From Acidobacteriota bacterium (GTDB taxonomy: Bacteria > Acidobacteriota > Terriglobia > Acidiferrales > UBA7541): a stretch of 47,846 nucleotides of DNA. Below, one piece after another: positions 1 through 47,846 of this stretch; within the stretch, counting starts at the first letter, position 1, and each line of letters opens with the position of its first letter. The notes beneath the pieces are model-generated. The model worked only from the letters and a program-made list of their open reading frames with translations. It did no database searches and was not told where the DNA came from. The position numbers were made by a program, and so were the translations under genes. The stretch spans positions 1 to 47,846 of the forward strand of contig QHYH01000170.1 of NCBI GenBank assembly GCA_003223215.1. The letters are read 5' to 3'.

Positions 1-1
1 C

Positions 2-2419
2 ATGTTGTGTAAATCTCCAGGGTTTACGGCGGTTGCCGTGCTCACCCTCGCCCTCGGCATCGGCGCTAACACCGCGATGTTCAGCGTAATGCAGGGTGTC
101 GTGTTGGCCCCGCTGCAAGACGTTAGTTCGGATCGTTTGGTAATGGTCTGGGAGAATAATCCACGCTTTCCGCGAACGTGGGTTTCGTACCCTAACTTTC
201 GAGATTGGCAGCGCAGTGCTCGCTCATTCCAGCAGATGGCTGCGTTCAGGCAGGAAGGCGTTGATTTCGCAGGTCCTGGCACACCCGAACACCTTAATGG
301 GAAGGAAATCTCCTCCGGTCTCTTCAGCACCTTGGGCACGGAATTAACTCTCGGGCGCGAAGTCTCGCCCGAAGAAGACCGGCACGGCGGAACGCCGGTT
401 GTTATCATTAGTAATCGTTTGTGGAAAAATCGGTTCGACGGCAGTCCTAAGGCGCTTGGCAAGTCACTAACCTTGGACGGAGTGAACTACACCATCGTCG
501 GAGTCACCCCTTTCGGAGTCACCGCCTTAGGATTTCGCCTGGAAGACGACGCTGATGTTTACACGCCGCTGGGCCAGAGCGATCCTCTTATCCTCAACGA
601 TCGCGCGGCCCACAACGGAATCTACGCCTTAGCCCGCCTGGCACCTGGGGTGACTTTGGCACAGGCTCAAGCGGAGATCAGCACGATACAGAATGGCCTG
701 GACCATCTCTACCCCGATGCCAATCGAGATTTGGGAATTTACATCGAGCCCCTTAAGCAGTTTGTGGTAGGGGACGCCGGCAAAATGCTTCTCCTGTTGT
801 CGGGGGCCGTAGGGCTCGTCTTGCTGATTGCTTGTGCAAACGTCGCCAATCTACTATTTGCGCGGGCGGCGGCCCGAGTACGGGAGTTTGCTGTTCGCTC
901 GGCGCTTGGAGCGAATCGCGCGCGCTTGGTGCGGCAGCTGCTCACGGAAAGCGTGCTTCTTTCTCTGCTTGGCGCTGGTCTAGGACTCCTGTTTGCGATA
1001 TTGGGAGTGAAATCGGTCCCGGCGGCGGTCTCGGAAAACTTGCCGCGTAGCGAAAACATCGCTGTGAATGGTTTCGTCCTGCTTCTTACGCTATGTGCGT
1101 CGATTGCTGTTGGGATTCTGTTTGGTCTTGCGCCTGCGCTGAAAAGTTGGAACAGCGACCCGCAAGCCTCGCTGAAGGAGGGAGGCCGCGGTTCCACAGT
1201 TGCGCATCATCGCACGCAAAGCATTCTCGTGATCGTCCAAATGGCCTTGACCTTGGTGTTGCTGGTGGGCGCGGGCCTATTGTTCCGAACGCTTCGGCAC
1301 TTATCGGATGTTAATCCTGGCTTCGACATCCAGCACATCATGACCTTCAAGGTCGGAGTTTCGCATTCCCTAACGAAGACGGCCCCGAGCACCCGAACTG
1401 CCTATCAGCAGTTGATCGAGCGCATTCGTCAGATTCCGGGCGTGCAGGGGGCTGATTTCACGGGTTCAGTTCCGCTGAATGGGGGCTGGATTATGCCCTT
1501 CTGGATTGGCTCGCAGAAGCCGGCTTCGCTTCAGGGCGCTCCCCGGCTAGTGATGTTCCTTACAGGTCCGGATTACCTCCGGACGATGGGAATACCGCTG
1601 CTTCGGGGCCGATTTTTCAGCCCCGAGGACACCACCAGCTCCCCATGCGTCATGGTCATCGACAGTGTTCTCGCCGGCATCTATTTTCCAGACAGTGATC
1701 CACTGGGTCAGACGCTATCAGCAGGATTTTCGCCTGTTGGCCCCTGCCGGATTGTCGGCATGGTGGGCCATGTAAAACAGTGGGCGCTAAACGACTCCAG
1801 CACGGATATTCAAACCCAGGCCTATTTTCCGCTCTACCAAGATCCGGACCAATGGGTGCCACTAAACTATCCGAACATGACGATCGTCGTTCGCACACCG
1901 CTCGACGTTGCATCTGTCATGCCTGCAATAAAGAGCGCGGTCTACGGAGCAGGCAGCGACCAGCCGATCTTTAACGTCGAAACCATGCAGCAGATTGTTT
2001 CGGAATCGATGTCTTCGCAGCGATTTCCGATGATTCTGCTAGGGGCGTTTGCTGCCCTGGCGTTGCTGCTAGCGTCCGTCGGAATCTACGGCGTGATTTC
2101 CTATTCGGTGGCACAACGTATTCATGAGATTGGGATACGTATGGCGCTTGGTGCGCATAAGCGCGATGTTTTTCGGATGGTGGTGGGGCAAGGCCTTGCT
2201 CTGGCTCTCGCGGGCCTCGCTATCGGTGTGGTTGCCGCGCTAATTCTCACCAGAGTGCTGTCCAGTTTTTCGCTCCTGCTGTATGGAGTTGGCGCGAGCG
2301 ATCCGGTAACGTTCATCACCGTGTCAGTAATGTTGCTTTTTGTAACGGTCGTAGCATGTTACATCCCCACGCGGCGAGCGATGCGGGTCGATGCAATGGT
2401 CGCCTTGCGATACGAATAG
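2..2419 (+). CDS. ADOP-family FtsX/MacB-like permease, 5' end cut by window
   Basis: This is an orphan ABC-transporter-type permease of the acidobacterial duplicated (ADOP) family. The visible product has about 805 residues and begins at the first transmembrane helix ([13 protein letters not shown], about residues 15-27). A MacB-like periplasmic domain follows, then a first FtsX core near residues 260-400 ([27 protein letters not shown]). A second periplasmic and FtsX half ends with the family signature [11 protein letters not shown] and a C-terminal [14 protein letters not shown]-type tail. Relatives usually carry a short cytoplasmic helix (QDLRYALRMLRKSPGF) before the first membrane helix, and only its last residues are in the window, so the true start lies upstream. 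No ATPase gene is adjacent. The substrate is unknown; families of this fold move lipids, peptides or drugs across the inner membrane. Confidence 0.9.
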
Positions 2420-2481
2420 TCCAGCGCGCATGTAGGCGACTAACAGCTTTTAAAGCTACCTCGGATGAACGTGTGAGACCT

Positions 2482-2560
2482 GTATGCGTTCCTGGCGATT
2501 GACGGGCAACCCTTCCATAATCCGGTAAGGTAAGGGTTGCCGACAACTCGTCCCGAACTG
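2482..2560 (+). repeat. extragenic foldback repeat, subfamily 1, copy A
   Basis: A 10-base arm GGCAACCCTT is followed about 17 bases later by its exact reverse complement AAGGGTTGCC. The outer flanks (GTTC..GG.CGA on the left, TCG.CC.GAAC on the right) extend the imperfect inverted repeat to about 27 bases per side. The same arms and core recur near 11970, 15328 and 20607. Confidence 0.7.
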
Positions 2561-2654
2561 TCGGACGAGTCGGAATAACAGATGTTTCTTGCGGTACGAT
2601 TGGCCTACTTTGCAACTTGGCTGAAGGACTGACGTGCGCGGGAATTGGGACGTT

Positions 2655-2741
2655 GTTAACACTTTGGCGCTGGGAACGTCCTTCATCTCAGCGCGTCTAG
2701 AGATGCGCGTGGACCCAATCGTGGCGCTGCGGCACGAGTAG
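2655..2741 (+). pseudogene. vestigial ADOP permease fragment
   Basis: An open frame ending at 2741 reads VNTLALG, as in the first membrane helix of ADOP permeases ([10 protein letters not shown]). A few codons later it reads MRVDPIVALRHE followed by a stop, the diagnostic ADOP C-terminus ([12 protein letters not shown] in the neighbours). The roughly 780 residues that should separate these segments are absent. This looks like an ADOP gene collapsed by internal deletion, lying immediately upstream of an intact paralogue. It is unlikely to be expressed. Confidence 0.6.
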
Positions 2742-2761
2742 GCGTCGCGGTGTTTGTGCAG

Positions 2762-5257
2762 ATGGAGCTTCACGAATTGCCGATGGTCGAATCGTTCCTG
2801 CAGGATCTTAAATTCGCTCTTCGAGGATTGCGGAAGAATCCTGGATTTTCGCTGGTTTGCACTTTGACGCTGGCGCTGGGCATTGGCGCAAACACAGCGA
2901 TCTTCACCGTGATCAATGCGGTATTAATTCGGCCAGTTCCCGGCGTCGCGAATCCGGCGGAGCTCGTAATTTTTGAGCGCCTGCAGAAAAATAATCCCGA
3001 CTACTCCTTTGGCTATCCCGACTACCTTGATTACCGGTACTACAATCAATCTTTTACGGGACTGGCCGCACGCTGCCGCGCACCGCTCGGGCTGAGTCAC
3101 GGCACAACTGAGCGAATCACCGGCGAATTGGTTTCTGGCAACTACTTCTCAGTGCTCGGCGTGAATCCCGCCAGGGGCCGCTTGATCGTTCCAGAGGATC
3201 TGCGAGCGGACGACGAGTCCCCTGTCGCGGTGTTGAGTTACGGAATATGGCAGAGAGTTTTCGGCGCGGACCCACAAATCGCCGGGAAAAGTATTCTGCT
3301 CAACGGTTACAGTTTCACCGTAGTGGGAGTAGCCGCCGCTCAATTTGAAGGAACGACCGCGGGTTCGCCTACTGACGTCTGGCTGCCGCTGACCATGCAA
3401 CCGGAGGCTATGCCGCGAATGTCGCGCGGGGTGCTTCACAACCGGAACTCTGGATGGATTGAGATCTTCGGCCGGTTGAAGCCCCACGTCAGCCTTGTCG
3501 CGGCTCGCAGTGAAATGCAAGCTATCGCGGGGCGGCTTGCGATTGCATACCCGGAATCCAATGAGCATCGCAGCGTGGATTTGATCCCTAGTTTTGGGAT
3601 GGACCCTGACGACCGCGCCACTCTTCAAAAATTCTTTGGGCTGCTGATCGCTTCCGTAGGACTCCTCTTGCTGATCACATGCAGCAACGTTGCGAATCTG
3701 TTGCTCTCTCGGGCCGACTCGCGGCGAAGAGAGATTGCCGTGCGGCTGGCGCTTGGAGCCAGCCGTGGACAACTAGTTCGGCAGCTTTTGACGGAAGGCT
3801 TGTTGCTTTCCTTCCTGGCGGGAGGACTCGGCCTGCTGCTGGCACCCTGGACCGGGAGACTAATTCTTGCTTTCCGCCAGCCGCTCTACGCGCTGCGCAA
3901 CGTGGACACAAGTCCGGACACCCGCGTGCTGGCGTTCACGCTGATGGTGGCCTTGCTGACGGGAGTGTTGTTCTCTCTCGCGCCCGCCTTGCAGGGATCA
4001 AAGCCCGACCTAGTCGTCGCGCTAAAGGACAACGCACCGGGATTGGGAAGGCGTTCGCGTCTGAGAAATGTGCTGGTCTCGTCGCAAGTGGCACTTTCTT
4101 TAGTTCTGCTCGTGGTGGCAGGTGTAATTGTTCGCAGAATGCAGAAGATTGTGAACCAGGATCCTGGGTTCATTACCAGCAATTTAATGATGATGTCCAT
4201 TTCCCCGAGCATCCAGGGGTACTCGGAACTGCAAGCCCAACGCATTTATGAGGAACTCCTGGCTAGGATTGAGCGGATTCCCGGAATTCAATCCGCAAGC
4301 CTCGCAGGCACTGTCCCACCGGAAGACTGGAGCAGCCGGGTTTCCATCTTTTACGAGGGCCAAGTCCCGGCCTTGGACTACTACCGCGGCCACGAATTCG
4401 AGGTGGGCATACGAGTCGATATGAACAATGTGGCTCCGAAATATTTCCGGACCATGGGGATTCCGATTCTGAAGGGGAGAGATTTTAGTGAACTTGACAG
4501 GCCCGGAGCGCCATTGACCGCGATCGTGAGCCAGCGGCTGGCGCAGCGCCTTTGGCCGGGTCAGGATGCGGTGGGCAAGCGGATCGAGTGGCCCTCATGG
4601 GTGGGCGCCCCTCGGCCACCCCTCGAGATCATCGGCGTTTCCGCAGACGCCAAGTACCGCTCTCTCATGGCCGATTCCCCGCTTCTGCTCTACTTGCCGG
4701 AACTTCAGAACTACAACGGAACACCGAGGCTCGTCATTCACACTTTGGCAGATCCCGCGGGACTCCTTCCGACTGTACGCAGCGCGGTCGCGTCTTTAGA
4801 TGCGAATTTACCGGTCTTCGCCGTTAAAACAATGTCCGAACAGGTTGGCGATTCTCTTTGGCAACCGCGGATGGCCGCGGGGATATTGGGGAGCTTCAGC
4901 TTTCTTGCTCTGGTGCTCGCCGCCGTGGGACTTTATGCAGTGGTCGCACAGTGGATGGGTCAGCGGACGAGGGAGATCGGAATTCGCATGGCGCTTGGGG
5001 CAAAGCCGCGCGACGTGATGCGTTTAGTTTTCGGATATGGAACTGCACTGGCGTTCTGGGGAATTGTGGTGGGCATCTTCGTTGCTTCAGGCGCAGCGCG
5101 TATAGTGTCCGCGCAGCTGTTTGGCGCGGGCAGCACCGACGTCTTGACGATGGCGCTTATCGTTGTTCTGCTCTTGCTCGTGACGCTGGCGGCATGTTAC
5201 ATCCCCGCGCGGCGGGCGATGCGGATGGATCCCATGGTCGCGTTGAGATACGAATAG
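2762..5257 (+). CDS. ADOP-family FtsX/MacB-like permease
   Basis: This is a complete orphan permease of about 831 residues. The N-terminal amphipathic segment FLQDLKFALRGLRKNPGF precedes membrane helix 1 ([13 protein letters not shown]). A MacB-like periplasmic domain follows, then helices around SVGLLLLITCSNVANLLLSRA with the coupling motif RLALGASRGQLVRQ. The second half ends with [17 protein letters not shown] and the tail [15 protein letters not shown]. Unlike the PadR-linked ADOPs further right it lacks the roughly 80-residue helical prefix. The start is uncertain: GTG at 2750, ATG at 2762 and ATG at 2783 are all in frame and none has a good Shine-Dalgarno; the ATG at 2762 is used here. 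No ATPase is adjacent and the transported substrate is unknown. Confidence 0.88.
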   Translation: MELHELPMVESFLQDLKFALRGLRKNPGFSLVCTLTLALGIGANTAIFTVINAVLIRPVPGVANPAELVIFERLQKNNPDYSFGYPDYLDYRYYNQSFTGLAARCRAPLGLSHGTTERITGELVSGNYFSVLGVNPARGRLIVPEDLRADDESPVAVLSYGIWQRVFGADPQIAGKSILLNGYSFTVVGVAAAQFEGTTAGSPTDVWLPLTMQPEAMPRMSRGVLHNRNSGWIEIFGRLKPHVSLVAARSEMQAIAGRLAIAYPESNEHRSVDLIPSFGMDPDDRATLQKFFGLLIASVGLLLLITCSNVANLLLSRADSRRREIAVRLALGASRGQLVRQLLTEGLLLSFLAGGLGLLLAPWTGRLILAFRQPLYALRNVDTSPDTRVLAFTLMVALLTGVLFSLAPALQGSKPDLVVALKDNAPGLGRRSRLRNVLVSSQVALSLVLLVVAGVIVRRMQKIVNQDPGFITSNLMMMSISPSIQGYSELQAQRIYEELLARIERIPGIQSASLAGTVPPEDWSSRVSIFYEGQVPALDYYRGHEFEVGIRVDMNNVAPKYFRTMGIPILKGRDFSELDRPGAPLTAIVSQRLAQRLWPGQDAVGKRIEWPSWVGAPRPPLEIIGVSADAKYRSLMADSPLLLYLPELQNYNGTPRLVIHTLADPAGLLPTVRSAVASLDANLPVFAVKTMSEQVGDSLWQPRMAAGILGSFSFLALVLAAVGLYAVVAQWMGQRTREIGIRMALGAKPRDVMRLVFGYGTALAFWGIVVGIFVASGAARIVSAQLFGAGSTDVLTMALIVVLLLLVTLAACYIPARRAMRMDPMVALRYE

Positions 5258-5262
5258 GTTAG

Positions 5263-5560
5263 CGCCGGGATAAACCGGCGTGGAGGAGCAGATGAAAGAG
5301 CTGTACGGTGAAGGCCCAGCGAGCCACACCGACCCCGAGTCATGTGTGGTCAGTCGAAAGGCTGGCCATGAAGCGTTGACAGGGGCACATGCAGGCGGAG
5401 CATTGAGCCGCGAAATATCTGGAAATCAGGATGCTGACGCTGTCTATTCGGCGGGAAGGCAACACTGGTGGGCGCGACATCGCGAGCACCCACTGGACCT
5501 GCGAGGTCAAAGACGTACGTGCGATTGGGATGGCCAATGTGCTGTTCGCCGCAGTTAAGG
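5263..5560 (+). mobile_element. group II intron 5' remnant without reverse transcriptase
   Basis: The translated stretch starting near 5292 reads MKELYGEGPASH, then PESCVVSRKAG, then EALTGAHAG and LSREI. From memory this is the characteristic conceptual translation of the region just upstream of bacterial group II intron reverse transcriptases, i.e. the 5' ribozyme half. The DNA block GCGTTGACAGGGGCACATGC near 5375-5394 is the strongest part. No reverse transcriptase or maturase follows; instead the minus-strand oxidoreductase ends at 5614. A perfect 6-bp hairpin (CGCCGG, loop GATAAA, CCGGCG) sits at 5263-5280, just after the ADOP stop codon. It is therefore a truncated intron, not a protein gene. 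The assignment rests on recalled similarity, not on a search. Confidence 0.5.
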
Positions 5561-5613
5561 GGCAGGTCAGCAGTAAGCGAGCTTCTCAATGGAAAGACGT
5601 CGTGACGCCTGTT

Positions 5614-6603
5614 CTAAATGTCCGGAATTACTATTAGCTTTCCACGCGAGTGCCCTTCTGCCGCATACCGGAAAGCCTCAGGCAGCTCACTCAACCTGTA
5701 GTGCTTGTCGATGACCGGCGTTACTCTCCCGGTCGCCATTAACTCGCCCAAGATGGTCAGATCCTCTTGGTTCACTTTCGCAATGAAAAAGACCATCTTC
5801 TGGCTCACGAACCGTGATAATAAAAGCGCTCCAAGCAAACGAGCCAGAAGACGGTACACCGGGCTCTCGTCCGGTGCGCCAACCATGACCAGTATCCCCT
5901 TGGGATTCAAGACGCGCCTGCACGCTGATAACGAGTGGTTCCCAACGCAGTCGAGCACAAGATCGTAACGTTGCCCACTCCTGGTGAAATCCTCTTTGGT
6001 GTAATCAATGACGCAATCCGCGCCGATGGATCGGACCATGTCTAAGTTCGTCGTACTGCATACGCCCGTCACATTCGCGGCGAACGACTTTGCCATCTGC
6101 ACTGCGAACGTACCCACGCCTCCCGCCGCACCGTTGATTAAGACTTTCTGCCCCTGCCGAATTCGTCCCTTATCGCGAAGGCCCTGCAGTGCAGTTAGCG
6201 CCGCTACCGGCGCGGACGCCGCTTGGTCAAACGTCACGTTAGCCGGCTTACGGACCAACACCGATTTCATCCCCGGCACCAACTGTGAAGTCGCATACTC
6301 GGCGAACGCTCCACGGCAAGTGCCGAACACCTCGTCACCCGGCTTGAATTGCGTTACGTTCCTGCCAACCGCTTCAACCTGGCCGGCCACATCAACACCG
6401 GGTCGTTTGATTTTCGATTTGCCGAGCCCGAGCAGTAATCGAAGGATGAACGGCCCGCCTTTCATTAACTTCCAGTCAAGTGGATTGACGGAAGCCGCGC
6501 GGACCTTTATCAGAACCTCATTGTCCGCAGGGGTTGGCTTGTCAATTTCTTCAAATCTAAGAATATCGGGGGAACCAAAGTTTTGATAAACGATGGCTTT
6601 CAT
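5614..6603 (-). CDS. NADP-dependent MDR oxidoreductase (quinone reductase-like)
   Basis: This is a zinc-independent medium-chain dehydrogenase/reductase of about 329 residues, likely reducing quinones, enones or similar electrophiles with NADPH in the cytoplasm. The N-terminus MKAIVYQNFGSPDIL is the usual MDR start. VNPLDWKLM and PGVDVAGQVEAVG match the GroES-like domain. The Rossmann domain carries AAGGVGTFAVQMAK, the quinone-reductase nucleotide-binding loop. An in-frame ATG 63 bases further upstream exists, but the start at 6603 fits the family length and has AAGGGA about 5 bases before it. The gene is alone on this strand between an intron remnant and a PadR-ADOP pair, and the exact substrate cannot be read from sequence. 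Confidence 0.85.
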   Translation of the reverse strand: MKAIVYQNFGSPDILRFEEIDKPTPADNEVLIKVRAASVNPLDWKLMKGGPFILRLLLGLGKSKIKRPGVDVAGQVEAVGRNVTQFKPGDEVFGTCRGAFAEYATSQLVPGMKSVLVRKPANVTFDQAASAPVAALTALQGLRDKGRIRQGQKVLINGAAGGVGTFAVQMAKSFAANVTGVCSTTNLDMVRSIGADCVIDYTKEDFTRSGQRYDLVLDCVGNHSLSACRRVLNPKGILVMVGAPDESPVYRLLARLLGALLLSRFVSQKMVFFIAKVNQEDLTILGELMATGRVTPVIDKHYRLSELPEAFRYAAEGHSRGKLIVIPDI

Positions 6604-7010
6604 GGGTTTCCCTTCAGGATTGTGCTGAGTCCATTCTTGCTGAAAGCGGACACGCGTCAATGCCAAGGGCGCTCAGATCTATTCTGCAACGTTGCAGACG
6701 CGATTTCCCATTTTTCTACGGGAAGGCGCTCGCTGAGGTTCATTCGTCGATGTCTTGCGGCCTTCTGATCCTATTGGCGGGGGCCGTTGGGCGGCTGAGT
6801 CGTTTGCCGACAACTCGCCCAGAATCGCACGGTGCGGTTAGCGAATACAGCCCTTATCGCAATCCGTCAGGACGTCTGTTCAATTCTCAATCCGAGAAGC
6901 ACCTGATTAACTGTCATTCGGAAGCGACTAACCTGCAGGGATAGCTGGCTCGCGAAACATTCGCTTGACTCCTCATCCACGGCGTCGTTCAATATGTTGC
7001 CGTGCCATAT
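6604..7010. other. intergenic gap with half a foldback repeat
   Basis: Divergent gap between the oxidoreductase and the PadR gene. It holds the right arm of the subfamily 1 repeat (TTGCCGACAACTCGCCCAGA at 6804-6823) but no convincing left arm. Open frames here have no recognisable content. The promoters of both flanking genes should lie in this gap, but no box stands out. Confidence 0.5.
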
Positions 7011-7355
7011 ATGGACCAGACAGCCTCACAAGTGGAATGGAAAAAGGGTAGCGCCGAGTTGCTCATTCTTTCGCTCGTCGAAGCCCGTCCGCGCCACGGT
7101 TACGAAATCAGCAAACTTATCGAGCAACGCTCTGGCGGCACTGTTCGTTTTCACGTCGCCTCGCTCTACCCGTTGCTCTACCGTCTTGAACGCCGCGGCT
7201 GGCTGTGTGGACGCTGGGTCGAAAAAAGCGGACAGCGCCGCCGCCGTTACTATCGTCTGACGCGCCAGGGCCGCAAAGTCCTCGCTTCACAGCTTCGCGG
7301 CTGGCACGAATTTGTAGTCGGTATTAATCGCATCACCGAGGCAGAAAATGCTTGA
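7011..7355 (+). CDS. PadR-family transcriptional regulator
   Basis: This is a winged-helix regulator of about 114 residues. The PadR signature is clear: [21 protein letters not shown] (helices 1-2), the recognition helix and turn [17 protein letters not shown], and the wing [13 protein letters not shown]. The protein probably acts as a dimer that represses its own operon. It overlaps the start of the following ADOP gene by 8 bases, so the two are translated together. The start is ATG 7011; an in-frame GTG at 7002 is also possible and neither has a strong Shine-Dalgarno. The inducer is unknown. PadR-ADOP pairs are a recurrent acidobacterial arrangement. Confidence 0.9.
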
Positions 7356-10143
7356 ATGGAAGCCGGAAATTCTCCGCCGCCTTGCCCCGCTGAAACTCTC
7401 CCCGGCACGCGAAGGGGAAATTGCCGAAGAGATCGCGCAGCACCTTGAGGATCGCTACCACGAACTCCTCGTGACTGGCCAGTCCGAAGACGCAGCTTTC
7501 CGCACCGCCATCGACGAACTGAAAGGCGAAGACCTGCTCGCGCGCAGCCTCCTAGCAGTCGAGAATGATTTGTATCGCGAGCCCGTAGCGTTGGGAAAGG
7601 GTAGCAGCAACTTGTTCGCTGGCATTCTTCAAGACATCCACTATGCCTTCCGCATGATGCGCAAATCCCCCGGCTTCACTGCCGTCGCTGTACTCACCCT
7701 CGCTCTCGGCATCGGCGCTAACACCGCCATCTTCAGCCTCATCAATGCCATCATACTCCGATCTCTTCCCGTCAAGGATCCGCAGCACCTTGTGCTTTTC
7801 CAATGGGAGAGCGACAAATGGCCTCCGCATTTCTCGATGACGGGCTGGAAGTCGCGATTTTCCTTTTCGTATGAGGAGTTCAGAGAATTCAGCGCCCAAA
7901 AGAATGTGATGTCCAGTGTTTTCGCGCTCGCGCCACTAGGTTTTAACGACCAGGACACCACCGTGGGCATCAACGGCGAGCCCACGCTGGCCGACGGCGT
8001 GATGGTCACAGGCCAATATTTTTCTGGACTTGGTGTTACTCCGCTTTTGGGGCGCGGTATCACCGATGCCGATGAAAAACCTGGCGCGCCGCGCGCGGTG
8101 GTGATCAGCTATGCGTATTGGACGCGCCGCTTTGCCCGCGATCCCTCCATCATCGGCGAGAGCGTCACGCTGAATGGCATCCCATTTACCATCGTCGGCG
8201 TCACGCCTCGAGATTTCTATGGCATCTCCGTTGGCACCGAGCCGGATTTGTGGGTTGCGTTCGACGACAAACCCAATATGCGCCCTTGGAGCAAGCCTCC
8301 CGGCGGCACGGATTCCGTTTTCACCGAGCGCGATTGGCTGTGCCTCAACATTATGGGGCGTCTGAAGGATGGCGTAACCAGAGAGCAAGCGCAAGGCGCG
8401 CTTGACGCCGTATTTCATCAATTCGTCACCGCAGATTGGCACCCGCCCAAAGAAAGCGACATCCCGCATTTCATCCTAGCTCCAGGCGGCCAGGGTCTGC
8501 CGGTGGTGCAGGACTACACCGCGCAGCCGATTTACTTGTTGATGGTGGCCGTCGGGCTCCTGCTGCTGATTGCTTGCGCGAACGTCGCGACGCTCTTGCT
8601 CGCGCGCGCCAACTCGCGCAAAAAGGAAATCAGCGTGCGCCTGGCCATCGGCGCGTCGCGTTCGCGCCTGATTCGCCAATTGCTCACGGAAAGCGCGCTT
8701 ATGTCTGCGCTAGGCGGACTCCTGGGATTAGTTTTCGCGAATTGGGGCACACAGGCGCTCATCGCGCTAATCTCGAGAGCCAACAACGGAACGATGATCC
8801 TCGATGCCGGCACGGACTCACGTGTTCTTTTCTTCACGTTTCTGGTCGCGATGCTCGTCGGAGTTCTGCTTGGCCTCGCCCCTGCCCTGCGCGCATCGAA
8901 AGCCGACCTCCTGTCCGCCATGAAGGACAACGCGTCCGCCGTTTCGGATCCACGCAACAAGCATCGCCTCGGCGAATCGCTCATCGTCGCGCAAGTCGCT
9001 GCGTCGGTGGTGCTCATGATTGGTGCCGGCCTTTTCGTGCGCACGCTCACCAATTTTGAGAGTCATAATTTCGGATTCGACCAGCGCAATCTCCTCACAT
9101 TCGGCCTCGCTCCCACCCGCGCCGGCTATCACGACGCCCGACTCGTGAATCTTTATACGCAGTTGCTGGATCGTATCCAGGCTCTTCCCGGAGTCCGCGC
9201 CGCAACCCTGATCGAAAACGCGCCGTTCTCCGGCTGGTCAAGTAAGAACTCCTCTGTCAGTGTAGAAGGTTCAGCACAGAATCCGAGCAATTCGGAGATG
9301 TACTGGCAAGGGGTAGGTCCGGATTTCTTCAGCACCATGGGCATTCCGATTGTTCTTGGCCGCGGCATCCAACGCACGGACACCGCAGCTTCTCCCAAGG
9401 TCGCCGTGGTCGACGAGATTTTCACAAAAAAATATTTTCCGGCGGAAAACCCCATCGGCCACCGTTTTAGCCTGAGTTCGAAATACGACCCCGCAAACTC
9501 CTATGAAATCGTCGGAGTCGTCCGGCCCGCCGAACTCACCGACGTGAACCCAGGCGTCCACCCCAAGGGCTACGCGTCGTATGCGCAATTCCCGAAAACA
9601 CTTGGCCAAATGTTCTTCGAGGTTCGCGCCGAGGGCCCTCCCGCAACCATTGTTTCTGAATTGCGCAACGCGGTACATCAAACAGATGCATCCCTGCCGC
9701 TCATCGGCCTAAAGACGCAAGCAGAAGAAACCAGTGAGGCCCTTTCCTTCCAGCGCTTGTTCGCCCGCCTCACGACGATTTTTGGCTTGCTCGCACTGCT
9801 CCTCGCGATGATCGGCCTCTACGGCATGATCGCCTATGCCGTGACGCGCAAAACGCACGAAATCGGCATTCGCATGGCGCTCGGAGCAAAACCAACGAAC
9901 ATACTTGGCATGGTCCTCCGACAGGGAATCACACTCACTCTAATCGGCGTAGCGTTTGGCGTCGTCGCCACTCTTGGCGCCACCCGACTCATCAGCAGCA
10001 TGATTTTCGGCGTCTCGCCCTATGATCCGTTAACGTTCGTCGCGGTGGCCGCGATCCTATCTATCGTCGCGCTGCTCGCCTGCTACATCCCCGCACGCCG
10101 CGCGATGAAGGTCGATCCCATGGTGGCGCTGAGATATGAATAG
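7348..10143 (+). CDS. PadR-linked ADOP permease, full length
   Basis: This is a complete ADOP permease of 931 residues. Residues 1-90 form the cytoplasmic helical prefix typical of PadR-linked ADOPs ([18 protein letters not shown]). The segment [17 protein letters not shown] is followed by membrane helix 1 at about 111-138 ([13 protein letters not shown]). Then come the first periplasmic domain, the first FtsX core ([32 protein letters not shown]), the second periplasmic domain, and a last FtsX core with [17 protein letters not shown] and the tail [13 protein letters not shown]. Its start overlaps the PadR stop by 8 bases, indicating one operon. No ATPase is nearby. Function is inferred only as a membrane permease or mechanotransmission-type protein. 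Confidence 0.92.
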
Positions 10144-10217
10144 GTCATGCCGCCTGCGGCGTCACAAGCGAACCATGAAAATGGCCGCAGCGCGGCCACT
10201 GAAAGTAAACGATTTAA

Positions 10218-10239
10218 GGCTATTTTCTAAGGAATAGCC
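10218..10239 (+). terminator. hairpin downstream of the ADOP gene, possible terminator
   Basis: A perfect 7-bp stem GGCTATT/AATAGCC encloses an 8-base loop, 75 bases after the ADOP stop codon. There is no following T-run, so intrinsic termination is only a possibility. Confidence 0.25.
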
Positions 10240-10298
10240 CAGACCGCGCGCAACTCTTTCTTGGAAAAATCTTGCGCAAACATCTAGAGATTTGCTGA

Positions 10299-10342
10299 CA
10301 TTCCTGGCCGTCCCTCCCGAGTGACGGGCAACCCGGAACTTG
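10299..10342 (+). repeat. foldback repeat, left arm only, copy C
   Basis: CATTCCTGG at the outer edge and GTGACGGGCAACCCGGAACTT match the left arm seen in the full copies. The GGAACTT extension resembles the core of subfamily 2 rather than subfamily 1. No right arm follows before the hydrolase gene. Confidence 0.5.
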
Positions 10343-10524
10343 AGCGCCGCTGACGGCGGTGTTCTCCGATTACTTCCTGTTGGCCGATCAAACCGCCCGG
10401 TGGCGAACCCATACCGGGATTGTGAGGGCGCGATTTATCGCCTGCTGCGACAGCGTGGGCAATACTGACCAAATGCGCGGGCCTACGCGTATCATGAGAG
10501 GAAGACTGCATCGCGGAGCTAAAC

Positions 10525-11644
10525 ATGATCAAGAAGACTCTCAAATATGGCGGGATCGCGATTGTCTGCTTGATAATTGTGACGCTCGCATCGGCGCTGC
10601 TGTATAGAAAATATCTGCAACACGAAGTTTCTGAAGCGCGCGCCATTCGTTCACCCAGCGGCATCGACAGCCTTGAGGCCGTCCGCATCGGCGGCATCGA
10701 TCAGTGGATCGAAGTGCGAGGCCAAAACGTGAATAACCCGATTCTTCTGTTCATCCATGGTGGGCCCGGCGTCGCGTTTATTCCCATGGGAAGCACTTTT
10801 CAGGATCCCTGGGAGAAATACTTCGCCGTGGTGCAATGGGACCAACGCGGAGCGGGAAAAACGTACGAGTCGAACGACAAAGAACTCCAGCGCCGGACGA
10901 TGAATCTCGCGCAAATGGAGCAGGACACGGTAGAAGCGGCGAACTATCTGCGAACTCGATTCAAGCGAGAAAAGATATTTGTGGTGGGGCACTCGTGGGG
11001 AAGCATGCTAGGCCTCTGGCTGGCGCACGAGCATCCGGAAATGGTTTATGCGTTTGTGGGCACCGGGCAGGCAGTGAGTATGCAGCAGAACGAGGAGGCG
11101 GGATACCGTATCGTGCTGCAAGCAGCACGCAACACCAAAAATGAACGGGCGATTAAGGAATTGGAAAGCGTCGCCCCTTATCCTCCCGCAATCCCAGACA
11201 TGAATAAAACCGGCACAGTAAGAGATTGGGAGTCGAGTTTACTAGGGCCGCCGCCGAGCGAGACGGGCTTTACGAATGTGAAAAGAATTTTGAGAACGGT
11301 GATCTCCGCTCCGGAATATTCGATCGCCGATGATATCGGTTTTGTCCGCGGGCAAACGTTTTCGCTTCAAGTGATGATGCCTCAGATGATGGAATTCGAT
11401 CTGACCAAACTTGGTCCCTCCTTCCGCGAGCCACTTTTCTTTTTTGAAGGAAGGATTGATCCCTACTGCCCTGGTTCGGTGATTGCGGATTACGTTCAAA
11501 CGATCAATGCGTGCGCCACAGCAGGAGATTGTGTGGTTTGAAAATTCCAGCCACTTTCCTTTTTATCAAGAAAAACAGAAGTTTACGGACGAATTGGTCC
11601 GGCGCGTGTTGCCACTCGCCGACGATCGCCGCACCGCCAATTAA
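10525..11644 (+). pseudogene. alpha/beta hydrolase (proline iminopeptidase-like), frameshifted
   Basis: This is a membrane-anchored alpha/beta hydrolase related to proline iminopeptidases. An N-terminal hydrophobic helix spans about residues 9-27. The oxyanion motif HGGPG is at 78-82, WDQRGAGKT follows, and the nucleophile elbow GHSWGS places Ser at about residue 157. The uninterrupted frame stops at 11541 with the odd tail ACATAGDCVV. Shifting frame near 11513 restores a sensible C-terminus through PQQEIVWFENSSHFPFYQ, supplying the expected catalytic His, and ends at 11644. A one-base insertion around CGTGCGCC explains it. As written, the product lacks its catalytic His; a sequencing error is equally possible. 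It stands alone on the plus strand. Confidence 0.75.
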
Positions 11645-11691
11645 CTTTCCAGCGCGATGGCAATCATGTCGATGGACGATTTGCGTAGCCT

Positions 11692-11915
11692 TTACAGGTT
11701 CTCGCAATAATGAAACTGGATGACGAGCGGGGAGTCGGTTTCGACAACTTTGACCCCGCCGTCTTCCAGCCGACAGCACAATTGGTCATCCCTAATAGGA
11801 TGAGCTGCGCTTGTCCGGTGAGCTTGACGGCCAGAATATCCGCGTCATTCTCCACCGGGTAAAGCTCAAATTTCGCCCTCCAGGCGGGGTTCCAGTGGAT
11901 TAACGAATCGGCCAT
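11692..11915 (-). pseudogene. small hypothetical protein with a suspected frameshift
   Basis: I do not recognise this gene. The minus-strand frame starting at 11915 reads MADSLIHWNPAWRAKFELYP then ENDADILAVKLTG, which looks like real protein, and then turns into low-complexity Ser/Arg text. Moving to another frame near 11800 gives LEDGGVKVVETDSPLVIQF and HYCENL before a stop at 11692-11694, again protein-like. Joined, the two parts give about 74 residues of beta-rich sequence. No Shine-Dalgarno is obvious. The evidence is reading-frame quality only. Confidence 0.3.
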
Positions 11916-11969
11916 TTTGGGAACGCTGAGCCTCTAATCAGTCAATAGCGCTCGCGATCCGAACTGGCT

Positions 11970-12050
11970 GATTCGGATTGTGGGCGGATCACGGGCAACC
12001 CTTCCACAATCCGCGCAAGGTAAGGTTAGCCGACCACCCGCCCAGAATCG
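11970..12050 (+). repeat. extragenic foldback repeat, subfamily 1, copy D
   Basis: The outer arms GATT.TGGGCGG (left) and CCGCCCAGAATC (right) and the inner arms ACGGGCAACCCTT and AAGGTTAGCCGAC are imperfect reverse complements. The core CCACAATCCGCGCAAGGT is nearly the same as in copies A and F, and in the same orientation. Confidence 0.7.
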
Positions 12051-12080
12051 TCGCCATCCTCTGCAATGGGCTGCGTCGGC

Positions 12081-12086
12081 TATAAT
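12081..12086 (+). promoter_or_regulatory. TATAAT -10 box for the dioxygenase gene
   Basis: A perfect sigma-70 -10 hexamer lies 69 bases upstream of the chosen start and is followed by TTGCGCGCGCGA. No good -35 hexamer is visible. The same box plus GC-rich run recurs at 15588. Confidence 0.45.
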
Positions 12087-12154
12087 TTGCGCGCGCGATG
12101 GCCCTTGCAGTGCTGGTTGGTCATGCAATCGTCAAGCATTTATCAGGAGCAATC

Positions 12155-12898
12155 ATGGGTCAAGATAGTTTTATTCCGGTTGCAACCAATGCCAGGTCGC
12201 GAAGCGACCTCGTCGAGCGCGGGTTCAGTCGTCAGCCGCTCAGGGTTGATGTAGACATAGCGCGCTCGCTGGAAGCGTTATCCCATGCCGCCTGGTCCGT
12301 TCCAAAGGACAAATACTACGATGAGGGCGACAGGTATCGTTCCTTAAATCGTGTCAGGGCCGAGATTGTTGAGGGCGGTGTAAAGGTTTGGTTGAGCGAA
12401 GAGAGCACGCCCTATGTGCAGCTGAAAAAATACAACACGACAATCGGCGGCCAGCCGCGAGAGTACGCTCCGCTGCCCCCGGCGATCGCCGGTTCCATAG
12501 GCGTTCGCAAGATGATTGCTCACCACCTCTATTACCTACCGCTGTCGACGGTGGGTACGAAGTATTTGGTCAACGTTCACCTAATAAGGTTCACGGCTAC
12601 GCCTGGCCGGCCGTGCGACACGAGTCCACCGGGTTTACATAAAGACGGCGAAAAGTACATCGCCACGCATCTAGTGGGCCGCTGCGGCGCTCAGGGTGGC
12701 GAAGTCATCATAACCGACAATGGCAAGCAGGAAATGGATCGCTTCACGATGCGCGAATCGGGTGAGTGTTACGTCTTCGACGATGATCGCATCTGGCATA
12801 TGTTGACGCCAGTGGCCGTACTGGAAGGCAATCAGTACGCCTACCGTGACACGCTGGCATTCGATATGCTGCCAGAGGGCTGGGAACCCGTGAAGTGA
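12155..12898 (+). CDS. 2-oxoglutarate/Fe(II) dioxygenase, BsmA/IDO-like (PF10014 type)
   Basis: This is a soluble Fe(II)/2-oxoglutarate oxygenase of 247 residues. It resembles the family that includes the Bacillus isoleucine 4-hydroxylase and BsmA proteins, which hydroxylate free amino acids. The facial triad is visible: His162 and Asp164 in LHKDGEKYIATHL, and His215 in DDDRIWHMLTPV. Arg231 (AYRDTL) probably binds the 2-oxoglutarate carboxylate. The ATG at 12155 is chosen because AGGAG lies 5 bases upstream; an upstream in-frame start at 12098 would add 19 hydrophobic residues and overlaps the likely leader. It is monocistronic. The real substrate cannot be deduced from sequence. Confidence 0.82.
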   Translation: MGQDSFIPVATNARSRSDLVERGFSRQPLRVDVDIARSLEALSHAAWSVPKDKYYDEGDRYRSLNRVRAEIVEGGVKVWLSEESTPYVQLKKYNTTIGGQPREYAPLPPAIAGSIGVRKMIAHHLYYLPLSTVGTKYLVNVHLIRFTATPGRPCDTSPPGLHKDGEKYIATHLVGRCGAQGGEVIITDNGKQEMDRFTMRESGECYVFDDDRIWHMLTPVAVLEGNQYAYRDTLAFDMLPEGWEPVK

Positions 12899-12992
12899 TC
12901 GGAGACGGAGGGACTCGAACCCCGGCACGGGTGTTAGCCCGTACAACGGTCTGGCAAATTCAGCTAGTCCTCTGCCGGCATCAGATCACTTC
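12892..12992 (-). tRNA. tRNA-Ser-like element inside a 9-bp closing stem, probably degenerate
   Basis: Read on the minus strand, the 3' part resembles a class II tRNA-Ser. It has a long variable-arm hairpin ACGGG-CTAACA-CCCGT, a T-arm with GGTTCGAGTCC, and an acceptor-like CCGTCTCC. The 5' acceptor strand GGAGACG and a clear anticodon arm are missing. The whole element is closed by a perfect 9-bp inverted repeat, GAAGTGATC at 12892-12900 and GATCACTTC at 12984-12992. It overlaps the stop codon of the dioxygenase gene and lies downstream of the convergent SBP56 operon. It could be a tRNA pseudogene, a tRNA-derived attachment remnant or a structured 3' end. Confidence 0.4.
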
Positions 12993-13015
12993 CGGTTAGC
13001 CGACCGCTGGGAAAC
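12991..13015 (+). repeat. foldback repeat, right arm fragment, copy E
   Basis: TCCGGTTAGCCGACCGCTGGG matches the right arm of the foldback family (compare GGTTAGCCGACCACCCGCCC in copy D). It abuts the closing stem of the tRNA-like element; no left arm is present. Confidence 0.4.
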
Positions 13016-13035
13016 GTCGCGTCTGTCACGACAGG

Positions 13036-13689
13036 CTATATCAGGAGGGTAACAAGACCCGTAGCCACGAGCGCGGCTGCCCATACCAGGTCGAAGTTGA
13101 GCCACGCCTTGCGCAAAAGTGCGAGGCCGAGCTTTCGATACACCACCCATGCGAGCAGCCCTGTAACCGCGAGGTAGGCAACCGTATGGACGCCAGTGGC
13201 GAGCATTCCGGCGAGTGGTGCGACGGTTTGAGAAATATGATTGTGGCCTGCAATTCGGCTCTGTGCTTCGACTGTGTTGCTGCGCAGTAGCACCGGCACA
13301 ACCATCAAACCGGCGCCGTGAGCAGAGGCCATCAGAAACGACCAGACGGTTAAGTCTCGGAACCCCACCTGCATGCGGACCCACCTCGGGTGCCGATGTC
13401 GCATCAGGCAATAAATTCCCATGCCGACCAGGAGCGCAGCGACTAAGTAGCGGATGACGATGAGGGGCAGCGTCATGCCGAGGAACACAGAAGTCAGCAC
13501 AACGCTGCCGATGGCCACCGCGTGGCCAACTGCAATGGGAATGAGCGATCTCGCTACTGCGCTCCCCTTTTGCTCCTGCATCCCCAGCGCGACCGCGAAG
13601 AGCCAACCCATTCCGGGATTGAGTCCGTGGTAGGCGCCGAGGAGCAGCATCAGCCACAACATTGTCGAAGTCAGGCCGGCATGTGTCAT
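13036..13689 (-). CDS. His-rich polytopic membrane protein coupled to SBP56
   Basis: This is an integral inner-membrane protein of about 217 residues with six predicted helices. His residues recur in or next to helices: AYHGLNPGMGW, IAVGHAVAIG, ASAHGAGLM, AGHNHIS and TGVHTVAYL. The pattern recalls LysE/NicO-type transporters but I cannot assign a family firmly; similar proteins are sometimes labelled ArcD-like in databases. Its ATG (13689) overlaps the TGA of the upstream SBP56 gene as ATGA, so translation is coupled. An upstream TTG at 13707 is a less likely start. The context suggests delivery or export of a metal or sulfur compound linked to SBP56, which is inference. Confidence 0.75.
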   Translation of the reverse strand: MTHAGLTSTMLWLMLLLGAYHGLNPGMGWLFAVALGMQEQKGSAVARSLIPIAVGHAVAIGSVVLTSVFLGMTLPLIVIRYLVAALLVGMGIYCLMRHRHPRWVRMQVGFRDLTVWSFLMASAHGAGLMVVPVLLRSNTVEAQSRIAGHNHISQTVAPLAGMLATGVHTVAYLAVTGLLAWVVYRKLGLALLRKAWLNFDLVWAAALVATGLVTLLI

Positions 13690-15098
13690 TGCGGGTCCGA
13701 GTAACAATAAGAGTCCGACGAAGCGTCGCCCCCTTGTAGCCGCACCTGGTGTGCGCGCAACCCGTCGAACTCGACAAAAAACTTTTCGTCGAGCTTCATC
13801 CCGCCCTTTGAGTCCAAATCGACTTTCGCCATCCAGCTCTTAATGCCATCGAGATAAAACTGCTCGTCCCACGGGGAGTAGAGGGAGTTGGTAAAGTAGC
13901 CGCGCTTGCCGTCGCGGCTGATCTCGACCATCTGCGGACCGCCATTGAGAGCCACGCTAGGCTTCTTCGGGTGGGCAGCGCGGCGAACGATCCCACCGAG
14001 GTGGATCGAACTGGTTTTCTTCGGGTTGGCGGGATCGGAGACGTCATATTGGATGAACTCGCCTGTCCCCCAGCAGGAAACATAGAGGAAGCGGTCGTCA
14101 AGCGAGAGATTGATGTCGGATACTAACGGCGGCACTGCCTTGAAGCCCTTCAACAGGGGTGGCAGTTTCTCCGGATCGGCCGGTTCGGCGGGAATTTCAA
14201 TTACCTTTCGAACTGCCCACTTGCTGTTCTTACCGCCGTCCTCGCGGTACCACATCCAGATGGAGGACGAAAGATCTTTCAGGGAGATGACAACACCGAC
14301 GAATCCGAAAGTTTGCATTGGGTCATGGGAGGGGCGCAGCTCCAGCACCATCTGTTGCTCCGCACCTAGGTCAATTTCTTGCAAGTGGTGGCGCTTATCC
14401 AAATTCCAGATGTGCAGCTTGCGACCGTATTTTCCCCCAAGCAGCAACTCCGGGTTGAGGCCGTCCTTCACCATATTCGGGGTGCCCCATTCGGAGGTGA
14501 TCAGGGTGTCGTGACCGAGGTGCCACCAGAAATCGTATGCCAGATTCTGAGGGCCGTGGTCCTTCTCCCACGGGCCCTTCAGCTCGAACGTATCGGGATC
14601 CATCAGGAAGATTCCGCCGGGACCGTCGCCGCTGGCCGAGCCGAGCGCGCTGCCATAGATGGCGTCCGGGCCACAATGAATGGTATGCGGCGATGTGTAG
14701 CCTGTCTTCTTGATGAACTCTTCCGTCTCAATCACCTTCACGATCTTGGGATGCTTGGGGTCCGCTTTGGTATCCAGGATGTGAATCCGGGACGACCCGA
14801 TGCCCGGAACGATCAGGTAACGACGCTCCATGTGCGGGTGGGGAGCTTGCGGGCAGAGGCACGCGCTGCACGCGTTCCAGCCGAAGTGATGCAGCTCATT
14901 ATCGCCGTTGGGAAAATCCACCTGGCCGAGGAGCTGACCATACGTGGAGGAGCCAGGCTCGAGGTCGATGACGCTCATGGCGTCGCGCTTCCCGTTCTTG
15001 CCGACGTTAAGCAGAGCGACGTAAGCGATTTGCTCCGGCGCGGCCTTCATCGCCATGCCCGGCGATGGGTAAAAGGTTGGGTCTGGCATTATGGACAT
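13686..15098 (-). CDS. selenium-binding protein SBP56 / methanethiol oxidase family
   Basis: This is a beta-propeller enzyme of about 470 residues in the SBP56/SELENBP1 family. Characterised members oxidise methanethiol to formaldehyde, H2S and H2O2, using copper. Family landmarks are HHFGWNACSACLC near residue 75, IVPGIGSSRIHILDT, HTIHCGPDAIYGSALG, SEWGTPNM, LVSDINLSLDDRFLYVSCWG and LNGGPQMVEISRDGKRGYFT. No signal peptide is visible, unlike periplasmic MtoX proteins. A strong AGGAGG lies 8 bases before the ATG at 15098; an in-frame ATG at 15104 lies too close to that site. It is the first gene of a two-gene minus-strand operon with the His-rich membrane protein. Confidence 0.9.
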   Translation of the reverse strand: MSIMPDPTFYPSPGMAMKAAPEQIAYVALLNVGKNGKRDAMSVIDLEPGSSTYGQLLGQVDFPNGDNELHHFGWNACSACLCPQAPHPHMERRYLIVPGIGSSRIHILDTKADPKHPKIVKVIETEEFIKKTGYTSPHTIHCGPDAIYGSALGSASGDGPGGIFLMDPDTFELKGPWEKDHGPQNLAYDFWWHLGHDTLITSEWGTPNMVKDGLNPELLLGGKYGRKLHIWNLDKRHHLQEIDLGAEQQMVLELRPSHDPMQTFGFVGVVISLKDLSSSIWMWYREDGGKNSKWAVRKVIEIPAEPADPEKLPPLLKGFKAVPPLVSDINLSLDDRFLYVSCWGTGEFIQYDVSDPANPKKTSSIHLGGIVRRAAHPKKPSVALNGGPQMVEISRDGKRGYFTNSLYSPWDEQFYLDGIKSWMAKVDLDSKGGMKLDEKFFVEFDGLRAHQVRLQGGDASSDSYCYSDPQ

Positions 15099-15327
15099 AT
15101 CCATCTCCTCCTTTAATAAAGTTACGGCGAAGGTTTGCCCCCGGCCAATCTTTCACACGGCGTCACGCAGTCAGAGGGCGATAAGGGCTGCAAGGACCCG
15201 CGATCCTGCCGACAGCCAAAGGCCCACGTGCCTCTTGGTCGCTGAAAGCATAACTCGTCACGTTATCACTGGCCAGCTGCTCCTTTTAGAATCTGATTCC
15301 CCGTAACCGTTCAGCGGTATTCCAGCC

Positions 15328-15401
15328 CATTCCGGCCGGATGACGGGCAACCCTTCCATAATCCGGGCAAGGTAAGGTTAGCCGACAATACGTCCGGAAT
15401 G
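15328..15401 (+). repeat. extragenic foldback repeat, subfamily 1, copy F (74 bp)
   Basis: This is the cleanest copy. Its ends CATTCCGG and CCGGAATG are an exact 8-bp inverted repeat. The inner arms GACGGGCAACCCTT and AAGGTTAGCCGAC are imperfectly complementary, around the core CCATAATCCGGGCAAGGT. Copies A and D share the core almost base for base. Confidence 0.75.
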
Positions 15402-15587
15402 TGAACTCGGCTTGGGGTCCATGTACTCCAGCCCCTCTGCCCGCTTCTCGGCGCTCCACACATTTCAAGCCTTTGGGAATTCTGAAAAGCCCCCACGCAA
15501 CAACGGCTTGCGGGGCGCCCTCGCGGTCGAGTGACCTCAACGGTCAGGGCCGCCCGCCCTTGCAAGGGGGAGAAGGATTAAACGTCG

Positions 15588-15593
15588 TATAAT
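15588..15593 (+). promoter_or_regulatory. TATAAT -10 box for the DUF1801 gene
   Basis: A perfect -10 hexamer lies 30 bases before the start codon, followed by CTCGCGCGCGCAACTG. The box and following GC run resemble those at 12081. The -35 region is weak. Confidence 0.45.
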
Positions 15594-15622
15594 CTCGCGC
15601 GCGCAACTGGGGAGCAAAACAT

Positions 15623-16069
15623 ATGAACGTACAAGAACAAATCAAGAAGTATATTACCAGCCAACCGGAGCCAAAACGCAGTGACATGCGAGAGTTGCAT
15701 CGGCTCACACTTCAAGTGTCACCAGAATGCAAATTATGGTTCTTCGATGGTAAAGACAGCAAAAATCATACTGTTTCCAACCCTACGCTTGGATATGGAT
15801 TTCACACAATAAAATATGCCAATGGAAAAAGGAGAGAGTTTTTTCAAATTGGTGTGAGCGGAAACAAAACCGGAATCTCTGTCTATATTCTTGGTCTCAA
15901 AGATAAGAAGTACTTAGCCAAAACGTATGGGAAAAAACTAGGCAAGGCGAGCGTGACCGGATATTGCATTCGGTTTAAAGCTCTAAAGGATATAAACATC
16001 GATACGCTTGAAGCGGCAATACGATATGGGCTTGCAGCTCAGAATGAAAAAGGCAAGCTGATGAAATAA
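15623..16069 (+). CDS. DUF1801/YdhG-like protein
   Basis: This is a small soluble protein of 148 residues, matching from memory the DUF1801 (YdhG-like) group: KLWFFDGKDSKN, NPTLGYGFHTIKYANGK, FFQIGVSGNKTGISVYILGL and GKASVTGYCIRFK. The biochemical role of the family is not established. A GGGGAGC Shine-Dalgarno lies about 9 bases before the ATG. The gene is visibly richer in A and T than its neighbours, with many AAA, AAT and ATA codons. This suggests recent transfer from a lower-GC donor. It is followed by a gene-free stretch and then a recombinase pseudogene. Confidence 0.8.
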   Translation: MNVQEQIKKYITSQPEPKRSDMRELHRLTLQVSPECKLWFFDGKDSKNHTVSNPTLGYGFHTIKYANGKRREFFQIGVSGNKTGISVYILGLKDKKYLAKTYGKKLGKASVTGYCIRFKALKDINIDTLEAAIRYGLAAQNEKGKLMK

Positions 16070-16318
16070 TTCTACTGTTAAAGGCAAGCAGTTATCGATG
16101 TAAAGGCGCCCCAGTATACGACCCCTACAGCCCTGACCCGCGCCACAAAGCCATTCTCTATAAAGCGGGTCTCCCGCAATAGTCGTGCGGCTCTCTGTCA
16201 GCGCTCCTTGCCTTTCTCTGTTTGCCGTTGCCCACTGCGGAAGTATCACGGGCTAACCTGAACTTACCTCCTGCGAAACCACTCTAATTATTGATCGATG
16301 GCATGGAGGCCACCGATC

Positions 16319-17243
16319 ATGAAGCACAGACCAACTTCCAGAAGAAGACGCAGAAGCACAAGGTCCGTCTTGCGCCTGCTTGATCTCGAACACTCCAAAA
16401 CGGCAGTCTTGAACAGCCTCACTTCTCAGGATGCGCAGCGGGGATATCGTCACGCGATCGATGAATTCGTTGATTGGTATTGCTCAGAACCGCGTTTGGC
16501 ATTCAATAGAATAGTCGTTCTGCGCTACCGATCTCATCTCGAATCTCGTCGACTCGCGCCCGGCACCGTCAATCTACGACTGGGTGCCGTACGCCGTCTT
16601 GCGTATGAGGCAGCCGATTGCGGTCTACTGAGTGCCGACCTGGCAGCAGGTATTCGTCGCGTTAAAGGCGTGAAGAAGTTAGGCGTTCGCCTTGGCAACT
16701 GGCTGACTGCAGAGCAGGGGCAAGCGCTTTGGCAAGCGCCTGATCGCGATCGGCTGAAGGGAAAACGAGACCGCGCTTTGCTGGCTCTCCTGCTTGCGTG
16801 TGGGTTGAGAAGACAAAAAGCCGTCGCACTGACCTTGGATCATCTCCAGCAGCGGGAGGAACACTGGGCCATCGTCGACTTGATGGGTAAGGGAGGTCGC
16901 GTTCGAACAGTCCCGGTTCCGGACTGGGTCAGAAGCGAATTAGAAGTGTGGCTTAATGCGGCCGGCATTGATCGAGGAAGGTTGTTTCGCAGGGTCAACA
17001 AAGTTGGAAAAGCATGGGAAGAGGGCATGACGGTAAAGGCGGTTTGGCACATAGTGAAGGAGTCTGCGAGGACCATTGGTGTCGCCAAATTAGCGCCGCA
17101 CGATCTGCGTCGGACCTGTGCTCGGCTCTGCCATGCTTCGGGAGGGGCACATCTCAGTTCAAACTACCGAACGGTACCTTGGGTGCAAGCAACGGATTCG
17201 ATCAGCAGTCAATGACCGCATTGGCATCGAGCCGAGTCCTTGA
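16319..17243 (+). pseudogene. tyrosine recombinase, inactivated by a C-terminal deletion/frameshift
   Basis: This is a XerC/D-like tyrosine recombinase closely related to the intact minus-strand gene at 38748-39695. The N-terminal SAM-like domain (LLDLEHSKTAVLNSL, SEPRLAFNR) and much of the catalytic domain (ALLLACGLRR, LAPHDLRRTCARLCHASGG) align throughout. After SGG the frame runs into unrelated residues and stops at 17215. Another frame resumes with GHISVQTTERYLGCKQ and ends at 17243. Comparison with the intact copy implies loss of about 29 bases coding for ELEQIQFLL, which removes the LLG of the LLGH motif and puts the Tyr of ERYLG out of frame. The ATG at 16319 has GGAGG 9 bases upstream. 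The gene should be catalytically dead. Confidence 0.8.
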
Positions 17244-17398
17244 GCTGGGTGCAACGGCTATGGAAGAGTGGCCGACCACTGTAACCTCGTTCTTCGTCTC
17301 ATGCAGGAGCGACACACGCTGAAGACGCGCGGCCGACCTGTTGTGTTCCCAATGAGTGTGGAGTATGCTTCCTGTTGGAAACCAAAAGGGCGTTGGCA

Positions 17399-17746
17399 AT
17401 GAAACGCAAAACGGACGTTCCTCAAGGCACTTTGGCGCTGATGATCCTTAAGACTCTCGACGTCCTCGGCCCGCTGCATGGTTACGGTATCGCCCGACGA
17501 ATCGAGCAGATCAGCCGGGACGTGCTCGCCGTGAATCAAGGCACGCTCTATCCGGTGCTGCTGAAGCTGGAGCAGGAAGGTTCGATAGTTTCCGAGTACG
17601 GCGCCTCAGAGAATAATCGTCGGGCGCGCTTCTATCGTTTGACACGGGACGGACGCAAGCAGTTGCAGGCTGAGCTCCGAGATTGGGAGCAAACCGCAGG
17701 GATCATCGGGCGATTCTTTGAATTGAAGGCGGAGGATTTGTCATGA
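17399..17746 (+). CDS. PadR-family transcriptional regulator
   Basis: This is a winged-helix repressor of 115 residues, close to the common acidobacterial PadR consensus: PQGTLALMILKTLDVLGPLH then GYGIARRIEQ, the DNA-contacting NQGTLYPVLLKLEQEG, and the wing RARFYRLTRDGRKQL. The C-terminal helix (ELRDWEQTAGIIGRFF) should mediate dimerisation. The start is ATG 17399, with AAAAGGG about 8 bases before; an in-frame TTG at 17375 would add eight residues. The stop overlaps the following ADOP start as ATGA (17743-17746). It probably represses this pair in response to an unknown ligand. Confidence 0.92.
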   Translation: MKRKTDVPQGTLALMILKTLDVLGPLHGYGIARRIEQISRDVLAVNQGTLYPVLLKLEQEGSIVSEYGASENNRRARFYRLTRDGRKQLQAELRDWEQTAGIIGRFFELKAEDLS

Positions 17747-20538
17747 GGGACCTGAGGCGGTTCCTCAAAAGATTTAGGAACATGGTGACAAGGCGGCGCA
17801 ACGACGAGCGACTGAAAGAGGAAATTGAGGAGCATATCGCCCTGCAGACGGCAGAGTATATGAAAGCGGGACTGCCGCCCGCGGAGGCGCGCCGGCAAGC
17901 GTTGCTGAAGTTTGGCGCAGTAGAGGCGATTAAGGAAGAATATCGGGCTCAAACAGGATTGCCATTTGTAGAGACTCTGCTTTACGACACGCGCTATGCG
18001 CTGCGTCGATTGCGGAAGTCACCGTCATTCACCATTACGGTGGTCCTGACGCTGGCGCTGGGCATTGGTGCAACAACTTCTATTTTTACTCTGTTCTACG
18101 ATGTTCTGCTGAAATCGCTGACAGTGGCTAATCCGGGCGAATTGTACCGCCTAGGCAAAGAGGCACGTTGCTGCTACTGGGGCGGATACAGCCAAGAGAA
18201 TGAGTATTCCCTTGTCTCCTACGAACTCTACAAACATTTTCGGGACCACACCCAGGGTTTTGCGCAATTGGCGGCGTTCCAGGCTGACGATCCGCTGTTG
18301 GGTGTGCAACGTTCCGGCGGCACAGAGTCAGCACAAAGCTATCCTGGTGAGTTCGTTTCGGGGAATTACTTCACCATGTTCGGCATAAGCGCGTATGCCG
18401 GACGGCTGCTGACTTCCACGGACGATCAACCCGGCGCTCCGGCGGTAGCAGTGATGAGCTATCGCCTGTGGCAGCAATACGGATCGGACCCGTTCATCGT
18501 TGGCGCTGTCTTCAACATAGATAACACGCCATTCACCATCGTAGGAATCACTCCACCCAGCTTCTTTGGCGATACGCTTCGCAGCGAGCCGCCCGATTTC
18601 TTTCTGCCGCTCAACTCGGAAACATTGGTGCCTCAAGCGGATGCTGGCGATCTTAATCAGGCTGACCAGTATTGGCTGGATTTGATCGGACGCATCAAAC
18701 CCGGCGCTGAGCCCACATCAATAGAGGCTCAAATGCGGGTGGAACTGAAGCAGTGGCTGCTTTCGTACCAGAGCGAGATGAGCGCGAACGATCGCGCGAA
18801 GTTACCCGAGCAAACGCTGTTCCTGCGCCCCGGAGGCTCGGGAATCACCAGCATGCGCGCGGAATATGAACACTGGCTTCATATCCTGATGATGGTGTCG
18901 GCGTTTGTGCTGCTGATTGTCTGCGCCAACGTGGCCAATCTGATGCTTGTTCGCGGCATGCAGCGGCGAAGGGAGACATCTTTGAGCGTAGCACTAGGCG
19001 CGCACACGTCGCGCCTTGTGAGGCAGGCTCTTACGGAGAGCATTCTGCTCTCACTTGCGGGAGGCATGACAAGTCTGGTCATCGCATTTGCCGGTACGCG
19101 CCTTATTTTGCTTTTTGCATTTCCATCGGCCCGGGGCGCAACAGGTATACCGATCAACGCGTCCCCTTCCATGCCAGTGTTGTTGTTTGCTTTCGGCGTT
19201 TCTTTGGTCGCGGCCGTGGTCTTCGGCATCGCTCCTGCATGGATGACCACGCGGGTAGATCCGATTGAAGCCCTTCGGGGAGTGAGCCGCTCCACCGCTC
19301 GCACAGGTGCGCTTCCCCGCAAGATGCTGGTGGTATTCCAGGCAGCTCTTTCATTGGTATTGCTGGCAGCATCCGGATTACTGACAGCTGCTGTGCACCG
19401 GTTGGAGAGTCAACGCTTTGGCTTCCTCCAGGAGCAGCGCACGATCGTCAGGATTGATCCAGGTCTGATCGACTATCAACCAAACCAGTTCACCACACTA
19501 TACGATCGGATCCGCGACTCATTATCCAGCATTCCCGGCGTAGCTGCCGCGGCGATCTGCCAGTACGCCCCGCAGAGCGGAAATAATTGGGCTACCAGCG
19601 TGTGGGTGAACGGGCGTCCGGCTCCCGGGCCTAACGAGGATAATGTTGAAAACATGGTTTACTGGGATCGGGTGACGCCAGGATACTTCAGCGCTATCGG
19701 AACTCAAATCATCGAAGGACGAAGCATCTCTGAGGAAGATACAGCGACTTCGCAGCATGTGGCGGTGATCAATGAGGCGTTCGCGAAGAAGTATTTCAAC
19801 AAGGAAAACCCGATTGGACAATACTTCGGACGTCCGGAACTGGAATCACCGCGTCTCTACAAAATCGTAGGTGTAGCGCAAGACGCACGCTACCTCAACT
19901 TCGATTTCGACAAGCCGATTGGTCCATTCTTTTTTCTGGCCGAAGCGCAGCACGACGTGGTGCCAAAGACTGGGGGAGACAGCAATCCCGGCTCGCATCA
20001 CCTGCACGACATCATCCTTGTGACGCGGCCTGGCGCCACTGTATCCGCTGCGGCAATACGCCAAGCGATAGTTTCGGTAGATCCCCGTCTGCCGATCGAG
20101 TCGATAGGAACTTTGGGTGAGCAAGTATCCAACCAGTTCCGGCAACAGCGGCTGATTGCAAAGTTGTCATCCTTCTTCGGAGTGCTTTCGCTTGTCCTCG
20201 CTTCCATTGGACTATACGGAGTTACTTCCTATAACGTCGGACAACGCACAACTGAGATTGGGGTGTGCTTTGCACTCGGCGCTACTCCCGCGCAGGTGGC
20301 AATCCTCGTAATCCGAAGAGCGTTGGCCCTGGTAGCTGTCGGTCTGGCTCTTGGATTTCCGGTGGCTTTGGCAGCGGGCAAGTTCCTGGGCAGCCAACTG
20401 TACGGATTAAATCCGTATGACCCCGCGGCGACTCTCCTGGCCATCCTGACACTCAGCTTCTCAACGCTTGTCGCAGCATTCATTCCCGCTCTGCGGGCAA
20501 GCAGGATATCTCCGTCGGAAGCGCTGCGCGCCGAATAA
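17743..20538 (+). CDS. PadR-linked ADOP permease, full length
   Basis: This is a complete ADOP permease of 931 residues, translationally coupled to the PadR gene. Residues 1-80 are the charged cytoplasmic helical prefix (NDERLKEEIEEHIALQT). YDTRYALRRLRKSPSF leads into membrane helix 1 at about 98-122 ([13 protein letters not shown]). The first FtsX core has LIVCANVANLMLVRG and VALGAHTSRLVRQALTES; the last has TEIGVCFALGATPAQV. The C-terminus RISPSEALRAE diverges from the MVALRYE tail of the other copies. A CC pair (EARCCYWGG) in the first periplasmic domain is not seen in the paralogues here. There is no ATPase partner, and the substrate is unknown. Confidence 0.92.
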   Translation: MRDLRRFLKRFRNMVTRRRNDERLKEEIEEHIALQTAEYMKAGLPPAEARRQALLKFGAVEAIKEEYRAQTGLPFVETLLYDTRYALRRLRKSPSFTITVVLTLALGIGATTSIFTLFYDVLLKSLTVANPGELYRLGKEARCCYWGGYSQENEYSLVSYELYKHFRDHTQGFAQLAAFQADDPLLGVQRSGGTESAQSYPGEFVSGNYFTMFGISAYAGRLLTSTDDQPGAPAVAVMSYRLWQQYGSDPFIVGAVFNIDNTPFTIVGITPPSFFGDTLRSEPPDFFLPLNSETLVPQADAGDLNQADQYWLDLIGRIKPGAEPTSIEAQMRVELKQWLLSYQSEMSANDRAKLPEQTLFLRPGGSGITSMRAEYEHWLHILMMVSAFVLLIVCANVANLMLVRGMQRRRETSLSVALGAHTSRLVRQALTESILLSLAGGMTSLVIAFAGTRLILLFAFPSARGATGIPINASPSMPVLLFAFGVSLVAAVVFGIAPAWMTTRVDPIEALRGVSRSTARTGALPRKMLVVFQAALSLVLLAASGLLTAAVHRLESQRFGFLQEQRTIVRIDPGLIDYQPNQFTTLYDRIRDSLSSIPGVAAAAICQYAPQSGNNWATSVWVNGRPAPGPNEDNVENMVYWDRVTPGYFSAIGTQIIEGRSISEEDTATSQHVAVINEAFAKKYFNKENPIGQYFGRPELESPRLYKIVGVAQDARYLNFDFDKPIGPFFFLAEAQHDVVPKTGGDSNPGSHHLHDIILVTRPGATVSAAAIRQAIVSVDPRLPIESIGTLGEQVSNQFRQQRLIAKLSSFFGVLSLVLASIGLYGVTSYNVGQRTTEIGVCFALGATPAQVAILVIRRALALVAVGLALGFPVALAAGKFLGSQLYGLNPYDPAATLLAILTLSFSTLVAAFIPALRASRISPSEALRAE

Positions 20539-20606
20539 GAATCTTTTTACACTCAACCGCTTTAGGGACAAGCCGCGTTCATCGACGAGTCCGCTGGTAA
20601 TTGAGT

Positions 20607-20676
20607 GTCCTGGGCGGGTGACGGGCAACTCTGACGTAACCAGATTTAGGTAAGGGTTGCCGACAAGCCAGAAGTG
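20607..20676 (+). repeat. extragenic foldback repeat, subfamily 1, copy G
   Basis: TCCTGGGCGGGTGACGGGCA on the left and AGGTAAGGGTTGCCGACAAG on the right match the arms of copies A, D and F. The core (TCTGACGTAACCAGATT) has diverged. Orientation is the same as in the other complete copies. Confidence 0.6.
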
Positions 20677-20795
20677 ATCGCGCAAAATGGAGGTAATTAG
20701 GCCGACACTCCTGTACCTCAAGTATGTTTCTAAGGACAGATTGTCTGGCAGCATCAAAATAACGCCCTCATTCTCAGCGAGGAGACTAAGTCCCC

Positions 20796-22844
20796 ATGAA
20801 ACGAACCATGTTAGCCGGCCTACTGCTAGGGCCCGTTTCCGTGCTCCTATCGAGCGGAATATCTTCTAAACCGCGGCAGCTCAATGCTCAGGCTGTCGCG
20901 CCCGCGCCTTCCGGCGCAAACGCAGCTTGGACCCTGAAGGTGAAGGGGGACATCCGCTGGCAGCAGGTCACGCCGATGGGCGCTCTCCTCGTCTCGACGG
21001 ACGCCGCGCTAGCGGCTGTCGATATCGAGCGTGGCCAGGTCATGTGGGAGAAGCCTGAACTCGGCGGGTTGCCGGCCGACAGCGTCCACATGGTCGAGGG
21101 CTCTCTCCTCATGGAAGCGACGCGCCCTGGCCTGCTGGTGATTTTTGACCCTGTGACCGGTGCCGTCGTCTTCGATTCCCACCGACTGAACCTGGCGCAA
21201 ATCGTTACCCGCCGCGTTCTGCCGCAGAGCGGCAGCCTTCTCGTCCATGGGCGACGCCCGGACGGGCCTTCGGTCGTTGCGCTCTACGATCTCGTGACGG
21301 GCGAACAGCGTTGGACGAACGAATCGCTTTTTGAGCAGGCCGAGCCCAAGAAGAAGGGCTTCGGTGCCCTGATGCAGGGCTTACAGCGCACGGCTGCCGA
21401 GGGCACCGCGCTGGAGGTTCTGCAGGCCGGACCTGACATGATCGTCGTCCACACGCTGATGGGTCTGCGCGCTCTGGACGCGCGGACCGGCGCAGTCCGG
21501 TGGTCCGCAACCTCGACCACCAACCGTTGGGCCCAACCCCCGCGACACGTGCGGCTCTATCCGTCGCTCAACAAAACCGATCGCATTTATGCGAGCTTCG
21601 ACGACCACCTCATGGCCTACAGCCTCGCTGACGGTCAGGCGCTCTGGGCCAAGCCCGCAAGTGTGGAGGGAAATATCCGCGATATCGTCCAGCATCCGGC
21701 TGGGATCGTCATGCTTCCCGAGGCGCCGCCGGAAGGTGAGCCAACGCGCAGCCGCCGCGTCATCAACGGAGTTGTTCAAACAGGTCTCAACGTGGCTCGC
21801 TACGAAGACGGGACAACGGTCGCCGCAAAGCCACTCCGTATGCACGGCAAGGTGATCGACGCGATGGTCGCCGGCGACGCCGTGGTACTCGCCGTCGACG
21901 CCGAATCGCGCACTTTCGTGAACGTGCTGGATGTGGCCACGGCGACGCTGCGCCTGAAGAAGGATGTGAAGATCAAGGGCCAGCTCGCCTACACGGAGCT
22001 CGCGCCGGGGGGCCTCCTCTACGTATCACGTCCCGACGCCACGATAAACGCCGAGGTCAACATCATCGATCTCGCGACCGGTGAGCCAAAATTCAAGGAC
22101 GCTATTGAAAGCGGCAAGCCGTTGAGTACGGACGACTACAATGCTGCGCGGTACTACCTGCATCATGCAATAGAGGGGCGGACGCTTTACGTGTTTGCGA
22201 ACCGGGACCATCGACTATACGCCGTCGATCGCGAGGCTGGCACATTTCACGCCCTCAGCGCGGAAATCAAGCTTCAAGGGGGTGAGGATCCGACTGACAT
22301 GGAAGTCCGGCCGGCGGGCATTGTTCTCATCTCGCCGCAGAACCTGGTGCTCGTGGCGCGGGATGGGCAGGTGAAGCAGCAGGTTTATTATCCTGCGCCG
22401 CAACTTCCCGGGCTGGCGCGTGCGCTCTATGCCGTGAACGCTGTGCGCGCCGGCTTGTACGGCGCCGCCGCCTCGGCATATGGCGACGCCTTCACCCAAG
22501 CATCGCAGAAAACCTCGGATCCCAACGCGCGATACGTCACCGGGCAACTGGCGACGGCGTATTCGCAGTCCGGCGCACAGCTCACAGGCTACTCGCGCCA
22601 GTCGGCGGCGCTCGCGACGAAGCGCTTCAAGGCCTCGCTCACCGTCCCAGGATCAGTTTTCATGTTGACTCGCGCTCCCGAAGGAAACGGAAATGTACTG
22701 CTTCAGATCGACAAGGACAGCGGGCAGCCTCGCGCGCGCGTGGATCTGGGCAAGGAGCGTGAGCCGGTGTATGCAGTCGACGACGTCTCGGGCATGCTCT
22801 TCCTACGGACCACGCCGGGCACGCTCGTCGGCTACCGGCTCTGA
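20796..22844 (+). CDS. exported PQQ-type beta-propeller repeat protein
   Basis: This is a secreted or periplasmic protein of 682 residues. A signal peptide (MKRTMLAGLLLGPVSVLLSS) ends near LNAQA at about residue 32. The rest consists of repeated PQQ-like beta-propeller blades marked by phrases such as ALAAVDIERGQVMWE, VVALYDLVTGEQRW, LRALDARTGAVRWSA, LMAYSLADGQALWA, NIIDLATGEPKF and LYAVDREAGTFHAL. No catalytic residues of PQQ alcohol dehydrogenases are evident, so the role is more likely binding or scaffolding (compare BamB-like propellers). A GAGGAG Shine-Dalgarno lies close upstream. The gene stands alone behind the PadR-ADOP pair and the copy G repeat. Confidence 0.82.
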   Translation: MKRTMLAGLLLGPVSVLLSSGISSKPRQLNAQAVAPAPSGANAAWTLKVKGDIRWQQVTPMGALLVSTDAALAAVDIERGQVMWEKPELGGLPADSVHMVEGSLLMEATRPGLLVIFDPVTGAVVFDSHRLNLAQIVTRRVLPQSGSLLVHGRRPDGPSVVALYDLVTGEQRWTNESLFEQAEPKKKGFGALMQGLQRTAAEGTALEVLQAGPDMIVVHTLMGLRALDARTGAVRWSATSTTNRWAQPPRHVRLYPSLNKTDRIYASFDDHLMAYSLADGQALWAKPASVEGNIRDIVQHPAGIVMLPEAPPEGEPTRSRRVINGVVQTGLNVARYEDGTTVAAKPLRMHGKVIDAMVAGDAVVLAVDAESRTFVNVLDVATATLRLKKDVKIKGQLAYTELAPGGLLYVSRPDATINAEVNIIDLATGEPKFKDAIESGKPLSTDDYNAARYYLHHAIEGRTLYVFANRDHRLYAVDREAGTFHALSAEIKLQGGEDPTDMEVRPAGIVLISPQNLVLVARDGQVKQQVYYPAPQLPGLARALYAVNAVRAGLYGAAASAYGDAFTQASQKTSDPNARYVTGQLATAYSQSGAQLTGYSRQSAALATKRFKASLTVPGSVFMLTRAPEGNGNVLLQIDKDSGQPRARVDLGKEREPVYAVDDVSGMLFLRTTPGTLVGYRL

Positions 22845-22897
22845 TCGCTAGCGCTGAAAGTGACCTCTTTCGTAGCTGGTTAGCGGCGCATCTGGGG

Positions 22898-22978
22898 ATT
22901 GTGCCTGGATCACATTAGCGGGCCCGGGAGTTAACAAGAGAGCCTTCCAATTTCCGGATGGCCGACCGCCCGGAACGC
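22898..22978 (+). repeat. degenerate foldback repeat, copy H
   Basis: GATTGTGCCTGGATCA on the left and GGATGGCCGACCGCCCGGAA on the right resemble the outer arms of copy D. TTCCAATTTCCGG resembles the family core. The inner arms are poorly complementary. It lies in the convergent gap after the beta-propeller gene. Confidence 0.4.
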
Positions 22979-23107
22979 GGAAATATTGACTCGAGAACGC
23001 CTCGATAAGGGGAATGGCCTGTTGGCAACAACGGACTGAGGACGTAGGTGGAGCGTGCCTTTCCTCTTGCGAGTCGAAGAACCTATTCCAGCCTGTGCCG
23101 CGGTAGT

Positions 23108-24390
23108 TCACTCCTCGCGGAGGAGTGTCGCAGGATCGACCGACAGCGCGCGTTGCGCTGGAATCCACGTGGCCAATGGCCCCAGCAACAACATGGCTAG
23201 AACAACGCCGGCCAACACCAGCGGATCGCGGGGAGTTGCCTGATATACGATGGAAGCGAGCACGCGGCTCGCCAGAATTCCGAGGAGCAATCCTGCCGCT
23301 GAACCAAAAGCCAGCAATTTGAATGCGTGTCCCAGCGCTGCCTGTAACACTTCCTTACGCTGCGCGCCGAGGGCCATACGAATTCCCAATTCCTTCAGCC
23401 GCTTGCTCACTGAATACGCCGCCAATCCAAAGATGCCGATTATCGACAGCATCGCGCCCATCGCGCCCAGCACACCCAGCGAGACTGTCGCGACACGCGA
23501 AGGAAACAGAACTACGACCAGCAAGGTGCTCCAGGTGTCGATGTCAACGGGCAGCCCGGCATCCAGTTCGTGCAGCTTGCTCCTGATAGCCGCGGCAAGT
23601 TGTTGCGGATCACGGTGCGAGCGCACTACCAGATAGGACTGACTCGATGGCGATTGCATGGACGGGAGAAATATCGCCGGTTGTTGATCTTCCGTAATGC
23701 TCAAATATTTCCCGTCTTCGACAACACCCACAATCTGGACGCGCGTTGCATCCTGCAACGTGAAATATCGGCCGATTGCATTGGTTAGCGAGCCGAACAA
23801 TTTGCCGGCAAACTCCCGATTCACAGCAACCGCAGGCGCGCTTTGGTCGTCATGCCAGGAGAAAGCCCTACCCGCCAACAATCTCGTGCCGGCCGCATCG
23901 AAATACCCGGGAGATACGTCGTATCCGTAGGGCATGGAAGCGATATTTGATGGCGTACGATCTCTGGTTTCCTCCTTGAAGACATTTGTCCTGCTGCCGG
24001 CGCCATAAACTAATGGCGGGAAATTATTTACCAATCCCGCTTGCTCTACGCCGGGAATCGTCTCCATCGTCTCGATCATGCGCTTGTGCATTGCGGGCAT
24101 TGTGTCGCCGCTGTAACCGGCCATGGCCAGGTTTGCATTGACGAGCATCGCGTTCCGCGTCGTGTCGAAGCCGTAGTTGCCGTCCAGCGAGCGCGCCAGT
24201 CCACGCACCGCAACCATCGAAGAAGTAACCAGCACCGCGCAAATCGCAATTTGCACACTGAGCAGCACTCTCGTACAGTAATCCGCCGCCCAACCCTGCC
24301 GGTCGATCCTGACTTGACGATCTGGTATGGATCCGTCCTGAGCACCTGGCGCACCGGAACAATCCCGAAAAGGAATCCGCTCGCCAAATC
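23108..24390 (-). pseudogene. ADOP permease, N-terminal half lost and frameshifted
   Basis: The minus-strand frame ending at 23108 encodes the C-terminal half of an ADOP permease: SVQIAICAVLVTSSM, a periplasmic domain, [19 protein letters not shown], final helices and the tail RALSVDPATLLREE. Upstream, the matching residues ASGFLFGIVPVRQVLRTDP then YQIVKSGSTGRVGRRITVR lie in a different frame and join near 24262 by a one-base shift. Before about 24390 there is no trace of the first periplasmic domain or membrane helix 1, so some 400 residues are missing. No PadR gene is nearby. It is a decayed copy, and the only ADOP on the minus strand. Confidence 0.8.
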
Positions 24391-24708
24391 CCGAATTCAA
24401 ACAACAAGGGGCCGAGCTTTTCGCAGGCCGATTGCCGCTACATGCTAGCGCAGATTGTCCGCTAAACTGCTAAACATTCTGACAGCGATCCTCTCTTCTT
24501 ACGTGGCCTACTAATCCTCCGAGGCGAATTTCATCGAGGGCAAAATCGGTCGCGCGGCTGTGGGCGTTCAGCGCTATACAGAGGAAAAACCTTCGATTTC
24601 TAACGGAGGTCGACTTGAACGCTGTGAACTACGAAGGTCAGATGGTTGGGTGTTTGGCGGCATCCAAGTAATCGCCGCGATTTCAATAGATAGAAAGTCT
24701 AATTCACG
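24391..24708. other. intergenic gap with one copy of a 48-bp repeat
   Basis: Divergent gap between the ADOP pseudogene and the saccharopine-dehydrogenase-like gene. It contains a 48-base sequence (24469-24516) that recurs after the AraC gene. No promoter box stands out and no gene is supported. Confidence 0.5.
24469..24516 (+). repeat. 48-bp direct repeat, first copy
   Basis: GCTAAACATTCTGACAGCGA, then a CT-rich stretch, then TGGCCTACT match 26680-26727 in the same orientation with scattered mismatches. The two copies bracket the saccharopine-dehydrogenase-like and AraC genes. Confidence 0.55.
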
Positions 24709-25737
24709 ATGAATTCTGCAATGATCCAAAATCGAACCGTTACAGTCTTCGGGGCGTACGGACACACCGGACGCTTTGTTGTCTCAGAGCTACGCAAACG
24801 CGGATTTACACCCATCCTTTCGGGTCGTGACGCTGCGAAACTGAAAGCGGCGGGGAAGGCTCACCCGGGATCGGAAGTGCGCGTGGCTACGGTGAATGAT
24901 TCCGCCTCGCTTGACCGAGCAATGTCCGGCGCAGTGGCGGTCATCAATTGTGCGGGGCCGTTCATCGATACGGCGGGGCCGGTCATTGATGCAGTGCTCC
25001 GCGCGTCTATTCACTATTTGGATGTGGCAGCGGAACAGGCGGCCGTTCTGGCTGTCTTCGAGCGGTTTGCGAGTGCCGCGCGAGATGCTGGTGTCGTGGT
25101 CGCTCCCGCGATGGGGTTCTACGGGGGATTGGGCGACCTCCTGGCCACGGCCGCTATGGGTGAGTGGGATGCAGTTGATGAAATCTGCATCGCGATCGCG
25201 CTCGATAGTTGGAAGCCTACGCGGGGAACTCGGCTGACGGGCCAGCGCAATCCCGGCCGACATTTCGTCTTTTCGAACAATAGGTTAGAGCGCGCTGATC
25301 CTCCTGCCCCGCGCAAATGGAATTTTCCGGCGCCATTCGGAGAGCAAGAAGTGGTAGGTCTCTCTCTCTCTGAAACTATAACTATCTCACGGCATCTCCA
25401 AACGCCTGAGATTCGCGCCTATATCAATCTGGCACCGATTACGGATATTCGCGATCCCAACACGCCCGCACCGACGGCGGCGGACGAAAGCGGTCGCTCG
25501 TCCCAGATTTTCGTTATGGAAGCTATCGCACGGAGGGGGAGCGCGGAGCGCCTGGCGATGGTGTGTGGAAGAGATATTTATGCAATCACTGCACCGATTG
25601 TGGTTGAAGCGACACATCGTGTAGTCAATGGGTTGGCGAGGAGAACTGGTGTTGTCGCGGCTGGCGAGGCGTTCGCCGCGCAAGCCTTTCTGATGTCACT
25701 CAGTCCCACGCACCTCTCCTTCGAGATGCATCCGTGA
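24709..25737 (+). CDS. saccharopine dehydrogenase-like NAD(P)-binding oxidoreductase
   Basis: This protein of 342 residues has an N-terminal Rossmann fold typical of the saccharopine dehydrogenase NADP-binding family: TVTVFGAYGHTGRFVVSELR then KRGFTPILSGRD. CAGPFIDTAGPVIDAVLR and HYLDVAAEQ are also typical, as is the glycine-rich APAMGFYGGLGDLLA. Family members outside lysine metabolism, such as trans-acting enoyl reductase-like proteins, have varied or unknown substrates, so none is assigned. Either ATG 24709 or ATG 24721 may be the start; the Shine-Dalgarno is weak. The AraC gene follows 67 bases downstream on the same strand and may control it. Confidence 0.8.
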   Translation: MNSAMIQNRTVTVFGAYGHTGRFVVSELRKRGFTPILSGRDAAKLKAAGKAHPGSEVRVATVNDSASLDRAMSGAVAVINCAGPFIDTAGPVIDAVLRASIHYLDVAAEQAAVLAVFERFASAARDAGVVVAPAMGFYGGLGDLLATAAMGEWDAVDEICIAIALDSWKPTRGTRLTGQRNPGRHFVFSNNRLERADPPAPRKWNFPAPFGEQEVVGLSLSETITISRHLQTPEIRAYINLAPITDIRDPNTPAPTAADESGRSSQIFVMEAIARRGSAERLAMVCGRDIYAITAPIVVEATHRVVNGLARRTGVVAAGEAFAAQAFLMSLSPTHLSFEMHP

Positions 25738-25804
25738 CGCTTCGGAGCGGAATAATCGACATGGAACGTGCTATTGTTGGCTTTATCACGCATGGACTCG
25801 GAAT

Positions 25805-26662
25805 ATGGCGCCACAAAATGAAAGTAAGCGCGTACCTGAAATTACCGTTCGGTCTTTACTGAAATCTCCTACTGTTACGATTCGGGACACACATTGCCAA
25901 GGTACTTGCCGGCATAAGAGCACGGAAGAGTGCACGGCCACCACCCAGTTGGTGTTTGCCTATCGCGGTGTGTATGTTCGGCATGTTGGGCATGACCAGG
26001 CAGTAGCCGAAGCCAACCAAGTGCTGTTTTTCAATGCCACCGAAGGCTATCGAATCAGCCATCCGGTGGAGGGCGGCGATGCCAGTCTAACGCTCGTAAT
26101 CAATGAACCGCTGCTGCGGGAACTGGCGCCACGTGCGTTCTTGCGCGACACTGCTACGCTCGCATTTCACCAGCAGCGGCGGCGAATTGATGCGCGGGCC
26201 CAAATGCTTGTAGCGCTTATTGGTCACAGCCTGCGCCACAACATCGCGGAACCTCTGGAAACCGAAGGCCTGGCCTTGACCCTGGTGCAGCGGGCGCTCG
26301 GCCCACGCACCACGCACGCGGCTGGCGCTACTGTCGGACGCCAGCTGCTTGTGGATCGGGCAAAGCTCGTGCTGACAAGCGATCTGGCGCGGCGCTGGAC
26401 GTTGGCCGAGATCGCCGCGGAAGTACGCTGCTCTCCGGTTTATCTCACGCAGGTGTTCCAACAAGTCGAAGGCTTGCCCCTATATCGCTACCAGTTGCGG
26501 CTACGATTGGCGCGGGCGCTGGATCTTCTCGCGCACTATGACGACCTGACTACTCTGAGCCTCGACCTCGGATTCTCCAGTCACAGCCATTTCAGTGCCG
26601 CTTTCCGCGAAGCATATGGCCGTTCGCCCTCGGAATTCCGCCAGTCGGCACTTCGTCGCTAG
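25805..26662 (+). CDS. AraC-family transcriptional regulator
   Basis: This is a regulator of 285 residues with an N-terminal cupin-like sensing domain (VVHVGH-type beta strands around residues 50-100, GYRISHPVEGG) and a C-terminal double helix-turn-helix. The HTH region is clear: RWTLAEIAAEVRCSPVYLTQ then VFQQVEGLPLYRYQLRLRLA, and TLSLDLGFSSHSHFSAAFRE then AYGRSPSEFR, the AraC signature. It probably activates a nearby operon in response to a small molecule; the adjacent oxidoreductase upstream is the obvious candidate target, which is inference. Confidence 0.88.
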   Translation: MAPQNESKRVPEITVRSLLKSPTVTIRDTHCQGTCRHKSTEECTATTQLVFAYRGVYVRHVGHDQAVAEANQVLFFNATEGYRISHPVEGGDASLTLVINEPLLRELAPRAFLRDTATLAFHQQRRRIDARAQMLVALIGHSLRHNIAEPLETEGLALTLVQRALGPRTTHAAGATVGRQLLVDRAKLVLTSDLARRWTLAEIAAEVRCSPVYLTQVFQQVEGLPLYRYQLRLRLARALDLLAHYDDLTTLSLDLGFSSHSHFSAAFREAYGRSPSEFRQSALRR

Positions 26663-26679
26663 CTCTCTTCCTGCAAATC

Positions 26680-26727
26680 GCTAAAGATTCTGACAGCGGC
26701 ATTCTCTCCGCTCATGGCCTACTGCTC
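26680..26727 (+). repeat. 48-bp direct repeat, second copy
   Basis: GCTAAAGATTCTGACAGCGG followed by CT-rich sequence and TGGCCTACTGCTC aligns with 24469-24516. It begins 18 bases after the AraC stop codon and immediately precedes the small Cys-rich gene. Confidence 0.55.
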
Positions 26728-26762
26728 TTTTGCCGGGACTTCGGGCAGGGGAGAGCAACGTC

Positions 26763-26918
26763 ATGGTTGAAACGACTTGTGCAGCTTGCGACTGCAAGCT
26801 GGATGGAAATTGCTTCAAAGTCAAAATCGGCGGAAAGACCGTCGACGTCTGTTGTGACGACTGCGCGCAGAGGTTGAGGGAAGCGCATGGCTCCGCGGCA
26901 GCTTCGAGGAAGAGGTAA
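26763..26918 (+). CDS. small Cys-rich metal-binding protein (TRASH/YHS-like)
   Basis: This is a protein of 51 residues with paired cysteines: CAACDCKLDGNC at residues 6-17 and VCCDDCAQRL at about 30-39. FKVKIGGKTVDV forms a likely beta-hairpin between them. The layout resembles small treble-clef TRASH/YHS metal-binding modules that bind Zn, Cu or similar ions. A GGGGAG Shine-Dalgarno sits 7-8 bases before the ATG. The 3' end overlaps by 32 bases an in-frame start of the downstream hydrolase, suggesting a shared transcript. A role in metal sensing or delivery is inference from the Cys pattern only. Confidence 0.6.
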   Translation: MVETTCAACDCKLDGNCFKVKIGGKTVDVCCDDCAQRLREAHGSAAASRKR

Positions 26919-27933
26919 ATCATTCGCCGTTGTATTGTTCAGAACGATAGTCATTGGATCAGTTCTGTGTCGGCCCGTTCTGGCCGGCGCATTTTCGGAT
27001 GCGCCTGTAGCAACATCCATAAAAATCTCGGAGACATCAGTCATGAACGAAAAGAAATCATCGCCGGTTCACCGCAGCGTGCAGACCCCATCTGGACGTA
27101 TCAGCTACACCGAACAAGGAAGCGGACCGGTCGCGTTATTCGTGCATGGCGTTTTGTTGAACGGCTGTCTCTGGCGGCACCAATTGGAGGATCTGTCTGA
27201 CGTCCGTCGCTGCATAGCCGTCGACTTGCTCGCGCATGGCGACACCGAAATCGCACCGGATCAGGACGTTTCCGTCACGGCAAACGCAAAGATGCTTAAG
27301 GAATTCCTCGATGCCTTGCACATCGATCAAGTCGATCTCGTCGGCAATGATAGCGGCGGCGGCATCGCGCAGATTTTCGCCGCGTTATATCCGGAGCGCG
27401 TTCGCAGTCTCACGCTCACCGATTGCGACACGCACGACAACTGGCCGCCCGAGGCTTTCAAATCTTTCCTCGCTATGGCAGCCGCTGGCGGCTTGCGCGG
27501 GACGCTGGAAACAATGTTGTCTGATAAGGGCGTCTATCGCTCGTCGCAAGCTCTCCGACCGGCGTACGAACATCCGGAGCAACTGAGCGACGACAGCATC
27601 GAAAGGTATTTGCGCCCGCTTGTCAAAACCGAGCAACGCACCCGCGACTTGCAACGCTTCCTCGCCGCCTTTGACAACAAACACACGCTTGCCATCGAAG
27701 CGAAACTTAAAACACTGCAAGCGCCAACGCTCATCGTCTGGGGTACCGACGATGTGTACTTCGACGTGAAATGGTCGCACTGGCTGGCCGAAAACATTCC
27801 TGGCACGCGGCGCCGCGTCGAGTTGCAAGGCGCGAGAATTTTCTTCCCCGAGGAACGCTGGCAGGAGTTCAACAAAGAACTACGCGCTCACTGGCAAATG
27901 GCTCAAAAGACAGCCAGGCAGGTGGCGCCATGA
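26887..27933 (+). CDS. alpha/beta hydrolase with Asp nucleophile, lacking the usual His
   Basis: The full frame gives 348 residues. An N-terminal basic and hydrophobic stretch (SFAVVLFRTIVIGSVL) could be a signal peptide, with a GAGGG Shine-Dalgarno before ATG 26887. The in-frame ATG at 27043 with GGAGA upstream would give a cytosolic form (MNEKKSSPVHR) and is a real alternative. The fold is clear: LFVHGVLLNG, DLLAHGDTE, the nucleophile elbow LVGNDSGGG with Asp at about 155, and LIVWGTDDVYF. The position normally occupied by the catalytic His (G-x-G-H-F) reads GARIFFPEE, so classical dehalogenase or epoxide-hydrolase chemistry is doubtful. The stop overlaps the next start as ATGA. Confidence 0.8.
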   Translation: MAPRQLRGRGKSFAVVLFRTIVIGSVLCRPVLAGAFSDAPVATSIKISETSVMNEKKSSPVHRSVQTPSGRISYTEQGSGPVALFVHGVLLNGCLWRHQLEDLSDVRRCIAVDLLAHGDTEIAPDQDVSVTANAKMLKEFLDALHIDQVDLVGNDSGGGIAQIFAALYPERVRSLTLTDCDTHDNWPPEAFKSFLAMAAAGGLRGTLETMLSDKGVYRSSQALRPAYEHPEQLSDDSIERYLRPLVKTEQRTRDLQRFLAAFDNKHTLAIEAKLKTLQAPTLIVWGTDDVYFDVKWSHWLAENIPGTRRRVELQGARIFFPEERWQEFNKELRAHWQMAQKTARQVAP

Positions 27934-28718
27934 CACTGGCCGCGATGAAAATGACCGATCAGACGCGTAAGGCGGAACACTTCCGGGCGTTGCACATTCC
28001 CGGAACGCCGCTCCTACTCTTCAACATCTGGGATGCGGGCAGCGCCAAGGCCGTCGCCGCCGCTGGTGCGAAAGCGATCGCCACGAGCAGTTGGTCGGTC
28101 GCCAATGCAAACGGCTTCTCCGACGGCGAGCAGATACCGCTAGCATTGGCCATCGAAAATCTGCGCCGGATCGTCCAAGCGACGGCCCTGCCGGTGACGG
28201 TCGATTTGGAAAGCGGCTATGGTGACACGCCGGAAGCCACCGCCGAAACCGTCGGTCTGGCCATCGAAGCAGGTGCCGTAGGCTGTAATCTCGAAGACAG
28301 TTTCCCGGCAAACGGAAAACTCCGCGAGACGGTCAATCAGTGCGAGCGCATTCGAAGCGCTCGACGGACGGCGGATGCAGCGAGTATTTATTTCTTCATC
28401 AACGCCCGTACCGACGTGTTCTTTCAGCGACCACCCGCCGAACACGGCAACGCTATGCTCGAGGACGCCATCGAAAGAGCACACGCGTACGCAGAAGCGG
28501 GTGCCGACGGAATCTTCGTCCCGGGTCTCGTCGATGCCAAACTGATCGCGCGCTTCGCGCAATCGTCCACGCTCCCCGTCAACATCATGGTCGGAGACGG
28601 CCCTTCACCACTGCAAGTACTAGCGGAACAGGGCGTTGCGAGAGTGAGCTATGGCCCCAGCCCTTATCTCACGGCGATGAAAGCGCTGGAAGAACGCGCA
28701 CGCACGGCAAGCGTGTGA
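27930..28718 (+). CDS. isocitrate lyase/PEP mutase superfamily enzyme
   Basis: This is a cytosolic TIM-barrel enzyme of 262 residues of the ICL/PEP-mutase superfamily, a group that cleaves or forms C-C or P-C bonds in 2-oxo acid-like substrates with Mg2+. Motifs: LLLFNIWDAGSAKAVAAAGA, TSSWSVANANGFSDGE, LPVTVDLESGYGDTPEAT (Mg2+-binding acidic loop), VGCNLEDS, INARTDVFF and ADGIFVPGL. The flexible-loop KKCGH motif of isocitrate lyase is absent, so this is a smaller relative such as a carboxyphosphonoenolpyruvate- or oxaloacetate-type enzyme. It is translationally coupled to the preceding hydrolase. Confidence 0.87.
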   Translation: MTLAAMKMTDQTRKAEHFRALHIPGTPLLLFNIWDAGSAKAVAAAGAKAIATSSWSVANANGFSDGEQIPLALAIENLRRIVQATALPVTVDLESGYGDTPEATAETVGLAIEAGAVGCNLEDSFPANGKLRETVNQCERIRSARRTADAASIYFFINARTDVFFQRPPAEHGNAMLEDAIERAHAYAEAGADGIFVPGLVDAKLIARFAQSSTLPVNIMVGDGPSPLQVLAEQGVARVSYGPSPYLTAMKALEERARTASV

Positions 28719-29216
28719 GGCGAACGGGTCCGCAGAAGCGGGTCATGGCGGCGTCCCGAGGAGAATCGGCGGATGGTTCACGCTGGAGTGTATGGCGAAT
28801 CCGTGTCATATACCGCTCGGTCCGATAGTAACTTCCGGTTTTAGGTGAGCAGTGTTATTGTTTTTCAGTTGGATTTTTCTTTCGGGAGGAAGCAGTCCCG
28901 CTTGCGGCTAAGATTTTGGGAGATCAAGCGATGCGGAAAGTGCAATACAAGGAATCCTAGCTCACTAGAGATCTGCCCTCGTGCACCATGTGCAGGTCAC
29001 TCCACAAAACATCAATCGTAAGTAGAGGCGCGAGAATCGGCAGAGATTGGCCGGTAATGCCGACGATACACCCGGAAAGTGCCGGCCGAACGCACTTCTG
29101 CGTAGCGCGTTATGCGGTCATGTGCCTCCCGCCAGATTTTACTTTGATAGGCAGTCTCACGAACAACGCTGGCAGACGCTGAATGTCTGAATCCTCTCGA
29201 TTTCCTCAGTGCTACT
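28719..29216. other. gene-free stretch
   Basis: I see no supported gene. The longest open frame (28988-29182, 64 residues) has no family features. ACTTCCGGTTTTAGGT near 28831 faintly resembles a foldback repeat arm. A promoter for the following gene is expected but not recognisable. Confidence 0.4.
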
Positions 29217-29615
29217 ATGGCAGCAGGGCGAAATGGCATGTCACTCGATTGGAGCCAAAGAGAGTTACGTGAAGGCCTGCGTTGCTTCCATTCCGGCGCA
29301 TTCTTCGAAGCGCACGAGCACTGGGAATCTGTCTGGCTCGTCGCGCAAGAGCCGGAGAAGACCTTTCTGCAAGGGTTGATCCAGGTTGCCGCTTCTTTCC
29401 ACCATTTCCAGCGCGGCAACCTAGCGGGTACCGCTTCGCTGCTCCGCTCAGCCTTACGCCGCCTCGACGTCTACCCAGAAGCCTTTGCTGGAGTCGCAGT
29501 CGCCCCGCTTCGAGCGACGATCCGACTGTGGCTCGACGTCCTTGGAACGCCGACACGCTCCCCCCTGCCGCCTCTTCCGCAGCTCCAGATCGCCAGCACA
29601 GGGTTACTTTCCTAG
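29217..29615 (+). CDS. DUF309 protein
   Basis: This is a small, helical, cytosolic protein of 132 residues matching the DUF309 family. The conserved core FHSGAFFEAHEHWESVW at about residues 25-41 carries the HxHxxW cluster, and KTFLQGLIQVAASFHHFQRG follows. LRSALRRLDVYP completes the helical bundle. The conserved His/Glu positions suggest metal binding but no biochemical function is established. ATG 29217 or ATG 29238 could be the start. It converges with the MocR gene on the opposite strand, with a repeat copy at its 3' end. Confidence 0.75.
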   Translation: MAAGRNGMSLDWSQRELREGLRCFHSGAFFEAHEHWESVWLVAQEPEKTFLQGLIQVAASFHHFQRGNLAGTASLLRSALRRLDVYPEAFAGVAVAPLRATIRLWLDVLGTPTRSPLPPLPQLQIASTGLLS

Positions 29616-29648
29616 AACCCGTTTCTGGCCAACTTCCGGGTTGCCGAC
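29615..29648 (+). repeat. subfamily 2 extragenic repeat, copy J
   Basis: GAACCCGTTTCTGGCCAACT continuing into TCCGGGTTGCCGAC closely matches 39744-39774 (one indel, two mismatches over 31 bases). Its right end, GGGTTGCCGAC, is the right arm of the foldback subfamily 1, which links the two subfamilies. Confidence 0.6.
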
Positions 29649-29710
29649 GATCCACCCACGAAACCCATTACCTAGAATTCGCCCCGTTTTGCGGCCGCTT
29701 GCCTTGTGTG

Positions 29711-31201
29711 CTAAGCACCTAATACTGTCGCCAGAACGTCGACTCCACGGCGTAGCTCAGCCGGAGTACAGCCCGCAAACCCAAGAGCCAAAGCTCCGGG
29801 GTGAGAGTGGCGCTGTGAAAACTGTGAGAGGGCCGTGACTTCCAGACCTCGCGCCCGCGCCCGTTCGGCTACCGCAGTATCCTTTTCGCCTGTCTTCAGC
29901 CACGCTATGGTGCGCATTCCCGAGGCAGCTTTCTGCACTTGCAGCATGCCGCCCAAACGCTGATTCGCAGCGTCGCACAACACTTCCAGGCGTTCTGCGT
30001 AGATTTGCCGCATTTGGCGAACGTGATGACCGAAGTGGCCATCGAGGATGAACTCGGCCAGAATAGCCTGATCCAGTGTTGGCGGATGCCGGTCCGTGAG
30101 CGTGCGGGCAACTGCAAACGGTTCCACTAGAGGTGGGGGCAGCACGAGGAAACCGAGGCGCAACGCGTTAAAAAGCATCTTGGTGAAGGTGCCGACATAA
30201 ATCACGCACCCGGCACGGTCCAGGTTTTGAAGCGCCGCCAGCGGTCGTCCAAAATAACGGTACTCGGAGTCGTAATCGTCCTCAATGACCCACGAGCCTT
30301 CCGTCGTCGCCCAGTTCAGCAGTGACAAGCGCCGCTCCAACGACATCGCAGTTCCCAAGGGGAACTGATTGGCCGGTGTTACGTAAGCAAGCCTGGCCCC
30401 AGATGCGTGGCGCTGTCCCCACTTCACGTCTATCCCCTCGTGGTCCACTGGCACAGGCGTGATTTTTGCCCCGGCTGCCTGGAGCGCACGCAACGCTTCG
30501 GGATAGCCAGGGTCTTCGAGCCAAGCCGAATCGCCGGGGTCAAGAAGCAGCCTGGAGGTCAGATCGAGTGCCTGCTGGGCGCCCGAAGTGACGATGATTT
30601 GCTCAGCGTCGCAACGCACTCCGCGCGCTCCGCCAACGTACTCTGCGATCGCCTTGCGCAGTGGCAAGAATCCCTTCGCGTCTCCCTGACCGTATAGCGA
30701 ACGAGGAGCGCGCCGCAGCACCCTTCCGGCAATGCGCGACCACAGGTTGGTGGGGAAAAGGTCGATGGCCGGTTCCCACGCACGAAAGGCTTTGCCCAGT
30801 GAGTGCGAAGCCGGCAACGGCAACACGTCTTGTGCGCTCAGAAGTCCTCGTTTGGACAAAGTTGCGCGTGTCGTCTGCTTTCGCGTGTCGCCAACCTTTC
30901 TCTTTGTCACGGCAATAGCTTCGTCAGGTATGGTTGGTATGGTCGTCGCCACGAACGCGCCTGCGCCCACTCGCATCTCGACGTAGCCTTCACTTCTAAG
31001 ATGATCAAACGCGGCCACGACCGTGCCGCGCGAGACACCGTGTTGCTTCGCCAGGTTGCGGGATGAGGGCATTCGCGCGGCGGGCCGGAGACGGCGGTCG
31101 AGGATGGCCGCACGCAACTGACCGTACAGCCAGAGCCACCGTTCTTCACCGGCTCGCTGCGGCATCAGCGGCAGATCCTGAAAAATCGGTTTCTTTGCCA
31201 A
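29711..31201 (-). CDS. MocR-type GntR/aminotransferase transcriptional regulator
   Basis: This is a fusion regulator of about 496 residues. A GntR winged helix at the N-terminus (LYGQLRAAILDRRLRPAARM then PSSRNLAKQHGVSRGTVVAA) is joined to a fold-type I aminotransferase-like domain that binds PLP. VTPANQFPLG, the PLP-pyridine Asp in IEDDYDSEYRY, and the Schiff-base Lys in YVGTFTKMLF-NALRLGF are present. Such proteins (PdxR, GabR, TauR, EhuR) sense amino compounds through PLP. The start is taken as TTG 31201 because LAKKPIFQDLPL matches the usual family N-terminus; ATG 31165 is the alternative. The divergent oxidoreductase across the direct-repeat operator is its likely target. Confidence 0.88.
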   Translation of the reverse strand: MAKKPIFQDLPLMPQRAGEERWLWLYGQLRAAILDRRLRPAARMPSSRNLAKQHGVSRGTVVAAFDHLRSEGYVEMRVGAGAFVATTIPTIPDEAIAVTKRKVGDTRKQTTRATLSKRGLLSAQDVLPLPASHSLGKAFRAWEPAIDLFPTNLWSRIAGRVLRRAPRSLYGQGDAKGFLPLRKAIAEYVGGARGVRCDAEQIIVTSGAQQALDLTSRLLLDPGDSAWLEDPGYPEALRALQAAGAKITPVPVDHEGIDVKWGQRHASGARLAYVTPANQFPLGTAMSLERRLSLLNWATTEGSWVIEDDYDSEYRYFGRPLAALQNLDRAGCVIYVGTFTKMLFNALRLGFLVLPPPLVEPFAVARTLTDRHPPTLDQAILAEFILDGHFGHHVRQMRQIYAERLEVLCDAANQRLGGMLQVQKAASGMRTIAWLKTGEKDTAVAERARARGLEVTALSQFSQRHSHPGALALGFAGCTPAELRRGVDVLATVLGA

Positions 31202-31237
31202 ATGCTTGTTCCCAAAAGATGAACTTGGCCGGAAAAG

Positions 31238-31268
31238 TGGACCAGTCGCCTTATCGATTATGGACCAG
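31238..31268. promoter_or_regulatory. putative MocR operator: two TGGACCAG direct repeats
   Basis: TGGACCAG occurs exactly at 31238-31245 and 31261-31268, same orientation, 23 bases start to start (about two helical turns). Direct repeats at such spacing are the known binding mode of MocR dimers. The pair is framed by CTTGGCCGGA at 31224-31233 and its near complement TCCGGCCCAAG at 31277-31287. It lies just upstream of the MocR start, so autoregulation and control of the divergent gene are plausible. Confidence 0.6.
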
Positions 31269-31436
31269 ATGAGCGATCCGGCCCAAGCATCTATCGAGGT
31301 GTAGGCGGGAAATCCAAAGGAGAGAGGAAATGCAATCACGAATCGATTCTCCGAAGGTTGCAGCCGGTAGCGGCAGCAAAAAGGAGCACGGTATGAAGAG
31401 CCAACGGATGTTTATATTGACACAAGGAGGTGACCG

Positions 31437-32354
31437 ATGAAGGCGATTGTGGCGGCGGATCAGGCTGCGGGAATGGCCGGGGTGAAGCTGGTGCAGCGGC
31501 CCGAGCCGCAGGCGGCGATAAACGACGTCGTTGTTCAGATTCATGCGTCGGGATTCACCGGGGATGAGCTGACGTGGCCCTCGACCTGGACCGATCGCGT
31601 CGGCCGTGACCGGACGCCTTCAATCCCCGGACACGAATTGGCCGGAGTGGTCACCACTCTCGGCTATGGCACGACGGGGCTGTCGATCGGACAGCGGGTA
31701 TTCGGCCTCACGGACTGGTATCGCGACGGCACGCTGGCGGAGTATGTGGCCGTCGAGGCACGCAACCTCACACCGCTGCCGGGCGACGTTGACTTCACGG
31801 TGGGCGCGGCCCTCGTGATGCCGGGCCTGACCGCGTGGCAGGGGCTGTTCGAGCACGGCCGCCTTCACGCGGGGCAGAGCGTCCTCGTTCACGGTGCGGC
31901 CGGCGTAGTCGGTTCGATGGCGAGCCAGCTCGCACGTGAGGCCGGCGCATACGTCATCGGCACGGGGCGCGCTGGCGGCCGTCAGACGGCTCTCGACTTC
32001 GGCGCACAGGAGTTCGTCGACCTCGATAACGACGCCCTAGAAGATGTCGGCAAGGTCGATCTGGTTTTCGATGTCCTCGGCGGCGACATCGCGAAGCGGT
32101 CTGCGGGCGTGATTCGCGCCGGAGGAACGCTGGTGACCATCACCGGCCCAACCGAGGCGCGGCCCGCTGACGGCGTGACTATCGATTTCGTCGTCGTACC
32201 CGATCGCGCCCAATTGAGTGAGATCGTCCAGCGGGCCCGGACTGGTCGGCTGCGGACAAACATCGGCAAAGTGGCTGCCCTCGACGATGCCGTCGCCGCC
32301 TTCAACCGGACCGAACGGATCAAGGGAAAGACGATCATCCGCGTTCGTCCGTGA
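31437..32354 (+). CDS. NADP-dependent MDR oxidoreductase (quinone reductase-like)
   Basis: This is a medium-chain reductase of 305 residues. MKAIVAADQAAGMAGVKLVQ begins the GroES-like domain, SIPGHELAGVVTTLGYG and GQRVFGLTDWYRDGTLAEYV follow, and the Rossmann domain has SVLVHGAAGVVGSMASQLAR, the zinc-independent quinone-reductase type. A perfect extended Shine-Dalgarno (AAGGAGGTGA) precedes the ATG, predicting strong translation. It is divergent from the MocR gene across the direct-repeat operator and is the probable regulated target. An in-line hydrolase follows after 81 bases. The substrate is probably a quinone, enone or aldehyde-like electrophile. Confidence 0.87.
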   Translation: MKAIVAADQAAGMAGVKLVQRPEPQAAINDVVVQIHASGFTGDELTWPSTWTDRVGRDRTPSIPGHELAGVVTTLGYGTTGLSIGQRVFGLTDWYRDGTLAEYVAVEARNLTPLPGDVDFTVGAALVMPGLTAWQGLFEHGRLHAGQSVLVHGAAGVVGSMASQLAREAGAYVIGTGRAGGRQTALDFGAQEFVDLDNDALEDVGKVDLVFDVLGGDIAKRSAGVIRAGGTLVTITGPTEARPADGVTIDFVVVPDRAQLSEIVQRARTGRLRTNIGKVAALDDAVAAFNRTERIKGKTIIRVRP

Positions 32355-32401
32355 GGACTCGGGGATTGCTTAACGCTTACGAAGGTGCAATTCACGCGCC
32401 G

Positions 32402-32441
32402 AAGGAGAGTTTATATGTCCAAAAGGAGAGTCTATATGTCG
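32402..32441 (+). repeat. tandem duplication of a Shine-Dalgarno plus start codon
   Basis: AAGGAGAGTTTATATGTC is repeated 21 bases later as AAGGAGAGTCTATATGTC, each with its own ATG in the same frame (32415 and 32436). The second ATG directly precedes the conserved protein. The period is a multiple of three, so initiation at either ATG yields the same protein. Confidence 0.7.
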
Positions 32442-33342
32442 AACAAGATTACGCCGACCGTTTTCTATCGCACGCTTAAAGTGGAGGGGCTGGAAATCTT
32501 CTATCGAGAAGCCGGTCCCCGGGATGCTCCCACCGTTCTGCTCTTGCACGGCTTTCCGTCGTCCTCTCATATGTTCCGCAATCTGATCCCCATGCTTGCG
32601 GATAAATATCATGTCGTTGCCCCAGACTTCCCTGGATATGGCGAAAGCTCAGCACCGTCGGTCAACGATTTCGACTATTCCTTCGAACGGTTAGCGACTG
32701 TGACCGAAAAGTTCACCGAAAAGCTGAATCTTCCTTCCTATGCGCTATACCTCTCGGACATAGGTTCATCAGTTGGTTTCCGGTTAGCTGTCATGCATCC
32801 CGAACGAGTGACCGCTATGATCGTCCAAAACGGTGGCGCTCATGTTGAAGCCCTAAATAAGGAGTTCGCAAAGGGATTATTTGACTATTGGGAAGATCGG
32901 AGCGAAAAGAATGCTCAAGTTCTACTCGACTGGCTTCTGACGATTGAAGGAACCAAGTGGCATTATCTGCATGGTGTCAGCGATCCGTCGAAGATCAGCC
33001 CTGACAATTGGGTGATCGACCAGGCTTATCAGGACCGACCGGGGAACAAGGAAATCCAACTTTCAATCCTCTATAACGCAAAAAGGGGATCTGGATGTCT
33101 TTGCCGACTGGCAGGAATATTTCCGTAAACGACAGCCCTCCATGCTGATCACTTGGGGCAAAAACGATGGAATCTTTACGGTGGAGGGTGCTGAACTCTA
33201 CAAAAGAGATATCCCCAGTTCAGAGCTTCATCTTTTCGACACGGGCCATTTCGCGTTGGAAGAAGAAGTGGATCGGATTGGGTCGTTGATGCATGAGTTT
33301 CTCGACCGCATTCAGAAAACGCGCAAAGCTGCATCCGCCTAA
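32436..33342 (+). pseudogene. alpha/beta hydrolase with Asp nucleophile, frameshifted
   Basis: This hydrolase is paralogous to the intact gene at 36202-37173. Shared features are GLEIFYREAGPRDAPTVLLL, HGFPSSSHMFRNLIP, PDFPGYGESSAPS, the nucleophile region LSDIGSSVGFRLAVMHPERV and the later block [12 protein letters not shown]. The frame breaks at a GGGG run near 33085: deleting one G restores [19 protein letters not shown], which continues into a C-terminus with [10 protein letters not shown] (catalytic His) to 33342. As written the first frame ends early at 33128 without the His. A homopolymer sequencing error is as likely as a true mutation. The duplicated start region lies just upstream. 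Confidence 0.78.
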
Positions 33343-33551
33343 CTTTGACAAGGGTTGCCACGGTTTCTGTTCCAATCGTGGCTGAGACATGCGCACGCAG
33401 AGGAGCTGGGTTTTCGCGATTTCTCCAGCTTGTTCCTGGTGAAGGAGAATCGCAGACAACTGGGAAACTCTGCGTGTTGCATTTCTTTTATAAAGGTCAG
33501 CTTAACATCACGAGTCTTTGCAATGGACGAACGAAGCGAAAGTGGGGTGCA

Positions 33552-33698
33552 ATGCGAAATCTTAAATCTGGCGATCGAATTGAACTGTTCTACGAAGATT
33601 CCCCGGAAGCGACAATTCGCGCGACCGTCAACCGTTTGACGAAGTCGGACCTTACGGTTATCGCAGCACATCACCGAAAGGACAGAAGCGAGGTATAA
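33552..33698 (+). CDS. possible small protein of 48 residues
   Basis: I do not recognise this protein. The frame reads MRNLKSGDRIELFYEDSPEA then TIRATVNRLTKSDLTVIAAH, alternating as expected for a small beta-barrel (SH3 or PilZ-like). It ends two bases before the cupin ATG, which suggests cotranscription. The upstream GGGG is a weak Shine-Dalgarno. The longer open frame upstream of the Met is not protein-like. Confidence 0.35.
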   Translation: MRNLKSGDRIELFYEDSPEATIRATVNRLTKSDLTVIAAHHRKDRSEV

Positions 33699-33699
33699 C

Positions 33700-34086
33700 A
33701 TGAAGAAGTTCATTCTCTCCGTATTTATCTTTACCTTCGGATTTGCCACAGCAATGCATGCCCAGCAAGTGAATACGCTCTTTACGAAACAGCTTCCGGA
33801 AGCACCGGGTAAAGAGATTGAAGTCATTACTGTCAATTACGCCCCAGGAGCCGTCGACGCGATCCACCGGCATGATGCGCATGCGGTTGTCTATGTTCTC
33901 GAAGGGGAAGTTGAGATGCAAGTTCGCGGAGGCACGCTTCAGCGGCTTGGTCCCGGGCAGGTATTTTACGAATCACCTGAAGACGTTCATACCGTAAGCC
34001 GTAACGCGAGTAAGACGAAACCAGCGAAGTTCGTCGTATTTTTTATCAAAAATGAAGGAGCACCGATTCTCACTCCCATTCACTAG
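33700..34086 (+). CDS. exported cupin-domain protein
   Basis: This is a small cupin of 128 residues with a cleavable signal peptide (MKKFILSVFIFTFGFATAMH, cleavage near AMHAQQ), so it is periplasmic or secreted. The single beta-barrel carries the first cupin metal motif IHRHDAHAVVYVLEGEVEMQ (two His plus a Glu) and LGPGQVFYESPEDVHTVSRN with the last metal-binding His. Metal binding (Fe, Mn or Ni) is expected; function could be a dioxygenase, isomerase or stress protein. It begins a plus-strand series with DoxX and an epimerase-like gene. Confidence 0.85.
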   Translation: MKKFILSVFIFTFGFATAMHAQQVNTLFTKQLPEAPGKEIEVITVNYAPGAVDAIHRHDAHAVVYVLEGEVEMQVRGGTLQRLGPGQVFYESPEDVHTVSRNASKTKPAKFVVFFIKNEGAPILTPIH

Positions 34087-34161
34087 CTTACGGACGCGAG
34101 CATCGAATTTCTGCGATGAAACCATTTTGCATAAAGCAATATTCCTTACGTGGAGGCATGT

Positions 34162-34632
34162 ATGAATTCAAAAACCGCGCAACTTAGAGAGAATGGGACA
34201 GAGATTGTCCGTCTGTTCGCACGGTTTGCGCTAGGAGCTTCCTTTCTATCCGCTGTGGCTGATCGTTTTGGCTTGTGGGGGCCATATGGAGCAAAGAACG
34301 TATCCTGGGGAAATTTCGCTCATTTCGTGGAGTACACGGGCGCAGTGACGTCTCTTTTCCCCAGTTCATTGACGGTGTCGTTTGCATGGGCAGCTACCGT
34401 CGCGGAGACCCTCTTTGGGATATTGCTCATCGCAGGCTTCAAAATACGAATGGCCTCCGTCCTCTCCGGTCTTCTCCTTTTGTCATTTGCTATGGGCATG
34501 GCCATAGGTCTTGGCATCAAGACGCCATTCGACTATTCGGTCTTCTCGGCAGCCGCTGCAGCATTCTTACTGGCGTTCTGGGAGCCTGACCGATTCACGT
34601 TGGATAAGCTTCTGAATCGATTACGAAACTGA
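34162..34632 (+). CDS. DoxX-family membrane protein
   Basis: This is a four-helix inner-membrane protein of 156 residues resembling DoxX/DoxD. Helices lie near FARFALGASFLSAVADRFGL, TVSFAWAATVAETLFGILL, MASVLSGLLLLSFAMGMAIG and FSAAAAAFLLAFW. Members are associated with thiol and sulfur redox or respiratory-chain functions and often accompany stress genes. The ATG at 34162 is preferred because GGAGG lies 5 bases upstream; an earlier GTG is in frame. A cupin gene lies 75 bases upstream and an epimerase-like gene 47 bases downstream, so the three may be one operon. Confidence 0.82.
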   Translation: MNSKTAQLRENGTEIVRLFARFALGASFLSAVADRFGLWGPYGAKNVSWGNFAHFVEYTGAVTSLFPSSLTVSFAWAATVAETLFGILLIAGFKIRMASVLSGLLLLSFAMGMAIGLGIKTPFDYSVFSAAAAAFLLAFWEPDRFTLDKLLNRLRN

Positions 34633-34679
34633 GCGGGAGATCCGTTGATCGTACTAATCTACGAGATTGGAGAGGAAAT

Positions 34680-35318
34680 ATGAATATACTTGTTGCCGAT
34701 GCCACGGGCGCTATTGGGCGTCCACTCATTTCTGTTTTGGTATCTGCGCGTCATAACGTTTTTGGAATGACGAGTTCCAAACTAGGTCACCAGACTCTCA
34801 AAGAGGATGGCGCTGAGGGACTCCTTGCGGGCGCACTCGATGCCCCGGCTGTCGACGCCGCGATAAAGAGAGCGCGCCCGGAGGTCGTCATCGACGAGCT
34901 TACTTCCCTGCCGAAACACTACACACCAGACGAGATGCGCGCGGCTGCAGAGCGCGACCATAAATTGGGGCTCGACGGCGGACAGAATGTCTTGAATGCG
35001 GCCCGAGCAGCCGGCGCGCGAAGATACATCATCCAGTCGACCGGATTCTACTATGCACCAGGTCCCGGGCTTGCGCACGAAACAGATCCGCTGGCACTCA
35101 ACGCCTCGCCCGCGATCTCAGCCAACGTTCGGACATATACTCAACTTGAAAATCGCACACTCGGCGCGGAGGATCTGGAAGGAGTCGCTCTTCGTTATGG
35201 ATTCTTTTACGGGCCCGGTACATGGTTCCGGCCAGACGGGGACGCAGCTCATCAGGTGCTGTCTGTTATCAACGGCCAGTGCTCGATGATGCTGCCTCCC
35301 CGAATTAAATCGAACTAG
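34680..35318 (+). pseudogene. NAD-dependent epimerase/dehydratase, C-terminally truncated
   Basis: The extended-SDR fold is clear: MNILVADATGAIGRPLISVL, a Rossmann start with the TGxxGxx-like ATGAIG, then RAAGARRYIIQSTGFYYAPG and LRYGFFYGPGTWFRPDGDAA. Intact relatives continue for roughly 100 residues (an active VWSFVH-type segment and the substrate domain). Here the protein departs after about residue 195 and ends with an unrelated basic tail at 212. The frame is open throughout, so the loss looks like a deletion rather than a single-base error. AGAGGA close to the ATG is the likely Shine-Dalgarno. Confidence 0.7.
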
Positions 35319-35471
35319 CACTCTTCGGTTAACAACTGAATCGGCCCAAAATCTAAATGCCCTATTAGGTGTCGCTTGCAGGAAAATCGGGGCCATTCTT
35401 TCCTCTTTAGTTGCACCCAATCCTGGACCCAGGAGTTATCGCCTCAATGTAGTTCGTGGACAGAGGCTCAG

Positions 35472-36110
35472 TCAATCACTTAACGTCACCAGATCGCCCT
35501 CTCGAATGAGACCGCCGGACACAACAGCAGAATCCAAGGCCATCACACCGCCGAGTTTGCGGACGATGCTCTTCAGGATGCCCATATCCTGTTTTAAGGT
35601 GTCGGGATCGTATGTCGTCATCACGCAGCGGCCCCGCAGTTGGGCGGCGTGGATGACGGCTTCGCCGATTCGAAAGCGATGCCCGGGCCATTCACGTTCC
35701 TGAAGGCCCTCCACTCCGCCAACGATGATGTTCGGACGCAGACGCCGACTATCGAGACCCATATAGCTAATTGCGCCATCCGTCGCGACCAAAAGTGGCA
35801 AAACATCGAAACGCTCCGGCCCGTCGCAGTAAAACAGCTCGGCATCCGCACCAACTGCCTTTCGCACGAGTGCCAGCGCTTCGGGGGAATCCCAGACGTG
35901 ACCGGAGATTTGGGGTTGGCCATCAGCACCGAGCGTACCCTTCAGACCCAGCAACTGGTGATGCGTCCGCGAGGTGACCACATGGCCGTTGCCACCCCGC
36001 ACTAGCACCTTGCGGTCACCGGCCACTCCAAGCTTGTCGATTTGGACGCCGCTGAGACGTTCGCCGGCCATTGATTTCACGGGATAGCGCCAAATTTCCT
36101 TCACATGCAT
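35472..36110 (-). CDS. MOSC-domain protein
   Basis: This is a cytosolic protein of 212 residues with an N-terminal MOSC beta-barrel (MHVKEIWRYPVKSMAGERLS, LGVAGDRKVLV) followed by the MOSC core. The core segment RGRCVMTTYDPDTLKQD carries the conserved Cys, thought in the family to hold sulfur or coordinate the molybdenum cofactor. Members (YiiM, YcbX, mARC relatives) act in molybdenum-dependent reduction of N-hydroxylated compounds. The ATG at 36110 has GAGGA 8 bases upstream. It is the last gene of the minus-strand operon DsrE-hydrolase-MOSC. Confidence 0.85.
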   Translation of the reverse strand: MHVKEIWRYPVKSMAGERLSGVQIDKLGVAGDRKVLVRGGNGHVVTSRTHHQLLGLKGTLGADGQPQISGHVWDSPEALALVRKAVGADAELFYCDGPERFDVLPLLVATDGAISYMGLDSRRLRPNIIVGGVEGLQEREWPGHRFRIGEAVIHAAQLRGRCVMTTYDPDTLKQDMGILKSIVRKLGGVMALDSAVVSGGLIREGDLVTLSD

Positions 36111-36201
36111 TTTGTCGTTCCTCGCAGTTATTTCCCCCGACGCCAGAGCCAGCAGCGCGGATTGTGACTTCGGCCGCGCCGCCTTGGTCTCCAGCGTCGA
36201 A

Positions 36202-37173
36202 TCACTCAACGCGAATGTTCTTTGCCAGAAACGCCCGGATGATTTGCGCGATTTCTGCGCCATCTTCTTCCAGCGCGAAATGTCCCGTGTCTAGCAAACG
36301 CAGTTCAGCATTCGGTACATCCCTAAGAAAGGCCTCCGCACCTGCCGGAGCGAATACCGGATCATTCTTGCCCCACACCACCAACACGACCGGCTTCTTG
36401 TCGCGTAAGTACTTGTGCCATGCCGGATAGAGTGGAGGGTTGTTGCGGTAGTCGTAAAAAAGAGCGAGTTGGATTTTGTCGTTGCCTGGACGGTCCAGCT
36501 TGGCCTGATCAAACAGGTATGAGTCCGGGCTGACATCGTCCGGATGTCGAAATCCCTGCAGGTATTGGAGTTTCGTTGCGTCCAGCGTCAGCAACCGGCG
36601 CACTTTTGCCTCGTTTGTTGGATTGGGATCCTTCCAGTACGCATACAAGAACTCCGCCCAAAATGGAGACAAGCCCTCGTCATAGGCGTTGCCGTTCTGC
36701 GTGATGATCGCTTGTACGCGTTCGGGATGCCGCGTTGCCAGCCGGAATCCCACGGGTGAACCGTAGTCCTGAATGTAAATCGAATAGTTCGTGATGCCCT
36801 TCTGGTCGAGAAAGTGATCGACGGTATCCGCGAGTTGGTCGAACGTGTACGCGTATTGGTCACGCGACGGCGCGTCGCTGTACCCGTAGCCCGGATAGTC
36901 CGGAGCCAGAACGTGATATTTGTCGCTCAACCGAGGAATCAATTCGCGAAACATGTGAGACGAACTGGGAAACCCATGCAGCAGGACAATCGTTGGTGCA
37001 TCTTTCGGTCCAGCTTCACGATAAAAAATTTTCAAGCCATCCACCTGCGTCGTGTGATAGGTCACACGCGACACATCTAGCGCCGCAGCGTCCTTCATCT
37101 GCGAGCTTGCAACGCCCGCACTTACTGCCAATCCCGTCGAAAGCAATGCCGTTTGTAACCATCTACGAATCAT
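36202..37173 (-). CDS. exported alpha/beta hydrolase, epoxide hydrolase/dehalogenase-like
   Basis: This hydrolase of 323 residues has an N-terminal signal sequence (MIRRWLQTALLSTGLAVSAG, cleavage near VASSQ). Motifs: HGFPSS at 66-71 for the oxyanion hole, PDYPGYGYSD, the nucleophile elbow IQDYGSPVG with Asp136, LVVWGKNDPVF with the acid region, and DTGHFALEE with His298. An Asp nucleophile points to haloalkane-dehalogenase or epoxide-hydrolase-type chemistry with periplasmic location. The ATG at 37173 has AGGAG 9 bases upstream. It is the middle gene of the operon facing the TetR gene, and a paralogue of the broken hydrolase at 32436-33342. Confidence 0.88.
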   Translation of the reverse strand: MIRRWLQTALLSTGLAVSAGVASSQMKDAAALDVSRVTYHTTQVDGLKIFYREAGPKDAPTIVLLHGFPSSSHMFRELIPRLSDKYHVLAPDYPGYGYSDAPSRDQYAYTFDQLADTVDHFLDQKGITNYSIYIQDYGSPVGFRLATRHPERVQAIITQNGNAYDEGLSPFWAEFLYAYWKDPNPTNEAKVRRLLTLDATKLQYLQGFRHPDDVSPDSYLFDQAKLDRPGNDKIQLALFYDYRNNPPLYPAWHKYLRDKKPVVLVVWGKNDPVFAPAGAEAFLRDVPNAELRLLDTGHFALEEDGAEIAQIIRAFLAKNIRVE

Positions 37174-37231
37174 TTTTCGATCTCCTCGTGTATTCTCTTG
37201 GTGTTTCAGGTTTGTAAATTTATACACATCT

Positions 37232-37606
37232 TCAGAAACTAAGTACCGTGTATCCCTCGCGCGTCAGCTTCTGGAGACTCGGTAGCCCTGGAGTCCCCGG
37301 TACCGGGTTGTCTTTCACCAGTTCGTAGCCCGCGCGCGTTGCCGTTTCCGTGGCGCCGAACACGCTTGCGCAGGCGCAAGACACTCCGGCCACTTTGTCC
37401 TTCACGGTCTCGAACAGCGCGTGGAACGGATGGTCCGCCTTGGTCAGTTCGTCGATCCAACGAGTTCCCGCGCCCTGGAACAGGATGGTTACGTCTTCTC
37501 CCTGCCGCTTGAAGTCGTACGCCGCCGACAGGGCATTGAACGCGCGACCAGCCGACTCTTCGAGTCCATTCTTGGGGTCTGACAAGATCACAACCGCCGC
37601 CTTCAT
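37232..37606 (-). CDS. DsrE-family protein
   Basis: This is a cytosolic protein of 124 residues with the DsrE/DsrF-like alpha/beta fold (MKAAVVILSDPKNGLEESAG, a loop, DVTILFQGAGTRWIDEL, VAGVSCACASVFGATE). The Cys pair in VSCACA lies where DsrE-type sulfur carriers hold their persulfide, so sulfur relay is plausible. A strong AAGGAGG lies upstream of the ATG at 37606. It is the first gene of the minus-strand operon (58 bases to the hydrolase, then 91 to the MOSC gene) and its promoter region overlaps a TetR operator. Confidence 0.85.
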   Translation of the reverse strand: MKAAVVILSDPKNGLEESAGRAFNALSAAYDFKRQGEDVTILFQGAGTRWIDELTKADHPFHALFETVKDKVAGVSCACASVFGATETATRAGYELVKDNPVPGTPGLPSLQKLTREGYTVLSF

Positions 37607-37627
37607 AGGGTCCTCCTTATTTGTGTA

Positions 37628-37645
37628 ATAGACCGACCGGTCTAT
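37628..37645. promoter_or_regulatory. TetR operator, imperfect palindrome
   Basis: ATAGACCGACCGGTCTAT is a near-perfect 18-bp palindrome, only the two central positions breaking symmetry. It lies 22 bases before the DsrE start and shares TAGACCG/CGGTCTA with the second site, so the TetR protein probably represses the minus-strand operon here. Confidence 0.75.
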
Positions 37646-37717
37646 ATAGACAATCTGATGCGGCTACTGGCAAAAGGATACGGAACAAGTTGCGGCCTAG
37701 TCGAAGGCAGAGGAGAA

Positions 37718-37735
37718 TTAGACCGTACGGTCTAA
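37718..37735. promoter_or_regulatory. TetR operator, perfect palindrome
   Basis: TTAGACCGTACGGTCTAA is a perfect 18-bp palindrome, 44 bases upstream of the TetR start codon, and likely mediates autorepression. Confidence 0.75.
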
Positions 37736-37778
37736 CCTGAACGAAATGCAGGTCATCTAAGGGCAGGAGGGTTGTTTC

Positions 37779-38351
37779 ATGCGCCCAGCTAAGATATCAG
37801 ACGAAAGATTGTTCCAGGGTTTGTCCGATGTCTTTCGCCGCAAAGGCTATGACGGCGCTTCTTATTCAGACCTCATGAAAGCCACTGGTCTTGTGAAGGC
37901 CAGTCTCTACCATCGGTTCCCGGGCGGCAAAGCGGAGATGGTCGACGCCATCCTCTCGACGGTCGATCGGCATTTTGCGGAATACGTCCTTAAGCCGGCT
38001 TCAGAAGAGGGACGGCCGCGAGATCGTGCGGGAAAAATCGGCCGGCGCCTTCGCGAGTTCTATGATTCCGGCCGGCGGTGGTGCCTGCTCGACACGCTGA
38101 CACTCGCGGACAGCCCTTCCACGCGTGCGCACGCACGGCGCTCCATGGAGTTTTGGATCGACGCCTTCGCGCGATTGAGCCGCGATGCGGGCCTTAGTCC
38201 TGCCATTGCGCGCAAACGAGCTCAGGAAGCCGTGGTCACCATCGAAGGGGGACTAGTCGCCTCCCGCGTTCTCAACAATCCGCGTCCGTTCCTCCGCTCC
38301 CTCGCGAATCTTCCGAACCAACTTACCGTCGACCGCCTAGCGGCCTTGTAG
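37779..38351 (+). CDS. TetR/AcrR-family repressor
   Basis: This is a regulator of 190 residues. The helix-turn-helix reads LFQGLSDVFRRKGYDGASYS then DLMKATGLVKASLYHRFPGG (residues 11-50), typical of YcdC/AcrR-like TetR proteins. The C-terminal ligand domain (TRAHARRSMEFWIDAFARLS, ARKRAQEAVVTIEGGLVASR) belongs to the TetR_C group seen in electrophile-responsive repressors. It is divergent from the DsrE-hydrolase-MOSC operon; the gap holds two TAGACCG-CGGTCTA palindromes, so it likely represses both itself and the operon. Confidence 0.9.
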   Translation: MRPAKISDERLFQGLSDVFRRKGYDGASYSDLMKATGLVKASLYHRFPGGKAEMVDAILSTVDRHFAEYVLKPASEEGRPRDRAGKIGRRLREFYDSGRRWCLLDTLTLADSPSTRAHARRSMEFWIDAFARLSRDAGLSPAIARKRAQEAVVTIEGGLVASRVLNNPRPFLRSLANLPNQLTVDRLAAL

Positions 38352-38747
38352 ACTTCCAAGCATGTCGAACTGAATAGAACAGGAAGCTGGCTCCAACAGT
38401 TCATCGCAATTCAAGGGTTTTTCTCGGAAGACGGTCGCTCCGCTAAAGCAATGGCGAGCAATAATTAGTATCAACATTGGGAGCTCTTCCTATTCCTACT
38501 GACCGCCGAACAGCACGGCCAAGAACAAGACAAAACATCAGAATGCCGAGCAACACCTTGGGCGGCTTCCGGACGTAGCCCGCGTAGGGTTAGGATTGCG
38601 TTAACCGTCATCTACTGCGAGCGATTCCATGCGGTATTCGGCGTCGCCAGACTCGAACAATTTTGATCGACGATTTCGCTCCCCGATGAATGACAAATAA
38701 ATTTGCCACGCTCCCCAGAAGTTCGGTTCGAGGCCGTCCACACTCGG
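38352..38747. other. gene-free stretch before the recombinase
   Basis: No gene supported. A minus-strand stretch near 38480-38590 reads as a short hydrophobic segment (VLLGILMFCLVLG) after a stop codon, without a start, and may be the remnant of a membrane protein. Confidence 0.35.
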
Positions 38748-39695
38748 TCAAACGTCTTCCAGGCCCAGGTTGTCATTCACCGCGTGTCGCAGTTTCTGTT
38801 TGCATCCTAGATAATGCTCGGTTGTCTGAACGGACGAATGGCCAAGCAAGAACTGAATCTGTTCAAGTTCGCCCCCGGCCAAGTGACAGAGTCGTGCGCA
38901 CGTGCGACGTAGGTCATGCGGAGCGAGATTCTTGATGTCGCCACGTTTCGCAGCCGCTTTGACGATATGCCAGATGGCTTTCGGTGTGAGGCTTGCGCCC
39001 CATATCTTCCCCAGTCTGCCTACTCGCCGGAAGAGCACCCCTGTTCGGATGCTAGCTGCATCGGTCCACTCATCAACAATGCGCTTTGCCCACGCCGGAA
39101 CTGGCACCGTGCGAATGTGCTTTCCCTTGCCAATCAGGTCGGCGATCACCCAGTGCTCCTCACGGACTTGAAAATCTCCCAGTCCGAGTCCAACCAGTTC
39201 GGCGCGTCGCAGGCCGCATCCAATCAGCAGCGCCAGAATCGCTCGATCACGCTTGCCTTGCAAGCTGTCCCCTTGCGGCTCCGCGAGCAGGGTTTTGGAC
39301 TGTTCGACGGTCAGCCAGTTTCCGATCCGAACGCCCAGGCGTTTTGCGCCCTTAACTCGGCCGATGCCGGCTGCCAACTCGGGACTCAGGAGTCCAGTAT
39401 CAGCTGCCTCATGTGCGAGCCGTCTGACAGCCGCTAAGCGCACATTGATTGTGGAAGGTGCTAGATTCTTTTGTTCGAGAAAGAATCGATAACGAAGGAC
39501 CACACTTCGGTTAAACGCCAGGCGGGGCTCGGAACAATACCAACCGATGAATTCATCGATGGCATGCCCATACGATTCTTGCGAACTTGCGGCTGCGAGC
39601 GAGTTCAGAACTGCGTTCTTCGACTGTTCCAAGTCGGGCAGCCGAAGTATTGCTTTAGCCCTCGAGCGTTTGCTTGCCTTTTTCCGATGTCCCAT
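38748..39695 (-). CDS. tyrosine recombinase/integrase
   Basis: This is a XerC/D-like site-specific recombinase of 315 residues. The N-terminal core-binding domain includes LPDLEQSKNAVLNSL, SQESYGHAIDEFIGWYCSEP and NLAPSTINVRLAAVRRLAHE. The catalytic domain has Arg163 (GCGLRRAEL), His260 and Arg263 (PHDLRRT), His286 (LLGHSS) and Tyr295 (TEHYLG), all present. The longer open frame to 39881 is not protein-like and overlaps a repeat. The ATG at 39695 matches the broken paralogue, and GGAGG lies about 8 bases upstream. It is a solitary gene with no adjacent excisionase or cargo transposase. Confidence 0.9.
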   Translation of the reverse strand: MGHRKKASKRSRAKAILRLPDLEQSKNAVLNSLAAASSQESYGHAIDEFIGWYCSEPRLAFNRSVVLRYRFFLEQKNLAPSTINVRLAAVRRLAHEAADTGLLSPELAAGIGRVKGAKRLGVRIGNWLTVEQSKTLLAEPQGDSLQGKRDRAILALLIGCGLRRAELVGLGLGDFQVREEHWVIADLIGKGKHIRTVPVPAWAKRIVDEWTDAASIRTGVLFRRVGRLGKIWGASLTPKAIWHIVKAAAKRGDIKNLAPHDLRRTCARLCHLAGGELEQIQFLLGHSSVQTTEHYLGCKQKLRHAVNDNLGLEDV

Positions 39696-39743
39696 ACTGG
39701 CGGCCTCCCGCGCCGCGATCAGTATGGTCGTCCACAAGGACCC

Positions 39744-39774
39744 GAATCCCGTTTCTTGCCAACTTCCGAGTTGC
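39744..39774 (-). repeat. subfamily 2 extragenic repeat next to the recombinase
   Basis: GAATCCCGTTTCTTGCCAAC then TTCCGAGTTGC matches 29615-29645 with one indel and two mismatches. Relative to the recombinase it lies 49 bases upstream of the start codon, inside what should be its 5' region. Confidence 0.6.
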
Positions 39775-39935
39775 GTTTTAGCCAGAGAGCGTGAGCCTTC
39801 ACGAATCCAGATGCACTGAGTGACGGTGATGGTGCGGTCGTGGAAAGGGTAGCTGAGTTTGCTCAGACCATGGTAAGGCACCGGTGAAGGGTCGGTAGGT
39901 GTCCGCGGCGTACTTGATGTCGGGGCAGGCGCGGT

Positions 39936-40471
39936 TCAACGCTTCTGGTACGGGTGGAAGATGTAGTCCTTCGCTTTCACGGCCGTGTGGCACGCGTGTC
40001 CGCAGTCTGAGGGGCTTTTGGGATCGGCCGTGAACTTGTCCGATGCGGCTTCGTAGTTGAACACCGCGTATCCCCACCCGCCGCTTTTCTAAATCTCTTG
40101 CTGTCCTTTTCTATGACGAAAGCCTGGGTAAAGACGTCTGGCACATCCACGACGAAGGGTGCCTCGGTGCTCTTCTTCGGCTTCCACTGGAGCTTCACGA
40201 TCATGGAGCCATCCGGGAAAGGCTGGCCGCTGCCCGGAACGCCGGCCTTATACGCCTTGATCATCGTCGGATTGGCGACGATCACCTTGAGCACTTCGTC
40301 GGTCCGGGCGGAAGAGACCACCGCCCAGTCCTCGTATCCCCTGAAGTCGGAGAACGCGATTCCGCTCGGCGATTTCAGCGAGTACTTGTCCTGCGGGTAA
40401 ACGGCTGCGGCGCCGAGGACGGCGGGCACTGCCGTGGCTGTCGCAATCGTGAGGTCGCTTTTGCGCTTCAT
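39936..40471 (-). pseudogene. cytochrome P460-like haem protein, frameshifted
   Basis: This is an exported protein resembling cytochrome P460 family members. An N-terminal segment (MKRKSDLTIATATAVPAVLG) could be a weak signal peptide. FSDFRGYEDWAVVSSARTDE, PGSGQPFPDGSMIVKLQWKP and VPDVFTQAFVIEKDSKRF match the family. Near 40088 a one-base deletion in an AAAA run shifts the frame. The correct frame resumes with GWGYAVFNYEAASDKFTADP and reaches SDCGHACHT, a haem c-type attachment motif with three spacer residues (CxxxCH), then KDYIFHPYQKR to the stop at 39936. As sequenced, the product loses its haem motif. Confidence 0.75.
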
Positions 40472-40758
40472 GGCTGATCCCTTTTCTAACCAGGATTTCC
40501 ATTTTGGTTCCTGGATCGGGCACAGCACCCGAATTCTTGATCCTCCGAAGCGCAGTTTTTTCTCCGGGACCCTTCTTTTGCCGCAAGTGCCGACAGCTAG
40601 CTTCTCGCCAGCGATTGTCGGTCACTGCTAGCGTTTATCAGGACCTGGCAAATTGTTGCGACTTTCACTTTGACGTGCTTTCCTTGAGTTTTCAGTCGTT
40701 GCCGTGTGCTCTATGGGCAGGCGGCGCGCACGTCGTACGCGCCGCCACTCCGCTCTAA

Positions 40759-41979
40759 CTACCGCAGCGATCTGAAGCCCGCGCGCACCTCTTCTGAAAG
40801 GAGTTGCGGTTGTTCCCACGCAGCAAAGTGTCCACCTTTGTCGAGCTTGTTGTAATGGATCAGTTTGGGATACGCCCGCTCCGCCCAACTGCGCGGGCAG
40901 AGATCGATCTCGTCCGGAAAGGCGCTTACGGCAACCGGGATGGAAACGCCTTTGACACTGAAAAACGGGAGTTTGTTTTCCCAGTAGAGGCGGGCTCCGG
41001 AAATCGCCGTGTTCGTCAACCAGGTGATCGTGATGTTGTCGAGGACATCGTCCCGGGTGAGGCCGGCAGCTTCTCCGGAAAAGACGCGTGAGATCAGCGA
41101 GTAGCTCCACGCATCGTGGTCCAGAAAATAGGCGGCCAGGCCGACGGGCGAGTCAGCAATTCCGTACAACGTCTGCGGGCGCAATCCCATCTGGTAGCCG
41201 TAGGCGATGCCTTTGCTGTAGACGAATGTCAGCCGCTCGAAAGCAACTTTCTCTTCGGGTGAGAGACCGTCGGGCATTGGCGCACCGGTGAATGCCGCCT
41301 TGTCAACCTCGGCCGGAACCGCGCCAGGCATATTGGTGTGAATGCCGAGCAATTCCGGAGCCGCCTGTACACCCATTAGTTCGGTGATGACTGCGCCCCA
41401 ATCGCCGCCTTGCGCCACGAATTTCGTGTACCCGAGGCGCTTCATCAGCACGACCCAGGCACGCGCGATGTGGGGTACATCCCACCCGGGCGTGGTCGGT
41501 TTTCCTGAGTATCCGTAGCCCGGCATTGACGGGATTACCACGTGGAACGCATCGGATGCATTTCCGCCGTGTGCGGTAGGATTGGTCAGCGGATCGACAA
41601 TCTTCAGCTGCTCAATGATCGAGCCGGGCCACCCGTGCGTGACGATGAGCGGCAACGCATTTTCATGTTTCGAACGAATGTGAATGAAATGAATGTCCAG
41701 CCCATCGATCTCGGTGATGAATTGCGGCAGGGCGTTCAGTTTCGCCTCGCACTTGCGCCAATCGTAATCTGTCCCCCAATAGCGCGCGAGGTTCTTCATA
41801 GTCGCGAGCTGCACGCCTTGCGTCGCATCCGTGACTGTTTCCCGTTCCGGCCACTTGGTTGCGTTGATGCGCCTCCGCAATTCAGCAAGCTCCGTTTCCG
41901 GAAAATTCGCCTGAAACGGGCGAATCGCATCCTTGTCTGCTTGTTTGCTGGCTCGTTGTGCAGCAGTGCTTTCGGTCAT
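40759..41979 (-). CDS. epoxide hydrolase with N-terminal lid domain
   Basis: This is a soluble or membrane-associated epoxide hydrolase of 406 residues. Residues 18-115 form the EHN lid domain ([40 protein letters not shown]). The alpha/beta core has HGWPGS at 115-120, [10 protein letters not shown], the nucleophile elbow QGGDWGAV with Asp193, and [10 protein letters not shown] with His384. GAGG lies about 8 bases before the ATG at 41979. Epoxide hydrolysis to diols is expected; the physiological epoxide is unknown. It is upstream of the P460-like gene on the same strand. Confidence 0.9.
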
Positions 41980-42192
41980 GGTGTCCTCTTTCTGAGTAGT
42001 TTTGAATTTTTAGTTTGAGTCATCCTGTAAATATGCGGATTCGAGGCTGCACTGGATTTCTGCTAATGGCGACGTGATCTTGGGGCGGACGGACGAATAC
42101 TTTTTCGCCATAACAGCTCCTTGCGCAGCGAAAACGCCGTCTGATTTTTGCAGGGAACCGTTGCCCAGTAGGCAGCGGAAAGGTGCTAGAGG

Positions 42193-42225
42193 AGACTCTC
42201 GTAGACTACGCTCTTGTGAGAGTCT
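42193..42225 (-). terminator. possible hairpin between minus-strand genes
   Basis: AGACTCTC (42193-42200) is the exact reverse complement of GAGAGTCT (42218-42225), an 8-bp stem with a 17-base loop. Without a U-run its role as a terminator is unproven. Confidence 0.25.
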
Positions 42226-42261
42226 TTGTCCATGTCTGGATCCTCCATTGGCTCATGTCGC

Positions 42262-42326
42262 CGATTGCTCCCGGATGACGGGCAGGAAGAAATCCCAAGG
42301 GAAGAGTTGCGGACCAACCGCCCAGT
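42262..42326 (+). repeat. degenerate foldback repeat, copy I
   Basis: CGATTGCTCCCGGATGACGG on the left and GAGTTGCGGACCAACCGCCC on the right resemble the arms of copies D and F. The core has diverged and has little complementarity. Confidence 0.45.
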
Positions 42327-42443
42327 GAAGTAACCGATTCTGGGGTTGTGAGTGCTTCGGTGGCGAAGTCGTTCGCAATGCTGCCTCAGGCAGCTGGAGC
42401 CGGGTGCGGCCTAGAGCTCCTGGAACACATGTTAGGCGTCCAC

Positions 42444-43472
42444 TCAGCGAGCCTTGCGGTAAACCGTGGGACCATTTTGCAGACTGGAATCAACGGCGAG
42501 ATCGTACGTTCCATCCTTGGCGATCCAAGTAAATTCACCGGCGTTCCAGCTGTCGCTTTTGCGCATTGTGGCGACATAGCTGTCCTTTAGCGTGGTTGGA
42601 TCTATCGATACCAAGTCCGACTCGCGGAACAGCGAGCGATCCTCGCGCATGGACGTCGAAGAGATGACGACAGCCAGTTTCTTTCCATCTGGTGACCAGC
42701 CGCGAAATTGGACGCCCGAAAAAAGGTCATCTTTCGTCGAGAACATGTCCGAAAGAAAATCGGACCTCTGTCCGGTCTGAAGATTAACCAGCGTTGCATG
42801 TCCGTAGGCGGGGACGACAACAAATTTGTCGTCCGGCGACCAGAACGAATCAAACCAATCCCCCGGCTCGTCCATCCCGAGCGGGTTCACCTGCACAGGC
42901 GCCCCGCGGGCGCCGTCGAAGTAGAACACCCCGGATTCGCTTCCGTCGTTTGCGCATGCCACGGTGTATAGGAGCCGCGCTGGATTACGTGGGCTGAAGG
43001 TGGTTTCGCGTGCAACCTTCGTCACCAGGCGATCCCTGTAGAAGATGCGATGTGCGTCCGGAGCACAGGCGCTCCGCAACGTCGGCTCCACCATGTAGTC
43101 CGCATGTTGCACGGAGCCCTTGGCGGGCCTCCAAGGCTTGTACACCCAAGGAAAGACAATGGCCCCGACCACAACCAGAAGTGCGGCGCCGGCAACGACG
43201 TATAGCGACGTTCGCACTTGCTGCTGGCTTCCGCTTTGCCGCATGGCAGAGAGAGCACGAATCGAACGTCGCAGAAGGACGCCGCCCAACGCGACAAAAA
43301 GGAGGGCAAGTAAGAAAAGAATGGCCGCGATCCCCGGGCTGGGCGGAAACGCATGAGGCGCGCCGCCCACGAATATGACTGCGACCACCGCTAAACCGAG
43401 CCCACACAGCACAAACACAATGAAGCCAACGATCCCAACCACCGGCCAGAAAGTCACTCTCACGCGGCCCAT
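42444..43472 (-). CDS. membrane-anchored beta-propeller (PD40-type) protein of unknown role
   Basis: This is a protein of about 342 residues. Three N-terminal hydrophobic helices (VVGIVGFIVFVLCGLGLAVV, IAAILFLLALLFVALGGVLL and SLYVVAGAALLVVVGAIVF) anchor it in the membrane. The remainder carries propeller-like blades such as HRIFYRDRLVTKVARETTFS, WFDSFWSPDDKFVVVPAYG and QFRGWSPDGKKLAVVISS, typical of WD40-like PD40/TolB repeats. The ATG at 43472 has AAGGAGA 8 bases upstream; a longer frame upstream lacks a site. No characterised homologue is recalled, so the function is unassigned. Confidence 0.75.
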   Translation of the reverse strand: MGRVRVTFWPVVGIVGFIVFVLCGLGLAVVAVIFVGGAPHAFPPSPGIAAILFLLALLFVALGGVLLRRSIRALSAMRQSGSQQQVRTSLYVVAGAALLVVVGAIVFPWVYKPWRPAKGSVQHADYMVEPTLRSACAPDAHRIFYRDRLVTKVARETTFSPRNPARLLYTVACANDGSESGVFYFDGARGAPVQVNPLGMDEPGDWFDSFWSPDDKFVVVPAYGHATLVNLQTGQRSDFLSDMFSTKDDLFSGVQFRGWSPDGKKLAVVISSTSMREDRSLFRESDLVSIDPTTLKDSYVATMRKSDSWNAGEFTWIAKDGTYDLAVDSSLQNGPTVYRKAR

Positions 43473-43821
43473 GAACTCTCCTTGTTTTTCGGATTGTTCC
43501 ACCCCGAGTGCCCCAACCGCAATATCGTCCTGCGTAACTGTCGATAACAGGATATAGCACTCACGCACGAGGAGGGGGCCGGATTCCTGGTCGTGTTACG
43601 GGCAAACAGGATGTTATTCCGGGCGAGAAGTCCCGTTCGAGGACATCGCCACTGGTTTCCCCGAACCCCGTTTCCGGCCTATGACGCCACTGGATCTCTT
43701 GTAACGCGACTCGTCCAGTTGAATGCGGACTCAGGCAAGCCGAAAAAGCCCTCCATCCCAGAAGCTAACTTCGTGCGCCTGAAACCTTGGTTGGTGCTAA
43801 ACTCCGACGGGGAGACCCTCT
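43473..43821. other. divergent gap with repeat elements
   Basis: The gap between the membrane propeller gene and a plus-strand exported protein contains a left arm of the foldback family and a subfamily 2 element (43582-43680). No gene supported. Confidence 0.5.
43582..43680 (+). repeat. subfamily 2 extragenic repeat, copy K, with a foldback left arm
   Basis: GATTCCTGGTCGTGTTACGG near 43582 resembles the subfamily 1 left arm. GAAGTCCCGTTCGAGGACAT at 43628 through CCCCGTTTCCGGC at 43679 aligns with 45482-45533 (about 40 of 52 positions by hand). It lies about 140 bases upstream of an exported-protein gene, as does the copy at 45482. Confidence 0.55.
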
Positions 43822-44388
43822 ATGCGAACTGGCACGGTTTCTGCTATTTCAGTCTTACTCATTTCAATTTGCTCTCCACATCCGGCAACAGCCCAATCCA
43901 ATGCTTCTAGTCCGTCAATGCCGCAGACGTCCCCTCAGAAGGCGGCCGGCCCCGCCCGACTTGTTGAACTCCCGAAAGGCGCCGAAATCAGAAGCGTCCC
44001 GCTCCGAACCGATTCCACAAACGGGCCCACGAATCCCCCGCAATCGTGGAACCTTCTCGCCCAACAAAATAGGTCAAGCGTGGATCAGCTCTGGTCGTTT
44101 AAGAAGGGGATTTTGCCGCAGCTTGAAGCCACCCGGTGTGGTCACATTGTCATATTTCAGGCGCCGAATATGGATTCAGAGATGATTCAAGACGTCCCAC
44201 AAGAATTCAGCAGCAACATGCCGATGTTCGAGGGATTGCCGCCTTGTTGTCGAGATTTTCGTACCGCAATGGCGCCCCAAAACTTCCGTGGTCTGATGCC
44301 GATTCCGCCAAGGGCTCCCTTCATGGCTCCAGGGAGAACACCGCCCGCCCCAAACCTCGGGGTATGGATAAACAGCCTCCGGCCCTAG
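43822..44388 (+). CDS. exported hypothetical protein
   Basis: I do not recognise this protein. It has 188 residues and begins with a signal peptide (MRTGTVSAISVLLISICSPH, cleavage near PATAQS). The mature part is rich in Pro, Gln and Ser, with GHIVIFQAPNMDSEMIQDVP, FEGLPPCCRDF and a Met/Pro-rich tail MAPQNFRGLMPIPPRAPF. A GGGGAG Shine-Dalgarno lies upstream. The next gene, an exported hydrolase, starts 32 bases after the stop, so the two likely share a transcript. Confidence 0.65.
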   Translation: MRTGTVSAISVLLISICSPHPATAQSNASSPSMPQTSPQKAAGPARLVELPKGAEIRSVPLRTDSTNGPTNPPQSWNLLAQQNRSSVDQLWSFKKGILPQLEATRCGHIVIFQAPNMDSEMIQDVPQEFSSNMPMFEGLPPCCRDFRTAMAPQNFRGLMPIPPRAPFMAPGRTPPAPNLGVWINSLRP

Positions 44389-44419
44389 CCCTCTTGGATT
44401 ACTACAAGGAGGATTTGCC

Positions 44420-45370
44420 ATGAGTTACTGCAGGCTCCTCACGTTTGTCCTGGCCATATTTTGCTTACTTCCAATCGCGACACTGGGGCAAACGGCGGCT
44501 GCGGCTCAGAACTCGCCCGCACCTCTTGGCAAATTGATCGACGTAGGTGGCTATCGAGTTCATCTCTATTGCATAGGTGCAGGGAGCCCCGCCGTCGTGA
44601 TCGTGGGCGCAGGGTACTCGTTCGATTGGGGGCTCGTTCAACCTGAAGTCGCAGAATTTACTCAGGTTTGCACTTATGACCATTCCGGAATCGGATGGAG
44701 CGATTCCGGCCCGAAAGATTCGTGCTCGCTTAGGGTCAGCGAGATACACGCCGCATTGAAAAACGCTGGAATCAAGGGGCCTTATGTACTCGTTGGGCAT
44801 TCGCTCGGTGGACTGGTAGCGCGCGTCTACGCTGGGCGATACCCCGACGAAGTGACGGGCATGGTTTTTGTTGACCACGCCTTTTCGTTGATACTGCGTC
44901 CCACACGTCCGGGCGATGCGAAAATTCCGCCGCCTCCGGTAACTCCGACGGCTCCAATGCTTTTGAATTCTGGAGGCGGACGAGCAATTGGACTTGAGGA
45001 CGACCCCAACTTCAATAAGTTACCCCAGCGCGACCGTGAGCTTCATCTTTGGGCTATCGCGCAGACTCGAGATCAAATGGCTCTTCAATCTAACCACGAA
45101 GTTTCGATGGAGTGCGCTCCGCAGGCCGAGGCAATCGCCAAAGAGCACACTCAAACACTGGGCGATAAGCCACTCGTGGATGTCAGCACAGACATGATGC
45201 GTAGTCCTGAATACATCAAATTCCAGACTGACCTTTTGTCTCTTTCTCGAAACAGCAAGGAGATAATTGCGGAAAAGAGTGGCCATTTCGTCATCATTGA
45301 CAGGCCTGACGTTGTCATAGATGCGATTCGCCAAGTGGTGCAGTCGGTTCACAATAGCGCGAAGCTTTGA
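44420..45370 (+). CDS. exported alpha/beta hydrolase (Ser nucleophile)
   Basis: This secreted or periplasmic hydrolase has 316 residues. A signal peptide (MSYCRLLTFVLAIFCLLPIA, cleavage near TLGQT) precedes the alpha/beta core. The core carries GAGSPAVVIVGAGYSFDW, YDHSGIGWSD, the nucleophile elbow LVGHSLGGL with Ser128 and a late SGHFVIIDRP with His289. These are typical of esterases and lipases acting on small substrates. A strong AAGGAGG precedes the ATG. It is in operon with the upstream exported protein. Confidence 0.87.
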   Translation: MSYCRLLTFVLAIFCLLPIATLGQTAAAAQNSPAPLGKLIDVGGYRVHLYCIGAGSPAVVIVGAGYSFDWGLVQPEVAEFTQVCTYDHSGIGWSDSGPKDSCSLRVSEIHAALKNAGIKGPYVLVGHSLGGLVARVYAGRYPDEVTGMVFVDHAFSLILRPTRPGDAKIPPPPVTPTAPMLLNSGGGRAIGLEDDPNFNKLPQRDRELHLWAIAQTRDQMALQSNHEVSMECAPQAEAIAKEHTQTLGDKPLVDVSTDMMRSPEYIKFQTDLLSLSRNSKEIIAEKSGHFVIIDRPDVVIDAIRQVVQSVHNSAKL

Positions 45371-45481
45371 GACACCGCTCCAACGCAGGGGGAGTGCCTG
45401 GAAGGAAACGCCGACCAGCCCACAGTACGATTGCATAATATTGGTTGCCTGCTTAGCGTGAATTGAGCTAAAACGAGTCAG

Positions 45482-45533
45482 AAGTCCGGATCGGGGACAT
45501 GACCGGTGATCTGCTCGAACCCCGTTTCTGGCG
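45482..45533 (+). repeat. subfamily 2 extragenic repeat, copy L
   Basis: GAAGTCCGGATCGGGGACAT followed by CTCGAACCCCGTTTCTGGC aligns with copy K (about 40 of 52 positions). It sits 114 bases upstream of the next exported-protein start. Confidence 0.55.
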
Positions 45534-45646
45534 ATACTCAGCCTTGCCCACAGGACAGTACAGGCACGGCCCAAAAGGACAGTAGCTAGGGGTCATTGTC
45601 CGAAGTACGCTGGGCGACTTCGGAAGTTTCTCAAGCAGAGGTTCAG

Positions 45647-47846
45647 ATGAAGTGGAAGCCGGTAAGCGTTCCTTTCTTGTTCTTCGCCGCCTTGGTGTCC
45701 GCGGTTCCGGCGCCGGCCCAGCAAGGCAGTTCTAAACCCACCGTCATACCCCCCGTCAGCTATGACATTTCTCCGCCATTGGTGGACCTGGTCGCTTCCG
45801 CACCTCCCGAGGCCCCCACCGGCCAGCGCAACATCCCGCTTCGCCGGCCGGCGCGACCTGCCCCGGCTCCCCCCACCTCGGTCACCCAGGACCAGGCTCT
45901 TCAACAGCTTTCCCTGCCTCTGGTCAGCGCTACACCTGGACTGGACTTTGACGGCATAGGCGCGGACGGAGTGACACCACCTGACACGAACGGCTCGGTC
46001 GGAGCCACGCAGTTCGTACAGATCGTGAACGTAGAATATGCGGTCTACGACAAGATGTCCGGTGCCTTGCTTTTGGGCCCGACGCCTATCCACAACATCT
46101 GGAGCGGCTTCAACGGCGACTGCGCCAATGGCGACGGGAGCGACCCCGTCGTCCTTTATGACAAATCCGCCCAGCGCTGGGTGGTAGGCCAGATGAATGT
46201 CACTCTCACCGCCTACTGCATGGCCGTCTCCACGACCTCGGATGCAACCCAGAGCTATTATCGATATGAGTTCTCCTTTGGCAGCAACACTCCCGATTAT
46301 CCCAAGCTGGCAGTCTGGCCCAATGCTTACTACTGGACGGCCAACACGTTTTCAGGCGCAAACACTTTCCTCGGCGCAAACCCTTGCGCCTTTGACCGCG
46401 CTACGATGCTGAGTGGTGGACCAGCGAACGCCATCTGCATGCAGCAGAATCCGAGCGTAGACAGCCTATTGCCTGCGGACCTCGACGGAACTACGCCGCC
46501 GCCGGCCGGGGAGCCCAACTTCTACCTTCAGATGGTGGCACCGAGCAACCTGAACCTCTTTAAGTTTCACGTGGATTTCACGACGCCTTCGAACTCCACC
46601 TTCACAGGTCCCACTGCGATCCCGGTGGCGTCCTTCAGCGAAGCCTGTGGCCGCGGCACATGCATTCCCCAGCCTGGAACGATGCAACAGCTCGATTCCC
46701 TCGGCGACCGGCTGATGTTCCGGCTGGCGTATCGGAACTTTGGCGACCATGAATCACTGGTGGTCAACCACTCGGTGACGGCGGGAAGCAGCGTAGGGGT
46801 GCGGTGGTATGAGATCCGCAGCCCAAACGCCACGCCGACCGTTTTCCAACAGGGGACTTTCTCACCCGACTCGCAGTACCGCTGGATGGGCTCGATCGCC
46901 ATGGATCAATCGGGTGACATTGCTGTGGGCTACAGCGCCTCCAGCAGCAGCAATTTCCCGGCTGTTCGTTATACGGGCCGCGTGCCCTCCGATCCAGCGG
47001 GCACGATGGAGAGCGAGAACAGCATCATTGAAGGCACAGGATCGCAGACCAACGGTAACGGTGGCAGTCGCTGGGGTGACTACAGCAGTATGAGCATCGA
47101 CCCCGTTGATGACTGCACCTTCTGGTACACCAACGAATACCTGACAACGAACGGTTCGTTTAACTGGAAGACCCGCATTGCGTCCCTAAAGTTCACATCG
47201 TGCGGTCCGCCTGGCTCCCCGTCGGCGACAACGTTAATCTCCTCGCTGAACCCCTCTGCCTTGGGCCAGGCTGTGACTTTCACCGCTACGGTGACGTCGT
47301 CAGCGACGGGCACACCCACCGGGACGGTCACGTTTCAGGACGGTGCTTCTGCGCTGGGCACGGGCACGCTGAGCGGCGGAACAGCGACGTTCACCACTTC
47401 GGGGCTGACGGCAGGAACGCGTTCGATCACCGCAATCTACGGCGGCGATGCGAACTTCGCCGGCAGCACTTCGCCGGTCCTGACGCAGACGGTGAACAAG
47501 GCAGCTAGCTCCACTTCCGCGGTCTCGTCGAATAGTCCATCGAATCGTGGAGCGGCGGTCACTTTCACCGCCTCGGTGACTTCGCCGGTCACGGGCACAC
47601 CCACCGGGACGGTCACGTTTCAGGACGGCGCTTCTGCGCTGGGCACGGGCACGTTGAGCGGCGGAACGGCGACGTTCACCACTTCGGCGCTGACGGCGGG
47701 GACGCATTCGATCACCGCAATCTACGGCGGCGATGCGAACTTCACCGGCAGCACTTCGCCGATCCTGACGCAGACGATTAACCAGACGGCTAGCTCCTCT
47801 GCCGTCGTGACCTCATCGAATAATCCGTCCATTATTGGAACGGCTG
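45647..47846 (+). CDS. secreted protein with bacterial Ig-like repeats, 3' end cut by window
   Basis: The frame from ATG 45647 is open to the window edge, giving at least 733 residues. A signal peptide (MKWKPVSVPFLFFAALVSAV, cleavage near PAPAQ) is followed by a Pro-rich linker. A large extracellular domain comes next (LDFDGIGADGVTPPDTNGSV, NIWSGFNGDCANGDGSDPVV, YRWMGSIAMDQSGDIAVGYS). From residue about 525 it has tandem Ig-like (Big_3-type) modules of about 95 residues: PTGTVTFQDGASALGTGTLS, FTTS-LTAGT, SITAIYGGDANF. Similar proteins are surface or secreted adhesins or beta-propeller hydrolases in Acidobacteriota. Length and function beyond the window are unknown. Confidence 0.8.
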   Translation, partial: MKWKPVSVPFLFFAALVSAVPAPAQQGSSKPTVIPPVSYDISPPLVDLVASAPPEAPTGQRNIPLRRPARPAPAPPTSVTQDQALQQLSLPLVSATPGLDFDGIGADGVTPPDTNGSVGATQFVQIVNVEYAVYDKMSGALLLGPTPIHNIWSGFNGDCANGDGSDPVVLYDKSAQRWVVGQMNVTLTAYCMAVSTTSDATQSYYRYEFSFGSNTPDYPKLAVWPNAYYWTANTFSGANTFLGANPCAFDRATMLSGGPANAICMQQNPSVDSLLPADLDGTTPPPAGEPNFYLQMVAPSNLNLFKFHVDFTTPSNSTFTGPTAIPVASFSEACGRGTCIPQPGTMQQLDSLGDRLMFRLAYRNFGDHESLVVNHSVTAGSSVGVRWYEIRSPNATPTVFQQGTFSPDSQYRWMGSIAMDQSGDIAVGYSASSSSNFPAVRYTGRVPSDPAGTMESENSIIEGTGSQTNGNGGSRWGDYSSMSIDPVDDCTFWYTNEYLTTNGSFNWKTRIASLKFTSCGPPGSPSATTLISSLNPSALGQAVTFTATVTSSATGTPTGTVTFQDGASALGTGTLSGGTATFTTSGLTAGTRSITAIYGGDANFAGSTSPVLTQTVNKAASSTSAVSSNSPSNRGAAVTFTASVTSPVTGTPTGTVTFQDGASALGTGTLSGGTATFTTSALTAGTHSITAIYGGDANFTGSTSPILTQTINQTASSSAVVTSSNNPSIIGTA
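47215..47784 (+). repeat. tandem 285-bp repeat coding Ig-like modules
   Basis: The DNA from ACGGGCACACCCACCGGGAC at 47306 recurs at 47591, i.e. a 285-base period (95 codons). The two units are nearly identical in DNA as well as protein, and a third begins before the window end. The high DNA identity suggests recent duplication or gene conversion. Confidence 0.8.

Follow-up and report, generated by a model that had tools for sequence, protein, structure and literature searches.

The repeat at positions 15328–15401 and its relatives are best read as site-specific recombination sites of an integron-like gene-cassette system with a Xer-like tyrosine recombinase, a reading that is based on sequence comparison and to which we give a probability of about 0.72. 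The window (the whole 47,846-nt stretch of DNA that was analysed) belongs to contig C111 of an 8.8-Mb genome, referred to here as G000. The repeats form arrays mostly in one orientation, cassettes recur with new neighbours, homology breaks at the sites, the inner arms co-vary, and half-sites often accompany the recombinase. In the proposed system, a cassette would extend from the crossover point in one core to that in the next. It would begin with TTGCCGAC and the right arm (consensus ATCCGCCCGGAATC), carry usually one gene, and end with the left arm (approximately GATT..GGCCGGATSACGGGCAAC) and the inner hairpin. The Xer-like recombinase would cut at or next to |TTGCCGAC and exchange cassettes; its substrate might be a folded single strand, as it is for attC sites. 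A role like that of attI might fall to the half-site that immediately follows the stop codon of the recombinase gene, with the gene reading towards the next cassette, and the short 75-bp sites would be the recombinase-less form.

The initial annotation had described four clear copies with common arms and core, and all four are in place in the window (sites A, D, F, and G in Table 1). The right-half motif GGTAAGGKTNGCCGAC gave 10 matches in the window with up to three mismatches, against 1.9 expected, and none of 100 shuffled sequences equalled this number; its four perfect matches are exactly these copies, all on the plus strand. The left-half motif ACGGGCAACYCT alone was not significant in the window at up to two mismatches (11 matches, 6.5 expected, 6 of 100 shuffles equal). 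The covariance model R1, which was built from 20 copies including these four, scores them at 71–87 bits. The degenerate copies that had been listed as well are upheld in part: several give weak R1 matches (near 6764, 10301, and 42255), whereas that at 12991 is a right half only and that at 22898 was recognised by eye only. In the genome-wide R1 search, the E values of 6764–6828 and 42255–42331 were 0.18 and 0.25, and 10301–10405 was absent from the matches listed. As had been stated, the clear copies sit between genes and in one orientation. In the genome, orientation agrees within contigs (C111, 4 copies; C29, 5; C112, 6; C215, 2; C85, 2). The window reads as a run of about nine cassette-like units between positions 2.5 and 23 kb, with several sites degenerate.

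Table 1. Putative recombination sites, recombinase genes, and cassette or unit genes in the window
Feature	Positions	Strand	Support or remark
Recombination site A, complete (putative)	2484..2559	+	R1 86.7 bits
Gene in unit after site A: ADOP-type duplicated permease (MacB_PCD/FtsX)	2750..5257	+	
Degenerate site, right half intact, inner part shortened	6764..6828	+	R1 17.8 bits
Unit: PadR regulator (7002–7355) and ADOP permease (7348–10143)	7002..10143	+	
Degenerate site	10301..10405	+	R1 15.5 bits; weight-matrix score 34 at 10309–10390
Cassette gene: alpha/beta hydrolase	10525..11541	+	
Recombination site D, complete (putative)	11973..12050	+	R1 73.1 bits
Cassette gene: 2OG-Fe dioxygenase	12098..12898	+	
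Right half of a site only (TTCCGGTTAGCCGACC)	12990..13005	+	by eye
Cassette gene: selenium-binding protein SBP56, antisense to array	13686..15104	-	
Recombination site F (putative; the copy under study)	15328..15401	+	R1 76.9 bits
Cassette gene, DUF1801-like (below Pfam cut-off)	15623..16069	+	cassette end recurs in genome G041 (L094)
Left half of recombinase-holding site	16233..16255	+	
Xer-like tyrosine recombinase, damaged near C-terminus	16319..17215	+	
Right half (diverged) of recombinase-holding site	17269..17286	+	
Unit: PadR regulator (17375–17746) and MacB_PCD/FtsX permease (17743–20538)	17375..20538	+	
Recombination site G, complete (putative)	20602..20680	+	R1 70.8 bits
Cassette gene: PQQ/beta-propeller protein	20796..22844	+	
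Degenerate site	22897..22976	+	by eye only; R1 and weight matrix find none on this strand
Second, open tyrosine recombinase of wider family, 61% to first	38748..39881	-	no matching half-site seen beside gene
Degenerate site	42255..42331	+	R1 17.4 bits; weight-matrix score 37

Two further features of the window should be mentioned. A group II intron core (RF02005, 166 bits) lies at 5295–5516, directly after an ADOP permease gene. The minus strand of 12900–12989, between the 2OG-dioxygenase gene and a right half-site, resembles the 3' portion of a tRNA that has a long variable arm; it gives an Rfam match below cut-off to a plastid family, and ARAGORN finds no tRNA there.

With the clear copies of the window included, R1 matched 34 distinct places in G000 at E≤1e-3 (53 matches listed, less 19 that re-read near-palindromic copies on the other strand), and it found relatives in other genomes. 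The copies are clustered on C111, C29, and C112, in one orientation on each, and are dispersed as well. A cmscan of the window up to E 5 gave no match at any copy, so that the family stands outside Rfam, as had been supposed. With G000 counted, R1 matches were present in 26 of the 36 genomes of the genus and 21 of the 61 genomes of the family sample (E≤1e-3), and in 2 of the 159 genomes of the phylum sample (E≤1e-6), one of which is G000; R1 is tuned to this genus, and missing matches elsewhere are weak evidence of absence. The number of R1 matches grows with genome size among the 36 genus genomes (Spearman 0.60, counts including other-strand reads).

Sites were also located by a two-part weight matrix trained on known copies and run on 0.93 Mb of contigs, most of them picked for holding copies. 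At score 17 it gave 126 sites against 4 in the reversed sequence. Neighbouring pairs had the same rather than the opposite orientation in 37 versus 1 cases at a score of at least 28 (93 sites), 43 versus 3 at 26, and 46 versus 10 at 20. Sites scoring below about 26 include chance matches, 10 of the 56 neighbouring pairs at score 20 being opposite, and the minus-strand window sites at 8102 and 23802 belong to this class. Between same-orientation neighbours at score 26 there are 34 intervals shorter than 4.2 kb, the examined ones reaching up to 3.9 kb. An open reading frame is present in 33 of the 34, and in 22 of these 33 the longest one takes up 75% or more of the interval; its direction is sense in 22 cases and antisense in 11. 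A Pfam scan took in 20 of the 33 frames, 3 of which had no Pfam match. The cassette genes are unrelated to one another: amidase, Ser/Thr kinase, GreA/B, methyltransferase, glyoxalase, MacB-type permeases, TonB-dependent receptor, glycosyl hydrolase, and TctC receptor.

If cassettes are exchanged at the core, homology between loci should stop there. Around 158 distinct sites (score at least 24) with up to 1.5 kb on each side, every homology of at least 100 nt between loci that touched a site in both was counted, giving 28. Four were out of register, a site being paired with the next site of the same cassette. Among the 24 in register, 3 cover the site only, 1 runs through (L153/L156, 78%), and 20 stop at the site; in other words, of 21 homologies that extend out of a site on one side, 20 end at it. 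Taking the base before TTGCCGAC as 0, the 13 homology starts are at -48, -41, -39, -38, -37, -35, -9, -5, -3, -3, 0, 0, and +22/+28, and the 7 ends at -22, +7, +8, +13, +14, +19, and +24. Since the conserved site lengthens matches, starts are lower bounds and ends upper bounds of the crossover, and the six starts from -35 to -48 only bound it because the inner sequences are alike there. Eighteen of the 20 breakpoints are compatible with one crossover at 0 to +7, the start of TTGCCGAC; the two exceptions are -22 and +22/+28. It should be mentioned that the homologies are partly dependent: L088, L107, and L186 share one cassette, and L018, L183, and L194 another.

Individual loci have the same geometry. 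The sequences of L018 and L194 are different as far as the core, and from TTGCCGAC onward they are almost identical. Three cassettes have both ends in sites and neighbours that differ on both sides. The GreA/B cassette of G029 is also present, at 96%, in G021, a genome of another genus; a methyltransferase cassette is common to G072 and G055, its right end being the -22 breakpoint; and a glyoxalase cassette is common to G000 and G065. The end of the DUF1801 cassette of the window recurs in G041 (97% over 282 nt), where a normal short loop takes the place of the recombinase and divergence sets in directly after the left core.

This pattern of breakpoints is the one that cassette exchange predicts, and it is contrary to movement of the whole repeat, as far as comparison of genomes can indicate. 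The repeats might otherwise be MITE-like non-autonomous elements that carry both ends of a recombinase element and transpose whole. The left and right halves do flank the recombinase gene as inverted element ends would, and copies are dispersed as well as clustered; on the other hand, the breaks in homology between genomes lie within the repeat, mostly near the core and away from the outer ends, the outer arms are unlinked within a copy, and the intervals are mostly single-gene units in one orientation. We consider such elements unlikely. Mixing of neighbours by homologous recombination or misassembly between dispersed repeats seems highly improbable. Most genomes compared are metagenome assemblies, and several contigs of G000 end close to a copy. 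However, beyond the 8-letter core next to the break, two sites at a resolved junction have little in common, which argues against misassembly, and a single point, as opposed to the whole 75 bp, accounts for 18 of the 20 breaks.

Pairing of the arms within their own copy was compared with pairing across copies. Inner arms pair best within their own copy (own -6.98, cross -5.70, z=-5.2, n=89), also among 33 less alike sites (z=-3.4); among the 15 least alike sites the effect was not significant (z=-1.4), and subfamilies may contribute to the inner-arm signal. Outer arms gave no own-copy linkage (z=-0.15, n=93), in a test to which the conservation of these arms leaves little power. This difference is expected for cassette exchange because one cassette would carry both inner arms of a site, and the right outer arm would belong to the following cassette. 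The right arm of one site and the left arm of the next on the same cassette showed no significant linkage (z=-1.3, n=27). The complementarity of the outer arms that had been reported thus stands, as both follow a palindromic consensus, whereas each arm pairs no better with its own partner than with those of other copies; an outer-stem reading was rejected on these tests. By eye, a second type of right outer arm (approximately ATCCAGGAGTNA) occurs beside the main ATCCGCCCGGAATC type among 54 sites. Folds of three copies as single-stranded DNA gave z values of -1.5 to -3.3 over both strands.

A foldback with a co-varying inner stem, whose clear window copies lie between genes, could also be a structured RNA (riboswitch, terminator, or small RNA) that has been copied many times. 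The absence of Rfam matches at the copies, the unrelated neighbouring genes on both strands, and the lack of co-variation in the outer arms all speak against this, and sharp genomic breakpoints have no place in it, which makes it extremely improbable. An RNA family was also rejected as a candidate on the Rfam result and on the consensus fold, which has 9 pairs, 1 with a two-sided change. Among the options first put forward, a DNA signal, in the form of a recombination site, fits best. A structured RNA and a simple non-autonomous element are less likely because homology breaks near the core, the outer arms are unlinked, the intervals hold single genes, and Y1 transposases are unassociated.

The enzyme was sought in two classes, tyrosine recombinases in the array contigs (with seeds from G000) and Y1 transposases in G000. 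The latter were rejected as the mover: the window's contig holds none, as had been noted for the window, and only 1 of 9 Y1 matches in G000 lies within 5 kb of a copy. Two tyrosine-recombinase genes are present on the window's contig, one on each strand, and the family of the first, at 16319–17215, is the most recurrent one in the array contigs, where its genes are often broken. The likely enzyme of the sites belongs to this family; it is Xer-like and about 317 residues long. R164, K191, H261, R264, H287, and Y296 are invariant in all 13 intact proteins compared, and we take these to be the catalytic residues. The recombinase of L210 scores 108.5 of 329.6 bits against XerD and 106.1 of 335.15 bits against XerC, below both equivalog cut-offs, and the site-associated recombinase reaches 38.6 of 265 bits with the integron integrase model TIGR02249, over residues 238–307 only. 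Two other genes of G000 are read as its own XerC and XerD. A predicted structure of the recombinase was poor (pLDDT 54) and was set aside. Homologs of the recombinase occur in 17 of the 36 genus genomes, G000 included. G000 has four, among them the damaged one of the window and one on C199; the two others were checked and have no half-site. The gene of the window has lost the stretch before the His/Tyr end and its frame is shifted, so that its array probably depends on an enzyme elsewhere, or is stranded.

The link between recombinase and sites comes from their arrangement. The gene has the orientation of its nearest site in 5 of 6 cases (window 16319–17215, L190, L198, L199, and L200), the exception being window 38748–39881. 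A scan of public genomes kept 79 recombinase loci, all with Acidobacteriota titles and including the isolates Edaphobacter aggregans and Occallatibacter savannae. In 39 of the 79 loci the gene has a half-site at a fixed spacing on one side or both, 8 of them having both. The left half precedes the aligned start by about 120 nt, and the right half lies no more than 45 nt from the expected stop, where the chance rate for a right half is about 0.005 per 35 nt. The other 40 loci have no recognised half-site. Further sites in the 39 half-site loci are in the orientation of the gene in 13 of 14 cases (10 upstream, 4 downstream), and near the 40 remaining loci 6 are in that orientation and 3 opposite. 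Homology past the recombinase mostly ends at +8 to +19 from the core, and in a few comparisons at +33 to +53. Some genomes hold more than one recombinase, and half-sites occur both after the stop and, as left halves, before the gene. At L232 (Occallatibacter savannae), which is among these 40 loci, 3 sites are opposite to the gene (1841, 2157, and 6371, minus) and 2 are in its orientation (12858 and 14695, plus); they flank the recombinase on both sides and point away from it, which a single one-way array does not explain.

The right halves that accompany recombinases of other clades look different by eye. One such type, C (GGCCGACTTATNNNTACTAATCCG, up to three mismatches; GCCGACTTAT...TACTAATCCG), was found as 8 distinct sites, with none in the control; 3 of these sites are just behind a recombinase and the others away from recombinases. 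A pattern search for type B (GGCGACTTTACGTC) gave 17 distinct sites against 20 in the reversed control, which is like chance. A hairpin just before the ATG of the recombinase seems to hold the Shine-Dalgarno sequence GGAGG in its loop (L210, about 7975–8030). It was seen by eye at the same place in L209, L213, L214, L219, L220, and L228, where the stem letters vary and complementarity is kept, and it suggests translational control. A 63% homolog of the recombinase is on plasmid pACIX905 of Granulicella tundricola (L288), typed as conjugative; this is a possible route between strains.

We think it fairly likely that the sites represent a second, integron-independent gene-cassette capture system in Terriglobia, in which a Xer-like recombinase would reside inside its own site and exchangeable single-gene arrays would make up portions of large genomes of soil bacteria, two or more site specificities following the recombinase clades. 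Among natural systems that gather genes in the form of cassettes, integrons are the best known. If experiments confirm the present one, it would be a second bacterial gene-capture system, and integron logic built on a different enzyme and a different site would point to more than one origin of this solution. Such a system could account for some of the turnover of genes in very large Acidobacteriota genomes, and it would provide new tools for site-specific recombination. Searches that rely on IntI and attC motifs would presumably overlook these arrays. No description of these sites or of the system was found in open-licence PubMed Central papers. Excerpts of one paper report many short repeats and integrases in Solibacter and, within that text, link neither to the other (PMC3174227).

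Several known systems share parts of this organisation. The present repeats are short, extragenic, and foldback, as REP/RAYT elements and MITEs are; unlike in those, Y1 genes are unassociated here and breakpoints fall inside the repeat. G000 gives 81 tyrosine-recombinase matches, many of them in adjacent triplets that by eye resemble RIT elements, in which recombinases occur in a trio (C234, C149, C255, C265, C85, and C21). RIT proteins are described, in the excerpt available, as subgroups with added features (PMC8138268). The site-associated enzyme probably differs from them and is a single gene. In Xer/dif/pdif systems, gene modules are bounded by recombination sites. Such modules and a Xer-like tyrosine recombinase are present here as well, whereas the enzyme is far below the XerC and XerD cut-offs and the sites, unlike dif, are hairpins that mostly point the same way.

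The closest comparison is with integrons. The arrays could even be ordinary integrons or integrase-less attC clusters, that is, diverged attC sites served by IntI. The logic is the same (cassettes, one orientation, a hairpin site), and the breakpoint is next to GTT in about half of the sites. However, the R-box motif of attC is GTTRRRY, and it is present in 0 of 93 sites, 54 of which begin with GTT. None of the 61 family genomes has an IntI over the TIGR02249 cut-off (E≤1e-30; 30 candidates scored in the largest genomes, 30 of 129 in G000), and the associated recombinase is closer to XerD (108 bits) than to the integron model (38.6 bits, partial). This explanation therefore appears quite unlikely. 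Integrons with attC are recorded in Acidobacteriota in parts of two papers (PMC8618304, PMC8352920), so that the system proposed here would be a separate one in the same phylum. In Treponema integrons the integrase reads towards attI, according to an excerpt of PMC3607928, and the recombinase gene here likewise reads towards its site. As in integrons, cassettes stand in tandem, mostly in one orientation and mostly with one main open reading frame, a hairpin site lies at the cassette end with the breakpoint next to a GTT-like core, and, from sequence comparison, cassettes seem to move singly with breakpoints at the site core. Unlike in integrons, intervals reach up to 3.9 kb, a third of the main open reading frames are antisense, the repeats have conserved outer arms beyond the core, and the recombinase is flanked by the halves of a site.
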